This document shows positions 1 through 64,000 of a DNA stretch of 64,000 nucleotides, piece by piece. This DNA is from Phocaeicola salanitronis DSM 18170 (GTDB lineage Bacteria > Bacteroidota > Bacteroidia > Bacteroidales > Bacteroidaceae), in contig NC_015164.1 in assembly GCF_000190575.1 (NCBI RefSeq), forward strand, positions 992,001-1,056,000, in the 5' to 3' direction. A program made the translations under genes and the position numbers. Every line of letters starts with the position of its first letter. Positions within the stretch are counted from its first letter, which is position 1. The notes under the pieces were generated by a model that did no database searches, was not told where the DNA came from, and worked only from the letters and a program-made list of their open reading frames with translations.

Positions 1-2530
1 GCACGTAAAGCGGTACACGCTCGTAAGGCGCTTTCACATCTGCCTTCACACCACCCTGCTGGAACTTGCCGGTATAGAAATCATACCAACCTTCCGCTTT
101 CGGAAAATAAACCTCACGCGAACGGGCACCGTATTTATATACCGGAGATACCATAAAGGAAGGACCGAACATAAACTGGTCACCGATGTTATTTACATTC
201 GTATCAGATGTGAAATCCATCACCAGCGGACGCATAATCGTATAATCCTTAAACCAGGTCATGCCTGCCAGAGAATAGATATACGGCATCAGGTTGTAGC
301 GCAACTTCGTATAATAAACAATGGAGTTATAAGCCGGATGCCCTTCTGGAGCAATTTCCCACGGCTCGCGCAACGGATACTGACCATGGGCACGGTACAG
401 CGGACAGAACGCGCCGAACTGGAACCAACGCGTATTCAGCTCACGCCATTCCTTATAGTCGGCATTCTCGGTCTTTGTCTCGTTCCATTGCTTCTGACCT
501 GCCACGTAACGGTTTTCTACACAGAATCCGCCAATGTCCATCGTCCAATATGGAATGCCGCTCATGGCAAAGTTCAGTCCGGCTGATATCTGTGCCTTCA
601 TGTCTTCCCAACGGGTAGCGATGTCACCGCTCCACGTAGCGGTAGAATAACGCTGCAATCCGGTAAAGCCCGAACGGGTCAGCAAGAATACACGTTTATT
701 GTTATCTACTCCACGCTGGCCGTTATAGATAGCATCGGCATTCATCAAAGCGTAAGCATTGAAGTATTCAGCCGAGGAGCCTAATGCCGTAGGACCGCAC
801 AAATCCTTGCGGTATTGCAAATCAGTACAATCGCGCACGTTCGGCTCGCTGGCATCCATCCACCAGGCATCAATGCCCAACGGATAATAATGCTCGTACA
901 TCTGGTTCCAGAACAACTTGCGTGCATCGGCACTATAGGCATCATAGAATCCGTATGTATAACCCGGACCTACCCAGTCCTTCAAACTGTCCTTTACCGA
1001 TTGCTGGTACATCCAGCCCTTCTCATCAAATTCCTTGAAATGTTCGGTTGTCGTATAGAATTTCGGCCATACGGAAATCATCATCCGTCCGTGCATGGCG
1101 TGAATAGAATCTACCATTGCTTTCGGATTGGGGAAACGTGCCTTGTCGAACTCATGGCTTCCCCAAGCATTTTCGGGCCAGTGGTTCCAGTCAAGCACGA
1201 TGTTGTCAATAGGAATCCGGCGGTCGCGGAACCCTTTCAAGGCACCCAGCATTTCGGCTTGCGTATTGTATTTCTCACGGCTTTGCCAATACCCCATCGC
1301 CCATTTCGGCATAATCGGCGACTTGCCCGTCAGCGTACGGTAGCCGCTGATGACCTCGTCCATATCGTCACCCGCGATAAAATAATAATCCAGTTGCCGC
1401 GTCATTTCGCTCCACCACGATTGCTTGCCCTGTTCTTTCGGGTCTACCGGACTGTATACACGAAGTCCGGAATAAGATACGGCTCCGTCGGGAATCCATT
1501 CCACTTTGAGCGGCACACGCTTTCCGGCTTCCAGATTGACCGAGAACTTATAGCTGTTCGGGTTCCACGCCGTACGCCAACGTTCAGGCACCACCAGCTG
1601 GTTATCGATGTATATCTTTGTATATCCCGCATAATACAGAATAAACTTGAATTCTCCGCTTTCCGACGGTTCGATAGAACCTTCATACGTCACCTTCGAA
1701 CCATAGAAAGGAAAATCTTTAGGCAAGTTCACCACATGTCCCAAATCGCCTCTTACCAGATGCTCGAAATAGAGCGAATCCTCACGGCGCACCAAGGTCT
1801 CCGCCCCCGACCCTTCGGCAGGCACGTATGTACCGGTAATGGCACCTTCTTTTCCATCCTTGTCATAAAGCTTGAACACTTCCCCCAATTGTGAATAATC
1901 ATTGGGATTACCGAAACGGCAGAGCGAATAACTGTCAAGCAACACACCGTAATTCTTGTTCGATACGATAAAAGGCACAGACACCTTCGTATTGTATTGG
2001 AACAACTCCTCATTCTTACCTTTGTAGTTGAACTCGTCCGCCTGATGTTGCCCCAGGCCATAGAACGCCTCGTCATCGGGCGACTCGAATACCTGACGGA
2101 TCGTGTATCCCTTCGTGCCTTCTACTTCGATCGGAGCAAATGTTTTCCCTCCCCCTTTGTTTTCCTGCAGAATCATGTTACCGTCTTCATCGGTAAACCA
2201 TACTTCACCCGTAGACGCCAGCACCGAAGCACGCACCTCATCGGTAGATACCGTAATGGTATCGCCTTGTTGCGCTACCGTAAAGGGAGTCTGCTCCGTT
2301 TGAGGAACAACAACCAGACTTTGCCGGTCGGCAAATTTCTTTTCAGGCGTTGCCGACACGTGGATAAGTTTTTCACCCATCACCTGAAAACGAACCAGAC
2401 GCACATCTGTGTCGCCCTTTTGCTGTACTTTTACGATTACACCCTTGTCTGTCTCTTCATAAACGTTTCCGGAACATGCACCAAACAATAATCCGGCGAG
2501 CAGGCAATAAGAAATGTTTTTCATATTCAT
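1..2530 (-). CDS. GH31 alpha-xylosidase with PA14 insert (3' end cut by window edge)
   Basis: Predicted periplasmic or surface enzyme that removes alpha-1,6-xylosyl groups from xyloglucan oligosaccharides. About 843 residues are visible and the C-terminus lies beyond base 1. The N-terminus is a lipoprotein-like signal (NISYCLLAGLLFGACSG). A galactose-mutarotase-like N domain is followed by a PA14-type insert at about residues 225-365, then the GH31 barrel. The candidate nucleophile is Asp559 in WWMDASEPN and the candidate acid/base is Asp636 in WSGDIA, 77 residues apart. Both numbers use the ATG at 2530; an ATG two codons later (2524) is equally plausible. The PA14 insert is a known feature of Bacteroides GH31 alpha-xylosidases from xyloglucan loci. 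It is downstream of the HTCS gene on the same strand but has its own -7 box candidate (TAATTTTG, 2580-2573) and an operator-like repeat pair. Alpha-glucosidase activity is the main alternative, but the locus favours alpha-xylosidase. Confidence 0.9.
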   Translation of the reverse strand, partial: MNMKNISYCLLAGLLFGACSGNVYEETDKGVIVKVQQKGDTDVRLVRFQVMGEKLIHVSATPEKKFADRQSLVVVPQTEQTPFTVAQQGDTITVSTDEVRASVLASTGEVWFTDEDGNMILQENKGGGKTFAPIEVEGTKGYTIRQVFESPDDEAFYGLGQHQADEFNYKGKNEELFQYNTKVSVPFIVSNKNYGVLLDSYSLCRFGNPNDYSQLGEVFKLYDKDGKEGAITGTYVPAEGSGAETLVRREDSLYFEHLVRGDLGHVVNLPKDFPFYGSKVTYEGSIEPSESGEFKFILYYAGYTKIYIDNQLVVPERWRTAWNPNSYKFSVNLEAGKRVPLKVEWIPDGAVSYSGLRVYSPVDPKEQGKQSWWSEMTRQLDYYFIAGDDMDEVISGYRTLTGKSPIMPKWAMGYWQSREKYNTQAEMLGALKGFRDRRIPIDNIVLDWNHWPENAWGSHEFDKARFPNPKAMVDSIHAMHGRMMISVWPKFYTTTEHFKEFDEKGWMYQQSVKDSLKDWVGPGYTYGFYDAYSADARKLFWNQMYEHYYPLGIDAWWMDASEPNVRDCTDLQYRKDLCGPTALGSSAEYFNAYALMNADAIYNGQRGVDNNKRVFLLTRSGFTGLQRYSTATWSGDIATRWEDMKAQISAGLNFAMSGIPYWTMDIGGFCVENRYVAGQKQWNETKTENADYKEWRELNTRWFQFGAFCPLYRAHGQYPLREPWEIAPEGHPAYNSIVYYTKLRYNLMPYIYSLAGMTWFKDYTIMRPLVMDFTSDTNVNNIGDQFMFGPSFMVSPVYKYGARSREVYFPKAEGWYDFYTGKFQQGGVKADVKAPYERVPLYV

Positions 2531-2649
2531 ACCCAACTGATGTTTAAAGTTAAACCATAAATTATCTATGCACAAAATTACACATTGTCTGCCTATTCCC
2601 GGCTTTCAAATGTTTTATACAAGGATTGTCTTTTGTCTCTTTAGGTCTC

Positions 2650-2678
2650 ATTTGTTACCAAGTTGGGTGTCATTTGTT
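2650..2678 (-). promoter_or_regulatory. Candidate HTCS operator pair upstream of GH31
   Basis: Two copies of ATTTGTT (plus strand 2650-2656 and 2672-2678) are spaced exactly 22 bp apart, and their flanks also match (TCATTTGTTA in both). The distal copy overlaps the HTCS stop codon. The pair starts 120 bp upstream of the GH31 ATG. A pair with the same word, orientation and spacing lies 122 bp upstream of susC. Direct repeats two helical turns apart are what a dimeric AraC-type output domain would need. Seen: the repeats. Inferred: the regulator. Confidence 0.55.
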
Positions 2679-5600
2679 ATTTACCCTCTTTTTCCTGATA
2701 GGCAGAGGGCAAAACGCCAAATTCCTCCTTAAAGTAACGGCTGAAATATTTAGGGTTGTTAAAACCTACTTCATAGGCAATTTCCGACACGTGCAGCTGG
2801 CTTTCACGCAACAACTGGGCTGCTCTTTTCAACCGGATAACCCGGATAAACTCAATGGGAGTCTTACCGGTAATCTGCAACAACTTCTTATAAAGGTGCA
2901 CACGGCTCATCCCCAGTTCACGGCTCAATTCCTCTACCGACAAATCGCTTCTCGAAATGTTTTCTTCCACATATTTCACAGCCTTCTCTATCAGCTTTTC
3001 ATCCAAGGACGTAATGAGTATTTCGCTCGGAGCCGGGTCTATGGTCGATGTTTGTGCAGACCGATGATAGCGGCTCAATTCTATCAGTTTCCGGATGCGC
3101 AACACCAATACAGTCATGTTGAAAGGTTTGGTCACATAGTCGTCCGCTCCCGTCTCCAGTCCTTTCACTTTCGATTCCACCGCCTGACGCGCCGTCAGCA
3201 GGATAACCGGGATGTGTGCCGTACGCTTGTCTCCTTTTATCAGCCTGCACAGTTCGTTTCCATCCATACCGGGCATCATCACATCGCTGATGACCAAATC
3301 AGGCTGTAACTCCTGTATCTTAGACAAAGCCTCTTGCCCGTTCGAGGCAACCTCTACCCGGTATTGCAATTCCAGACTATGCCGCATAAACAACCGGAAA
3401 TCCTCGTTGTCATCCACGACAAGCAAAAGCGGGAAATCCTTCCGGTCGGTTGACGCCATTGCCGTCTCCTGCCCTTCATCCATAGGCACACATACCGGTT
3501 TAGGCAATTCTGCCTTTACGTCGACATGCCTTACCGGCAAGCACACCACAAATACTGCTCCCGTACCGATGTTATCAAAGACTTCCACCGTACCGTCATG
3601 CAGCCTGACAAAATCCCGCACCAGGCTCAAGCCGATGCCGCTTCCCGTCATTTCATCCTGCCCCTTATGCTCTGTCTGGTAAAAACGCTCGAAGATATGT
3701 TCCTTTTCACCGTCGGGGATGCCGATTCCTGTATCTGAAACCTTTATCTCGAATACGTTCGAATCGCCTTCCACATACTCCAGCATCACGGTGACACGTC
3801 CGCCCTCAGGAGTAAACTTAAAGGCATTGGAAAGCAGGTTCATCACCACCTTCCCTATCTTGTCGGCATCGAAAGCCATCGAAAACGCATCCACCCCCGA
3901 AAAGAAAGAAAACCGGATATGCTTCTTGTCTGCCATTGACAAAAACGAATTGCAGACCTCATGGATATACCCCACAATATCTCCTTCCGACAAAGACAGG
4001 TGATGTCCGCTCATCTCTCCTTTCCGGAAGTCCAGCAACTGGTTGACCAACATCAACAGACGCTGCGCATTGCGGTACATCAGCTGCAACACGGTGCGCT
4101 TCGATTCATCATCTGCCGTTTTCTTCAACAAATCTTCCAGCGGAGCAATAATCAAAGTCAATGGCGTACGCAATTCGTGGCTGATGTTGGTAAAGAAACG
4201 GAACTTCATCTGATTGATTTCCTCCTTCCGGGCTGCTTCTTGCTCTATCTGCTGCATGCGGAACTTTTCGCGTTCACGCTTCAAAGTCAAACGCCGCGCA
4301 AACAACAATGCACTTATGCCCATAATCACATAAAGCAGGTAAGCCCACCACGACAGCCAGAAAGGTGGATGCACAATCAATTTCAGTTGTGCCATCTCCT
4401 TGCTTTCATAGCCATCGCTATTGACCGCCTTCACTTTCAAGGTATAAACGCCATGATTCAGATTCGTAAATATAAGCCGGTAAGCACCTGCCGGAAGCGA
4501 CAACCAGTCCTTACCGATTCCTTCCAGTTTATACCGGAACAATGTCTTTTCCGGCAAGATGAAATTATCCGTAGCCAGTTCTATGGTAAAAATATTCTGC
4601 CTGTAGTCCAATTCCACCTTACGGACCTTGTTCAAGTCTTCGGGCAATATCAGATTGCCTTCATACGTTTTGCCTACCTCCACCTCCTTGTCAAACAAAG
4701 ACAAGCCGGAGAACAAGACATTCGGCAGCTGTGTGTTGTAACTGATTTCACCCGGATTAAAAATATTCAAGCCATAAAGTCCTCCCGCCACAATTGTTCC
4801 GTCCCTCAAGGTCTTGATGGAACGCAAGTTGAAATCGCAGTTCTGAAGCCCGTCCGCATTATCATATACATGCGGTTCAAACGAATAGTCTTCTTCACCC
4901 TGACGCGACACTTTGATATGAACCATCCTCCGTGTCGATGATACCCACAGATTATGCCCATGGTCTTCAGCAATCCCCGAAATCATCTCCCCTTCCTCGC
5001 CTGTAATTTCGGGAAAATCTCTCAAGACTTGAGATTTCGGGTCATACATTTTCAATCCTTCAAGAGTGGCAATCCATACCAGCCCCCGGCTGTCTCCAAA
5101 TACCTGGTTGACCCCAAAATCGTTTCGCTCTCCCGACATCGACGGCACCTTGTAAATCGTCCTGTCCTGCAAGTTCATGCATGCTACACCCACCGTACCA
5201 ATGACCAGCGTATTGTCGGGCAAAAGGCAAAGCGAATTAATCAGGTTGTCGGGCAAATCCGAATTGGCAGTCGTGTAGGTTTCCATTTTACCAGTTTGCG
5301 GATGAAAGCATTGCATCCCTGCATCCAGATACCCAATCCACAGGTTACCTTCCCGGTCTTCCACCAAGTCCCAGACATTGTTACTCGACAAGCCATCCGC
5401 CATGGTATACCGGACTGTCTTTCCCTTATCCAGGCAATACAATCCGCCATTGAAAGTGCCAGCCCATAATTTCCCGTCACGTGCTTTCAACAGTGCAACA
5501 ATCGGATTCGAATCAATCCGCCGGGAACCATATTCCTCAAACTTGCGTGTCTTGACATTCCATAAAAGCAACCCGTCATCGTTGGTTCCCAGCCACAACC

Positions 5601-6687
5601 GATGCGCATCTTCCTGTTCGATGCACGTAATATCGCCCAAAGACTGGAAATGAAACTTGAAAATACTTTCTCCGTAATACGAAATACCTTTCTTGTAAGT
5701 ACCTGCCCATACCAAACCGTTACGGTCGACATAAAGCTGATACACCGTATTATGGCACAAGCTACGTTCATCGTCTGCATGATTTGTCAGATTCACGACC
5801 TCGCCAGTCTTTTTGTCGAACACGTCAATGCCCTTGTAATCCTTTGCCAGCCAAATGCGTCCGGCCTTATCCTGCGCCACCGCATGCACAAAGTCTGTCT
5901 GATGCCTCCACGGAGCCGCCCAGTCATCGCGCCAGCGTCCGGTTGGCACATCATATACCCACAGCCCCAACACGCTGTATATCCACACACAGTCATCAGC
6001 ATCCGTAAAAAGCGAAAACTGAACGTATTTCCCCTTCGGAAGTTGAGCCGGTATATCATCTTTTTTCCATTTCAGATTCAGTTCGTCACGCCCGATGCAG
6101 ACCAGCAACCCATTATCATACAACAACAAAATCCCGTCACGGCACTCTCCCACCACACTGATACCCGATACAGGCAAGCCGTTTTCCCGCAATACAAAGA
6201 CTTTCGGCTCTTCTCCTTGTTTATAGCGGTAACACCCCTCTCCGGCAACATACAGCCACGTATATCCTTTCTTGTCTACATAAACATACAACGGATTTTT
6301 AGCGTTGCTGCCCAATTGTTTCATAAATCCGCTCAAATCATTGATAAAAATCTCTTTATCTTTATCAAACAAAGCATATTCACGTTCTGTCTTTATCCAA
6401 AGCTTGCCTTCGGGACTCTCACAAATATTCGCTACCACATTATCGGGCAACGAATACGGGTCATTATTCAAATGCCGGAACACGCGGAAAGTATACCCGT
6501 CATAACGGTTCAACCCGTTCCGCGTACCGAACCACATAAATCCGTCCCGATCCTGATAAATAGAATAAACCGTATTGCTGGAAAGCCCGTCGGCTACTTC
6601 CAAATGCTTGAACATATAGCGGTGTGCACGACCTCCGGCACATGCCAGTATAATAAACAATGCAATAAAAATCTGTTTTTTCAGCAT
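2677..6687 (-). CDS. Hybrid two-component system (HTCS) regulator of the polysaccharide locus
   Basis: A one-protein sensor and transcription activator of 1336 residues. A signal peptide (about 1-21) is followed by two runs of two-component propeller repeats (for example FMWFGTRNGLNRYDGYTF), a Y_Y_Y domain (about 680-760) and one membrane segment (about 772-795). Next come the HisKA domain with His837 in ISHELRTP, the HATPase domain with DTGIGIP and GSGIGLSL near residue 1015, the receiver domain with phospho-acceptor Asp1135 in SDVMMP, and a C-terminal AraC-type helix-turn-helix (about 1210-1335). The periplasmic sensor would bind an oligosaccharide, most likely a xyloglucan fragment given the neighbours, and the AraC domain would switch on the SusC and glycosidase promoters. 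Length and order are typical of the family. The long opposite-strand frames under this gene are coding shadows. Confidence 0.96.
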   Translation of the reverse strand: MLKKQIFIALFIILACAGGRAHRYMFKHLEVADGLSSNTVYSIYQDRDGFMWFGTRNGLNRYDGYTFRVFRHLNNDPYSLPDNVVANICESPEGKLWIKTEREYALFDKDKEIFINDLSGFMKQLGSNAKNPLYVYVDKKGYTWLYVAGEGCYRYKQGEEPKVFVLRENGLPVSGISVVGECRDGILLLYDNGLLVCIGRDELNLKWKKDDIPAQLPKGKYVQFSLFTDADDCVWIYSVLGLWVYDVPTGRWRDDWAAPWRHQTDFVHAVAQDKAGRIWLAKDYKGIDVFDKKTGEVVNLTNHADDERSLCHNTVYQLYVDRNGLVWAGTYKKGISYYGESIFKFHFQSLGDITCIEQEDAHRLWLGTNDDGLLLWNVKTRKFEEYGSRRIDSNPIVALLKARDGKLWAGTFNGGLYCLDKGKTVRYTMADGLSSNNVWDLVEDREGNLWIGYLDAGMQCFHPQTGKMETYTTANSDLPDNLINSLCLLPDNTLVIGTVGVACMNLQDRTIYKVPSMSGERNDFGVNQVFGDSRGLVWIATLEGLKMYDPKSQVLRDFPEITGEEGEMISGIAEDHGHNLWVSSTRRMVHIKVSRQGEEDYSFEPHVYDNADGLQNCDFNLRSIKTLRDGTIVAGGLYGLNIFNPGEISYNTQLPNVLFSGLSLFDKEVEVGKTYEGNLILPEDLNKVRKVELDYRQNIFTIELATDNFILPEKTLFRYKLEGIGKDWLSLPAGAYRLIFTNLNHGVYTLKVKAVNSDGYESKEMAQLKLIVHPPFWLSWWAYLLYVIMGISALLFARRLTLKREREKFRMQQIEQEAARKEEINQMKFRFFTNISHELRTPLTLIIAPLEDLLKKTADDESKRTVLQLMYRNAQRLLMLVNQLLDFRKGEMSGHHLSLSEGDIVGYIHEVCNSFLSMADKKHIRFSFFSGVDAFSMAFDADKIGKVVMNLLSNAFKFTPEGGRVTVMLEYVEGDSNVFEIKVSDTGIGIPDGEKEHIFERFYQTEHKGQDEMTGSGIGLSLVRDFVRLHDGTVEVFDNIGTGAVFVVCLPVRHVDVKAELPKPVCVPMDEGQETAMASTDRKDFPLLLVVDDNEDFRLFMRHSLELQYRVEVASNGQEALSKIQELQPDLVISDVMMPGMDGNELCRLIKGDKRTAHIPVILLTARQAVESKVKGLETGADDYVTKPFNMTVLVLRIRKLIELSRYHRSAQTSTIDPAPSEILITSLDEKLIEKAVKYVEENISRSDLSVEELSRELGMSRVHLYKKLLQITGKTPIEFIRVIRLKRAAQLLRESQLHVSEIAYEVGFNNPKYFSRYFKEEFGVLPSAYQEKEGK

Positions 6688-7159
6688 AATAAGATGAAAG
6701 GCTTTGTTTGTTTTCGATTACAAAAGAAACAAAAAAACGAGAAAAAAGCAAGCGCACCCGTTTTTTTCTAAGAAGCTGTTTTGAATTTATCGTGCGCTGA
6801 TTTGGATGAGTTTTTGAGGCATTTCCGCTTGTGTGATGAGGAAGATAGCGGGCTATCTGACGAAGAACAGAAGCGGAAAGGACCAAAAAATCGCCCAAAG
6901 CACACACGAAAAAGGATACATCAAGCCAAGAAAAACTTTTTGGAGAAATTCAAAACAGCTTCTAAATGAACCTTGCCTTTCACCCCATGCCGGATACGCC
7001 GAAGCAACCGTTACGGTTTGCCTTTTCGGACCGTATACGTCCACAGACATGAAGGCAACAGCAAAAGACACAGGCTTTCGGACATTTTCTTCCTGCTGTA
7101 AGAACAAAAGGGACAACCGGCGTGTTATATCTATAGAACCAATTAAAAACCAATAAGTA
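6688..7159. other. 472-bp divergent intergenic region
   Basis: Separates the HTCS gene (leftward) from the FimB-like lipoprotein gene (rightward). It holds a MITE-like element at 6772-6962. No convincing TAnnTTTG box was located for either gene, and no open frame outside the element looks coding. Confidence 0.6.
6769..6965. mobile_element. MITE-like element, copy 1 (with target duplication)
   Basis: A 191-bp element (6772-6962) with perfect 17-bp terminal inverted repeats, GAAGCTGTTTTGAATTT at 6772-6788 and its complement at 6946-6962. It is flanked on both sides by TAA (6769-6771 and 6963-6965), a 3-bp target duplication. Inside, arms TTTCCGCTT (6822-6830) and AAGCGGAAA (6871-6879) enclose a small hairpin GATAGC-GG-GCTATC. 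There is no transposase; the short frame inside is not a credible gene. A diverged sibling lies at 52198-52369. Ends and a TNA-type duplication are reminiscent of IS5-family groups, but the parent element is not identified. Confidence 0.75.
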
Positions 7160-8125
7160 ATGAAAAAATTAGCATTCTTGACAGTACTTGCCCTATTCGT
7201 GACAAGCTGCCACAACGATGACACTCCGGTAGCTCCCGAAAACCCGGCATCCGACCTGATCAGTCCTGCCATGTACATGGGCATATTCACCCGTGACGGA
7301 AACAAACCTTTTACAGGAGTACTGAGCGTAGCTCCCTGCAACGAAAGCACATCCATTTATTATGGAAATTATGTAAACCAGAAACTGACACCTTTCCATG
7401 GATATTATTTCATCAAAGACGGTTCTGTTTATCCCAATGCAAACAACCAGGAAGTAAGCCTGCCTGCCGGTACATACGACATGGTTTATTGGGGCACACC
7501 CCAGTATACCGAACCCATTTACGCTTATCCGAATGTACGAGAACCCAACTACAGCATCGGTGAAGACTTTGCCCAACAAGACTTCAGCCTGCTTGCCATT
7601 TCCAATGACACGACCTATTATCCCACTTTCGACCTCGTACATGCCCGCCGCCCGGTAAATGTCGGGACAGAAGACCTGGACGCAGACCTGCACCGGGTAG
7701 TGAGCGGACTGAAAGTAACGTTAAAAGACAACAAAGGCAATGCTTTGAGCAATAATATCGAAAACGTAGAAGTACGGGTAACACACATTGCGGAAAAGCT
7801 GAACTTTTACACCGCCCAGCCTGAGGGAAAAGCCTGCACTGTAGCTTTCCCGCTGGTCCGCTCTGACGACGACAAAGAAATGAGTAACGGCACAGTGATG
7901 ATGTTTCCTTCTTTCGGCACCCCCGAACTCCAAGTCTTCATCACACTTGCCAACGGAAAGACCAAGACGTTCAAACAAACACTGAATGCCCCACTGGAAG
8001 CCAACAACAAGCTGACACTTGATATCAGCATCGGCAATATCCTGGAAGAAGAAGATTCGGGCAGTTTCACCGTTGACGAATGGAACGAGTCAAACGAAGA
8101 AATCAATGTCCCTATCCTGGAATGA
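7160..8125 (+). CDS. FimB/Mfa2-like fimbrial-subunit lipoprotein
   Basis: A 321-residue predicted lipoprotein: MKKLAFLTVLALFVTSC gives a lipobox with Cys17. The rest has no membrane segment and looks like the two beta-sandwich lobes of FimB/Mfa2-type anchor subunits. Supporting features are an N-lobe segment LPAGTYDMVYWG, a mid-protein LHRVVSGLKVTL segment where the second lobe would begin, and a C-terminal FTVDEWNESNEEINVPIL. In the known family such proteins anchor or cap surface fimbriae. No fimbrillin gene is adjacent; the gene stands alone between the HTCS gene and the GH5 gene and is transcribed against the Sus genes. A glycan-binding or adhesive role in the locus is possible but is only inferred from position. 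Family assignment is by overall pattern, so it is moderate. Confidence 0.6.
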   Translation: MKKLAFLTVLALFVTSCHNDDTPVAPENPASDLISPAMYMGIFTRDGNKPFTGVLSVAPCNESTSIYYGNYVNQKLTPFHGYYFIKDGSVYPNANNQEVSLPAGTYDMVYWGTPQYTEPIYAYPNVREPNYSIGEDFAQQDFSLLAISNDTTYYPTFDLVHARRPVNVGTEDLDADLHRVVSGLKVTLKDNKGNALSNNIENVEVRVTHIAEKLNFYTAQPEGKACTVAFPLVRSDDDKEMSNGTVMMFPSFGTPELQVFITLANGKTKTFKQTLNAPLEANNKLTLDISIGNILEEEDSGSFTVDEWNESNEEINVPILE

Positions 8126-8196
8126 ACGGCAGGTATGAAGGAACCATTTGGTTTTGCATGTAAGTCATATCGTTCTTCCAGAAAGCATACTTTTAT

Positions 8197-8268
8197 GTTC
8201 TCGATATCAAAACCGTATGGTTTTGAATTGGAAACCGTACGTTCTCGATATGGAAACCGTACGGTTTT
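8197..8268. repeat. Tandem palindrome-containing repeat
   Basis: Two 28-bp copies at 8197-8224 and 8241-8268 share GTTCTCGATAT followed by AAACCGTA and GGTTTT, at a 44-bp period. A partial copy (GGAAACCGTAC, 8230-8240) lies between them and GAAAACCATA follows. Each unit contains the near-palindrome AAACCGTACGGTTT. It could be a protein-binding cluster or a transcription-end structure. Confidence 0.65.
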
Positions 8269-8394
8269 CACATGAAAACCATAAATAGAAGCTGGATGAA
8301 ACGGTAATGTAACCCAAATACGGAAACAACTGTTCCGGTGAGAAATAAAAAACGGATGAGGAATACACTTACCCGACAAAACAATATATTCATG

Positions 8395-8526
8395 TTGAAT
8401 ATCCGCAAACATCCCATGTAGGGGCGTATCGCATACGCCCGAATACGCCAACTAATCCACGTGAATGTTTTCGGGGCGTATGCAATACGCCCCTACAAGG
8501 CAATTGGGTGAAATGCGGATATTCAA
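8395..8526. repeat. Nested inverted repeat, 132 bp
   Basis: Outer arms TTGAATATCCGCA (8395-8407) and its exact complement (8514-8526) enclose inner arms at 8417-8440 and 8473-8497. The inner arms are GTAGGGGCGTAT..ATACGCCC-type sequences that pair with about two mismatches. There is no coding capacity. It is a non-autonomous repeat or a bidirectional end structure between convergent genes. Confidence 0.7.
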
Positions 8527-8653
8527 ATTTTTATTCTATGCATGCCCATTGAATACGGACATAAAAAACAGAGGCAGACTTCACAATCTGCCTCTGCCTA
8601 TAAATCTCAGCATATCTATGCTGAAACACGCAGGTATAAAATCAGCAAACTTC

Positions 8654-10441
8654 TCATTGCGGCGCACTGTCGTATACCGACTGCAAGGTGTATGATGCAT
8701 CCTCGGTAAAGATGCCCCGTTTCATCACGTCAATCACTTCCTGAGCATTATTCAGCATCTCGCCTGTAGCGTGATTGAAAAGTGCCCATGATTGTGTTCC
8801 GGTTCCGTCTCCTCCTGCATCCCAATAAAATGGAGGCATCCCATAATCTTTCGCTGCCTTACATACATATTCCAAGTAATACAAACGGAACGATTCCGAC
8901 AAGTCATCCGCACGGTGTACGCATCCCATCTCGCCGATATAGGCAGGAATACCTTGGTCGATGAACGTTTCTTTCATCTTGGCAAACTGTCCGGTCACAT
9001 TGTCTTCATCGCCCCAATCCGCTTTCAGCGACGGGTCTGCGGTATGCCCCCATTGCGAATAAATATTGTCGGCATTCTCGGTATAGTCTATCGGGTCGTA
9101 GAAGTGAACGGCTACCATCAGCCGGTTATCCACCACATCCTGCGGCAAGACAAAGTTTTCTACCGTCAGGTCGATGTTTGTCACATACCCCGGCACGCCC
9201 AGGTAACGGGTCTGGTTGTTTCCACCCGTAGCACGCACGGCATCTACAAACACCTGATTCCATTCATTCAGTACGGCATATTGTCTGCCGCCATCCGTAC
9301 GGTTGTCTCCCCAGCCCCAACTTCCGTCATGGATTTCGTTCATGGCTTCGAACACCAGGAAGTTTCCTTTGTCTGCAAACCGGTTGGCTATTTGGGTCCA
9401 CATGGCAGCCAGCTGTGCCTTTACCGCACTATTGACCGTCTCATCCGTTGCCGCATCCTTGATATCCAGCCAATACTGGCTGTTCGCACCATCGTGGTGA
9501 ATGTTGATAATGGCATTCAGTCCGGCACTCTCGGCATAGCCTACCACTTCTGCCACCCGGTTCAAATAAGTCTCGTCGATGGTATAATCGGGAGCTTCGC
9601 CCACATGTCCCAGCCACGTAACCGGAATACGGACAGAAGTGAAACCGGCATTTGCCAAAGCATCAAACAAGGCTTGCGTGGCAGCCGCATTTCCCCAAGA
9701 GGTCTCATCTGCCACTCCATTATTATGTGCATCCAACTGATTGCCTAAGTTCCATCCCAGTCCCAAGCTGACCGCTATTTCCAACGGCGTTTCTCCCGAC
9801 ACGGCTGCAGCCTGTCCGGCAGCCTGTGTTACAGTAACGGTTTCCGTCAAGTCGCCTAACGTAAACGTAATGGTTCCGGTGCGTTCCGTGCCGTGATTGG
9901 CAGATACGGTAAAATGCAAGGTATATTCCGTCATTGCCCGCGCATCGGTCACTTCTGCCTCAGCTATCCACGAGTCATTGATTGTATAGGCATAATCGCC
10001 ATTGGTGGTCAGCGTAATGCTCAGCGCACCTCCTGCTGCCGGCATATCGTATGCAGTCTGTGCCACAATCAAACCGTCTCCGGCAGTCTGTGTCACCTGC
10101 ACCGAAGCTGTAAAGCTTCCAGCCACCACCGAAAGCGTAGCCACGCGGTCATCGGTTTCCGAATTAGCATCTACCGTTACATTGTAGGTATAAGTTCCTC
10201 TTTCGGTTACACTCGCGAATGACACGTTGCACCAAGTCTGATTACTGGTCACTTGTGGTTCAACCGAAGACAAGACAGAAAGCGTGAGTGTGTCACCGGA
10301 TTTAGGGAAAGTCATTTCCGTAGCAGAAATTTGCGTTTCTCCCGTATAGCCTCCGCCTTCGTCATCCGAACAAGAAGCAAACAAGGCTATCCCCGTCAGC
10401 AACAGAAAGAATAATGTCAGACAATTTCGCATAGTTTTCAT
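8654..10441 (-). CDS. GH5 endo-beta-1,4-glucanase (xyloglucanase-like) with two BACON domains
   Basis: Predicted surface lipoprotein (Cys24 in LFASC) of 595 residues that would cut the xyloglucan backbone outside the cell. Two BACON domains follow (about 38-120 and 122-210, each ending in a VTVTQ- or VQVTQ-type strand). The GH5 barrel runs from GLGWNLGNQLDAH near residue 225. The candidate acid/base is Glu369 in AMNEIHD and the candidate nucleophile is Glu504 in GEMG. The sequence resembles subfamily 4, which includes endo-xyloglucanases; subfamily was judged by eye. An alternative start is the ATG three codons later. It is the last gene of the susC-susD-SGBP-GH5 row (gaps of 15, 112 and 72 bp), so it is probably co-transcribed and under HTCS control. 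BACON domains may hold the enzyme away from the membrane. Confidence 0.92.
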   Translation of the reverse strand: MKTMRNCLTLFFLLLTGIALFASCSDDEGGGYTGETQISATEMTFPKSGDTLTLSVLSSVEPQVTSNQTWCNVSFASVTERGTYTYNVTVDANSETDDRVATLSVVAGSFTASVQVTQTAGDGLIVAQTAYDMPAAGGALSITLTTNGDYAYTINDSWIAEAEVTDARAMTEYTLHFTVSANHGTERTGTITFTLGDLTETVTVTQAAGQAAAVSGETPLEIAVSLGLGWNLGNQLDAHNNGVADETSWGNAAATQALFDALANAGFTSVRIPVTWLGHVGEAPDYTIDETYLNRVAEVVGYAESAGLNAIINIHHDGANSQYWLDIKDAATDETVNSAVKAQLAAMWTQIANRFADKGNFLVFEAMNEIHDGSWGWGDNRTDGGRQYAVLNEWNQVFVDAVRATGGNNQTRYLGVPGYVTNIDLTVENFVLPQDVVDNRLMVAVHFYDPIDYTENADNIYSQWGHTADPSLKADWGDEDNVTGQFAKMKETFIDQGIPAYIGEMGCVHRADDLSESFRLYYLEYVCKAAKDYGMPPFYWDAGGDGTGTQSWALFNHATGEMLNNAQEVIDVMKRGIFTEDASYTLQSVYDSAPQ

Positions 10442-10513
10442 AGGTTAATCATTGATTAGTAGAAAGGCGCAGGCCCATGCAGTTCTATCCGCATACACCT
10501 GCGCCCACAAATA

Positions 10514-12319
10514 TTACAGAATAGAAAGATTATCAATCGTAACCGTTATGGCATCCGGATTTTCGATATCACTGAACATCTCCTGAATATCGATGCAGAA
10601 AACAATCACACCGTTGTAGGCTGCCGAAGGGCTGTAGCGAATCGTATAAGTACCGTCACCCTGTACGGTTGTCGTACCTTGACCTTCGCCTACCGACGGC
10701 CACCAGCCGTCAGCCGTACACATCAGTTGGGCGGTATAAGCATTGGTTGCAGCCGCACCGGTCAGTCCACTGATTGTAAACGTCAGCTCCATTGAATAAT
10801 CGAACACAATGGAAGCTGGGTCAAACGGTTGGTTGGAAGCCGTGGAACCATACATGTTATACAATTCGATACGGAAATTATTCGTAGCTTCTTCCAGATG
10901 CCCACAAACAATTTTGCTATTGTCTACGGCAATCTCCGTAGCCGTCGGCGTACCGCTTCCGCTACCGGCATTCGGCAAGAAGTGGTAAGCCAAGTATTCG
11001 TCTTTCTCCATACTGCGGTTGCCTAACCACATACCCATCACGCTGTTTCCTGCCGTTTCAATGCTCAAGATACGCAATTGGTTTTCTGCCGTAGCACTGA
11101 ACATGATGTCACCGCCACCGATATGATAAGTCGGCACACCGGCACTGAACGTATAGATACCGTCTTCATCCAAAGTATAAGTACCGCTGGTAGTCGTTCC
11201 GTCCGGCATTTCGAACGTATAAGTCATATCCGCCGAGTTCAGTGTCATACTCAGGTTTTCCAATCCGTCTACTACCGTAGCCCAGTCGGGATAATTGCCT
11301 GCAGTAAAGTTGTTCATCAGACTTCCGTCCAGATTAGCCCAGTCAAACGGCACATCAGGCGACATGGTCCACTTGATTTCGCTTGTAACCACTTCTGAAA
11401 CCATATCCTGCCAGCCGTCGGGCAAAGTAGGTTCGGGGTCGGGCTGGTCTTCGGGTACATAATTGTCAGCATATTCTTTCGATACGAAATTCCATATCAG
11501 CCACCAAGGTCCTTCACTGTTGTCACGCATCACGCCGATACGCAAATGATTCTCATCCAGTTCCAACAGTTGCAAATCTCTACGCCAGTTTGTCGTACGG
11601 TCTGTCCAACCGGGTGTATGCAGCAAGTCACAATCAGTAAAAGTTATGGTATGCGAGTCGGTATTCAACATGAATGTACCGGTCTGGGTTTCACCCGAAG
11701 AAGAATTATACACCGTCACATTTGCACCGCCTTGCAGGTTGAACGTCATGGTGCTTTCCCAAATGGCATCATCGCCTGTATGTCCTACTCCCGGATCCCA
11801 ATTGGCAGTCCAGTTGTTCCAAGTCACCGTACCCGAAGGGTCAGCGTATGTCAGTTCTCCGGCTGCAAATCCGTATTCTCCGTTATCGAAAATCCAGGTT
11901 TTCTCCTGATCTACCCCTCCGGTCAGATACGTCCACAGGTCATCATTCACAAAGCCAGCATAGAAGTCGTCAATGGTAAAAGTCGCAGTAGGACCATAAA
12001 CCACCCCACCACGGGTCTGCACACCGAAACGCACTTCATATTCTCCCTCGAAAGGCATCTGCAAAGTCACTTCGGCTCCTTGTGCACGTCCTTGCGGATG
12101 TTCCCAGCAAACCTGATAACTGGAAGGCATCAGGCTTTTCAAATAAACGATATTCGGATTTTCCGAATCGTGAGTAATGGTATAGGCAATGCCTTCTACC
12201 AAATCTTCAGAAGCTACATCCGGAGCTTCCAAATCGTATGAATCTGGCGTACAGGCAGCAATCATACCCATCAGCATCGCCAGCAACGCCATTTGCAATG
12301 TATGTATCAGTTTATTCAT
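10514..12319 (-). CDS. Surface glycan-binding lipoprotein (SGBP-B position)
   Basis: A 601-residue predicted lipoprotein (Cys23 in MGMIAACTP). After an Ig/PKD-like N domain (about 35-115), two related modules follow at about 120-285 and 300-450. Each has a STMTFNLQ or LSMTLNSA strand, a TGTFML or SGTYTL strand, and an ending like LRIGVMRDN..WWLIWNF or LRILSIETA..MGMWLGN. These look like duplicated lipocalin-type barrels. The last 140 residues form a separate beta-sandwich-like domain ending TVTIDNLSIL, as in carbohydrate-binding modules. Position directly after susD matches the glycan-binding protein of known xyloglucan loci, though those have Ig-like domains, so the architecture differs. Role as a glycan capture protein is inferred. 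It has no catalytic motif I recognise. Confidence 0.7.
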   Translation of the reverse strand: MNKLIHTLQMALLAMLMGMIAACTPDSYDLEAPDVASEDLVEGIAYTITHDSENPNIVYLKSLMPSSYQVCWEHPQGRAQGAEVTLQMPFEGEYEVRFGVQTRGGVVYGPTATFTIDDFYAGFVNDDLWTYLTGGVDQEKTWIFDNGEYGFAAGELTYADPSGTVTWNNWTANWDPGVGHTGDDAIWESTMTFNLQGGANVTVYNSSSGETQTGTFMLNTDSHTITFTDCDLLHTPGWTDRTTNWRRDLQLLELDENHLRIGVMRDNSEGPWWLIWNFVSKEYADNYVPEDQPDPEPTLPDGWQDMVSEVVTSEIKWTMSPDVPFDWANLDGSLMNNFTAGNYPDWATVVDGLENLSMTLNSADMTYTFEMPDGTTTSGTYTLDEDGIYTFSAGVPTYHIGGGDIMFSATAENQLRILSIETAGNSVMGMWLGNRSMEKDEYLAYHFLPNAGSGSGTPTATEIAVDNSKIVCGHLEEATNNFRIELYNMYGSTASNQPFDPASIVFDYSMELTFTISGLTGAAATNAYTAQLMCTADGWWPSVGEGQGTTTVQGDGTYTIRYSPSAAYNGVIVFCIDIQEMFSDIENPDAITVTIDNLSIL

Positions 12320-12345
12320 AATGTTTCGATTTAAAAAATGGTTTG

Positions 12346-12425
12346 TTAGTTCTTAAGTTTTTGAATTTATCAGTTTTGTAAGCCTCGTCAACTCAAAAAC
12401 TTAAAAACTTAAGAACTCAAAAACT
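12346..12425. repeat. AAACTT-rich inverted repeat
   Basis: Between the SGBP gene and susD, TTCTTAAGTTTTTGAATT is mirrored by AAAAACTTAAGAACTC. The same AAAACTTA/AAACTCA vocabulary recurs at 49264-49290, 52022-52055, 52168-52196 and 52372-52392, so it is a dispersed family. It could fold in the mRNA and lower expression of the downstream SGBP and GH5 genes relative to susCD. Confidence 0.6.
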
Positions 12426-12431
12426 TATTAT

Positions 12432-14162
12432 TCACCAACCTGCATTTTGCTTCAATACACCGTTCGACAAGGTAATCTGATTATTCGGAATCTGCATCAA
12501 ACCTTGTTTGCTAGTGATATTTGAAGCCGTAACGCTTACATTATCCGGATTGCCACCACTAACTACTGATGTATTTCCTGCAATCTGAGAAGCGGCATAG
12601 TCCACACCTTGACGGAGCAAGTCCCAGTAACGCTGCCCTTCGAAAGCAAACTCCAGCATCCGTTCGTTCATGATATTTTCCTGCGTAGCGGATACCTGAC
12701 GATAGTAAGTAGACAATACCAGTTCACCGTTCTCGTCCTCTTCGGTAAAGGCGCGCTGGCGCACCTGATCCAAGTATTCCTGCGCATTGTTGCTGCCCAG
12801 TTCTGCTGCCATAAGCAAGACATCGGCATAACGCATCACCACAAAATCCTGATATTGGGAAACCATATAATCACCCCCGCTTCCCAATCCTGTGGTTTCA
12901 TCGGTCAACGCCCATTCTCCGGTCGATTCGTTCTGTTCCCATTTCGACATCGGAGTATATTTCTTGATAGTATAGCCCGTATATTCACGCTGGTCATTAT
13001 AACCGTTTTCATAATTCGGATCTTCAGCAATGCCCTCGCTTAAAAGGTTCACCATAGACGCTTCACGACGTGTATCTCCGGTATTGTAAGCCATCCACAT
13101 TTTCGGATTGACCGTACAGATACCCCAACCTCTTCCGTAAGGTGTCCAATACACATTGATACTACGGATGCCAACATTCACCAGCCAGCGGTTTCCATCA
13201 TTATTTCCGTTATAATCAGAGGTATAATTAAACTTCTGTGCCAATACGGTTTCTTCATTACCCCGACCGGCGTAAGTTGAATGTTGAGTATAACCGCTCG
13301 CGGCATCGCCTTCCCACCAAGTGGAAGCGGGTACCCACAGATTTTTGAATTGCGGAACCAATGCATATTCGCCCGAAGAAATGACATCTTCCAAACCTTG
13401 CAATACAGAAGCACGGGTCACACCTTCTACACTTGGTTCTTTTCCGTAATAACCAGTATAGTACAAATATACACGGGCTAGCAGAGCTTTGGCAGCATAC
13501 TGGGTGATATGCCCGTCGTTGTTCGCCGCATCGCTCTTCGGGTAAGCCGAAGCCGGAATGTTTTCAGCGGCATAAAGCAAATCGCTGAAAATAACATTAT
13601 ACACTTCATCCGGTTCAGCCTGCGGTCGGTTCTCGTTCACCGGTTCGGTAAACAAAGGAATATTCCCCCATAAACGCACCATATCGAAATAGCACAAAGC
13701 ACGCAGAGCACGACATTCACCCATGTAAGTACCTCTTGTCTCCTCACTTGTCCAAGAAATCTGTTCTTCATGCGCAATCAGTTCATTGCAACGGTACACC
13801 GCCGCATAATATCCCGTCCAATCCCCTTCGAAAAGATTTAAATCAGAAGGAGATTGCGTCTGATCGAAACGGTCAATAATTTGATAATTACGTGCATCCG
13901 AAACGCCAGCCCCTCCAAAACACTCGTCAGCCATCAGCTCTGAAGCCATATAAAACGAAGTGCCGTTCGAAACCGTACTTTGCCACCCGTCATAGCATCC
14001 TATCAAAGCCCGGTATGCATCGCTTTCCGTCCGATAGAAATTGCCAGTAGTAGATTCTACTTTCGACTCCACATCCAGGAAATCAGCCGTACACGAAGCC
14101 AAGCCCATTCCAGCCAACCCCAATGCCATTATATAGATTTTATAGTTGTTCATATTCTTCAA
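12432..14162 (-). CDS. SusD/RagB-family glycan-binding lipoprotein
   Basis: Predicted surface lipoprotein of 576 residues with Cys24 in GLASCTADFLDVE. It has the family layout: an N-terminal FYRTESDAYRALIGCYDGW segment, tetratricopeptide-like helices (AALRALCYFDMVRLWGNIPLFTEPV-type region), and a C-terminal RMLEFAFEGQRYWDLLRQG segment. It forms the lid on the SusC transporter and binds the oligosaccharide, here most likely xyloglucan fragments. It follows susC with a gap of 15 bp, which is the usual tight pairing. The exact ligand cannot be read from sequence. Confidence 0.95.
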   Translation of the reverse strand: MKNMNNYKIYIMALGLAGMGLASCTADFLDVESKVESTTGNFYRTESDAYRALIGCYDGWQSTVSNGTSFYMASELMADECFGGAGVSDARNYQIIDRFDQTQSPSDLNLFEGDWTGYYAAVYRCNELIAHEEQISWTSEETRGTYMGECRALRALCYFDMVRLWGNIPLFTEPVNENRPQAEPDEVYNVIFSDLLYAAENIPASAYPKSDAANNDGHITQYAAKALLARVYLYYTGYYGKEPSVEGVTRASVLQGLEDVISSGEYALVPQFKNLWVPASTWWEGDAASGYTQHSTYAGRGNEETVLAQKFNYTSDYNGNNDGNRWLVNVGIRSINVYWTPYGRGWGICTVNPKMWMAYNTGDTRREASMVNLLSEGIAEDPNYENGYNDQREYTGYTIKKYTPMSKWEQNESTGEWALTDETTGLGSGGDYMVSQYQDFVVMRYADVLLMAAELGSNNAQEYLDQVRQRAFTEEDENGELVLSTYYRQVSATQENIMNERMLEFAFEGQRYWDLLRQGVDYAASQIAGNTSVVSGGNPDNVSVTASNITSKQGLMQIPNNQITLSNGVLKQNAGW

Positions 14163-14177
14163 TTTTAAGATGATTCG

Positions 14178-17100
14178 TTAGAATTTCAAATTTACGCCCA
14201 CCAAGAACGTACGCGGACGCGGATAATAGCCCAAGTCAATGCCCGATACCCAGTCAGAAGTACCGTAACCGATTTCCGGATCCATGCCGTCATACTTGGT
14301 AAAAGTAAAGGCATTCTGTACTTGGAAGTACAAACGGGCCTGGCTAATAGCCTTCAGGTTGATGAGTTTCGCAAAGTCGTATCCGATGGTGATGTTGCTG
14401 ATGCGCAGATAGTCGCCATCTTGGATATAGAGGTCTGAAAATTGCCAGTTAATATTGGTTTCCGTCACACGCGGGATACGATTACTGGTACCTTCACCCG
14501 TCCAACGTTCCAATATAGCCGAGGTATAGTTCGAGTGGCTATTAGCATGATTGCGGTAGCTTTGTACAATCTGGTTGCCGGCAGCTCCATATGCGTTCAA
14601 GGCAAAATCGAAGTTTTTGTAACTGAACCCGAGGTTGAATCCATACGTGAAGTCGGGCGTACCGTTACCCAAGTCCACCTTATCGTTATCATCAATTATA
14701 CCGTTATGGTCTTGGTCTACGTATATGACATCACCCGGCTGGACATCAGCTTGCAAGATGCCGTTCCCTGCTGCACGCCAATCTTCAATTTGTTGTTTGT
14801 TCTGGAAGATTCCTGCGGTCTGATATCCCCAGAAATAACCTATCGGATGACCGTTAGAAGCGCGATAAAATTCTGGAGTATTGTCATAAAGCATATTCAC
14901 ATCGCCATGAATGATACCGTCCTCAGTCGGTATATTTCCCACCTTATTCTTATTATACGCACCGTTGACACCTACATTATATTGGAAATCACTTCCGATT
15001 TGGTCGTTCCAAGTCAAAGCTAATTCGATACCGGTATTCTTTACATCACCGCCATTGATATACGGAGCGCCCGTACCTGCCGTAGCAAGAATCGGAGCTT
15101 CTACCAGCCAGTCTTTAGTCTTCTTGATATAGAAGTCGGCGGTCAAACTCAAGCGGCTCCGCAAGAAACGTGCATCAATACCGATGTTGGTCTGTTCAGA
15201 TGTTTCCCATGTTACGTCTTCATTGGCAAGACGGCTGGGATAAGCTCCCCAATAACCGGACTGGGCATCGGCTCCCACCTGATTGCCGAACAGGTAATGC
15301 GTATTGCTCGAAGTAATCGGAGCAGTGTACTGGTAATTGTCAATGTTCTGGTTACCTACCTGGCCCCAGCTGACACGGAGTTTCAAGAAATCCAGCCAGT
15401 CGTGCGTGTCTTCCATAAAAGCTTCGTTTGAAATCGTCCAACCTGCCGATACTGAAGGGAACACGCCATAACGGTTTCCACGAGCGAAACGGGAAGAGCC
15501 GTCGGTACGTACCGTAGCGTTAATCATATAGGTTTCTTTCCAGTTCCAGCCGAAACGGGCAAAATAAGAAACCGTACGTGTCTCATCATTCGGATGACCT
15601 GCCGCACCCAAACCGTTATCGGTACTGGTAGCCGTACCGTTATCTACATACGCATGATCCCAATCATCGAACCCGTCACGCAAAATACCATTTGTAGCAC
15701 GCAAATACGTACCGTTATATCGGCTGATTTCCATACCCAGCAAGGCATTGAAGGCATGTTCGCCCACCGTCCAGTCGTATGTAGCTGTATTCGTCCATGT
15801 CATCGTCAATCCGTGCGACATGTTTTGGGCAGCACTGGTACGTGTGTTGTTGAAACTATAAATAGAGAACTGATACAGCGGAGAAAAGCTGCGGTATTCG
15901 TTCGTGCTGTAAACAGCACCGAATACGGTACGGAACTTCAGGTTCTTGACAGGCTGTAATTCGGCATACACATTGCCCGAGAATGTCACGTCCTTGTTCT
16001 CATTGTTGCTGTTGGTCATCATGCTTCCATAAGGGTTGCCATCGGCATTATACCAATCCGAATTGGTCGTATCGTTATAAGGTGAATCATAAATGTTGTT
16101 ATCGCTATAAATAGGTGCTAACGGAGAAGTCCCGAACGCGCCGCGAAGCGTATTGTTATATTGGTTACCTACTGAAATACCGTTGTTCATCTTATAAACG
16201 AAGCTGACCTGCTCTCCTACCTTCAACAAGTCGGAATCCTTGAAAAGCTTGTGTTCCGAATTGATACGGAAGTTGTAACGTTCGTAATTCGATACGTCCT
16301 TACCACCTACGATACCTTCCTGGCTCATATACCCTAACGACATCGCGTAAGTAGAAGTTTCCGAACCTCCGGTAATGCCCAGCGTATAACTCTGTGTCTG
16401 GGCATTGTTCTGGAACATCGAGTTTACCCAGTCGGTATCATACACATTGCCGTTGGCATCGTAAATGCTCTCGTACGAGCTCCAGTCGTAAGGCGCATTA
16501 CCCGAATTGACCGCCTGTTCGTCCATAATCATCATGTACTCCTGCGCGTTCAGCATGTCCGCCTTGCGTGCCTGGGTCTGCCATCCGTAGTAGGCATCAA
16601 ACGAAATCTGCGCCTTGCCAGCCTTACCGCTCTTGGTGGTTATCAATACCACACCGTTGGCAGCCTGTGCACCGTAGATAGCAGCCGATGCAGCATCCTT
16701 CAACACATCGATGCTTTCGATATCGGCTGGATTCAACGTAGAGATATCACCACCTACTCCATCAATCAGATACAAAGGTTCAGCATTGCCCACCGTACCC
16801 AAACCACGGATACTTACTTTCATCGATTCGCCCGGCTGACCAGAGGTAGACGAAATGTTCACACCCGGCGTCTGTCCTTGCATCGCCTGCAAGGGGCTGT
16901 TGGTATTCATCTTCGCCAGCGTCTCGCCTTTCACCTGCACCGTGGCACCGGTGACCAGCTTCTTTTTCTGCACACCGTAACCTACTACAACTACTTCTTC
17001 CAGCGTCTCGCTATCCTCGTTCATCACAATGTTTAAGGTACGCTGGTTCGTAATTTCCACTTCCTGGGTTACGAAACCGATATACGAGAACACCAACGTC

Positions 17101-17354
17101 TGTCCGGGCTGCACCGTTACGGTGTAGTTCCCGTCCAGGTCGGTAATGGCTCCATTGGATGTTCCTTTCACCTGCACGCTGACGCCGATAAGCGGCAACT
17201 GGTCAGCGGCCGAAGTAACAACACCCGAAACAGTTAGATTTTCTTGTGAAGCCGGAGCGGCGTTCACACCACTTGCAGGGATGCATAGCAACATCGCCAT
17301 TGCAAGAAAACACATGTGCACGAATGTGCACTTTCTGAATAAGTGTTTACTCAT
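14178..17354 (-). CDS. SusC-family TonB-dependent outer-membrane transporter
   Basis: A 1058-residue transporter for oligosaccharide import. After the signal peptide (about 1-33) a carboxypeptidase-regulatory-like domain (about 40-125, VSGVVTSAADQLPLIGVSV onward) leads to the TonB box EEVVVVGYG near residue 128. The plug follows (VSIRGLGTVGNAEPLYLIDG, then IESIDVLKDAASAAIYG and GVVLITTKSG), then a 22-strand-type barrel ending in FLVGVNLKF with a terminal Phe. Length is typical. It starts the Sus operon, and its upstream region carries a -7 box (TATATTTG) and an ATTTGTT pair like the one in front of GH31. Confidence 0.97.
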   Translation of the reverse strand: MSKHLFRKCTFVHMCFLAMAMLLCIPASGVNAAPASQENLTVSGVVTSAADQLPLIGVSVQVKGTSNGAITDLDGNYTVTVQPGQTLVFSYIGFVTQEVEITNQRTLNIVMNEDSETLEEVVVVGYGVQKKKLVTGATVQVKGETLAKMNTNSPLQAMQGQTPGVNISSTSGQPGESMKVSIRGLGTVGNAEPLYLIDGVGGDISTLNPADIESIDVLKDAASAAIYGAQAANGVVLITTKSGKAGKAQISFDAYYGWQTQARKADMLNAQEYMMIMDEQAVNSGNAPYDWSSYESIYDANGNVYDTDWVNSMFQNNAQTQSYTLGITGGSETSTYAMSLGYMSQEGIVGGKDVSNYERYNFRINSEHKLFKDSDLLKVGEQVSFVYKMNNGISVGNQYNNTLRGAFGTSPLAPIYSDNNIYDSPYNDTTNSDWYNADGNPYGSMMTNSNNENKDVTFSGNVYAELQPVKNLKFRTVFGAVYSTNEYRSFSPLYQFSIYSFNNTRTSAAQNMSHGLTMTWTNTATYDWTVGEHAFNALLGMEISRYNGTYLRATNGILRDGFDDWDHAYVDNGTATSTDNGLGAAGHPNDETRTVSYFARFGWNWKETYMINATVRTDGSSRFARGNRYGVFPSVSAGWTISNEAFMEDTHDWLDFLKLRVSWGQVGNQNIDNYQYTAPITSSNTHYLFGNQVGADAQSGYWGAYPSRLANEDVTWETSEQTNIGIDARFLRSRLSLTADFYIKKTKDWLVEAPILATAGTGAPYINGGDVKNTGIELALTWNDQIGSDFQYNVGVNGAYNKNKVGNIPTEDGIIHGDVNMLYDNTPEFYRASNGHPIGYFWGYQTAGIFQNKQQIEDWRAAGNGILQADVQPGDVIYVDQDHNGIIDDNDKVDLGNGTPDFTYGFNLGFSYKNFDFALNAYGAAGNQIVQSYRNHANSHSNYTSAILERWTGEGTSNRIPRVTETNINWQFSDLYIQDGDYLRISNITIGYDFAKLINLKAISQARLYFQVQNAFTFTKYDGMDPEIGYGTSDWVSGIDLGYYPRPRTFLVGVNLKF

Positions 17355-17439
17355 GGTACTTTGTTTAATAGTTAAAATTACATTCTTCTACATGTCCCGG
17401 AAAAGCCACGCCACATGCGTTTCTCTCATCAAGACGCTA

Positions 17440-17447
17440 CAAATATA
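17440..17447 (-). promoter_or_regulatory. -7 box of susC promoter
   Basis: Reads TATATTTG on the minus strand, a full match to the Bacteroidetes TAnnTTTG box. It lies 86-93 bp upstream of the susC ATG. No good -33 TTTG is seen, which fits an activator-dependent promoter. Confidence 0.55.
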
Positions 17448-17475
17448 TTACAGATTGTAGAAAAAGAAGGGATGC

Positions 17476-17504
17476 ATTTGTTTCCCGATAGGACATGATT
17501 TGTT
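17476..17504 (-). promoter_or_regulatory. Candidate HTCS operator pair upstream of susC
   Basis: ATTTGTT at 17476-17482 and 17498-17504 (plus-strand reading), exactly 22 bp apart, each followed by TTCC or TCCC-type sequence. The pair starts 122 bp upstream of the susC ATG and 29 bp upstream of the -7 box. It matches the pair in front of GH31 in word, orientation, spacing and distance. Confidence 0.55.
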
Positions 17505-17647
17505 TTCCGCACTATTTAATAACTTTTCAATCCCTACAACACATATATAAGCATCCGCCCACGCACGTATTTGCAAGCGCCGATGATGATACCTGCACAA
17601 GCCGGTGATTATATATGCGAACTTACCGGCACGGGAACGGCATCTTG

Positions 17648-18403
17648 TCACAAGATTCCCGCACGCTCTACTTCTTCTATCCAAAGCTCTGACATGCGCC
17701 GGTGTCCCGCAGGTGTGGGATGAATGCCGTCCCATATCCAATATGTGTCCTGCGAGGAAGGTGCTTCACGCAAGAGGATTTCGAACATTTCATCATAAGG
17801 CAAATACACCGCCTTGTACTCAACGGCTATCCGCTTCACGATGCGGGCAAGGGTATGCACCAGACTATCACGCAAGGCAAATCCTTCCGATTCCTTCATC
17901 GAACCCGTGAAAGCCGTAAAGGGAGCACCCAGCACCAGCTTCAGGTTGGGATTGGCACGTAAAGAACGGTCGAGCAAGGCACGGTAACGCTTCTCCCACC
18001 CCAAGGTATCGAAAGGCTCGGCGTGCGGTCCTCCTATATAATAATGTATATCATTCGTACCTACCAATACAGAAAGTATATCGGGCTTCAAGGCTATGGC
18101 ATCTTCTTCCCACCGCTTCTCAAGGTCGGCAAGCGCATTGCCGCTGATGCCCCGGTTGAAGAACTCGTATCCCTTGCCAGGATATTTGCTCTGATAATAC
18201 GAGGCACACAGATACATGTACCCGCTTCCGTAGATGTGGTTCATGTCCCACAAGTTCCGCCCGGCGGAAGGCATCGCACTTCCGTCGCTATTTCCCCAAT
18301 TCCCGTCGGTGATAGAATCGCCGATAAACAATACCCGAAGCCCCTGCCCGTACATCGGGAAAAGGCAAGCCAGCCCAAGCAGGCAAATCCATATTCGTTT
18401 CAT
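17648..18403 (-). CDS. SGNH/GDSL-family hydrolase, probable carbohydrate esterase
   Basis: Secreted 251-residue enzyme with a signal peptide ending near residue 20 (MYGQG). The SGNH blocks are present: Ser30 in GDSIT, Gly in NRGISGN, Asn in VGTND, and Asp225/His228 in DGIHPTPAGH. Such enzymes in polysaccharide loci commonly remove acetyl groups. It sits between susC and the divergent GH43 gene and shares the latter's upstream region. A deacetylase acting on O-acetylated xyloglucan is the natural inference; a lysophospholipase-like role is less likely here. It is unrelated in detail to the SGNH domain fused to GH95 at 20159, which lacks the residues around the PHAEP loop. Confidence 0.8.
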   Translation of the reverse strand: MKRIWICLLGLACLFPMYGQGLRVLFIGDSITDGNWGNSDGSAMPSAGRNLWDMNHIYGSGYMYLCASYYQSKYPGKGYEFFNRGISGNALADLEKRWEEDAIALKPDILSVLVGTNDIHYYIGGPHAEPFDTLGWEKRYRALLDRSLRANPNLKLVLGAPFTAFTGSMKESEGFALRDSLVHTLARIVKRIAVEYKAVYLPYDEMFEILLREAPSSQDTYWIWDGIHPTPAGHRRMSELWIEEVERAGIL

Positions 18404-18474
18404 ATCTTATCAGATTAAAGTCACGCAAAAGTAATGATTCTCCTGTTTCACGCAAGACTTCCATCGCATCCTAC

Positions 18475-23173
<4,699 letters not shown>

Positions 23174-23218
23174 AACCAAATGAATGTCTGCAAACAGCCA
23201 ATGCATACCCCTGAAAAA

Positions 23219-23280
23219 TGAATATATACTGCATACGCGGTTGAATATATACTGCATTCGCTTACGGATATATACTTCAT
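23219..23280. repeat. Short direct repeats before the GH3 gene
   Basis: TGAATATATACTGCAT occurs at 23219-23234 and 23242-23257 (16 bp identical, 23-bp period), followed by a diverged GATATATACTTCAT at 23267-23280. They lie about 165-225 bp upstream of the GH3 ATG. A binding-site role is possible; nothing similar was noticed elsewhere in the locus. Confidence 0.6.
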
Positions 23281-23412
23281 CGGCAGATGCAGTACTACTG
23301 CGTTTTCAACTCAGATAGACTGACTAAATGCGGACATTCATATACAATAATACTATCTTATCAAAAGATAATACCCCCAATGACATTACTTAGAAAAAAC
23401 AAAAGAACGATT

Positions 23413-23420
23413 TATCTTTG
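23413..23420 (+). promoter_or_regulatory. -7 box of GH3 promoter
   Basis: TATCTTTG, 26 bp before the GH3 ATG, fits the TAnnTTTG consensus. The -33 region is poor. It suggests GH3 has its own promoter besides possible read-through from GH95. Confidence 0.5.
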
Positions 23421-23445
23421 AACAACACCAATAAACAAATATATC

Positions 23446-25794
23446 ATGAAACATCTAAAAAACATTGCACTGGCTTCTGTTTTGTGTGCAGGAACCTGTT
23501 TAAATGCAGAAGGACAAACCGTCCCGCCTGCCATCCCTTCTGACCCCGAAATCGAAGCCAACATCCAAAATTGGCTCAAGAAAATGACCATCGAGGAAAA
23601 GATAGGTCAGATGTGTGAAATCACCATCGATGTAGTGACCGACTTCGAAGCGAGCCAAAAGGACGGGTTCACCCTGGACAAAGCCAAGCTGGATACCGTT
23701 ATCGGGAAATACAAGGTCGGCTCGCTCCTGAACGTTCCCCTGAGCATTGCCCAGCCGAAAGAGAAATGGGCGGAAGCCATCAGGCAGATTCAGGAACTTT
23801 CGATGAAGGAAATCGGAATCCCCTGCATCTATGGCGTAGACCAGATACACGGAACCACTTATACTCTTGATGGAACCCTGTTCCCGCAAGGTGTCAACAT
23901 GGGAGCCACATTCAACCGGGACCTGGTAAAGCGTGAAGCCGAAATCTCGGCATACGAAACCAAAGCGGGATGCATCCCCTGGACGTATGCTCCCGTAGTA
24001 GATTTGGGAAGAGACCCGCGCTGGTCGCGCATGTGGGAGAACTATGGAGAGGACTGCTACGTGAATGCGGAAATGGGCAAAGCGTCGGTCATCGGCTTCC
24101 AAGGCGAAGACCCGAACCACATCGGCAAATATAACGTAGCCGCCTGTATGAAACACTATATGGGCTATGGCGTTCCGGTTTCGGGCAAGGACCGTACGCC
24201 CTCTTCCATCTCGCGGAGCGACATGCGCGAAAAGCACTTCGCGCCTTATCTGGCAGCCGTCCGCCAGGGGGCGTTGAGCGTGATGGTCAACTCGGGCGTG
24301 GACAACGGCATGCCCTTCCATGCCAACAGGGAATTCCTGACCCAATGGCTGAAAGAAGACTTGAACTGGGACGGGCTGGTGGTAACAGACTGGGCGGACA
24401 TCAACAACCTGTGTACCCGCGACCACATTGCCGCGACCAAGAAAGAAGCCATCAAGATAGCCATCAACGCCGGCATTGACATGTCGATGGTGCCATACGA
24501 AGTGAGCTTCTGCGATTACCTGAAAGAACTGGTACAGGAAGGCGAAGTGCCCATGAGCCGTATTGACGATGCGGTAGCGCGTGTCTTGCGCCTGAAATAC
24601 CGTCTCGGGCTCTTCGACAAGCCTTACTGGAGCACCGGAGACTATCCGGAATTCGGTTCAAAAGAATTTGCTGATGTAGCCCTCCAGGCAGCCGAAGAGT
24701 CGGAAGTGCTGCTTAAGAACGAAGGGGGCATCCTGCCGCTCGCCAAAGGCACGAAGATTCTTCTGGCTGGCCCGAACGCCAACTCCATGCGGTGCCTGAA
24801 CGGAGGCTGGTCATACAGCTGGCAAGGGCACCGTGCCGACGAATGCGCCCAGGCATACAACACCATCTACGAAGCCCTCTGCAACAAGTTCGGCAAAGAG
24901 AACATCCTCTACGAACCGGGCGTGACTTACGCTCCCTACAAGAACGATAACTGGTGGGAAGAGAACACGCCGGAAATTGACAAGCCGGTAGCCGCCGCTC
25001 AAAATGCCGATGTCATCATCGCTTGCATCGGCGAGAATTCCTATTGCGAGACTCCGGGCAACCTGACCGACCTGAACCTTTCGATGAACCAGCAAAACCT
25101 GATGAAGGCATTGGCTGCAACCGGCAAGCCCGTCATCCTGATTCTGAACGAAGGCCGCCCGCGCCTGATAAAGGATATCGAACCGCTTGCCAAAGCCGTA
25201 GTAAACGTAATGCTTCCGGGCAATTACGGAGGAGACGCCCTGGCAAACCTGCTTGCAGGCGACGCCAATTTCAGCGGGAAGATGCCGTACACCTATCCGA
25301 AACATATCAATGCCCTCGCCACCTACGACTACAAGCCGTGCGAGAACATCGGACAGATGGGCGGGAACTACAATTATGATTCGGTCATGGATATCCAATG
25401 GCCTTTCGGATTCGGACTGAGCTACACTACCTATAAATACAGCAACCTGAAGGTAGACAAGGTCCAATTTACCGCCGATGATGAGCTGACCTTCACCGTA
25501 GACGTGACCAACACGGGAAGCGTGGCAGGCAAGGAAAGCGTATTGCTTTACTCGAAAGACTTGGTGGCAAGCAGCACCCCCGACAACATCCGCCTGCGCA
25601 ACTTCGAGAAGGTTTCCCTGAATCCGGGCGAAACCAAGACCGTAACCATGAAGCTGAAAGGAAGCGACCTGGCTTTCGTCAACTATTACGGAAAATGGAC
25701 GCTGGAGAAAGGTGACTTCAAAGTGAAGTGCGGCGACCAGTGGATAGACCTGCAATGCACACAAACCAAGGTGTGGGATACCCCTAACCGATAA
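23446..25794 (+). CDS. GH3 beta-glucosidase
   Basis: Secreted 782-residue enzyme (signal peptide about 1-24) that would cleave terminal beta-glucose from the debranched backbone. The GH3 barrel contains KHYMGYG and the nucleophile Asp315 in LVVTDWADI. The second alpha/beta domain begins near [15 protein letters not shown] and has the [12 protein letters not shown] region. A fibronectin-III-like C-terminal domain (about 665-770, [19 protein letters not shown]) ends the protein. Three-domain organisation and length are typical of Bacteroides GH3 beta-glucosidases, including those of xyloglucan loci. The long opposite-strand frames beneath it are shadows of its GC-rich codons. Confidence 0.94.
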
Positions 25795-25803
25795 ATTATA
25801 ATC

Positions 25804-25868
25804 GAACACAGAGACACGGAGACACGGAGAAAAAATAAAAAACTCTGCGTCTCCGTTTCTTTGTGTTT
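25804..25868. repeat. CACAGAG-family inverted repeat, copy A
   Basis: GAACACAGAGACACGGAGAC-type sequence at 25804-25829 is mirrored by CTCCGTTTCTTTGTGTTT, ending at 25868. It lies right after the GH3 stop and could end its transcript. Related copies: a half-site at 26752-26769, and full pairs at 41362-41490 and 52851-52924. Confidence 0.7.
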
Positions 25869-25914
25869 AAATAAATCGTATCTTTGGCAAAACATTAATC
25901 AAAAACATCATATC

Positions 25915-26739
25915 ATGATAACATTCCCTAACGCCAAAATAAACTTAGGCCTCAACGTTGTAGAAAAACGTGCCGACGGATACCATAATATCGAAACCGT
26001 CTTTTATCCGATTAACCTGCAAGACGCACTCGAAGTAAACCGGTTGGAGAACAGAAGCGAACCTTTCCGCCTCTGTGTCAAAGGCACTCTGCTCGATGGT
26101 GCCCCCGAAGATAACCTTGTAGTAAAAGCCTACCTTTTGCTTCGCGAAAAATACCAGTTGCCTCCTGTCGACATTCATTTATATAAACATATCCCTACCG
26201 GAGCCGGATTAGGAGGAGGCTCTGCCGACGGAGCTTTCATGATTAAGCTATTGAACGAAAAATTCCAAATCGGACTGACCGTTCAGGAAATGGAAGAATA
26301 TGCCGCACGCATCGGAGCCGATTGCGCTTTCTTTGTGCGCAACCAACCCGTATTTGCCACCGGCATCGGAAATATCTTCGAACCTGTCACTTGCACACTT
26401 GCCGATTATCGGCTGGTATTGGTCAAACCGCAAAACGCAATTTCGACCAGCGAAGCCTATAGCCGCATCAAGCCGCATTATCCGGAAAAATCGGTGAAAG
26501 AAATCATCCGCCAGCCCGTAGAGACTTGGAAAGACGAATTAAAAAATGATTTCGAAGAATCGGTGTTCGCCCTCTATCCCGAAATAGCCGCCATCAAAGA
26601 CAAAATGTACGACTTGGGAGCCGTATATGCCTCGATGACAGGTTCCGGGTCAGCCGTTTACGGCATCTTCCGCGAACGGATTGAGAACATAGACGCCATT
26701 TTCAGCGGATACTTTTGCCGCCAACGAGAAATGATTTAA
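25915..26739 (+). CDS. ispE: 4-diphosphocytidyl-2-C-methyl-D-erythritol kinase
   Basis: Cytosolic GHMP kinase of the MEP isoprenoid pathway; it phosphorylates CDP-methylerythritol with ATP. The protein is 274 residues from the ATG at 25915, with N-terminal [24 protein letters not shown], the ATP loop [15 protein letters not shown] and the late GHMP motif [12 protein letters not shown]. The frame is open upstream of this ATG, but those 18 residues are not part of the family and include the repeat, so 25915 is chosen. A -7 box TATCTTTG lies at 25879-25886. Confidence 0.97.
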
Positions 26740-26790
26740 CAATATGATGAGAACGCAGAGACGCGGAGTTCACATAAAAATCCGCCACCT

Positions 26791-28422
26791 ATGAGCGACC
26801 CAAACATCCATCGTTTTACATCGCCCATCGAAGGCATTCCTTTGCCTTCGGCATTCACATATCCCTTCCATTACACCCCTCACCCCTTGGTGCAAATGGC
26901 AGCACACGAAGTACAAGTCTATCTTCGTACCCGTTCCGATTGGGAAGAGGAATTGAATAAAGGAAAGATGTTCGGCGTGCTTCTGATACAAGACAAAGAA
27001 GGGAATGTGGGCTACCTGACGGCCTTCTCGGGAAACCTTGCCCAAAATAACCGGCAGAATGGATTCGTGCCTCCGGTATACGACCTCTTGCGCCCCGATG
27101 GATTCTTCAAATTAGAAGAAAGTGAAATATCTGACATCAACCGGCGCATCGAAGCATTGGAAAAAGAGGAAACCTACCTGCATCTGCAACATGCCTGTCA
27201 AATCAACATGCAGACCAGCCAAGAGGCATTGGCGAAAGCCAAGGATGAAATGAAACGAGCTAAGCTTTTGCGCGAAGAAAAGCGGGGAAAAGGAATCTCA
27301 CCCGAAGAGGAAGCCCAACTTATCAAAGAAAGCCAGTTCCAAAAAGCCGAATACAAACGCCTGGAGAAAAGGCTAAAACTACAAGGAGAAGAACTAAAAG
27401 CCTCTCTCTCGGTTTTCGAGAATCAAATACAAATCTTAAAACACGAACGGAAAACCCGCTCGGCGGCACTCCAGCAAAAACTATTCGAACAGTTTCGCAT
27501 GCTCAATGCTCAAGGAGAAGAAAAAGACCTTTGCCAAATCTTTCATGAAACCCCACAAGGCACACCACCTGCAGGAGCCGGCGAATGTGCCTTGCCCAAA
27601 CTTCTGCAATACGCCTACCAACATAACTTTCACCCTTTAGCCATGGGAGAATTTTGGATCGGCGAATCTCCCAAAGAAGAAATCCGACACGAAGGACATT
27701 TCTATCCCTCGTGCAAGAATAAATGTGAACCCATACTGAAACACATGCTTATCGGATTACAGGTAGAACCCAATCCCTTGGCAGGAAGAGAGACAAAGAA
27801 AAAAGAACTGGAAATTGTATACGAAGACGAATGGCTAATTGTAGTAAATAAGCCTGAAGGCATGCTTTCCACACCTGGCAAACTGATCACAGATTCGGTC
27901 TATACCCGCCTGCATACACTTTATCCTACCGCAACAGGCCCACTTATTGTCCATCGCCTTGATATGGCTACATCCGGATTGTTGCTGGTTGCCAAAACCA
28001 AAGAAATTCATTATGCACTACAAAAAATGTTCGCTTCCCGACGGATACAAAAACGATACACAGCATGGCTGAACGGCATCGTAACCACAGATGAAGGTAT
28101 CATCAACCTTCCTATTTGCCCCGACTATGACAATCGTCCTTATCAAATGGTGCATTCCGAATACGGGAAACCAGCCATTACCCGTTATAAAGTGCTCGGA
28201 CGGAAAGAAGGTAAAACCCGCATTGCATTCTATCCCCTCACCGGACGCACTCACCAACTGCGCGTCCATGCGGCTCATCCCGACGGACTGAATTGCCCCA
28301 TCATAGGCGATGAATTATATGGCAAGAAAGCAGACCGGCTCTACCTCCATGCCGCCGGACTTTCCTTTATCCATCCCGTCACTCACCAGCCACTCGTAAT
28401 CCGGAAAGAAGCCGGATTCTGA
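26791..28422 (+). CDS. RluA-family pseudouridine synthase with long N-terminal extension
   Basis: A 543-residue protein. The last 200 residues are an RluA-type synthase: IVVNKPEGMLSTPG, catalytic Asp391 in HRLDMATSG, ARRIQKRYTAWL-like segment, and LTGRTHQLRVHAAH. It would isomerise uridines in rRNA or tRNA; the target base is not predictable. The first 340 residues are unusual for the family. They begin with a domain containing FGVLLIQDKEGNVGYLTAFSGN, followed by a charged coiled coil (about 115-240) and a segment with HEGHFYPSCKNKCEPIL, which has paired cysteines. It is preceded by 51 bp that include a half CACAGAG repeat and is probably expressed with ispE. Confidence 0.9.
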   Translation: MSDPNIHRFTSPIEGIPLPSAFTYPFHYTPHPLVQMAAHEVQVYLRTRSDWEEELNKGKMFGVLLIQDKEGNVGYLTAFSGNLAQNNRQNGFVPPVYDLLRPDGFFKLEESEISDINRRIEALEKEETYLHLQHACQINMQTSQEALAKAKDEMKRAKLLREEKRGKGISPEEEAQLIKESQFQKAEYKRLEKRLKLQGEELKASLSVFENQIQILKHERKTRSAALQQKLFEQFRMLNAQGEEKDLCQIFHETPQGTPPAGAGECALPKLLQYAYQHNFHPLAMGEFWIGESPKEEIRHEGHFYPSCKNKCEPILKHMLIGLQVEPNPLAGRETKKKELEIVYEDEWLIVVNKPEGMLSTPGKLITDSVYTRLHTLYPTATGPLIVHRLDMATSGLLLVAKTKEIHYALQKMFASRRIQKRYTAWLNGIVTTDEGIINLPICPDYDNRPYQMVHSEYGKPAITRYKVLGRKEGKTRIAFYPLTGRTHQLRVHAAHPDGLNCPIIGDELYGKKADRLYLHAAGLSFIHPVTHQPLVIRKEAGF

Positions 28423-28439
28423 CGCATTAGCAGACAGAA

Positions 28440-28610
28440 GGCGTTACAATTGTTACAAATGACAATTACAAAAATCAGATTTTAACAAGAAGAGTTCATG
28501 GAGAGAGAGTGACACATATATATATTTATATATAATATAATTTATGGTCAAGAATCTTCTTTCCTTCTTTTTCAGTTTTAGTAATTGTCATTTGTAACAA
28601 TTGTAACGCC
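28440..28610. repeat. 171-bp element with perfect 30-bp terminal inverted repeats
   Basis: The arms at 28440-28469 and 28581-28610 are exact complements over 30 bases (GGCGTTACAATTGTTACAAA.. outward). The centre is A/T rich, including a run of alternating TATA, and has no coding potential. No clear target duplication was found. It sits after the pseudouridine synthase gene, so an end-of-transcript role is also possible. Confidence 0.75.
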
Positions 28611-28775
28611 GTAACGGAATCCCCACTTATATGCATGTCCCTTCGGATATAGATGCACAGCCCGATGCAGATAGTTCCGTGTGCCTCCGCAAGCATCCGG
28701 ACCCGATATAACCGTACTTACCGGACAATTCAAGCAAGCACTTCATCGGCTAATTGCAGAATTCATTGCCCGAAA

Positions 28776-28807
28776 TTTGGCTATACCGAAATATAAATCT
28801 ATATTTG
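28776..28807 (+). promoter_or_regulatory. Promoter of the addA-like gene
   Basis: A -33 TTTG (28776-28779) and -7 TATATTTG (28800-28807) are separated by 20 bp, a good Bacteroidetes sigma-ABfr arrangement. It implies transcription from about 28814, which argues against a TTG start at 28815 and for the ATG at 28842. Confidence 0.7.
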
Positions 28808-28841
28808 TAGATAGTTGACAAGAAATGAAAGCAAAAAACAA

Positions 28842-31800
28842 ATGACAGATTATCCGCAACTATTGGTTTACAAGGCATCAGCAGGTTCAGGAAAAACCTT
28901 TACCCTTGCCCTACATTATATTAAGCAATTAGTGGAAGACCCCACGGCCTACCGTCACATTCTGGCGGTAACTTTTACCAACAAGGCAACCGCCGAAATG
29001 AAAAACCGTATTCTGGAGCAATTATACGGATTAGGGTACGGTTTGCCGACATCCAAAAGCTACCTCCAAGAATTGAAGAAAACCTGTGCACTGAGCGATA
29101 CAGAAATACGGCAAGCGGCAATCCGGGCATTACACAACATCATCCATGACTACAGCCGTTTCCGCATCGAAACCATTGATTCGTTTTTCCAAGCTGTATT
29201 ACGCAATCTGGCACGCGAGCTGGAACTGGGAGCCAACATGACCATAGAACTGAATAACGCAGATGTGCTTTCGGATACTGTAGACGCCATGATAGAAAAG
29301 TTAGACAGGCTCTCTCCTTTATTAAGCTGGCTGTTGGAATACATCGAACAACGCATCTCGGACGATAAGAGATGGGATATTTCAGACGAAATCAAGGGAT
29401 TCGGACGCAACATTCTTGATGAAAGATACATCGAGAAAGGCGAAGGATTGCGCCGCAAACTGGCAGACCCGGCATTCATCCCTGCCTACCGGAAGAAACT
29501 GGAATCACTCCGCAAAGACGTCTTGGAGCAGATGAAAAGCTTCAGCCAACAGTTTTTCGACACATTGGAACTGAACAGCTTAACACCCGCAGATTTGAAA
29601 AACGGCACACGAGGCATCAGCAGTTATTTCGACAAACTGAGCAAGGGCAAGCTGAGCAATGACGTACGAAACGCCACGGTAGAAAAAAGCCTGGCAAGCG
29701 CGGAAAACTGGGCGACACAGGCTTCCCCAAAACGTGCCGAAATCCTCAGCCTCGCCACACGCGAACTGATTCCCCTGCTTAACACCGCAGAAGAATTCCG
29801 CACAAAGAACAACCTGATAGCCAACTCGTGCGACCTCTCGCTCAGATACTTGAACAACCTGCGCTTGCTTGCTCACATTGACGAAGAACTTCGCCTGCAG
29901 AACCAGTTGCATAACCGCTTCCTCCTCTCAGACACCAACGCCCTGCTGCACAGCCTGATGAACGAAGGAGATGCTGCTTTCGTCTACGAAAAGATTGGCA
30001 CCAGCATCGACAGGGTGATGATAGACGAGTTCCAAGACACTTCGCGCATGCAATGGGAAAACTTCCACCTGCTCTTGAAAGAAAGCCTTGCACAACGGGA
30101 AGGAAGCCTCATCGTAGGCGACATCAAACAGAGCATTTACCGCTGGCGGAACGGGGATTGGAAAATACTGGCTGGATTGAATACCGATTCCTCCTTACGT
30201 ATCCGTGAACTGACCTTGCAAACCAATTGGCGAAGCGAAGCGCGCATTGTGCGTTTCAACAACATCTTCTTCACCTCTGCCTGCCAGACGCTGAACCAGC
30301 GTTACGAGGAAGAAAAAGGCGAATCGTGCCTGCCCCTGCTCAATGCCTATAGCGATGTATGTCAGCAAACGGCAAAACAGACCGAAAAGGGATATGTAAA
30401 GCTCACGTTCCTGACAGACACTCCGGAACAATCTTATGCCGAGGCAACCTTAGAAGAATTGGCAAAAGAGACCGAATGCCTTATCCGGCACGGCATCCGC
30501 ACAAACGACATCGCCATTCTGGTGCGCAAAAACAAAACAATCCCTGCCATTGCCGATTACTTCGACAAACATACCCCCTACCGCATCGTATCAGATGAAG
30601 CCTTCCGGTTAGACGCCTCGCTGGCGGTATGCATGATGATAGACGGGCTGCGCTACCTCACCTCGCCCGAAGACCGTATAGCCGGAGCACGACTTGCCGT
30701 GGCATACCAGCGGGAAATCCTGCACACCCATACGACACTAAACCGCATTTTGCAGGATGACATCAGCACGTATTTGCCCGCTGGCTTCACAGAACACATC
30801 GCCGAACTGCGGCTGATGCCTCTATATGAACTACTGGAGAAACTTTTCCTCTTGTTCGACATGAAAGGAATCGAGCACCAAGATGCCTACCTCTGCGCTT
30901 TCTATGATGCCGTGACCGAATACATGCAGCAACACTCGTCTGAACCGACTGCATTCATCACCTATTGGGACGAACGCTTACACGAGAAAACCATTCCTTC
31001 GGGTGAAATAGAAGGCATCCGGATTCTCTCTATACACAAGTCGAAAGGATTGGAATTCCATACAGTCCTGATTCCTTTCTGCGATTGGAAAATGGAAAAC
31101 GAGACCAATAACCACTTGATATGGTGCCAAGCGCAAGACGACGGATTAGAGCCGTTCAACCAACTGGACCTCGTGCCGGTGAACTATTCTTCGGCGATGG
31201 CAGAATCGGTATTCAAGGCAAGCTATTGGGACGAACGGCTTCAGCTTTGGGTAGACAACCTGAACTTGCTCTATGTAGCATTTACCCGCGCCTGCAAGAA
31301 CCTTATTATATGGGGAAGAACCGGAAACCGCCAAAAAGGAACCGTATCCGAACTGCTGGAACAAACTGTTCCCCAACTTCCGATTTGGAGCACCCGCGAA
31401 GAAAGCGATGAAGACACTCCTGTCACATATACTTTCGGTGAGCTTTTCCCTTCGGAGATGAAAGCGGAAAAGCATTCGGACAATCCACTTGCCACGCCCC
31501 CCGAAAGTGTCACCGTACGGGTAGAGTCAATAGAAACCCCTATCGAATTCAAGCAATCGAACCAATCCGCCGACTTTATCCAAAGCGAAGACGAGAGCGA
31601 AGAAGAACGGAAAGAATACATCCGCCAAGGACAATTGCTGCATCAAGTATTTGCTTCAATCCGAACCGAAAATGAATTGCCGCAAGCCATTTCCCGTCTG
31701 GTTTTCGAAGGTGTGCTGGAATCGGAGAAGCAAGCGGAGCAAATCGAAGAATTGGCACGCTGGGCACTCGCTCATCCACACGTAAGGGACTGGTACGATG

Positions 31801-32057
31801 GGACATGGGAGTTATATAACGAATGCAGCATCATCTATGCCGATGAAGCGGGCAATCTCCAGACCCGACGCCCCGACCGTGTGATGATGAAAGACGGGAA
31901 AGTAATCGTAGTTGATTTCAAATTCGGAAAAAAGAAACAAGGTTACAGAAGCCAAGTAAAAGAATACATGAACCTGCTCACCCAAATGGGGTATTCCAAT
32001 GTAAAAGGATATTTATGGTATGTATTTGAAAACGAATTAGAGAATGTCCGCAACTGA
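28842..32057 (+). CDS. AddA-like UvrD helicase / RecB-family nuclease
   Basis: Cytosolic 1071-residue DNA repair helicase-nuclease, the larger subunit of an AddAB-type complex that resects double-strand breaks. Superfamily 1 motifs are in order: Walker A with Lys18 in ASAGSGKTF, NKATAEMKNRI, DEFQDTSRMQW (about 394), GDIKQSIYRWRNGD (about 425), ILSIHKSKGLEF (about 728) and LYVAFTRA (about 809). The C-terminus has a PD-(D/E)XK nuclease core, Asp1025 and Lys1027 in VVDFKFGK. The frame also opens at TTG 28815, but the promoter position and the conserved start favour the ATG at 28842. The partner gene follows at 32189. Confidence 0.92.
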   Translation: MTDYPQLLVYKASAGSGKTFTLALHYIKQLVEDPTAYRHILAVTFTNKATAEMKNRILEQLYGLGYGLPTSKSYLQELKKTCALSDTEIRQAAIRALHNIIHDYSRFRIETIDSFFQAVLRNLARELELGANMTIELNNADVLSDTVDAMIEKLDRLSPLLSWLLEYIEQRISDDKRWDISDEIKGFGRNILDERYIEKGEGLRRKLADPAFIPAYRKKLESLRKDVLEQMKSFSQQFFDTLELNSLTPADLKNGTRGISSYFDKLSKGKLSNDVRNATVEKSLASAENWATQASPKRAEILSLATRELIPLLNTAEEFRTKNNLIANSCDLSLRYLNNLRLLAHIDEELRLQNQLHNRFLLSDTNALLHSLMNEGDAAFVYEKIGTSIDRVMIDEFQDTSRMQWENFHLLLKESLAQREGSLIVGDIKQSIYRWRNGDWKILAGLNTDSSLRIRELTLQTNWRSEARIVRFNNIFFTSACQTLNQRYEEEKGESCLPLLNAYSDVCQQTAKQTEKGYVKLTFLTDTPEQSYAEATLEELAKETECLIRHGIRTNDIAILVRKNKTIPAIADYFDKHTPYRIVSDEAFRLDASLAVCMMIDGLRYLTSPEDRIAGARLAVAYQREILHTHTTLNRILQDDISTYLPAGFTEHIAELRLMPLYELLEKLFLLFDMKGIEHQDAYLCAFYDAVTEYMQQHSSEPTAFITYWDERLHEKTIPSGEIEGIRILSIHKSKGLEFHTVLIPFCDWKMENETNNHLIWCQAQDDGLEPFNQLDLVPVNYSSAMAESVFKASYWDERLQLWVDNLNLLYVAFTRACKNLIIWGRTGNRQKGTVSELLEQTVPQLPIWSTREESDEDTPVTYTFGELFPSEMKAEKHSDNPLATPPESVTVRVESIETPIEFKQSNQSADFIQSEDESEEERKEYIRQGQLLHQVFASIRTENELPQAISRLVFEGVLESEKQAEQIEELARWALAHPHVRDWYDGTWELYNECSIIYADEAGNLQTRRPDRVMMKDGKVIVVDFKFGKKKQGYRSQVKEYMNLLTQMGYSNVKGYLWYVFENELENVRN

Positions 32058-32188
32058 CCCAAAGAATGATACGCTAAATAAAGGTATGCTTACTTTGCCG
32101 GCTCAGTTATCTGAAACTGCCGATAAAGCATATCTTCGATTTCGAAGGCATATCTGCGGACGGATTTAATACTAAAACAACGAACAAA

Positions 32189-35062
32189 ATGAAAACATTT
32201 TTGCAAGAAGTAGCACACGATTTATATCAAAAGACAGAAGGTGACTTCAGCCATGTAGCCGTAGTCTTTCCGAACAAACGCGCCAGCCTGTTTTTCAACG
32301 AATGCCTGATACGGGAAAGCGAACATCCGCTTTGGTCTCCCGCCTATATCAGCATCAGCGAACTGTTCCGCCAAAGTTCCTCATGGCAAACCGGAGACCC
32401 AGTCAAACTGGTATGCGACCTATACAAAGTATTCCGCCAAGTAACCGGGAGTTCAGAACCCCTCGACAACTTCTACTTTTGGGGCGAGATGCTGATAGCC
32501 GACTTCGATGATGCCGACAAGAACCTGGCAGACACCGATGCCCTTTTCAGCAACCTGAAAGAGTTGAACGCCTTGACGGACAACTATGATTTCTTGGAGG
32601 AAGGGCAAAAAGAAGCACTTGCGCAATTCTTCCGCAATTTTTCGATGGACAGCGTTACCGAACTGAAACAACGCTTCATTTCAATATGGGACACACTGGG
32701 CGACATCTATACCCGCTACAAAGCATTGCTCGAAAGCCAAGGCATCGCTTACGAAGGCATGATGTACCGTCGGGTCATCGAGACACTGGATGTCAGCCAA
32801 CTCCCTTACAAGACCTATGTATTTGTGGGATTCAATGTTTTAAACAAAGTAGAGCACACGCTTTTCCAAAAGCTGAATGATGCCGGGAAAGCCTTGTTTT
32901 ATTGGGACTACGACATGTTTTATCTGAAACGTACCCCCCATGAGGCAGGTGAATTCATCCGCCGGAATTTACACGACTTTCCCTCGGAACTCCCTGCTGC
33001 ACGATTCGAGAACCTGGAACAACCCAAAGAAATCACTTTCGCCGAATCACCCACAGAAAACGGGCAAACACGCTTCTTGCCTCAATGGCTCCGCAAAAAT
33101 CTGACACAAGAAGAAAAAGAAACCGCCATCGTGCTCTGCAACGAAAGCCTGCTCCAGCCTGTGCTTCATTCGCTTCCTGAAAATGTAAAGCACATCAACA
33201 TCACCATGGGATTCCCGCTCTCGCAAACACCCGCATATAGCTTTGCGAACGCCCTGCTGGAACTCCATACCTCCGGATACGATTCCCGGAACGGACGCTA
33301 TCATTTCAAGGAAACGGTCAGCCTCTTGAAACATGCTTACACCCGCTTGCTCTCTTCTAACGCGGAAATGTTGGAAAAAGAACTGACGAAGAATAACCGC
33401 TTCTACCCTCTCCCCTCCGAACTGGAAAAAGATGAAGCGCTGGAATTGCTCTTCAAGCCTTGCCACACCAACGAAGCTTTATGCAATACCCTCTCGAAAG
33501 CCTTGCAACAGATAGCCATGCGCTATCAGGAACAAAAGACAGATGAAAAAGACGCATTCGACCAACTCTACCGCGAAGCCCTGTTTAAGGCTTTTACCCT
33601 AACTAACCGCTTCCATACTCTGCTTGAAAGCAAAGAACTGGATGTGAAACCCGATACTTTCCAACGCCTGCTGACCCGCGTCATGGCTTCTTCCAGCATT
33701 CCTTTCCATGGCGAACCAGCCATCGGTTTGCAGGTAATGGGCGTACTGGAAACACGTAACCTGGACTTCCGCCACCTGATTATGCTTTCAGTCAACGAAG
33801 GCCAACTTCCCAAAACAGGGAGCGATGCCTCATTTATCCCTTACAACCTGCGGAAAGCGTTCGGCATGACCACTATCGACCATAAGATAGCCGTCTACGC
33901 CTATTACTTTTACCGCCTTCTGCAACGCACGGAGAAAGCCACACTGGTATTCAATACTGCTACCGACGGCATCAACCGGGGCGAAATGTCACGCTTCATG
34001 CTCCAATACCTCATCGAGTGGGGATATCCCATACGCCGCATCCGGCTGGAAACCGCTCAATCCCCCCAAAACACTGCACCCATCTGCATCGAAAAAGATT
34101 CGGACGTTCTGCTCCGATTGAGACAAAGCTTCGACTTGAAATACAATCCGAAAGCCGTACTCTCTCCTTCCGCACTCAACACATACCTGGATTGCCCGCT
34201 AAAATTCTATTATAAATACGTAGCGCGGTTAAACACTCCCGATGAAGTTTCACCGGAAATCGATGCAGCCAAATTCGGAAGCATCTTCCACTATGCCGCC
34301 GAACACATCTATAAAGACCTGACCGCACACGGAAAAGTCATCAACAAAGAAACACTCGAAAAATTATTAAAGGACGAAACACGTCTGCAAACGTATGTAG
34401 ACAATGGTTTCAAAGAACTTTTTTTCCATCTTTCTCCCGAAGAAAAACCAGAATACAACGGCATCCAGCTCATCAATTCCGCCGTAATCCTACGCTATAT
34501 CAAACAATTGCTGAACAAAGACATAAAATATGCCCCCTTTACATTCATCGGTTCAGAACAACCCGTCCAAGAAGACATCGAAATCCACTCTACGACAGGT
34601 GTGTTCCAATCACGCATCGGAGGCACAATCGACCGGATAGATATGAAAGACAACATCTTCCGCATCGTAGATTATAAAACGGGAGGACACGCCGACACAC
34701 CTCCAAGCATCCAATCGCTTTTCACCCCCAGTGCCAAACGCTCTAACTACGTGTTTCAGACCTTCCTTTATGCCGCTATCGTATGCCGGATGTTACAACA
34801 AAAGCATGATGAACGCCAAGTAGCACCTTCGCTTCTATACATCCATCAAGCTGCATCCGAAGATTATACACCAGTTATCCGAATGGGAGAACCCCGGAAG
34901 ACAGAACCTGTAGAAGACTTTGCCCGGTACGAATCGGAATTCCGAGAAAATCTAGACCAGTTGCTTACGCATATCTTCTCGCCGGAAATTCCGTTTGCTC
35001 AAACCGATGAAACCGATGTATGCGCCTTTTGCGACTTCAAGGAACTATGCAAAAGAAAATAA
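32189..35062 (+). CDS. AddB-like PD-(D/E)XK nuclease with Fe-S cluster motif
   Basis: A 957-residue partner of the preceding helicase. The N-terminal two thirds is an inactivated helicase-like region (FPNKRASLFF, VMGVLETRNLDFRHLIMLSVNEGQLP). The C-terminal nuclease has GGTIDRID and Asp828/Lys830 in IVDYKTGG. Four cysteines can hold an iron-sulfur cluster as in AddB: Cys669 in LDCPLKFYY, and Cys945, Cys948 and Cys954 in the terminal CAFCDFKELC. The gap from the addA-like gene is 131 bp, so the two are probably one unit. It would work with AddA in recombinational repair. Confidence 0.9.
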   Translation: MKTFLQEVAHDLYQKTEGDFSHVAVVFPNKRASLFFNECLIRESEHPLWSPAYISISELFRQSSSWQTGDPVKLVCDLYKVFRQVTGSSEPLDNFYFWGEMLIADFDDADKNLADTDALFSNLKELNALTDNYDFLEEGQKEALAQFFRNFSMDSVTELKQRFISIWDTLGDIYTRYKALLESQGIAYEGMMYRRVIETLDVSQLPYKTYVFVGFNVLNKVEHTLFQKLNDAGKALFYWDYDMFYLKRTPHEAGEFIRRNLHDFPSELPAARFENLEQPKEITFAESPTENGQTRFLPQWLRKNLTQEEKETAIVLCNESLLQPVLHSLPENVKHINITMGFPLSQTPAYSFANALLELHTSGYDSRNGRYHFKETVSLLKHAYTRLLSSNAEMLEKELTKNNRFYPLPSELEKDEALELLFKPCHTNEALCNTLSKALQQIAMRYQEQKTDEKDAFDQLYREALFKAFTLTNRFHTLLESKELDVKPDTFQRLLTRVMASSSIPFHGEPAIGLQVMGVLETRNLDFRHLIMLSVNEGQLPKTGSDASFIPYNLRKAFGMTTIDHKIAVYAYYFYRLLQRTEKATLVFNTATDGINRGEMSRFMLQYLIEWGYPIRRIRLETAQSPQNTAPICIEKDSDVLLRLRQSFDLKYNPKAVLSPSALNTYLDCPLKFYYKYVARLNTPDEVSPEIDAAKFGSIFHYAAEHIYKDLTAHGKVINKETLEKLLKDETRLQTYVDNGFKELFFHLSPEEKPEYNGIQLINSAVILRYIKQLLNKDIKYAPFTFIGSEQPVQEDIEIHSTTGVFQSRIGGTIDRIDMKDNIFRIVDYKTGGHADTPPSIQSLFTPSAKRSNYVFQTFLYAAIVCRMLQQKHDERQVAPSLLYIHQAASEDYTPVIRMGEPRKTEPVEDFARYESEFRENLDQLLTHIFSPEIPFAQTDETDVCAFCDFKELCKRK

Positions 35063-35390
35063 ATTCCACAAGATGCAAGGCGTATCTTTTGTGAAATAAT
35101 ATTCAAACAAGCGGATTTTACGGCGGTTTTTGTTAAAAAGGATTTAATAAAGGAAAGAAGTTACTTCCATATGCAACAAAATAGCAAAAATATGCGTTAC
35201 TTTAAGTGTTTTTCATAGTAATAGATTTTTAGCCCAGCCCAAGCTTGTGAAAGTATGTGCTGGAAGAAGTGAAAGCGTTCGCTTCTGAAAGAAAAAGAGA
35301 TTGCTTTTCCCCAGCAATCTCTTTTCATTTCACAAAAAATCCATTATTTTTGAGCGGACATTTGCCACACAACTTAAAAAAACGACACGT
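35063..35390. other. 328-bp intergenic region
   Basis: Between the addB-like gene and the antiporter. Contains a strong hairpin ending in T-rich sequence (35297-35328), a second small hairpin just upstream, and a -7 box TATTTTTG at 35345-35352 for the antiporter. No open frame looks coding. Confidence 0.6.
35225..35330 (+). ncRNA. Possible small RNA ending at a Rho-independent-type terminator
   Basis: From about 35225 the sequence folds into GAAGTG..CGCTTC (35266-35285) and then a 10-bp stem AGAGATTGCT..AGCAATCTCT (35297-35325) followed by TTTTCATTT. The antiporter promoter begins after this hairpin, so the hairpin terminates something upstream: read-through from addB or an independent short RNA. 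No firm promoter for a small RNA was found; not matched to any known family. Confidence 0.3.
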
Positions 35391-36854
35391 ATGATTACCG
35401 CAGAAAACATCCTCCTCATCGGCTCTATCCTGATTTTCATCAGCATCCTCATCAGCAAAACCGGCTACAGGTTCGGCATTCCTACCCTGTTGCTTTTCCT
35501 TTTGGTGGGCATGCTTTTCGGAAGCGACGGACTAGGCATCCAGTTCAACAGCGCAGAAGACGCCCAATTCATCGGAATGATTTCCCTGAGCATTATCCTG
35601 TTCACGGGCGGAATGGACACACGCTTCCATGAAATCAAACCCGTCTTGACACAGGGCATACTGCTCTCCACCATAGGCGTGCTGCTCACTACCCTGCTGA
35701 CCGGATGGTTCATTTATTACCTGTCGTGCCATACCCGTGCAGACATCCATGTGACCATGCTCGCCGGCATGCTACTTGCAGCCACCATGTCATCTACCGA
35801 CTCGGCTTCGGTATTCAGCCTGCTTCGCTCGCAACGGATGAACCTGAAAGAAAACCTGCGCCCCATGCTGGAACTGGAAAGCGGAAGCAACGACCCCATG
35901 GCATACATGCTCACCATCGTGCTCATACAGGTCATCGGAAGCGGTTCAAACCTGGAAGCAGGCGTCATTGCACGCGACCTGCTCATGCAGTTTTTCTTCG
36001 GAGGAGTCATCGGCTATGCCGCAGGCAAGTTCGGTGTGTGGCTATTAAACCGCATCAATTTGCCCAACACCTCTCTCTACCCCATCCTGTTGCTAAGCAT
36101 TGTCTTTATCACCTTCACCGCCACCGATTTAGTAAAAGGCAACGGATACCTGGCGGTTTACATAGTCGGAGTCATCGTGGGCAACGCACGCCTTGCCTCG
36201 CGAAAAGAAACACAGACTTTCATGGACGGCCTGACCTGGCTGGTACAAATCATCATGTTCATTGCCCTCGGATTGCTGGTCAACCCACACGAGATGATAG
36301 ACATTGCAGGCGTAGCGTTGCTCATCGGCGTCTTCATGATTGTGGTGGCACGCCCTGTAAGCGTGTTCCTTTGCCTGCTGCCTTTCCGGAACATCTCCGG
36401 CAGGGCACGGGTTTTCGTGTCGTGGGTAGGGCTTCGCGGTGCCGTTCCCATCATCTTCGCCACCTATCCTGTCATAGCCCAAATACCCGGCTCGAACCAA
36501 CTGTTCAACATCGTGTTCTTCATCACCCTCCTTTCACTTGTCATTCAGGGGATGAGTATTTCGCAAATGGCGCGCTGGCTCAAGCTCGATATTCCTCAAG
36601 AAAAAGAGGGGAACGAGTTCGGCGTAGAGCTTCCTGAAGAAATAGACACCCGCCTGGACGACCTGACCCTCACCGCTGACATGCTCAAGGAAGGAAACCG
36701 GCTGACCCACATCGACTTGCCCCAAGGCACATTGGTAATGCTGGTAAAGCGAGGAAACGAATTCATTATCCCCAACGGGCAAACAGAACTTCATGAAGGC
36801 GACAAGCTTTTGCTCATTTCTGAAAATAAACAGAAAAAGCGACAAAATACGTAA
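35391..36854 (+). CDS. CPA1-type K+/H+ antiporter with C-terminal RCK_C (TrkA-C) domain
   Basis: Inner-membrane antiporter of 488 residues resembling NhaP2/CvrA. Twelve or so hydrophobic segments span residues 5-385, with the exchanger signature around STDSASVFSLLRS and LESGSNDPMAY, both carrying membrane acidic residues. The soluble tail (about 400-488, LTADMLKEGNRLTHIDLPQGTLVMLVKRGNEFIIPNG) is an RCK_C ligand-binding fold. It would export K+ in exchange for protons. The frame opens at 35301, but the first 30 residues are encoded by the region containing the promoter, so the ATG at 35391 is used. Confidence 0.9.
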   Translation: MITAENILLIGSILIFISILISKTGYRFGIPTLLLFLLVGMLFGSDGLGIQFNSAEDAQFIGMISLSIILFTGGMDTRFHEIKPVLTQGILLSTIGVLLTTLLTGWFIYYLSCHTRADIHVTMLAGMLLAATMSSTDSASVFSLLRSQRMNLKENLRPMLELESGSNDPMAYMLTIVLIQVIGSGSNLEAGVIARDLLMQFFFGGVIGYAAGKFGVWLLNRINLPNTSLYPILLLSIVFITFTATDLVKGNGYLAVYIVGVIVGNARLASRKETQTFMDGLTWLVQIIMFIALGLLVNPHEMIDIAGVALLIGVFMIVVARPVSVFLCLLPFRNISGRARVFVSWVGLRGAVPIIFATYPVIAQIPGSNQLFNIVFFITLLSLVIQGMSISQMARWLKLDIPQEKEGNEFGVELPEEIDTRLDDLTLTADMLKEGNRLTHIDLPQGTLVMLVKRGNEFIIPNGQTELHEGDKLLLISENKQKKRQNT

Positions 36855-36885
36855 ATAAGGAAATAAACCGAAGAGATTTTTTCCT

Positions 36886-36927
36886 TACCTTTGAGAAGTG
36901 TGGTGTCTCCAGCACACGGACGACACC
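36886..36927 (+). promoter_or_regulatory. hppA promoter -7 box and leader hairpin
   Basis: TACCTTTG at 36886-36893 matches the -7 consensus. Immediately downstream, GGTGTC (36902-36907) can pair with GACACC (36922-36927). The hairpin would sit at the 5' end of the hppA leader, about 40 bases before the ATG at 36967. Confidence 0.45.
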
Positions 36928-36966
36928 GTGAAGTATAGGCAACTGTCAAATTTAAATCATACACTT

Positions 36967-39171
36967 ATGGAAAACTATCTTTTCTGGATTGCTCCAGCCG
37001 CCTCGTTCCTGGCACTCGCCTTGGCGGCTTTCTTCTACAAGCAAATGAAAGGAGAAAGCGAAGGAACGCCCGAGATGCAAAAAATCGCCGAACACGTACG
37101 CCGCGGCGCGATGTCGTACCTCAAACAACAATACAAGGTAGTGACCTTGGTATTCATCGGACTTGCCCTCCTGTTTGCCATCATGGCTTACGGATTCAAC
37201 CTGCAAAACCATTGGGTGCCCGTCGCTTTCCTCACGGGAGGTTTCTTCTCCGGACTCTCCGGATACTTGGGCATGAAGACCGCCACATACGCTTCGGCAC
37301 GCACCGCCAATGCCGCCCGAAACTCGCTTGACAAAGGCTTGCGCATCGCCTTCCGGAGCGGAGCCGTAATGGGGCTGGTCGTGGTAGGATTAGGCTTATT
37401 CGATATCTCTTTCTGGTACCTGCTTTTAGAATGGTGCATCCCAGACGATATGCTCAACCCGACTTCGAAACTTTGTATTATCACCACCACAATGCTCACT
37501 TTCGGAATGGGAGCCTCTACGCAAGCGCTCTTCGCCCGTGTAGGCGGAGGTATCTATACGAAAGCCGCTGATGTGGGAGCCGACCTCGTAGGAAAAGTAG
37601 AAGCAGGTATTCCCGAAGACGACCCGCGCAATCCCGCCACCATTGCCGATAACGTAGGAGATAACGTAGGAGATGTAGCAGGCATGGGAGCCGACCTCTA
37701 CGAATCCTATTGCGGCTCTATCCTTGCCACTGCCGCATTGGGGGCAGCAGCCTTCATCGGAAGCGGAGATACTGAAATGCAATTCAAAGCAGTCATCGCC
37801 CCGATGCTGATAGCCGCCATCGGCATCATCCTTTCCATCATTGGCATCTTCTCCGTACACACCCGCGAGAACGCCACAATGAAAGAACTCCTGAAAGCCC
37901 TCTCTACGGGTACCAACCTCAGTTCGTTCCTGATTGTCATCGGCACGTTCTTCATTCTTTGGCTGCTCGGATTAGACAACTGGGTAAACATTTCGTTAGC
38001 AGTGGTAGTAGGGCTTTTGGTAGGCATTGTCATCGGGCAGTCTACCGAATATTATACTTCGCAATCGTATAAACCGACAAAGAAACTTGCCGAAAGCGGA
38101 AAAACAGGTCCTGCCACGGTCATCATCTCCGGTATCGGATTGGGAATGATTTCCACTACTATCCCCGTCATAGCAGTTGTGGCCGGCATCATCCTCTCCT
38201 ATTGGCTGGCTTCAGGATTCGACTTTACGAACATCAGCATGGGACTTTACGGCATCGGCATTGCGGCAGTAGGCATGCTCTCTACCTTGGGCATCACCCT
38301 TGCTACAGATGCTTACGGACCGATAGCCGACAATGCAGGAGGAAACGCCGAAATGAGTAAATTAGGTGAAGAAGTGCGCCGGCGCACCGATGCGCTCGAC
38401 TCGTTGGGCAACACCACCGCTGCCACAGGAAAAGGATTTGCCATCGGGTCGGCTGCCCTTACGGGACTTTCCTTACTGGCATCCTACATCGAGGAAGTGC
38501 GCATCGGGCTTAACCGCATTGGCACTGCCATCCTAGAACTTCCAAACGGCATCGAAGTAGCCGTTCACGAAGCAGGATTAGATGACTTTATGATTTATTA
38601 CGATGTAACGCTGATGAACCCGAAAGTATTGTCGGGCATGTTCATCGGAAGCATGATGGCGTTTCTCTTCTGCGGACTTACGATGAATGCCGTAGGACGT
38701 GCCGCCTCGCGCATGGTGGAAGAAGTGCGCCGCCAATTCCGTGAAATCAAAGGAATCCTCACAGGAGAAGCCGAACCCGACTATGCCCGTTGTGTACAAA
38801 TCTCCACGCAAGGAGCACAACGTGAAATGGTATTCCCTTCCCTGCTTGCCATCATTGCTCCGGTAGCTACAGGCTTGCTCTTCGGCGTGCCGGGTGTCAT
38901 CGGCTTGCTGATAGGCGGTCTTTCCGCAGGATTCGTGCTTGCTATCTTTATGGCAAATGCCGGAGGAGCCTGGGACAATGCCAAGAAATACATCGAGGAA
39001 GGGAACTTCGGAGGAAAAGGTAGTGAAGTTCATCGTGCCACAGTAGTAGGAGACACGGTAGGTGACCCGTTCAAGGATACATCCGGTCCCAGCCTCAACA
39101 TCCTTGTAAAGCTAATGAGCATGGTCGCCATCGTCATGGCAGGGCTTACTGTAGCATGGAGTCTGTTCTAA
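36967..39171 (+). CDS. hppA: Membrane-bound ion-pumping pyrophosphatase
   Basis: A 734-residue multi-span inner-membrane protein that hydrolyses pyrophosphate and pumps Na+ and/or H+. The substrate site motif [11 protein letters not shown] (from Asp202) followed by [31 protein letters not shown] is unmistakable, and the second acidic cluster [13 protein letters not shown] and the late [13 protein letters not shown] are present. [10 protein letters not shown] has Ala485 where K+-independent enzymes have Lys, so it should be K+-dependent; K+-dependent enzymes of Bacteroides are known to pump Na+ and H+. The ATG at 36967 is chosen because the upstream 23 codons lie in the leader hairpin. It follows the antiporter gene. 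Confidence 0.96.
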
Positions 39172-39197
39172 ATCTCTAAAAAACAAAATCTTATTTC

Positions 39198-39369
39198 AAC
39201 GCAAATTAACGCAGATTGAGAGTATATTAAACAAAGGAGTCATGCAGATCGAAACAAAGATACTCATATGCATCAACTTACATTTTTGAGGTATTTCAAC
39301 GCATTCCCTTAGACAAAAATGAAAACCAATTTTATTTCAGCACACTCTCAACCTGCGTTAATCTGCGTT
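39198..39369. repeat. Imperfect inverted repeat with AACGCAGATTAACGCAG-type arms
   Basis: Arms of 26 bp (39198-39223 and 39344-39369) pair at 24 of 26 positions. It lies between the convergent hppA and ACT-domain genes. A similar AATCTGCGTTAATG word occurs at 59391-59404. Likely a dispersed intergenic repeat doubling as a transcription-end structure. Confidence 0.7.
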
Positions 39370-39384
39370 AGGAAAAACACACGC

Positions 39385-39801
39385 TTACAACCTGTCCTTT
39401 GTCAAGATATCGCAATGATGCGCTTGAAGCACTTCCAGGCAATGCGTCAAGTCGTTGGGCTTAATAACCACGTTCGCACGGTCGTTTTGCGCGAAAGCGT
39501 ACATATACTCGATAAAGATTTGCTTTTGCGCCAAATATTCCAAGATGACTGCTAACGAACCGGGCACATTTTCGCAACTCAGGCAGACCACATCGGTAGA
39601 CATTACCGCAAAATCATGCGAGCGGAGCACTTCTACCGCCTTGTCCACATCGGATACAATCAGACGGAGAATTCCGAAATCTGCCGTTTCTGCCATGCTG
39701 AATGCGTGCATGTTAATATCGTTCGCGCCTAACGTACGAACCACTTCATTGATACGTCCGGTCTTATTCTCCAGAAAGACCGATAATTGTTTGATTGTCA
39801 T
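39385..39801 (-). CDS. Tandem ACT-domain protein
   Basis: Small cytosolic 138-residue protein made of two ACT domains: residues 1-65 (TIKQLSVFLENKTGRINEVVRTLGANDINMHAF) and 68-138 (VVCLSCENVPGSLAVILEYLAQKQIFIEYMYAF). ACT domains bind amino acids. Next to a phenylacetate-CoA ligase, an aminotransferase and IorAB it is probably a sensor or regulatory subunit responding to an aromatic or branched-chain amino acid. No enzymatic domain is attached. It is the last gene of the minus-strand module. Confidence 0.88.
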   Translation of the reverse strand: MTIKQLSVFLENKTGRINEVVRTLGANDINMHAFSMAETADFGILRLIVSDVDKAVEVLRSHDFAVMSTDVVCLSCENVPGSLAVILEYLAQKQIFIEYMYAFAQNDRANVVIKPNDLTHCLEVLQAHHCDILTKDRL

Positions 39802-39826
39802 ATATTCGAATAATTAATAATTAAAC

Positions 39827-39894
39827 AATTAATAATTAATAGTTGATAACGGGATAGGTGAATATCTGCCGTTATTAATTATTAACTATTCATT
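39827..39894. repeat. AT-rich inverted repeat overlapping the paaK stop
   Basis: Arms 39827-39852 and 39869-39894 match at 22 of 26 positions (AATTAATAATTAATAG..CCGTTATTAATTATT). The right arm runs 9 bases into the ligase gene and supplies its last codons and stop. Similar TTAATAATTAATAG text recurs at 41207-41242. Confidence 0.65.
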
Positions 39895-41199
39895 ATCCGT
39901 TAAAAACGTCCGTTTGTCTATCACCCGTTGTGATTTGCCCTGACTCCGCTGAATGCTGTTCGGCTCCATCAGCTTCACATCCGCACTAATGGAGAGGACA
40001 CTTTTCAGCTTGTCCGACAAAAGTTTCTTCAGATTCAGCATGGAGGCAATGTCATCGCTGAAATAATCGCGCCGCACTTCTACCTGCACTTGTAAAGTAT
40101 CGAGATTGTTCACCCGGTCTACCACCAGCATGTAACGCGGTTCGAACTCCTTCATGCTCAATATCACACTTTCTACCTGCGACGGGAATACATTGATACC
40201 CCGGATAATCAGCATATCATCGCTACGTCCCATTATCGGAGTCATCCGCACGCTGGTCCGTCCGCACGGACATATACCCGGCATCAAAGAGGTAAGGTCT
40301 TTCGTACGGTAACGCAACAAAGGCATCCCCTCTTTGGTAAGCGTAGTAAACACCAATTCCCCTTGTTGCCCGTATGGAAGCGGAGCCAAGGTCTCAGGAT
40401 TGATGATTTCAGGATAGAAATGGTCCTCCTGGATGTGCGAGCCGTTTTGTTCCTCACATTCGCATGATACGCCCGGTCCCATAATCTCACTCAACCCGTA
40501 GAGATTGTAAGCCTTTAAGCCCAAACGTTCCTGTATCTCCTGACGCATGTGCTCGGTCCACGGCTCTGCGCCGAAAGCACCAATGCGAAGACTCAGTTCG
40601 TTCTTGTCGATGCCCATCTTATCCACGGTCTCTGCCAGATAAAGGGCATACGAAGGCGTACAGGCAATGCCAGTGATATGCAGGTCGCGAATCAGGCGGA
40701 CATGCTTCTCTGTATTACCCGTAGAGGCAGGTATTACCGTAGCTCCCAAATTCTCCACACCGTAATGCGCTCCCAAGCCTCCGGTAAACAAACCGTATCC
40801 ATAGCTCACGGAGAAGGTATCTTCGCGGGTCACGCCATACGCCGACAAGCAACGTGACATCACTTCCGACCACACCGCCAAGTCCTTGCGGGTATAGCCT
40901 ACGATGGTAGGATTACCCGTCGTACCCGATGAAGCGTGCACACGCACTACTTCCGACTTTGGCGCCGCCATCAGCCCGTAAGGATAATTATCACGCAAAT
41001 CCTGTTTGGTAGTAAAAGGCAATTTCACGATATCATCAATGCTTCGGATATCTTCAGGCATCAAGTCCATCTCTTGCATCTTGTGCCGATAAAAAGGCAC
41101 ATTGTGGTAAACATACGCAACCAATTTCTGCAACCGTTTACCTTGCAGCTCACGCAATTGCTCGCGAGGCATACACTCTTTGTTCGGATTCCAAATCAT
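39886..41199 (-). CDS. paaK: Phenylacetate-CoA ligase family (aryl-acid-CoA ligase)
   Basis: Cytosolic 437-residue AMP-forming ligase that activates phenylacetate or a related arylacetate to its CoA thioester. The nucleotide loop SSGTTGNPT lies near residue 90, with YGLSEIMGPGVSCE, the adenylate motif YRTKDLTSLMPG, and IRGINVFPSQVE before the C-terminal domain (SQGKSQRVIDKR). In gut anaerobes and archaea such ligases are found with IorAB, and act in the reductive or oxidative interconversion of aryl acids and aromatic amino acids. There is no ring-oxidising paa cluster here, so aerobic phenylacetate breakdown is not implied. Stop codon lies inside a repeat. Confidence 0.92.
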   Translation of the reverse strand: MIWNPNKECMPREQLRELQGKRLQKLVAYVYHNVPFYRHKMQEMDLMPEDIRSIDDIVKLPFTTKQDLRDNYPYGLMAAPKSEVVRVHASSGTTGNPTIVGYTRKDLAVWSEVMSRCLSAYGVTREDTFSVSYGYGLFTGGLGAHYGVENLGATVIPASTGNTEKHVRLIRDLHITGIACTPSYALYLAETVDKMGIDKNELSLRIGAFGAEPWTEHMRQEIQERLGLKAYNLYGLSEIMGPGVSCECEEQNGSHIQEDHFYPEIINPETLAPLPYGQQGELVFTTLTKEGMPLLRYRTKDLTSLMPGICPCGRTSVRMTPIMGRSDDMLIIRGINVFPSQVESVILSMKEFEPRYMLVVDRVNNLDTLQVQVEVRRDYFSDDIASMLNLKKLLSDKLKSVLSISADVKLMEPNSIQRSQGKSQRVIDKRTFLTDNE

Positions 41200-41600
41200 T
41201 TAATCAGTTAATAATTAATAGTTAATAATTAATAATTAATAGCCCGGCATGATGCTTTGTTATCAATCTGTCACGCTGGATTTGCAATCCCGCGTAAACG
41301 AACCCGCGGATTTATAGTCAATCAGAAATGGATTGCGAAAAATCCGTTAATCCTTTATATTGAACACAGAGGCACAGAGGCACGGAGAAATAAATATATA
41401 GAGAAGGTAAAGACCATAGAGCCAGACTTTTACTCTGTGAACTCTGTTCTCTCAAAAAATAAAGCTCTGTGTCTTTGTGTCTCTGTGTTCCATTCCATTT
41501 TTTCGCAAACCAATTTTGTTTTACTATATAATCCGCATCATCGGCAAATGGTTTCAGACTATAAAGCCCAATCCTTCAATTACACCGGATTACACGAATG
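41200..41600. other. 401-bp intergenic region
   Basis: Between the aminotransferase and the ligase gene. Contains TTAATAATTAATAG repeats (41207-41242) and the CACAGAG-family inverted repeat (41362-41490). No gene was seen. Confidence 0.7.
41362..41490. repeat. CACAGAG-family inverted repeat, copy B
   Basis: GAACACAGAGGCACAGAGGC-type arm (41362-41390) mirrored by GCTCTGTGTC..TCTGTGTTC (41464-41490), with about 73 bp between them. Same family as 25804-25868 and 52851-52924. Confidence 0.72.
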
Positions 41601-42950
41601 TCAGGCGAAGCGATTCTTCATTCTTAATTCTTCATTAATTATGTTGTGGTCCTTACGAAACGCTTTCATCCGCTCTTCCAAAACAGGATAAAGCGCCTCA
41701 CGCATCCGCGAAGTGCAGGCACGTACTCCTTGCTGCTCGCTTCCGGTAGTGGAAAGCGAAATGCTGCTCACCCCATAATACATTAACTCTAAAAGCAATT
41801 CACCTCCCGTCATGCCCGGATAACCGAGGGTGAAGAAGAAGCCGTCTCCCACTTGTTGGGTCACATCACGGTCGTATACAATGGTAAAGCCGTTATCTGT
41901 AAATATCTTCTTCATCCGGCTGGCACGGCGTTCATACTCACGCACGTCTTCAACGAAATTAATTTCGCCTGACACCGAACGTTCCAGCATCTCCGCCATT
42001 CCGTATTGGGTAGTGGCAGTACAGCCCGATGTAATCATGTACAAGATAGAAGCGATAAACGTAGGGCCGAACACGCCTGAATCTTCGTACCGCTCTGCCA
42101 ATGCCGGATATTGCTTGTCGAAGAGCACGTCGGAAATGCAAGCCAAGGCGATACGTTGCCCCGCATAGCTGAATATCTTCGAGGCGGAAAGCATCAGGAT
42201 GTAATTATCCGTATAACGAGCCACCGTAGGTACAAAAGGCGGCTGGTACGGACGCCCGTATTCATGACGGAAGTCCATACAGAAATACGCCTGGTCTTCC
42301 ATCACCACCGCATCGTATCGCGTGGCAAGTTCACCGATGATTTTCAACTCTTCCTCTTCCAGACATATCCACGCCGGATTGTTCGGGTTAGAATACACAA
42401 TGGCGGCTATGTCTCCTTTCGAAAGATAGCTTTCCAATTTCGCACGGAGCGGTTCGCCCCGGAAATCGTGAATATCGAAATATTCCCATCCAATGCCCAA
42501 GATGCGCAACTGGGATTTTTGAATAGGGAAACCCGGGTCGATGAAAAGCACTTTATTCTTTCCCGGAATGCGTTGCGTACAAGCGATAAACGCTCCGAAC
42601 GATGCCGCTACAGAACCCGTAGTAGGCACACACGCACGGGGAGATATATCAATATTAATAAAAGCCTTCACGAAGCGGGACGCCGCTTTCTTCAATTCGG
42701 GCACACCCGCCGCGGCAGGATATTGCGCTCCCAAACCAGCGTCCAACGCTTTCTTCTCGGCTTCGATGCCTACCTTATTGGCAGGCAAACCGGGCGACCC
42801 CTGGTCCATACGGATAAAAGGGATGCCGGTCAGTTCTTCCAAACGGGAAGCCACCAACAGCACGTCTCCGATGGTAGCATTCTGCAGGTCGGCAACTTTC
42901 ATCTCGCGCGCCACATCCGCTACCAATTCCTTGCTAAATACACTGCTCAT
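41601..42950 (-). CDS. PLP-dependent class I/II aminotransferase
   Basis: Cytosolic fold-type I aminotransferase of 449 residues. The Schiff-base lysine is Lys258 in SASKIFSYAGQRI; the NPNNPAW motif and the EDQAYF loop hold the cofactor. Substrate cannot be read directly. Its neighbours (IorAB, aryl-CoA ligase, ACT protein, omega-amidase) suggest an aromatic amino acid and its 2-oxo acid, possibly with glutamine as amino donor. The last residues, NIINEELRMKNRFA, are encoded by an A/T-rich ATTCTTAATTCTTC repeat and are probably not family-conserved. Confidence 0.88.
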   Translation of the reverse strand: MSSVFSKELVADVAREMKVADLQNATIGDVLLVASRLEELTGIPFIRMDQGSPGLPANKVGIEAEKKALDAGLGAQYPAAAGVPELKKAASRFVKAFINIDISPRACVPTTGSVAASFGAFIACTQRIPGKNKVLFIDPGFPIQKSQLRILGIGWEYFDIHDFRGEPLRAKLESYLSKGDIAAIVYSNPNNPAWICLEEEELKIIGELATRYDAVVMEDQAYFCMDFRHEYGRPYQPPFVPTVARYTDNYILMLSASKIFSYAGQRIALACISDVLFDKQYPALAERYEDSGVFGPTFIASILYMITSGCTATTQYGMAEMLERSVSGEINFVEDVREYERRASRMKKIFTDNGFTIVYDRDVTQQVGDGFFFTLGYPGMTGGELLLELMYYGVSSISLSTTGSEQQGVRACTSRMREALYPVLEERMKAFRKDHNIINEELRMKNRFA

Positions 42951-42978
42951 ATTTTATATTTACGATTTTAGTATGTAC

Positions 42979-43162
42979 GATTTACTATTAATCAGGAGTT
43001 AAGGAGTTAAAAGGGAGTTAGAAGGAGTTAAGCCAATACATTCACTCCTACTTCCACCAACCAAACTATTGGCTTAACTCCTAACGGAGCGTAGCGGAGT
43101 GATAACTCCTTTTAACTCCTTAATTCCTGATTGACATAAATTGTCAAATAGTAAATAAAATC
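42979..43162. repeat. Large palindrome built from GGAGTTA units
   Basis: A left arm rich in GGAGTTAA units (42990-43037, ending GTTAAGCCAATA) is mirrored by TATTGGCTTAACTCCT..TTAATTCCTGATT (43067-43132). Further pairing of GATTTACTATT (42979-42989) with AATAGTAAAT (43147-43156) extends it. It fills the gap between iorB and the aminotransferase gene. A partial relative (TTAACTCCCTTTCAACTC) lies at 60195-60212. Confidence 0.75.
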
Positions 43163-43748
43163 ACCCTTTCAACTTTCTCACATAATCGCGTCCAAGGTCG
43201 AAGGCACGATAGTTCATCTCGACCACTTCCTCGCCTTTCGATGCAAAGATGCGCCCTACGCTTTCACGCAAGGTAGATACATCTAATATCTGAAGGAAAG
43301 CAGCGGCGGCACCCAACAAGATGACATTCGCCGAACGAGGGACATGGTTTTCTTTCGCCAGTCCTTCCACATCGAGCGACACCACGTGAGGCTGGGCATT
43401 CAACTCATCCGCCAACGCCTGCTCGTCGGGATAATTAGGGATGTTCTTAAACGGAGCGGACGAAGTGATAATCCATCCGTCTTTTGAAAGATAAGGCAAA
43501 TAGCGCAATGCCTCCATCGGCTCCAGGGAAATAATCATGTCTGCCGTGCCCAAAGCGATAAGGTCGGAAGCGATAGGTCCGTCCGAAAGACGGAGATTCG
43601 ACTGTACGTCTCCCCCACGCTGGCTCATTCCGTGCACTTCCGCTTGCTTCAAGGTCAGCCCCATACGGGTGGCAGCTTCTCCGATAATGGTAGCGATGGA
43701 CAAGATTCCTTGCCCGCCCACTCCTGAAAGTATAATATCTGTTTTCAT
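43161..43748 (-). CDS. iorB: Indolepyruvate ferredoxin oxidoreductase, beta subunit
   Basis: A 195-residue gamma-domain-type subunit of the 2-oxoacid:ferredoxin oxidoreductase family (IILSGVGGQGILSIATIIGEAA, GMSQRGGDVQSNLRLSD, ALEPMEALRYLPYL-like region). It pairs with IorA to convert aryl-pyruvates and CoA to aryl-acetyl-CoA, CO2 and reduced ferredoxin, or the reverse. Its start overlaps the iorA stop by four bases (ATGA at 43745-43748), so the two are translationally coupled. Length is normal for the family. Confidence 0.94.
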   Translation of the reverse strand: MKTDIILSGVGGQGILSIATIIGEAATRMGLTLKQAEVHGMSQRGGDVQSNLRLSDGPIASDLIALGTADMIISLEPMEALRYLPYLSKDGWIITSSAPFKNIPNYPDEQALADELNAQPHVVSLDVEGLAKENHVPRSANVILLGAAAAFLQILDVSTLRESVGRIFASKGEEVVEMNYRAFDLGRDYVRKLKG

Positions 43749-45364
43749 TTTTTCTCTGCTTTTTTCTTTTTCAACTTACGGTTCAATGTCTGAATGCACT
43801 CACGGCGCGGGATGATAACCGATACCCCCTTGTATTCGATTTCCTCACGGATAATGCGGGTAATCTCTTCCATGTTCTTCGGAAGCGGCACTACCACACG
43901 CACGTGCTCCGGCTCCACACCCAATCCCAGGCAAATGGCTTCGAACTTGTTGGTGCCCGCCGAATCTTGCCCGCCCGTCATAGCCGTGGTCAGGTTATCC
44001 GAAATAACCACAACGATATTCGCTTTATCGTTCACCGCATCCAACAGGCCCGTCATGCCCGAATGGGTAAAGGTAGAGTCGCCAATGATAGCGATAGCCG
44101 GGAATTGCCCCGCATCTGCCGCACCCTTCGCCATGGTGATAGAAGCTCCCATATCCACGCAACTGTTCAAGGCACGGAACGGAGGCAATGCGCCCAAGGT
44201 ATAGCACCCGATATCACCGAATATCTTCGCGTCGGGATATTCCGCCGCAACCTTGTTCAAGGCATCATACACATCCCGATGTCCGCACCCTACGCACAGG
44301 GCAGGCGGACGGGGAACCACGTTTTGGGCAGCTGCATAGACTTCGGCACCCGGTATGCCCAAAGCCGCCTTCACGCTATCGGGAGTCAATTCTCCGGTAC
44401 GGGGCAGGTCACCGCTCAAGCGTCCTTTCACAATGTATTTCGTCGGAAGCAGTCCCTTCAACTGTTCTTCTACGAAGGGTTGCCCGTCTTCTACCACCAA
44501 TATCTCCTTGCACGAATCCGCCAAACGGGTGAGCTGTTCTATCGGGAGCGGGTATTGCGAAACCTTCACTATCGGCCACGGACATCCGGCAGGGTAATTC
44601 TCCATGACATAATTATAGCCGATGCCACACGCCACGATGCCCCGTTCGGCAATATTTTTCCCAAGTTCCGATTTATTATAAGGAGAAGATTCAGAGAGAG
44701 CCAATAATTGAGGTTGGGCGGAAACGACTTCCAAATAACGCCGGCGGGCATTGGCAGGAAGCAAGACCCAATCCGCCGGAACGGATTTCCGACCCGTACA
44801 AGTGACTTCACTGAACTCCGCCTTCACCTGCACCGCGGCACGCGAATGCGCCAAGCGGGTGACAATGCGCATCAGAACGGGCAATTTTTCCCGCTCAGAC
44901 AACTCGTAGGCATACGCCATCATGTCGTACGCCTCTTGTTGCGATGAAGGTTCGAGGACAGGCACCATGGCAAATTTGCCATAGAAGCGCGAATCCTGCT
45001 CGTTTTGCGACGAATGCATCGTGGGGTCATCGGCAGCCAACACCACGATGCCTCCGTTAACACCTGTAATTGCCGAGTTCACAAAAGCGTCGGCACATAC
45101 GTTCATTCCCACATGTTTCATACAGACCAACGCCCGCTTGCCCATATACGATACACCCAAAGCCGCCTCCATGGCGGTTTTCTCGTTCGTGCACCAACTG
45201 CTGTGCAAGCCTCTCTCCTTCGCCAAAGGCGAATCCTGTATGTATTCCGTTATCTCAGTCGAGGGAGTTCCCGGATAAGCATATACTCCGGAAATCCCCG
45301 CATGAATGGCACCCAAAGCTATCGCCTGGTCGCCCAATAATAAAAGTTTACCGCTGTTATTCAT
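43745..45364 (-). CDS. iorA: Indolepyruvate ferredoxin oxidoreductase, alpha subunit, lacking the ferredoxin tail
   Basis: A 539-residue catalytic subunit. The N-terminal pyrimidine-binding domain begins LLGDQAIALGAIHAGISGVYAYPGTPSTEI. The TPP domain has CVGCGHRDVY, GDIGCYTLGALPPF and the cofactor motif GDSTFTHSG with the following Asn. Usual IorA proteins continue into a two-cluster ferredoxin domain with CxxCxxC motifs. Here the protein stops at PRRECIQTLNRKLKKKKAEKK with a lysine-rich tail and no cluster motif. The direct overlap with iorB leaves no room for a lost domain. It belongs with the ligase and aminotransferase in aryl-acid metabolism. Sequence quality near the end gives no sign of a frameshift. 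Confidence 0.93.
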   Translation of the reverse strand: MNNSGKLLLLGDQAIALGAIHAGISGVYAYPGTPSTEITEYIQDSPLAKERGLHSSWCTNEKTAMEAALGVSYMGKRALVCMKHVGMNVCADAFVNSAITGVNGGIVVLAADDPTMHSSQNEQDSRFYGKFAMVPVLEPSSQQEAYDMMAYAYELSEREKLPVLMRIVTRLAHSRAAVQVKAEFSEVTCTGRKSVPADWVLLPANARRRYLEVVSAQPQLLALSESSPYNKSELGKNIAERGIVACGIGYNYVMENYPAGCPWPIVKVSQYPLPIEQLTRLADSCKEILVVEDGQPFVEEQLKGLLPTKYIVKGRLSGDLPRTGELTPDSVKAALGIPGAEVYAAAQNVVPRPPALCVGCGHRDVYDALNKVAAEYPDAKIFGDIGCYTLGALPPFRALNSCVDMGASITMAKGAADAGQFPAIAIIGDSTFTHSGMTGLLDAVNDKANIVVVISDNLTTAMTGGQDSAGTNKFEAICLGLGVEPEHVRVVVPLPKNMEEITRIIREEIEYKGVSVIIPRRECIQTLNRKLKKKKAEKK

Positions 45365-45378
45365 ATCTTCTATTTTTT

Positions 45379-45487
45379 CACCACAGATTACACAGATTTT
45401 AAAATATTTCCTCTATGCACTTCTATAGCAAACTTTTGATTTTTAATTCTCAATATTCAATATTCCAAATCTGTGTAATCTGTGGTG
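45379..45487. repeat. Inverted repeat with CACCACAGATTACACAGATT arms
   Basis: The 21-bp arms CACCACAGATTACACAGATTT (45379-45399) and its complement (45467-45487) match exactly. The right arm lies within the nitrilase gene and encodes its C-terminal residues LTTDYTDLE. The rest fills the gap before iorA. Confidence 0.78.
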
Positions 45488-46251
45488 AGAGAAAACTCAT
45501 CCGCATCATCCAGTACGGGGAATTTCTTGCGGAACGCTTCCAATTCTCCCATGTCAATCAAAGCTCCGGCACATTCCTCTTGTCCGTCGGCACATGCCGC
45601 AAGCGTATGCCCATAAGGGCTGATGACGGCACTCCCCCCGCAATATTCACAATACGGGTCTTTCCCCACCCGGTTTACGGCTACCACGTAACACTGGTTC
45701 TCAATGGCACGGGCACGAAGCAACGCCTTCCAAGCCTCTACGCGCGGCGTAGGCCAGCTTGCCACGTAAAGGATGGCATCATAATCCCCCTGGTTGCGTG
45801 ACCACACGGGGAAACGCAGGTCATAGCATACCTCAAGCAGGAAACGCACGCCACGGAACGGCACAACGACACGTTCGTTTCCCGGCGTATAATGCTTATC
45901 CTCGCCTCCATACGTAAACAAATGCTTCTTATTATACCAACGCGCCTTCCCGTCGGGAGTGACAAAATAGAACCGATTATAATATTTTCCTTCTTCCTCA
46001 ACGGCAATGCTTCCCGCCAAGGCACAGTCTTTTTCCTCCGCCTTCCGCTTCATCCACCGGAGGGTATCGCTATCCACCGGTTCCGCTACCCCTTCGGGCT
46101 GCGTACAAAAGCCGGTAGAAAACATTTCGGGAAAGACATACAAGTCTGCGCCCGGCTGTGCATCGAGCATCCCGTCCAAATGCAGCCGGTTTGCCTCCGG
46201 GTCAGCCCAACAAATATCTGCCTGTAGAATGATTACTTTCATGCTTTTCAT
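45457..46251 (-). CDS. Omega-amidase / nitrilase-family hydrolase
   Basis: Cytosolic 264-residue C-N hydrolase with the Glu-Lys-Cys triad: Glu42 in FPEMFSTGF, Lys in YNKKHLF and Cys in LEVCYDLRFP. The FSTGF and LRFPVWSRN contexts match omega-amidases (YafV/Nit2 type), which hydrolyse 2-oxoglutaramate or 2-oxosuccinamate left after glutamine or asparagine transamination. It lies just upstream of iorAB and near the aminotransferase on the same strand. The start may be the ATG at 46251 or three codons later (46242). The last ten residues come from an inverted repeat and are unlikely to be conserved. Confidence 0.9.
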   Translation of the reverse strand: MKSMKVIILQADICWADPEANRLHLDGMLDAQPGADLYVFPEMFSTGFCTQPEGVAEPVDSDTLRWMKRKAEEKDCALAGSIAVEEEGKYYNRFYFVTPDGKARWYNKKHLFTYGGEDKHYTPGNERVVVPFRGVRFLLEVCYDLRFPVWSRNQGDYDAILYVASWPTPRVEAWKALLRARAIENQCYVVAVNRVGKDPYCEYCGGSAVISPYGHTLAACADGQEECAGALIDMGELEAFRKKFPVLDDADEFSLTTDYTDLEY

Positions 46252-46325
46252 ATTTAGAAACGCCCAAAGGTAACAAAATAATCATTATACCCCAATAATA
46301 CGAACAAAAATTTACACACAAAAAC

Positions 46326-46381
46326 GCACTTATATGCACCGGTTCATGAATATAAGTCCATGAACCGGTGCATATAAGTGC
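46326..46381. repeat. Perfect 23-bp inverted repeat (hairpin)
   Basis: Arms 46326-46348 (GCACTTATATGCACCGGTTC..) and 46359-46381 are exact complements with a 10-base centre that itself repeats TATAAGT from the stem. It lies upstream of the nitrilase gene and downstream of the small membrane-protein gene, so it could end the latter's transcript. Confidence 0.75.
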
Positions 46382-46443
46382 ATAAAGCCACGCAACCGCC
46401 TTCGCAGCCCTTCCCCATCAGGCACACCGGGAAAGGCAAAGAA

Positions 46444-46563
46444 TCAATGCCCGAAACGGTACAGGCTACACCCCAAATAAAACAAATACAAAGCAGCTGC
46501 AAGAAGCATCATGCATACCACCAGCCACGGTTTGGGTTTCCCTATAAAAAGACCAGCATCCAT
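46444..46563 (-). CDS. Small predicted membrane protein (39 residues)
   Basis: A short frame, MDAGLFIGKPKPWLVVCMML continuing through a hydrophobic stretch to SLYRFGH. One membrane segment is predicted at about residues 13-34, with positively charged residues before it. A -7 box TACTTTTG (minus strand, 46589-46582) lies 18 bp upstream of the ATG, and a perfect hairpin follows about 60 bp after the stop, so it has the outline of an independent gene. No family was recognised. It is divergent from mltG, with promoters facing apart in 130 bp. Confidence 0.5.
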   Translation of the reverse strand: MDAGLFIGKPKPWLVVCMMLLAAALYLFYLGCSLYRFGH

Positions 46564-46635
46564 ATTTCTTCTTTTTTTCCGCAAAAGTAAACGCAGGATG
46601 TCACAAACCTGTTTCAAACACATGACAATCCTGCA

Positions 46636-46667
46636 TTTGCATAATGAAGAGAAAAAACGTATCTTTG
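46636..46667 (+). promoter_or_regulatory. mltG promoter
   Basis: TTTG at 46636-46639 and TATCTTTG at 46660-46667 with a 20-bp spacer, a textbook Bacteroidetes housekeeping promoter, 26 bp before the mltG ATG. Confidence 0.75.
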
Positions 46668-46693
46668 CCTCCCGAATCCCGACATAAGAAAAC

Positions 46694-47719
46694 ATGAAAA
46701 AGAAAACGCTATTCATTGCCATCGGCATCGTGCTCCTCGTGGCGGCATGCGGCATCGTCACCGCATACACCTGCATCCTCAACCGCCCCCTGAAAATAGA
46801 GAAGCCCACCTTTATATATATAGATACCGATGACAACATCGACTCGGTCTGCTACAAACTGGAGCACCAGCTGCTGGCTTCCCGCATCACAGGATTCCGC
46901 ATGCTGGCTTCATACACCCATTATGCCGAGAACATCCATACCGGAGCCTACCGGTTCGCACCGGAAGAACGCACATGGCATATCTTCCGGCGCCTGCAAG
47001 CCGGAAACCAGACCCCGGTAAGGCTCACGGTTCCCAGCGTCCGGACCATCGGAATGTTATGCAAGGCGGTATCGCGCCAGATTATGGCAGACTCCGCCGA
47101 TATAGCTTCCCTGCTGGCAGACAGCACGTACCGCGCTTCGCTGGGATATACCGCCTATACCCTTCCGGCATTGTTCATCCCCAATACGTACGAAGTGTAT
47201 TGGAACATCGGAGCCAAAGAGTTCGTTTCCCGGATGCAAAAAGAGCACAAACGGTTCTGGAACGAACAACGGACGACTCAAGCCAAAGCCATCGGGCTAA
47301 CCCCTGACGAAGTCAGCACACTGGCATCCATCGTAGAAGAAGAAACGGCAAACCAGGCTGAAAAACCCGTCATAGCAGGCCTTTACATCAACCGCCTTCA
47401 CCGCGGCATGCTCTTGCAAGCCGACCCTACCGTAAAGTTCGGGCTTCAGGCATTCGGCTTGCGCCGCATCCTCAACAAGCACCTGGAATACGACAGCCCT
47501 TACAATACGTATAAATACACCGGGCTTCCTCCCGGCCCCATCCGCATCCCCAGCATCCAAGGACTGGAAAGCGTGCTGCATTATACTCATCATGACTATC
47601 TGTACATGTGCGCCAAAGAAGATTTTTCGGGTACACACAATTTCGCCCGCACCCTACAGCAGCATCTTGCCAATGCCCGCCGATACCAGCAGGCACTGAA
47701 CCGAAGAAATATCCGATAA
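46694..47719 (+). CDS. mltG: Endolytic murein transglycosylase
   Basis: Inner-membrane protein of 341 residues with one N-terminal membrane segment (about 5-26) and a periplasmic YceG domain. It cuts nascent peptidoglycan strands and so sets their length. The catalytic Glu215 lies in LASIVEEETA, followed by PVIAGLYINRLHRGMLLQADPTV, YDSPYNTYKYTGLPPGPIRIPS and the end motif AKEDFSGTHNFARTLQQH. A LysM-like N-terminal part (IDTDDNIDSVCYKL) precedes it. Length and order are those of the family. Confidence 0.95.
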   Translation: MKKKTLFIAIGIVLLVAACGIVTAYTCILNRPLKIEKPTFIYIDTDDNIDSVCYKLEHQLLASRITGFRMLASYTHYAENIHTGAYRFAPEERTWHIFRRLQAGNQTPVRLTVPSVRTIGMLCKAVSRQIMADSADIASLLADSTYRASLGYTAYTLPALFIPNTYEVYWNIGAKEFVSRMQKEHKRFWNEQRTTQAKAIGLTPDEVSTLASIVEEETANQAEKPVIAGLYINRLHRGMLLQADPTVKFGLQAFGLRRILNKHLEYDSPYNTYKYTGLPPGPIRIPSIQGLESVLHYTHHDYLYMCAKEDFSGTHNFARTLQQHLANARRYQQALNRRNIR

Positions 47720-47720
47720 C

Positions 47721-47753
47721 TTTGCCGGATTCTATCAGAAAATGCTAACTTTG
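47721..47753 (+). promoter_or_regulatory. Promoter of the Wzi-like gene
   Basis: TAACTTTG at 47746-47753 is preceded by TTTG at 47721-47724 (21-bp spacer). A second TAACTTTG (47717-47724) overlaps the end of mltG. The ATG at 47776 is 22 bp downstream. Confidence 0.65.
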
Positions 47754-47775
47754 CGCATTATTTAATCCTTTGAAT

Positions 47776-49266
47776 ATGAATTGGAGAAAAGCAATCCTGC
47801 TGGCAGGAGCATGCGCCTTAAACGTTCCTCTCTTTGCCCAGCAAGCACACTCAGACTTGACATACCGTATCGAAGCGAGCGGTAATCTTTCGAACGGGAC
47901 ATACGCGCCGCTCTGGCTCACAGCCAACCGATACGGATTATCCAGCCAGGAGCCGAACAGCGGCTATATTCGGGCAGGAATCCTTTACGATAAAGAACTG
48001 AAACGCCATTGGCATCTCAAAGCCGGGCTTGACCTGGCGGGTGCTGCAAACCAGACCTCAGACTTTGTTATCCAACAAGCCTTTGCCGATATCTCGTGGA
48101 AATTCCTGCGCCTAAGCATCGGAAGCAAGGAACGGAACGGATTCCCCTTGGACAAAAACACCCGCTTGAGCAGCGGCATGATGGTAGAAGGTCCCAATGC
48201 GCGCCCTGTGCCGCAAGTACGGATAGACATACCTGACTATCTCGTCATCCCCCAAACAGGCAACTGGCTGGCATTAAAAGGGCACATTGCCTACGGAGCC
48301 TTTACCGACGAAAACTGGCAAGAGAGCTTTGCCTCGTCCGGAAACACATGGGGCAAACGCATATTCTATCATAGCAAATCTTTGATGTTCCGTATCGGGA
48401 ATCGGGAGAAGTTTCCCATGGAATTTGAATTAGGTCTGCTCATGGCTGCCCAATTCGCCGGAGACCAAATGCGCAAGAATGCGGACGGGACCAGCACCGT
48501 CATGGTAAACATGCCCGACGGATGGAAAAGTTTCGTAAAAGCCTTCATCCCGATGAGCGGAGGAAGCGACACGCCTTGGGGCGATCAGGTGAACGTAGAA
48601 GGCAACCATTTGGGAAGCTGGAACTTTGCGCTTACCTATTATCTCAACGACTGGAAATTCCGTGCATATTTAGAGCATTATTTCGATGACCATTCCCAAA
48701 TGGTATGGGAATACGGACGCTGGAAAGACGGACAATTGGGCATTGACATTACATTCCCCCAAAACCGGTGGATAAGTGCCGTGGTGTGGGAAGCGATGTC
48801 AACCAAGCAACAAACCGGCCCCATCCTCTACGATGACTTTGCCGGCACGCTGGGATATCAGGTCAGCGCAAGCGATAATTACTACAACAATTATTGCTAT
48901 CAGGCATGGCAACATTGGGGGCAAGGCATGGGCAATCCGCTTCTGCCAGGCCCTATATATAATAAGGATGGGAAAATCACTTTCAAGAGCAACCGCGTGC
49001 GTTCACACCATTTGGGCTTCGAAGGCGACCCCAGTCCGGAATGGAACTACCGGGTGCTGATTTCATTTGCCCGCCATTGGGGTACATACGCTACCCCGCT
49101 TGACAAACAACGGAAACAATTCAGTTCGCTATATGAAATCACCTACCTTCCTGCATGGGCAAACGGATGGAGTGCCACATTGGGCATGGGGCTTGACCGA
49201 GGGAACTATTTAGAGAACTCTACCGGAGGCATCTTGACCATTCGGAAAACGGGAAGAATATTTTGA
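47776..49266 (+). CDS. Capsule assembly Wzi-family outer-membrane protein
   Basis: Predicted outer-membrane beta-barrel of 496 residues with a signal peptide ending at LFAQQ. The family resemblance is in GNLSNGTYAPLWLTANRYGL, the repeated amphipathic aromatic strands, GSKERNGFPLDKNTRLSSG and HHLGFEGDPSPEWNYRVLISF. Known Wzi binds capsular polysaccharide at the cell surface; Bacteroidetes members are often encoded away from capsule loci, as here. The frame also opens at TTG 47770, but the ATG at 47776 gives the expected signal peptide and fits the promoter. Confidence 0.85.
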   Translation: MNWRKAILLAGACALNVPLFAQQAHSDLTYRIEASGNLSNGTYAPLWLTANRYGLSSQEPNSGYIRAGILYDKELKRHWHLKAGLDLAGAANQTSDFVIQQAFADISWKFLRLSIGSKERNGFPLDKNTRLSSGMMVEGPNARPVPQVRIDIPDYLVIPQTGNWLALKGHIAYGAFTDENWQESFASSGNTWGKRIFYHSKSLMFRIGNREKFPMEFELGLLMAAQFAGDQMRKNADGTSTVMVNMPDGWKSFVKAFIPMSGGSDTPWGDQVNVEGNHLGSWNFALTYYLNDWKFRAYLEHYFDDHSQMVWEYGRWKDGQLGIDITFPQNRWISAVVWEAMSTKQQTGPILYDDFAGTLGYQVSASDNYYNNYCYQAWQHWGQGMGNPLLPGPIYNKDGKITFKSNRVRSHHLGFEGDPSPEWNYRVLISFARHWGTYATPLDKQRKQFSSLYEITYLPAWANGWSATLGMGLDRGNYLENSTGGILTIRKTGRIF

Positions 49267-49293
49267 GTTTGTAAGTTTTTGAGTTTGTAAGTC

Positions 49294-49737
49294 ATGAAAA
49301 CCATTTATATCCTATTAATTGCCAGCCTTGCCTTGCTGGCATCTTCTTGCGAAAAAAAGCCTATCGATGGAGACATTGAAGGTATGTGGAAGATGAAGCA
49401 ATTTACCACTCTTGCGGACGGCATTGTCCATGACGAGTGTCCGCGTATTTTTTTCAGCATCCAGCTCAACGTTGTGGAACTGGCAGAAAAACAATGCACA
49501 CATGGGTACGGAACCTTTATCGGCCACATATATTATAATGAAGACCATAGTGCCTTAACCATGCAAGACTTTAAGTTCCGGGAGTCAACGGGAGATAACG
49601 GAGAAAACGTACCGGCAGAAAGGCTTTTGCCATACGGCATCAATACGCTTGAAACCACTTTCAAAGTCTTGAAAGCAGACGGCAGGCATCTGGTATTACA
49701 ATCCGATTACGCGACATTGGAGTTTACAAGTTTCTAA
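49294..49737 (+). CDS. Small lipocalin-like lipoprotein
   Basis: A 147-residue predicted lipoprotein with Cys19 in LLASSCEKK. The remainder begins IEGMWKMKQFTTLADG, a typical first strand of lipocalin-like domains (GxW), and ends in alternating strands (GRHLVLQSDYATLEFTSF). Function unknown; it could bind a small hydrophobic ligand. It follows the Wzi-like gene by 27 bp and is probably co-transcribed, though the gap carries the AAGTTTTTGAGTTTGTAAG repeat. Confidence 0.75.
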   Translation: MKTIYILLIASLALLASSCEKKPIDGDIEGMWKMKQFTTLADGIVHDECPRIFFSIQLNVVELAEKQCTHGYGTFIGHIYYNEDHSALTMQDFKFRESTGDNGENVPAERLLPYGINTLETTFKVLKADGRHLVLQSDYATLEFTSF

Positions 49738-49759
49738 CGGGCACGGGCGTTCGTGCCCG
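49738..49759 (+). terminator. GC-rich hairpin after the lipocalin-like gene
   Basis: CGGGCACG (49738-49745) pairs with CGTGCCCG (49752-49759) over a 6-base loop, starting right after the stop codon. No T-run follows; further GCCCGC/GTGGGC repeats extend to about 49823. It probably marks the transcript end. Confidence 0.5.
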
Positions 49760-49931
49760 CCTTCATGTACGCCCGTATCTGCTCTCGTGTATGCCCGCAT
49801 CCGCTTTCGTGGGCATTCACGGTTTGCAAATTGTTCCATAAATAAGAAAATAACGGGCTGTCCGGCAGATAAAATCAAGAGAACAAAACAGAAAACCCGA
49901 CCTCTATCCTCAATTTTCAATTCTCAATTCG

Positions 49932-49961
49932 TTTGTGCTTCCAAGATTTTCTTTATCTTTG
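49932..49961 (+). promoter_or_regulatory. Transketolase promoter
   Basis: TTTG at 49932-49935 and TATCTTTG at 49954-49961 with an 18-bp spacer, 37 bp before the ATG. Confidence 0.65.
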
Positions 49962-49998
49962 CAACAAACAATAATACATCCAACTAATATATTCAATA

Positions 49999-52011
49999 AT
50001 GAAAAACAGTAAAGAACTTATGAACCGTGCGGCTGATAACATCCGCATTTTAGCTGCATCAATGGTAGAAAAAGCAAAATCCGGACACCCCGGAGGTGCC
50101 ATGGGCGGTGCAGACTTTGTAAATGTACTGTTCTCTGAGTTTTTAACTTACGACCCTGAAAATCCCCGCTGGGAAGGAAGAGACCGTTTCTTTCTCGACC
50201 CCGGACATATGTCTCCGATGTTGTATTCTGTATTGGCATTGACCGGAAAATTTACCATGGACGAACTGCAGCAGTTCCGCCAATGGGGAAGCCCTACTCC
50301 GGGACACCCTGAAGTAGATGTAATGAGAGGCATTGAAAATACTTCCGGACCGCTGGGGCAAGGACATACTTTTGCCGTAGGTGCCGCTATCGCTGCCAAA
50401 TTCTTGAAAGCCCGTTTGGGTGACGTAATGAATCAGACAATTTACGCTTACATCTCAGACGGAGGTGTACAGGAAGAAATCTCTCAAGGTTCCGGACGTA
50501 TCGCCGGACATTTGGGACTGGACAACCTGATTATGTTCTACGACTCGAACGACATCCAATTGTCTACCGAATGCAAAGACGTGACCGATGAAAATGTTGC
50601 CAAGAAATACGAAGCGTGGGGCTGGAAAGTCATCACCATCAACGGCAATGATGCCGATGAAATCCGTGCAGCTTTGACTGAAGCAAAAGCCGTAACTGGA
50701 CAACCGACTTTGATTATCGGAAAGACCATCATGGGTAAAGGCGCCCGTAAGGCAGACAACAGCAGCTACGAACACAATTGCGCCACACACGGCGCTCCGC
50801 TTGGAGGTGATGCTTACGTCAATACCATCAAGAACTTGGGCGGTGACCCTGAAAATCCATTCCAGATATTCCCTGAAGTAGCAGAACTCTATGCCAAACG
50901 CCGCGAAGAACTGAAAACCATCGTGAGCGAACGCTATGCAGCAAAAGCCGAATGGGCAAAGGCTAATCCGGAGCTGGCTGCCAAAATGGAAGACTGGTTC
51001 TCGGGCAAAGCTCCGCAAGTTAATTGGGAAGCGATTCAACAAAAGGCAGGTTCGGCTACCCGTGCCGCATCGGCAACTGTGCTCGGCGCTTTGGCAGAAC
51101 AGGTAGAAAACATGGTATGCGCATCTGCCGACCTTTCTAACTCTGACAAGACCGACGGTTTCCTGAAGAAAACCCATGCGTTTACCAAGAATGACTTCAG
51201 CGGTGCATTCTTCCAAGCCGGCGTATCCGAACTGACCATGGCATGCTGTTGCATCGGTATGGCGTTACACGGAGGCGTTATCCCTGCATGCGGTACGTTC
51301 TTCGTATTCTCCGATTATATGAAACCTGCCGTACGTATGGCTGCACTGATGGAAACTCCGGTAAAATTTATTTGGACACACGACGCCTTTCGTGTAGGCG
51401 AAGACGGTCCGACTCACGAACCGGTAGAACAAGAAGCACAAATCCGCCTGATGGAAAAACTGAAAAACCACAAAGGACACAACTCCATGCTGGTTCTCCG
51501 TCCGGCAGACTGCGAAGAGACGACTCAGGCATGGAAGCTGGCAATGGAAAATACGGCTACACCTACTGCGCTGATTTTCTCACGCCAGAATATTGCGAAC
51601 TTACCCGAAGGCAACGACTATACACAAACCGCTAAGGGAGCTTACATCGTAGCCGGTTCTGACGAAAATCCGGATGTAATTCTGGTGGCTTCAGGCTCCG
51701 AAGTATCTACACTGGTAGCCGGAACAGAACTTCTCCGCAAAGACGGCATCAAGGTACGCATCGTTTCCGCTCCTTCAGAAGGCTTGTTCCGTAACCAAAG
51801 CAAAGCATATCAGGAAAGCGTCCTTCCTGCCGGAGTAAAGAAATTCGGCCTGACCGCCGGACTTCCTGTCAACTTGCTCGGACTGGTAGGCACAGACGGA
51901 AAGATTTGGGGACTGGAATCATTCGGCTTCTCTGCTCCATACAAAGTATTGGACGAAAAGCTGGGATTCACCGCCGAAAATGTGTACAACCAAGTAAAAG
52001 CCATGCTCTGA
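49999..52011 (+). CDS. tkt: Transketolase
   Basis: Cytosolic TPP enzyme of 670 residues that moves two-carbon units in the non-oxidative pentose phosphate pathway. The N-terminal domain has KSGHPGGAMGG, GSPTPGHPE, TSGPLGQGHTFAVGAAIA and the TPP region SDGGVQEEISQGSGR with the following Asn. The middle domain has TWTHDAFRVGEDGPTHEP-type sequence (WTHDAFRVGEDGPTHEPVE) and the C-terminal domain SGSEVSTLVAGTELL. All regions are in one chain. The next gene on the strand is rpiB, another pentose phosphate enzyme, 383 bp away. Confidence 0.97.
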   Translation: MKNSKELMNRAADNIRILAASMVEKAKSGHPGGAMGGADFVNVLFSEFLTYDPENPRWEGRDRFFLDPGHMSPMLYSVLALTGKFTMDELQQFRQWGSPTPGHPEVDVMRGIENTSGPLGQGHTFAVGAAIAAKFLKARLGDVMNQTIYAYISDGGVQEEISQGSGRIAGHLGLDNLIMFYDSNDIQLSTECKDVTDENVAKKYEAWGWKVITINGNDADEIRAALTEAKAVTGQPTLIIGKTIMGKGARKADNSSYEHNCATHGAPLGGDAYVNTIKNLGGDPENPFQIFPEVAELYAKRREELKTIVSERYAAKAEWAKANPELAAKMEDWFSGKAPQVNWEAIQQKAGSATRAASATVLGALAEQVENMVCASADLSNSDKTDGFLKKTHAFTKNDFSGAFFQAGVSELTMACCCIGMALHGGVIPACGTFFVFSDYMKPAVRMAALMETPVKFIWTHDAFRVGEDGPTHEPVEQEAQIRLMEKLKNHKGHNSMLVLRPADCEETTQAWKLAMENTATPTALIFSRQNIANLPEGNDYTQTAKGAYIVAGSDENPDVILVASGSEVSTLVAGTELLRKDGIKVRIVSAPSEGLFRNQSKAYQESVLPAGVKKFGLTAGLPVNLLGLVGTDGKIWGLESFGFSAPYKVLDEKLGFTAENVYNQVKAML

Positions 52012-52100
52012 CAAATAACTGTTGTTTAAGTTTTTGAGTTTGCAGGCTTGTAAGTTATAGTCAATCCGAAATGAATTGCGATATTTACAATTCCAAGTAG

Positions 52101-52123
52101 AGACGTCACATTGTGGCGTCTCT
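52101..52123 (+). terminator. Probable tkt terminator hairpin
   Basis: GAGACGTCAC pairs with GTGGCGTCTC (one G-T pair) over a 3-base loop, followed by TATTAC. It lies 90 bp after the tkt stop. Confidence 0.5.
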
Positions 52124-52194
52124 ATTACACGCATTACTTTCGTTAATCAAATTCTGTTTGACTATAGGACTTAAAAACTTAAAAACTCACAAAC

Positions 52195-52372
52195 TTAGAG
52201 TCTGTTTAAATTTTGCTCAGGTTAATTTGCGAATTGTTTTCGAGGATGTTTTTCTGATTTTATGAGGAGGATAGCGGGTATCTGACGAATAAAATCGGGA
52301 AAACAGACCGGAAACAAACGCAAAAGAACCTGATAGAATATTACTTTATTGGAAAATTTAAACAGGCTCTTA
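52195..52372. mobile_element. MITE-like element, copy 2 (with target duplication)
   Basis: A 172-bp element (52198-52369) with 17-bp inverted ends, GAGTCTGTTTAAATTTT (52198-52214) and its complement with one mismatch (52353-52369). It is flanked by TTA on both sides (52195-52197 and 52370-52372). The core TATGAGGAGGATAGCGGGTA (from 52261) matches the core of the copy at 6772-6962. Stem arms TTTTCTGATTTTA (52250-52262) and TAAAATCGGGAAAA (52290-52303) hold the same place as the arms of copy 1 but differ in sequence. It is inserted into an AAACTTA repeat. Confidence 0.75.
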
Positions 52373-52394
52373 GAAACTTAAAAACTCAAGACTC

Positions 52395-52829
52395 ATGAAA
52401 GTGATTGGATTGGCTTCCGACCATGCCGGATTTGAATTGAAACAATACGTAAAGCAATGGCTCGAAGCAAAAGGCTGGGAATACAAAGATTTCGGAACCT
52501 ATACTGCCGAGAGTTGCGACTATGCAGACTTCGCACACCCGTTGGCGCTTGCTGTGGAAGCAGGCGAATGTTATCCGGGCATAGCCATTTGCGGAAGTGG
52601 AGAAGGCATCGGCATGACCTTGAACAAGCATCAAGGCATACGTGCTGCCCTATGCTGGATTCCTGAAATCGCACATTTGGCCCGCCAGCACAACGACGCG
52701 AACGTATTGGTTATGCCGGGACGTTTTATCGATACAAACATGGCGGATAAAATCATGACCGAATTCTTCAATACCGCTTTTGAAGGAGGACGTCATCAAA
52801 GACGTATTGAAAAGATGCCGGTACGCTAA
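52395..52829 (+). CDS. rpiB: Ribose-5-phosphate isomerase B
   Basis: Cytosolic 144-residue isomerase converting ribose 5-phosphate and ribulose 5-phosphate. It has the family pattern: IGLASDHAGFELKQ at the start, DFGTYTAESCDYADFAHPLA, the catalytic Cys in AICGSGEGIGM, and NVLVMPGRFID. Functionally linked to transketolase upstream. A promoter could not be identified with confidence because the preceding bases are repeat and MITE-like sequence. Confidence 0.96.
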   Translation: MKVIGLASDHAGFELKQYVKQWLEAKGWEYKDFGTYTAESCDYADFAHPLALAVEAGECYPGIAICGSGEGIGMTLNKHQGIRAALCWIPEIAHLARQHNDANVLVMPGRFIDTNMADKIMTEFFNTAFEGGRHQRRIEKMPVR

Positions 52830-52850
52830 CTCCGGCATGCTCCATATACC

Positions 52851-52924
52851 AGACACAGAGACACAAAGATGCTGAGGCTTTATGAATTGCAAATCTTCCT
52901 CAGTGCCTTTGTGTCTCTGTGTTT
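52851..52924. repeat. CACAGAG-family inverted repeat, copy C
   Basis: Arm AGACACAGAGACACAAAG..GCTGAGG (52851-52877) is mirrored by CCTCAGTGCCTTTGTGTC..GTGTTT (52898-52924). It follows rpiB closely and lies just before the promoter of the DUF4468 gene. Confidence 0.72.
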
Positions 52925-53032
52925 TTCTGCTTTTCTGATAGTCTTTTTGTATTATTTATAGCAGAAGGTGAGCTTGTTTTCCTTTTTCTTCCTATATTTG
53001 CTCTCCATAATAATCAATCAAATCATAGCATC

Positions 53033-54100
53033 ATGAAAAAACTATTGCTCATCCTTTTGATATGTTTGCCTCTTACCGGCATAGCTAAGGATAAAAACGA
53101 CAATTCAAATCCCAAGTATCTGGCTGGAGCCGTGACATTGACCGACGGGAAGGTCACTTTTACCAAAGAAATCAAAGCGCCCGGTTTATCCCGCTCGGCT
53201 ATCTTCGACCAATTATTGAAATGGGCTCAAGAACGGTTTAAACCCGATGGCAAACTGAACAGCTTTGTGGCTTACACCAACGAAGAAGCCGGAGAAATCG
53301 CCGTACAAGCGGAAGAATACCTCGTATTTTCTTCTTCAGCCTTATCGCTCGACCGTACCCGCATCTACTACCAATTCTTTATTTATGCGGAAGAAGGCGT
53401 ATGCAACATAGAAATGACCCGTATCCGTTACTGGTATGACGAGGCGCGCGACGGAGGCGAAAAATATACAGCCGAAGAATGGATTACCGATGACATGGCC
53501 CTGAACAAGAAACAGACCAAGCTGGCTCCTATCTGCGGCAAGTTCCGCCGTGAAACCATTGACCTGAAAGACCAGCTGTTCCAACAAGTAGCTGATGCAC
53601 TGGGACAGAAATTGTTGACTGCCGAAGTACCTGCACCCCAAGCACAACAACCGGTTCCAGCCGTTGTTCCGCAACAACCTGTACAGACCGTACCTGCTTC
53701 TACAGGCGAACTGAAAGAAGTGAGCATCGAACAGCTTCCGTCTAATATGAATGAACTGGCAGCCCAAGGACGCATTACCCTGACAGCCGAAAACGGCGAG
53801 ACAATCGACATCAAAGCGGAAAACTGGAGTGGATTCGGAAAGATGTTCACCAAAAACGTAGCTTACATCCTCTTCGACCAAAGCCGCATTGCTGCCACCG
53901 CATTAATGGAGCAAAGCAATACGTATACGGTTTCCTTCTATCTCAACCAAAGTGCCCAGCCGGCAATCGTCATTTCCTGCAAAAAAGCAATGGCGCAAAA
54001 GATGACTGCCGAAGAGCTGAAATCATTGAACCAGACGGTGGATGCTTCGAAACAATACACCATGTATATCGGAGAAATCACAAAAGCGGAAATGAGATAA
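53033..54100 (+). CDS. DUF4468-type secreted protein with TBP-like fold
   Basis: A 355-residue protein with a signal peptide (MKKLLLILLICLPLTGIAK). Residues 30-190 match the DUF4468 pattern of Bacteroidetes: LTDGKVTFTKEIKAPGLSRSAIFDQLLKWAQERF and a later IEMTRIRYWYDE. A proline/glutamine-rich linker (PAPQAQQPVPAVVPQQPVQ) at about 203-221 leads to a C-terminal domain of about 130 residues. Function unknown; envelope-associated. The frame is open upstream to 52919, but the ATG at 53033 gives the signal peptide and lies 32 bp after a -7 box TATATTTG (52993-53000). Confidence 0.8.
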   Translation: MKKLLLILLICLPLTGIAKDKNDNSNPKYLAGAVTLTDGKVTFTKEIKAPGLSRSAIFDQLLKWAQERFKPDGKLNSFVAYTNEEAGEIAVQAEEYLVFSSSALSLDRTRIYYQFFIYAEEGVCNIEMTRIRYWYDEARDGGEKYTAEEWITDDMALNKKQTKLAPICGKFRRETIDLKDQLFQQVADALGQKLLTAEVPAPQAQQPVPAVVPQQPVQTVPASTGELKEVSIEQLPSNMNELAAQGRITLTAENGETIDIKAENWSGFGKMFTKNVAYILFDQSRIAATALMEQSNTYTVSFYLNQSAQPAIVISCKKAMAQKMTAEELKSLNQTVDASKQYTMYIGEITKAEMR

Positions 54101-54123
54101 CCTGTGGCGAAAAACATAAAAAC

Positions 54124-55512
54124 ATGAAAAGACATCTGTTAATCTTTACGCTGGCACTTCTGGGCTTCGTGTCCGGAAGCGCCAACCCTGCCGATGACAT
54201 GCGGATCATGAAACGCGACTCGATTCTAGCACAAATCACCGGAGCGACAATTCCCGAAAAGGAATGGCTCATTACTTCTTTCGGCGCCAAAGGTGACGGG
54301 AAGAAAGACTGTAAACCGGCTTTTGATAAAGCCATGAAGCGTGCAGCCAAATCCGGCGGCGCGCACATTGTGGTGCCAGCCGGCGAATACAAGCTAAATG
54401 GTCCCATCCATTTCGTAAGCAATGTATGCCTGGAACTGCAGGAAGGAGCCGTTCTGAAATTCGCTCCGGAACCCGAATATTACCTGCCCTTGGTCAAAAC
54501 CAGTTGGGAAGGCACATTCTTGCAGAATTACAGCCCTTTCATTTATGGCTACCAACTGGAAAACATTTCCATTATCGGCAAAGGAACCATAGACGGCAAT
54601 GCCGGAAGCACATTTGCCACTTGGAAGAGCCAGCAAAAGAAAGGACAACAGCTAAGCCGGGACATGAACCACAACGAAACGCCGGTAGAAGAGCGGAACT
54701 TTGGCGAGGGATATTATCTCCGCCCGCAACTCATCCAGTTCTTCGCTTGTAAAAACATTACACTGGAAGGCGTATTCATTACCAACTCCCCTTTCTGGTG
54801 CATCCACCTGTTGAAGTCGGAAAACATCATTTGCCGCGGCTTGCGCTACGATGCGAAATTGGTAAACAACGATGGCATCGACCCCGAATTTACCCGCAAC
54901 TTATTGATTGAAAACATCGAATTCAACAACGGTGACGACAATGTAGCGATTAAATGCGGACGCGACAACGACGGATGGACTACTGCCCGCCCATCGGAAA
55001 ACATCATCATCCGCAATTGCAAGTTCAAAGGGCTGCATGGAGTGGTTTTAGGCAGCGAAATGTCGGCAGGCGTGCAAAATGTATTTATAGAAAACTGCAC
55101 CTATGGCGGTTACTGCAAACGGGGCATCTACATTAAGACCAATCCCGACAGAGGCGGATTTATCCGGAACATCTATGTCAACAATTGCCGGTTCGGCGAA
55201 GTAGAAGACTTGTTTTATGCCACCTCCATGTATGCAGGAGAAGGCATGGACAACACCCATTTTACCGAAGTGCACGACATTTATGTAAAGGACGTTACAT
55301 GCCAGAAAGCCTCAGCCGCTGCGCTCGTATTGCAAGGCACCACCGTCAAGCCCATCTACAACGTCCGCTTTGAAAACGTCAATGTAGACCAAGCAGGCAT
55401 CGGGCTTAGTTTTTCGAATACCGAAGACATCATTCTGAAAAACTGCAACCTGGGCGGCTATGTCGGAGTCCCTTCCACAGCCAGTGCCAAAGACAATATC
55501 TTCAATAAGTAA
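54124..55512 (+). CDS. GH28 polygalacturonase-like glycosidase
   Basis: Secreted 462-residue right-handed beta-helix enzyme (signal peptide about 1-20). The GH28 catalytic acids are present: Asp250 and Asp253 in NNDGIDPE and Asp271/Asp272 in NGDDNVAIKCG. The conserved LHGVVLGSE and RGIYIKTNPDRGG segments follow. It would hydrolyse galacturonic-acid linkages in pectin, probably exo-acting on oligomers. It stands alone, 23 bp after the DUF4468 gene and far from any Sus pair in this window. The N-terminal ITSFGAKGDGKKDCKPAFDKAM is the usual pectate-lyase-like opening. Confidence 0.93.
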   Translation: MKRHLLIFTLALLGFVSGSANPADDMRIMKRDSILAQITGATIPEKEWLITSFGAKGDGKKDCKPAFDKAMKRAAKSGGAHIVVPAGEYKLNGPIHFVSNVCLELQEGAVLKFAPEPEYYLPLVKTSWEGTFLQNYSPFIYGYQLENISIIGKGTIDGNAGSTFATWKSQQKKGQQLSRDMNHNETPVEERNFGEGYYLRPQLIQFFACKNITLEGVFITNSPFWCIHLLKSENIICRGLRYDAKLVNNDGIDPEFTRNLLIENIEFNNGDDNVAIKCGRDNDGWTTARPSENIIIRNCKFKGLHGVVLGSEMSAGVQNVFIENCTYGGYCKRGIYIKTNPDRGGFIRNIYVNNCRFGEVEDLFYATSMYAGEGMDNTHFTEVHDIYVKDVTCQKASAAALVLQGTTVKPIYNVRFENVNVDQAGIGLSFSNTEDIILKNCNLGGYVGVPSTASAKDNIFNK

Positions 55513-55559
55513 AAACCGAAGTATCCCGGCGTTACATTTATCCTGATACAAAAAATTAC

Positions 55560-55611
55560 AATAAGATGGCATAGATGATTTATTGATTATCTCTATGCCA
55601 TCTTATTTTTG
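55560..55611. terminator. Bidirectional terminator between GH28 and the ABC-F gene
   Basis: AATAAGATGGCATAGA (55560-55575) pairs with TCTATGCCATCTTATT (55592-55607), with A-rich sequence before and T-rich after, between convergent genes. Works as a terminator in both directions. Confidence 0.8.
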
Positions 55612-55651
55612 AAGGGCATTACTGAATGTCCCTTTCGTAATAATTCACAGA

Positions 55652-57358
<1,707 letters not shown>

Positions 57359-57362
57359 TCAC

Positions 57363-57370
57363 TACCTTTG
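57363..57370 (+). promoter_or_regulatory. -7 box of the grpE-dnaJ promoter
   Basis: TACCTTTG matches the housekeeping -7 box. The leader to the grpE ATG is then about 80 bases. No CIRCE-type inverted repeat was seen. Confidence 0.5.
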
Positions 57371-57455
57371 CGTCCGTTTTTTACGGCTTCTACAGTTAGG
57401 CACAGATTTTGTAGGGGACAAAAGAAAAGCGAAATAATAAAAATACAATATCATC

Positions 57456-58043
57456 ATGAGCACAAACAATCACAACGAAGAAGAAGAGTTGAAACAAAAC
57501 CAGGCTGCTGCAGAACAAGCAGAAACACAAGCTGAAGAAACTCAAAATAAAGAAGAGGCTAACGAAGAACTGACCAGCGAACAAAAACTGGAAAAAGAAC
57601 TGGAAGCCGCCAACAAGACTATCGAAGAGCAAAAAGACAAATACCTGCGCCTGTCCGCTGAGTTTGACAACTACCGCAAACGTACCATGAAGGAAAAGGC
57701 GGAACTCATCAAGAACGGGGGAGAAAAGGCTATCAGCGCCATCCTTCCCATATTGGACGACATGGAACGGGCTTTGCAAAACGCACAAAAGTCGGAAGAC
57801 ATTCAGGCAGTATGCGAAGGTATCGAACTGATATCCCAAAAGTTCCAAAAGGTGCTGGCGCAAGAAGGGCTTGAGAAAATGGAACCGGTAGGCGAAGCGT
57901 TCGACACAGATTTCCACGAGGCAGTGGCTTTGGTTCCTGCCCCAAGCGAAGAGCAGAAAGGAAAAGTATTGGATTGCGTACAGACCGGATATAAATTGAA
58001 CGATAAAGTAATCCGCCACGCAAAAGTTGTAGTTGCACAATAA
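57456..58043 (+). CDS. grpE: GrpE nucleotide exchange factor
   Basis: A 195-residue cytosolic co-chaperone that releases ADP from DnaK. The first 50 residues are a very acidic, Glu/Gln-rich disordered stretch, then a long coiled coil (EQKLEKELEAANKTIEEQKDKYLRLSAEFDNYRKRT) and the beta domain with FHEAVALVPAPSEEQKGKVLDCVQTGYKLNDKVIRHAKV. It is 19 bp upstream of dnaJ, the usual Bacteroidetes pair. Confidence 0.97.
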   Translation: MSTNNHNEEEELKQNQAAAEQAETQAEETQNKEEANEELTSEQKLEKELEAANKTIEEQKDKYLRLSAEFDNYRKRTMKEKAELIKNGGEKAISAILPILDDMERALQNAQKSEDIQAVCEGIELISQKFQKVLAQEGLEKMEPVGEAFDTDFHEAVALVPAPSEEQKGKVLDCVQTGYKLNDKVIRHAKVVVAQ

Positions 58044-58062
58044 ATAAAAGAGTTTGATGACC

Positions 58063-59229
58063 ATGGCGAAAAGAGATTATTACGAAGTATTGGGCGTTGA
58101 AAAGTCGGCATCAGCAGACGAAATAAAAAAAGCATATCGTAAAAAAGCGATTCAGTATCACCCCGACCGCAATCCGGGTGACAAGGAAGCCGAAGAAAAA
58201 TTCAAAGAAGCCGCCGAAGCATACGAAGTGTTAAGCAATCCGGACAAACGTGCCCGGTATGACCAGTTCGGCTTTGCCGGTGTAGACGGAGCCGCAGGTG
58301 GAGGAGGATTTGGAGGCTTCAGCGGAGGAATGTCAATGGACGACATCTTCTCGATGTTCGGAGATATCTTCGGAGGCAGAGGAGGTTTCGGAGGATTCGG
58401 CGGAGGAGGACAGACACGCCAACGCCGCTACAGAGGCTCTGACTTGCGGGTGAAGGTTAAACTGAATCTCAAGGAGATTTCTACAGGAGTGGAAAAGAAA
58501 TTCAAGCTGAAGAAATACGTCCAATGCACCCATTGCCATGGTACAGGAGCCGAAGGGAACAGCGGTGCGGAGACCTGCCCTACCTGCCACGGGACAGGAA
58601 GCGTCACCCGCACCCAGCAAAGCATTTTCGGCATGATGCAGACCCAAACGGTTTGCCCTCAATGCGGAGGCGAAGGAAAAATCATTAAGAACAAATGTAA
58701 GGAATGTGAAGGTGAAGGCATCGTGTACGGCGAAGAAGTCGTAACCGTCAAAATACCTGCAGGGGTAGCGGAAGGCATGCAAGTCACCATCAACGGAAAA
58801 GGAAATGCAGGCAAGCACAATGGCGTATCGGGCGACCTGCTGGTACTGATTGAAGAAGAAAAGCATCCGGAACTGATACGAGATGAAAGCGACCTGATTT
58901 ACAATCTGCTACTGAGCGTTCCTACAGCAGCTTTGGGCGGCACGGTAGAGATACCGACCATTGACGGGAAAGCAAAAATCAAAATAGAGCCTGGCACCCA
59001 GCCGGGAAAGGTATTGCGCTTGCGCGGAAAAGGACTTCCTAAACTCAACAGTTACGGATATAATACCGGTACAGGCGACTTGCTGGTAAATGTAAGCGTC
59101 TATATTCCGGAAACCCTGAACAAAGAAGAACGCCAGGCGTTGGAGAAATGGCAAGAATCGGAAAGCTTCAAGCCTAACATGACCTTGAAAGAAAAAATCT
59201 TCAAGAAATTCAGAAGCTTATTCGAATAA
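58063..59229 (+). CDS. dnaJ: Chaperone DnaJ
   Basis: A 388-residue type I Hsp40 that delivers clients to DnaK and stimulates its ATPase. The J domain (1-70) has HPD in QYHPDRN, then a Gly/Phe-rich linker (about 75-125). The zinc domain has four motifs [24 protein letters not shown] and CKECEGEG, followed by the client-binding C domain. Three nearby start codons exist (TTG 58054, ATG 58057, ATG 58063); the last gives the canonical [12 protein letters not shown]. Confidence 0.97.
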
Positions 59230-59466
59230 GATAACCATGTGAAGGAGCCTTGCGTACGCACCTATATTCATCCGCTTCCGAAACTATATGCAAGAACAAA
59301 TGCATCTAATCTCATCGGACGATGAATGTATCTGCGTACGCAACTTGTTTTCACAGCACCCAAACAGGTTAATCTGTGAAAATGTGCGTGAATCTGCGTT
59401 AATGCAGCCGTTTATCTACCCAATTATGCTTATCTTTGAATCGGAATCACAAAACAAGAATGCATC
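59230..59466. other. 237-bp intergenic region before the outer-membrane protein gene
   Basis: Contains TTGCGTACGCA (59254-59264) and TGCGTACGCAA (59333-59343), an inverted pair, and AATCTGCGTTAATG (59391-59404), a word shared with the repeat at 39198-39369. A -7 box TATCTTTG is at 59431-59438, 28 bp before the next ATG. Confidence 0.55.
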
Positions 59467-60117
59467 ATGAAACGGTTAGGACTGATTATCATTTTAATGG
59501 GACTCGCCTTTCCCGCCCTCCATGCGCAAACTGAACAATCAGGGACAATGGAAGCGGAGAAGGAACATGCGGCATCTCCAGAACCACTATCCTCGAAAGA
59601 CAGCCTAAGTGTGCCCTTAGCGTCTCCCGTTTCATTCGCAAGCCAGCTGCGCCCTTTCGGGATGTACGGCATCACCCCTTTCGATTATAATTTCGCCACA
59701 TGGGAACTGCACAAAGGATTTAACGCTTCCATCGGACTGAACGTTACATTCAGCCCGAGCAAATGGGCGCCGTCGGGGGTAGGGTTCGGACAAGACTTTG
59801 CCTTCATGTATGCCGTTCCGGTAAGTGACCGGCTGAGCATTGCCGCCGGACTTTATGCGACCAACATGGACTGGGGCTTCGTGCGCTACCGCAATGTAGG
59901 CTTTGCAGGAGTTGCCGCATACCGCCTGACCGACAAAATCAGCATCTATGCCTACGGGAACAAATCGTTCATGCCCAACCGTCCGGCTTACTGGTATCCT
60001 TTGCCCAACTATACCCCCGACCGCATCGGAGGCATGGTCAACTTCAAGTTGGGAGAAAGCAGTTCGATAAGCATCGGCGTAGAAGGACGGAAGAACGATT
60101 ATCCGTGGTGGTATTAA
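59467..60117 (+). CDS. Predicted small outer-membrane beta-barrel protein
   Basis: A 216-residue protein with a signal peptide ending near LHAQ, then a low-complexity Glu/Ser/Pro-rich linker (about 22-58). The remainder is amphipathic aromatic strands (WELHKGFNASIGLNVTFS, LSIAAGLYATNMDWG, ISIYAYGNKSFMPNR) ending in WWY, as in outer-membrane barrels. Family not recognised and function unknown. It has its own promoter and precedes folC by 145 bp. Confidence 0.7.
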   Translation: MKRLGLIIILMGLAFPALHAQTEQSGTMEAEKEHAASPEPLSSKDSLSVPLASPVSFASQLRPFGMYGITPFDYNFATWELHKGFNASIGLNVTFSPSKWAPSGVGFGQDFAFMYAVPVSDRLSIAAGLYATNMDWGFVRYRNVGFAGVAAYRLTDKISIYAYGNKSFMPNRPAYWYPLPNYTPDRIGGMVNFKLGESSSISIGVEGRKNDYPWWY

Positions 60118-60262
60118 ACCATTTATAAATGCTATTTACGATTTATCAGTTGACATCTAATTCCCAGCCTGCACCGGCAAACGAGAATTCCTGTTAACTC
60201 CCTTTCAACTCTTGATTGGCATAAATAGTAAATTGTAAATAGACAAATAGTAAATAAAAAAG

Positions 60263-61555
60263 ATGAATTATCAAGAAACCCTTACTTACTTATATACAAG
60301 TGCCCCCTTATTCCAGCAAGTGGGCAAAGACGCGTACAAAGAAGGACTGGAAAACACCTATACCCTCGACGAACATTTCAATCACCCACACCGGAAATTC
60401 CATACAATCCATGTAGCCGGAACAAACGGGAAAGGCTCTTGCTCGCATACACTGGCGGCTATCCTTCAATCGGCAGGCTATCGGGTGGGACTTTACACTT
60501 CTCCTCATCTCGTAGACTTCCGTGAACGGATTCGCATAAACGGCATTCCGGTGTCAGAAGAATTTGTCATTGACTTCGTGGAACAACACCGGGCATTCTT
60601 CGAACCTCTGCACCCGTCTTTCTTTGAATTGACCACGGCCATGACCTTCCTCTATTTTGCCCGGCAACAGGTAGACGTAGCGGTCATTGAAGTGGGATTG
60701 GGAGGACGATTGGATTGTACCAACATCATCCAGCCCGATTTGTGCGTCATCACCAACATCAGCTTCGACCATGTACAATTCTTAGGAAACACCTTAGATA
60801 AAATCGCTTCGGAAAAAGCAGGCATCATCAAGCCCCACACTCCGGTAGTGATTGGTGAAACCACGCCCGAAACCAAGCCCGTATTTCTCCAGAAAGCCGT
60901 TTCGGTGAGTGCCCCGATTGTTTTTGCCGAAGAAGAACATCTCTTGCTCGAAGCCACACCCAATCCCAACGGAGGCTATGTTTACCAAACCGTCGAGTAT
61001 TCAGACTTGAAAGGAGAATTGGGAGGGTTGTGTCAAGAAAAAAACACCAATACTCTTCTATCCGCTATCCGCCAACTGAAGCAAACCGGATACCGTTTCA
61101 CCGAAACTGATGTACGGAAGGGATTCGCCCAGGTATGCGAACTGACCGGATTGAAAGGACGCTGGCAAAAACTGGCTGACCATCCCACCGTAGTATGCGA
61201 CACGGGACACAATGTAGGGGGCATCCAATACATCGTTGAGCAATTATCCCGCCAGCATTACCACCGGTTGCATATCGTAATGGGCATGGTCAATGATAAA
61301 GACATCAACGGTGTGCTTTCTCTTTTACCCACCGATGCAGCCTATTATTTTACCCAAGCCAGTGTCAAACGTGCCCTGCCCGCCGAAGAGATGAAAAAAC
61401 AAGCCTCGGCACACGGACTTCATGGAGATGCTTATCCTACGGTAAAGAAAGCACTACAAGCCGCATTGGCTCAAGCAGATAAAGATGACTTCATTTTCAT
61501 TGGCGGAAGCAGCTTTATTGTCGCCGATTTATTGGCAACATGTTATACTTCGTGA
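60263..61555 (+). CDS. folC: Folylpolyglutamate / dihydrofolate synthase
   Basis: Cytosolic 430-residue Mur-ligase-like enzyme that adds glutamate to dihydropteroate or folates. The ATP loop is in VAGTNGKGSCSHTLAAIL, followed by GLYTSPHLVDFRERI, the metal-binding EVGLGGRLDCTN, and the Mur-ligase DHVQFLGNTLDKIASEKAGIIK. The C-terminal domain carries DTGHNVGGIQYIV. Length is normal. Confidence 0.96.
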   Translation: MNYQETLTYLYTSAPLFQQVGKDAYKEGLENTYTLDEHFNHPHRKFHTIHVAGTNGKGSCSHTLAAILQSAGYRVGLYTSPHLVDFRERIRINGIPVSEEFVIDFVEQHRAFFEPLHPSFFELTTAMTFLYFARQQVDVAVIEVGLGGRLDCTNIIQPDLCVITNISFDHVQFLGNTLDKIASEKAGIIKPHTPVVIGETTPETKPVFLQKAVSVSAPIVFAEEEHLLLEATPNPNGGYVYQTVEYSDLKGELGGLCQEKNTNTLLSAIRQLKQTGYRFTETDVRKGFAQVCELTGLKGRWQKLADHPTVVCDTGHNVGGIQYIVEQLSRQHYHRLHIVMGMVNDKDINGVLSLLPTDAAYYFTQASVKRALPAEEMKKQASAHGLHGDAYPTVKKALQAALAQADKDDFIFIGGSSFIVADLLATCYTS

Positions 61556-61653
61556 ATTATTTAACTAAATTACTTGTTTATCTTGAATAAAATCTTTTTA
61601 TTTGCATACATTTATAGTTGTAGCATCAAAAAAAGAAAAAGATATTCAAGATC

Positions 61654-62748
61654 ATGATTAACACATTCTATTATGAAAACAATCTCTGCGGACTGAAACG
61701 CAGCGATTTTCAACGTACCATTGACGGTAAAGACGTTGACTTGTTCATTCTGAAAAATGATAATGGTGCCGAAATGGCAATCACAAACTATGGAGGTGCC
61801 TTATTGGCTATTATGGTACCGGATAAGAACGGGAAACTTGCCAATGTTATCCAAGGACATGACACGTTAGACGGTGTCATCCATAGTCCGGAAGCTTTCT
61901 TAAGTACGTTAATCGGACGGTATGGAAACCGTATAGCCAAAGGCAAATTCCAATTGGGAGGAGAAGAATACCAACTTGCCATTAACAATGGTCCGAATTC
62001 ACTCCATGGAGGTCCTACGGGATTTCATGCTCGCGTATGGGACGCAGAACAAACCAGCAAGCAAAGTGTCACGCTCAGCTATTTATCGCAAGACGGCGAA
62101 GAGGGATTCCCTGGAAACCTCCACGTACAAGTGATTTACACTTTCACCAACCAAAACGAATTTATCCTGACTTATACGGCAACAACCGACCGCACGACAT
62201 TAGTCAACCTTACCCATCATGCTTTCTTCAGCCTTTCGGGCATTGCCAATCCGACTCCAAGCGTGGAAAACAACATTCTTACTATCAATGCAGACTTTTA
62301 TACTCCGATAGATGAAGTATCTATCACAACAGGAGAAATCCTGAAAGTAGCGGATACTCCCATGGATTTCCGTACTCCACATACAGTAGGAAGCCGCATC
62401 AACGAACCTTTCCAACAGTTAATCAACGGAAGCGGATACGACCACAATTATGTACTTAACAAACAAGAAGCGGGTACATTGACTTTCGCCGCCAAATGCG
62501 TAGAACCTCAAAGCGGACGTTCACTTGAAGTATTTACTACAGAACCGGGCGTACAAGTATATACAGCCAATTGGCAAAGTGGTTTCAGCGGATGGCATGG
62601 TGCCACATTCCCTGCACGCAGTGCCATTTGTTTTGAAGCACAACATTTCCCCGACACACCGAACAAGGGACATTTCCCCTCGGCTGTTCTGAATCCAGGC
62701 GAAACCTATCACCAGGTGACCGTATATAAATTCGGCATAGAAAACTAA
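61654..62748 (+). CDS. galM: Aldose 1-epimerase (galactose mutarotase)
   Basis: A 364-residue mutarotase interconverting alpha and beta forms of galactose or glucose. Recognisable segments are NYGGALLAIMVPDKNG, GRYGNRIAKGKF, NNGPNSLHGG (His), THHAFFSLSG (His) and FEAQHFPDTPN, with the catalytic Glu. It lacks a signal peptide, so it acts in the cytosol. It is followed 33 bp later by a sugar/H+ symporter gene; in other Bacteroides this row continues with galactokinase, which would lie beyond the window. Confidence 0.95.
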   Translation: MINTFYYENNLCGLKRSDFQRTIDGKDVDLFILKNDNGAEMAITNYGGALLAIMVPDKNGKLANVIQGHDTLDGVIHSPEAFLSTLIGRYGNRIAKGKFQLGGEEYQLAINNGPNSLHGGPTGFHARVWDAEQTSKQSVTLSYLSQDGEEGFPGNLHVQVIYTFTNQNEFILTYTATTDRTTLVNLTHHAFFSLSGIANPTPSVENNILTINADFYTPIDEVSITTGEILKVADTPMDFRTPHTVGSRINEPFQQLINGSGYDHNYVLNKQEAGTLTFAAKCVEPQSGRSLEVFTTEPGVQVYTANWQSGFSGWHGATFPARSAICFEAQHFPDTPNKGHFPSAVLNPGETYHQVTVYKFGIEN

Positions 62749-62781
62749 CCCTATTAATTACTAACCTCTTAATAAACAACC

Positions 62782-64000
62782 ATGAATCAACAAAAACAGA
62801 ACGGTAATCTCATCGCAATCATCACCATGTTTTTCCTTTTTGCGATGATCTCTTTTGTTACCAATCTTGCCGCCCCGTTCGGCACTATTTGGAAAAACCA
62901 ATATGCGGGAGCCAATACATTGGGTATGATGGGGAACATGATGAACTTCCTCGCTTATCTGTTTATGGGTATTCCGGCTGGAAACATGCTGGTGAAAATC
63001 GGATATAAGAAAACTGCCCTTATCGCTATGGCGGTAGGATTCTTAGGATTATTTACCCAATATGTTTCAAGCCTGGTAGGTGCTGACATCGCTGTATTCA
63101 GTATGGGCGCATACAGCATCAAGCTGAACTTCATTATTTATTTGTTAGGTGCATTCATCTGCGGCTTTTGCGTATGTATGCTCAATACAGTTGTAAACCC
63201 GATGCTGAATCTGTTAGGTGGCGGAGGCAACAAAGGTAACCAGCTTATCCAGGCCGGCGGTGCCCTGAACTCTTTGTCAGGTACGCTGACCCCGTTGTTC
63301 GTAGGTGTATTGATTGGAACCGTTACGCCTGAGACTGCAATGTCCGACGTGACTCCCCTGCTTTTCATTGCCATGGGCGTGTTCCTCCTTTCTTTTATTG
63401 TGATTTCGTTTGTGGCTATTCCCGAACCTCACTTGCATAAAGGAGACGTAAAAGAAGAAAAATTCAGCCACAGCCCCTGGAGTTTCCGTCATACGGTATT
63501 GGGCGTATTCGGTATCTTCGTATATGTAGGTATTGAAATCGGTATTCCGGGCACATTGAACTTCTACTTGGCAGATGCTTCGGACAAAGGAGCAGGCATC
63601 TTATTCAACGGTGCGGCTATCGGCGGAGCCATTGCTGCTATCTATTGGCTGCTCATGCTGGTAGGACGTCTTACCAGTACCATCATCAGCGGAAAGGTTT
63701 CTACCCGTACCCAGCTGATTACGGTATCTGCTACAGCCATTCTTTTCATTATCTTCGCTATCTTCATTCCGAAGAATGTAGGTATCAACGTACCGAAAAT
63801 CGTTTATGACCCGATTGCCAAGACCTCTGAAATACTGACGGAAGCCAAAGTTCCTGAAGCTACAATCAGCGCAATTATCGCTGATCCGTCAGGTGCAAAC
63901 CTCCAACAACATGAAGCGGAATTGACTCAAGCCAACTTGAAATTGTCTGACATCGAAGGCTCATTGAAGACTCCGAAAGTACCGGTGAGCGCCTTGTTCC
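62782..64000 (+). CDS. Glucose/galactose MFS transporter (FHS family), 3' end cut by window edge
   Basis: Inner-membrane sugar/H+ symporter; 406 residues are visible and the frame runs off the end. Membrane segments are clear from residue 10 on (IAIITMFFLFAMISFVTNLAAPF, NFLAYLFMGIPAGNMLVKIGYKKT, YLLGAFICGFCVCMLNTVVNPML). The FHS/GluP signature region GGGGNKGNQLIQAGGALNSLSGTLTP is present. A long soluble loop (about 335-400, PKIVYDPIAKTSEIL onward) between membrane segments is unusual for the superfamily, though it occurs in Bacteroides homologues. Pairing with galM points to galactose or glucose uptake. Confidence 0.92.
   Translation, partial: MNQQKQNGNLIAIITMFFLFAMISFVTNLAAPFGTIWKNQYAGANTLGMMGNMMNFLAYLFMGIPAGNMLVKIGYKKTALIAMAVGFLGLFTQYVSSLVGADIAVFSMGAYSIKLNFIIYLLGAFICGFCVCMLNTVVNPMLNLLGGGGNKGNQLIQAGGALNSLSGTLTPLFVGVLIGTVTPETAMSDVTPLLFIAMGVFLLSFIVISFVAIPEPHLHKGDVKEEKFSHSPWSFRHTVLGVFGIFVYVGIEIGIPGTLNFYLADASDKGAGILFNGAAIGGAIAAIYWLLMLVGRLTSTIISGKVSTRTQLITVSATAILFIIFAIFIPKNVGINVPKIVYDPIAKTSEILTEAKVPEATISAIIADPSGANLQQHEAELTQANLKLSDIEGSLKTPKVPVSALF

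Follow-up and report, generated by a model that had tools for sequence, protein, structure and literature searches.

The word ATTTGTT, found as a direct repeat before two operons of a xyloglucan-type PUL in Bacteroides/Phocaeicola salanitronis DSM 18170, is very probably part of predicted operators that the AraC-type output domain of this PUL's own HTCS would bind. The window analysed is the whole stretch of 64,000 nucleotides surrounding this locus (contig NC_015164.1, positions 992,001 to 1,056,000). The HTCS-operator reading had been proposed in a preliminary description of this DNA, and as a prediction it agrees with phylogenetic footprinting, with the co-occurrence of motif and HTCS, with the near-absence of the site elsewhere in the genome and with its fixed register to the -7 box; the repeats, their conservation, the co-occurrence and the quantised register are observed directly. 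HTCSs are a major class of glycan-use switches in gut Bacteroidota, and an operator consensus tied to a DBD clade and to a fixed promoter register would make their regulons readable from sequence, point to base changes worth testing and provide spacing rules for glycan-inducible promoters in gut commensals.

The regulator carries its Reg_prop/Y_Y_Y sensor, HisKA, HATPase, receiver and HTH_18 domains in one single chain (Table 1). Its DBD is 84-98% identical to those of genus orthologs (tblastn) and 37-47% identical to those of 12 other HTCSs compared from its own genome, which have unlike helices. The receiver loop was compared with S/CHIP-DK, an inhibitory REC-DBD interface defined by S or C, H, I and P in this loop together with D and K in the DBD; the loop of the window HTCS reads AHIP, with HIP kept and Ala in the first position. 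The gene order of the window PUL differs from that of the Bacteroides ovatus XyGUL and, unlike the latter, the window PUL includes a GDSL-GH95 fusion. The best solved relatives of the window GH31 and GH43 come from this B. ovatus XyGUL (BoGH31A and BoGH43A; PDB 5jou, 5jow).

Table 1. Genes of the PUL, predicted half-sites and promoter boxes (window positions; distances run to the -7 box)
Feature	Sequence	Position	Strand	Remark
GH31, 843 aa seen		1..2530	-	runs off window; closest solved structure BoGH31A alpha-xylosidase
GH31 promoter -7 box	TAATTTTG	2573..2580	-	
GH31 operator promoter-proximal half-site	AACATTTGAAAGC	2602..2614	-	34 bp before -7 box
GH31 operator weak third half-site	GACAAAAGACAAT	2625..2637	-	putative, from register; box A degenerate, weakest of four
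GH31 operator half-site 2	AACAAATGAGACC	2644..2656	-	22 bp from half-site 1; 76 bp before -7 box
GH31 operator distal half-site 1	AACAAATGACACC	2666..2678	-	98 bp before -7 box; two bases common with HTCS stop codon 2677-2679
HTCS regulator		2677..6687	-	Reg_prop, Y_Y_Y, HisKA, HATPase_c, Response_reg, HTH_18 (AraC type)
GH5		8654-10441		after surface protein
Surface protein		10514-12319		after susD; no Pfam match; putative role, from position
susD		12432-14162		after susC
susC-like TonB receptor		14178..17354	-	
susC promoter -7 box	TATATTTG	17440..17447	-	
susC operator half-site 2	AACAAATGCATCC	17470..17482	-	35 bp before -7 box
susC operator half-site 1	AACAAATCATGTC	17492..17504	-	57 bp before -7 box
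GH43 operator half-site 1	AACATTTCATACC	18475..18487	+	77 bp before -7 box
GH43 operator half-site 2	AACATCCTGCCCA	18497..18509	+	55 bp before -7 box
GH43 weak third half-site	TACTGAGAATACC	18517..18529	+	putative, from register; 35 bp before -7 box; box B alone conserved
GH43 promoter -7 box	TATCTTTG	18552..18559	+	
GH43		18600..20162	+	closest solved structure BoGH43A
GDSL-GH95		20159-23173		after GH43
GH3		23446-25794		after GDSL-GH95

The ATTTGTT pairs lie at 2650/2672 and at 17476/17498, 22 bp apart from start to start and, on reading the sequence, 120 and 122 bp from the respective ATG codons (2530 and 17354), all as originally described; the distal GH31 copy does overlap the HTCS stop codon (TAACAAAT, minus strand) by two bases. 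The direct repeat is confirmed, but the 7-mer is box A only of a two-box half-site, and further half-sites and the quantised distance to the promoter had been missed. On the coding strand this longer half-site is AACAWWTnATACC, where the second box (ATACC) sits one helical turn beyond box A (AACAWWT), and such half-sites are arranged in tandem at 22 bp in the GH31, susC and GH43 operators alike. The GH43 pair (AACATTT at 18475, AACATCC at 18497) had been placed correctly but called weaker, whereas it belongs fully to the family and is, among the three window operators, the only match to the strict genus-wide pattern. Mismatches to the longer consensus number none in susC, one in GH43 and two in GH31. 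Most GH31 and GH43 promoters have a degenerate third half-site. All three window promoters possess the sigma-ABfr -7 box TAnnTTTG; by reading, none has a -33 TTTG at the usual spacing of about 19 bp upstream of it, and a TTTG is found within the GH31 proximal half-site, 30 bp upstream of the -7 box. The GDSL gene showed no operator at its -7 boxes, and no phased site was found for the GH3 gene.

Scanning related loci, as had been suggested, revealed that the half-sites are conserved before GH31, susC and GH43/GH95 where the HTCS keeps the same DBD. An AACA-N18-AACA pair occurs in 19/19 GH31 upstream regions examined (weakest in L150), where AACA-AACA spacings peak at 22 bp (17 pairs in the 19 regions), with a second peak, due to the proximal half-site, of 10 and 7 pairs at 42 and 43 bp. 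Upstream regions of other PUL genes, 63 in number, contain 21 pairs at 22 bp, at most 4 at each other spacing from 8 to 45 bp and 4 at 22 bp on the opposite strand. Of the 28 HTCS relatives, 21 were covered with fetched flanks and the other seven (G006, G009, G011, G031, G041 and, twice, G065) with flanks of at most 1.5 kb; the 22 fetched neighbourhoods include L006, and G084:C23, G077, G082 and G079 were left out of the 19 GH31 regions because their GH31 start was unusable. A contig scan for HTCS relatives returned at least 80 loci, mostly distant kinases; L006 alone was used among the operators, and 22 entered the motif-agnostic search given below. Across the genus, the strict motif is present in 17 of 20 genomes with the HTCS versus 1 of 40 without it (Fisher 5e-11). 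The three HTCS-positive genomes devoid of it are G034, in which a relaxed site is present (L139), and G011 and G041 (DBDs 85-86% identical), in which AACA-N18-AACA was not found in the 250 bp past the HTCS stop. Note also that the positive score of G006 rests on a probable chance match (L166), and that a relaxed site follows the HTCS of this genome (L099).

Three other readings were considered and ranked low. The motif could be the operator of another regulator, stand-alone AraC-family or global, that also controls the PUL: AraC-type proteins generally could read such sites, the genome holds 46 HTH_18 matches, many of them in short proteins, and G011 and G041 keep a close DBD yet show no site after the HTCS. 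We consider this improbable, since presence across the genus tracks the HTCS, the site is almost confined in its own genome to the HTCS-encoding PUL, and at the distant loci L215, L216, L222 and L229 it neighbours HTCS genes whose recognition helices are similar.

The predicted HTCS operators lie at quantised distances from TAnnTTTG, for the most part about 57, 77 or 98-100 bp with two helical turns per step, although two promoters at 89 bp fall off the 21-bp grid; many of the promoters counted are orthologous GH31 promoters, and the counts are thus not independent. The window displays each class: two half-sites for susC (57/35), 77/55 plus a degenerate proximal site for GH43, and 98/76 plus a proximal site at 34 for GH31. 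Of the 24 promoters in the long class, 21 have an AACA box, unused in the selection, at -33 to -35 of the -7 box, so that the operators resemble phased arrays with 2-4 half-sites each, ending near -33. A half-site matrix, for which 16 distal GH31 half-sites from outside the window served as training set, exceeded 10 at 16/44 non-GH31 -7 boxes examined, with the best sites all at -56/-57, -77/-78 or -99/-100. Similarly, among 25 genus-wide operator matches picked regardless of promoter, 19 had a TAnnTTTG box within 220 bp, and it always lay at 56, 77 or 98-100. This box is absent within 220 bp of the other 6 of the 25; a one-mismatch version occurs at 98 (L159), 56 (L162) and 57 (L167), and L156, before a susC-like frame, lacks even that. 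L160 and L166, also among these six, look like chance matches. With the gap left free over 60 positions, 393 genomes of the order gave 11 matches at 57, 77 and 97-100. In a family-level search, the exact -7 box is missing at 6/11 new matches, 3 of them inside genes.

A fixed distance to the -7 box in every class would also suit repeats that belong to the core promoter, as an unusual sigma-ABfr upstream element rather than the operator of a specific regulator. This is very unlikely: with up to three mismatches allowed, the longer consensus is found in the whole genome at the three PUL sites and at one stray, despite 30 susC-like genes over the family cut-off, and two-box half-sites at 22 bp combined with varying distance classes are better explained by a dimeric protein than by polymerase contact. 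The count of chance occurrences called for in the preliminary description gave two matches to ATTTGTT-N15-ATTTGTT in the 4,308,663-bp (4.31 Mb) genome, both preceding operons of the same xyloglucan-type PUL, and none for the reversed pattern; dinucleotide shuffles of the window contained a mean of 0.01 paired words per window, and two or more in 0/100. A chance likeness of two AT-rich upstream regions, for which any word and spacing could have been picked, is hardly credible in view of these shuffles and genome counts, of the pair in every GH31 region and of the held-out register test.

If the sites are indeed HTCS operators, the two boxes, one helical turn apart, would correspond to the two helix-turn-helix units that an AraC domain contains, and head-to-tail half-sites at 22 bp, i.e., two turns, would place both protomers of a dimeric HTCS on the same DNA face. 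Counted from TAnnTTTG, the start of the promoter-proximal half-site is 33-35 bp away, just upstream of the expected -33 TTTG, and an HTCS bound there would thus activate beside the sigma-ABfr RNA polymerase. At GH43 the dimer would sit one two-turn step further out than at susC, with a degenerate proximal site in addition, and at GH31 a strong distal dimer would be combined with a proximal half-site. Binding by the HTCS, occupancy as dimer or tetramer and activation are what we infer from this layout. The araI1-I2 operator of E. coli AraC likewise consists of two-box half-sites in direct repeat two turns apart, with the promoter next to the proximal one. Differently from araI1-I2, the sigma factor and promoter here are of another kind, the putative reader is a hybrid kinase bound to the membrane, and whole turns separate the successive positions of the distal dimer.

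The earlier remark that HTCS operators are rarely defined is partly outdated, because two-turn direct-repeat motifs were predicted in 2013 for 16 B. thetaiotaomicron HTCSs (Ravcheev et al., 2013; PMC3878776) and EMSAs on two promoters with such predicted sites are described in PMC11253607. According to the sections of PMC3878776 considered here, these direct repeats lie upstream of susC and enzyme operons at a mean distance of 21 bp and were read as AraC-type HTCS dimers on one DNA face; operators of the present kind, which resemble them in repeat, spacing and location, are thus already known. However, the HTCSs in question are those of B. thetaiotaomicron, xyloglucan is unmentioned in the main text, and the same sections contain no description of distance classes relative to the -7 box or of arrays with as many as four half-sites. 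Neither the AACAWWTnATACC motif with its register nor an operator for the B. ovatus XyGUL regulator was found in searches of the open-licence PMC literature.

We tentatively put forward, with rather less than even confidence, a design rule for HTCS promoters, in which a proximal AraC half-site fixed 33-35 bp before the -7 box would replace the -33 element and upstream half-sites would be added in steps of whole turns, mostly of 21 bp. One face would then carry a stack of 2, 3 or 4 protomers, whose number would tune operon strength. HTCSs that recognise other words may follow this rule too. A motif-agnostic search for direct repeats of 19-24 bp near 61 -7 boxes (the 22 loci from the contig scan and 29 further own-genome susC loci) returned 16 repeats versus 2 at control lags of 26-31, an excess that is suggestive only; a clear common position of these repeats was not found. 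One example for the wider rule is the susC promoter of L192, with ATGTACGG repeats at about -57/-37.

ATTTGTT, repeated with 22 bp between copies upstream of GH31 and of susC, had been proposed in the preliminary description as the likely operator of the PUL's hybrid two-component system regulator (HTCS), whose output domain is of the AraC type. Both pairs were found again (see table), with no third copy in the window, and the genome-wide count that the description called for favours the proposal: ATTTGTT-N15-ATTTGTT occurs only as those two copies in 4,308,663 bp, and the reversed-pattern control gave none. On the coding strand the word reads AACAAAT. With up to three mismatches, a longer consensus built on the half-site AACAWWTnATACC matched at all three sites of the PUL and at a single place elsewhere in the same genome (control 0).

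Features of the window with their coordinates
Feature	Position	Strand	Remark
ATTTGTT pair at GH31	2650
Mfa2/fimbrillin-anchor-like gene	7160-8125	+	antisense, between GH5 and HTCS
ATTTGTT pair at susC	17476
GDSL-GH95 gene	20159-23173	+	GDSL-type esterase domain and GH95 catalytic domain fused in one frame
UvrD-like helicase and PDDEXK_1 nuclease genes	28815-35062	+	adjoining

These two pairs and that of GH43 all face operons of a single PUL, which comprises GH31, the HTCS, GH5, a protein without a Pfam match, SusD, SusC, a GDSL esterase, GH43, GDSL-GH95 and GH3. Xyloglucan is its likely substrate because of the structural relatives of GH31, GH43 and GH5: the best solved relatives of the first two are BoGH31A and BoGH43A, enzymes of the Bacteroides ovatus xyloglucan locus, and GH5 has 6wqy ('Cellulase') as its top solved match, with the xyloglucanase 2jep lower in the list. 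The Mfa2/fimbrillin-anchor-like gene is also present in the loci of genomes G056 and G001.

Flanks were compared for 21 of 28 HTCS relatives, together with locus L006 and the window, and all 19 loci with a usable GH31 start carry AACA-N18-AACA within 250 bp upstream of it (weakest in L150), the AACA-AACA spacing showing a sharp peak at 22 bp. The GH31 upstream alignment gave the operator consensus AACAWWTnATACCC...GAAACAWWT; among its 20 rows, one of them a spurious second match in L127, A fills column 9 in 19, T fills column 10 in 16, and C fills columns 12 and 13 in 16 and 17 respectively, so that each half-site contains a further box one turn past the first. In 14 of the 19 loci the first operator base coincides with the second base of the HTCS stop codon, an arrangement that genomes G006 and G009 share; in G031 (L104/L164), L215 and L216 the operator begins within the HTCS reading frame, near its 3′ end. 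At L164, L215 and L216 the operator sequence spells the last residues of the HTCS itself. No AACA-N18-AACA-like pair was found within 250 bp past the HTCS stop in G011 (L100) and G041 (L102), where the HTCS DNA-binding domains are 85-86% identical to that of the window.

Of 61 genus genomes, 18 contain the strict genus-wide form of the motif, against none for the reversed control. When 60 of these 61 were searched for the HTCS (E <= 1e-250), the motif was present in 17 of 20 positive versus 1 of 40 negative genomes (Fisher 5e-11). The sole exception is G059, with no HTCS match at that threshold, where the motif (L160) overlaps both the tail of one frame and the beginning of a 207-aa frame and lacks a -7 box. 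Another match, L166 in the HTCS-positive G006, is without a -7 box or a downstream frame of 60 aa, and both look like chance occurrences. A contig end of G059 (L212) carries a GDSL gene with a xyloglucan-type promoter.

The -7 box of sigma-ABfr promoters, TAnnTTTG, is given together with a less certain -33 TTTG in PMC7366714. A half-site matrix was trained on 16 GH31 distal half-sites only, none of them from the window, and run over 44 such boxes upstream of non-GH31 genes in the same loci; it scored above 10 at 16 boxes (near-copies L124, L126 and L128 included), in every case at -56/-57, -77/-78 or -99/-100. Among 25 genus-wide strict-motif matches, 19 have TAnnTTTG within 220 bp, at 56 (3), 77 (2), 98 (6), 99 (6) or 100 (2) bp from the operator start. 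The other six have no exact box in that range; one-mismatch boxes lie at 98 in L159 (further ones at 64 and 78), at 56 in L162 and at 57 in L167. A sample of 393 genomes from the order was searched for the operator followed by TAnnTTTG, the gap between them being allowed to vary over 60 positions; this gave 11 matches, at 57, 77, 97 (2), 98, 99 (4) and 100 (2), with 0 and 1 matches in two reversed-control runs. Distances were read from match lengths, and ten plus the window's own were confirmed. Frames downstream include, by eye, susC-like, GH31 and GH74-like ones. The family-level search, over 301 genomes, added 11 loci that were new under the pattern used (L226 lying in the same place as L214): five have a -7 box, at 56, 57, 99, 99 and 99, and six have none, three of these within genes; the reversed control matched in four genomes. 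Among 37 promoter units less than 65% identical to one another, the phase is 14-16 modulo 21 in 33; of the remaining four, a pair has the box at 97 and a pair at 89. The binomial p of 5e-24 is too optimistic, since many of the units are orthologous and share ancestry.

In the 24 units with the box at 97-100, AACA recurs at offsets that played no part in their selection: 21 units have it at -33 to -35 and 3 at -56/-57, every other unselected offset listed occurring at most three times. By reading, GH31 promoters make up about half of these units, and the proximal AACA is kept in 9 of the 11 non-GH31 promoters. L220 reads as an array of four clear half-sites starting at 0, 22, 43 and 65, the -7 box following at 100; weak third half-sites, placed from the register, are putative. 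In L116 and L212, also by reading, the -7 box is at 89, which puts the distal dimer out of step with the 21-bp grid, and AACA is still at -35.

The two boxes of a half-site, one turn apart, would correspond to the two helix-turn-helix units of the AraC-type domain, and the two turns between half-sites would set the predicted HTCS protomers on one DNA face. Presumably, the -33 TTTG would begin about where the proximal half-site ends, so that a bound proximal protomer could touch RNA polymerase, in what we infer to be class II-like activation. GH31 is directly downstream of the HTCS gene, and an operator-bearing promoter of its own would release it from the constitutive low expression described for HTCS genes in PMC6874557.

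Among genus orthologs, identity is 84-98% in the DNA-binding domain and 43-94% across the aligned portion of the full-length HTCS. The presumed recognition helices, SRVHLYKK and FNNPKYFSRYF by our assignment, are unlike those in 12 other HTCS domains of the same genome (DNA-binding domain identity 37-47%), which has at least one more such domain, at 1854098. The receiver loop of the window's HTCS reads AHIP, the consensus in PMC11253607 being S/CHIP. PDB 12aw, the structure of a fragment entitled 'hybrid two-component system protein', aligns to residues 1086-1334 of the window's HTCS (receiver and DNA-binding domain).

Earlier reports describe predicted direct-repeat motifs for 16 HTCSs, with a mean spacing of 21 bp (PMC3878776), and phosphorylation-controlled binding at two predicted direct-repeat promoters (PMC11253607); in the accessible parts of the open-licence literature we found no report of the operator, the quantised distance or four-half-site arrays. 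The present operator is predicted from the comparison of promoters with shared ancestry. The register may hold more generally for other HTCS families; the cases considered are one example (L192) and a motif-agnostic count over 61 -7 boxes, suggestive with 16 repeats at lags 19-24 versus 2 at control lags. Elsewhere in the window, the UvrD-like and PDDEXK_1 neighbours resemble an AddAB-type pair.
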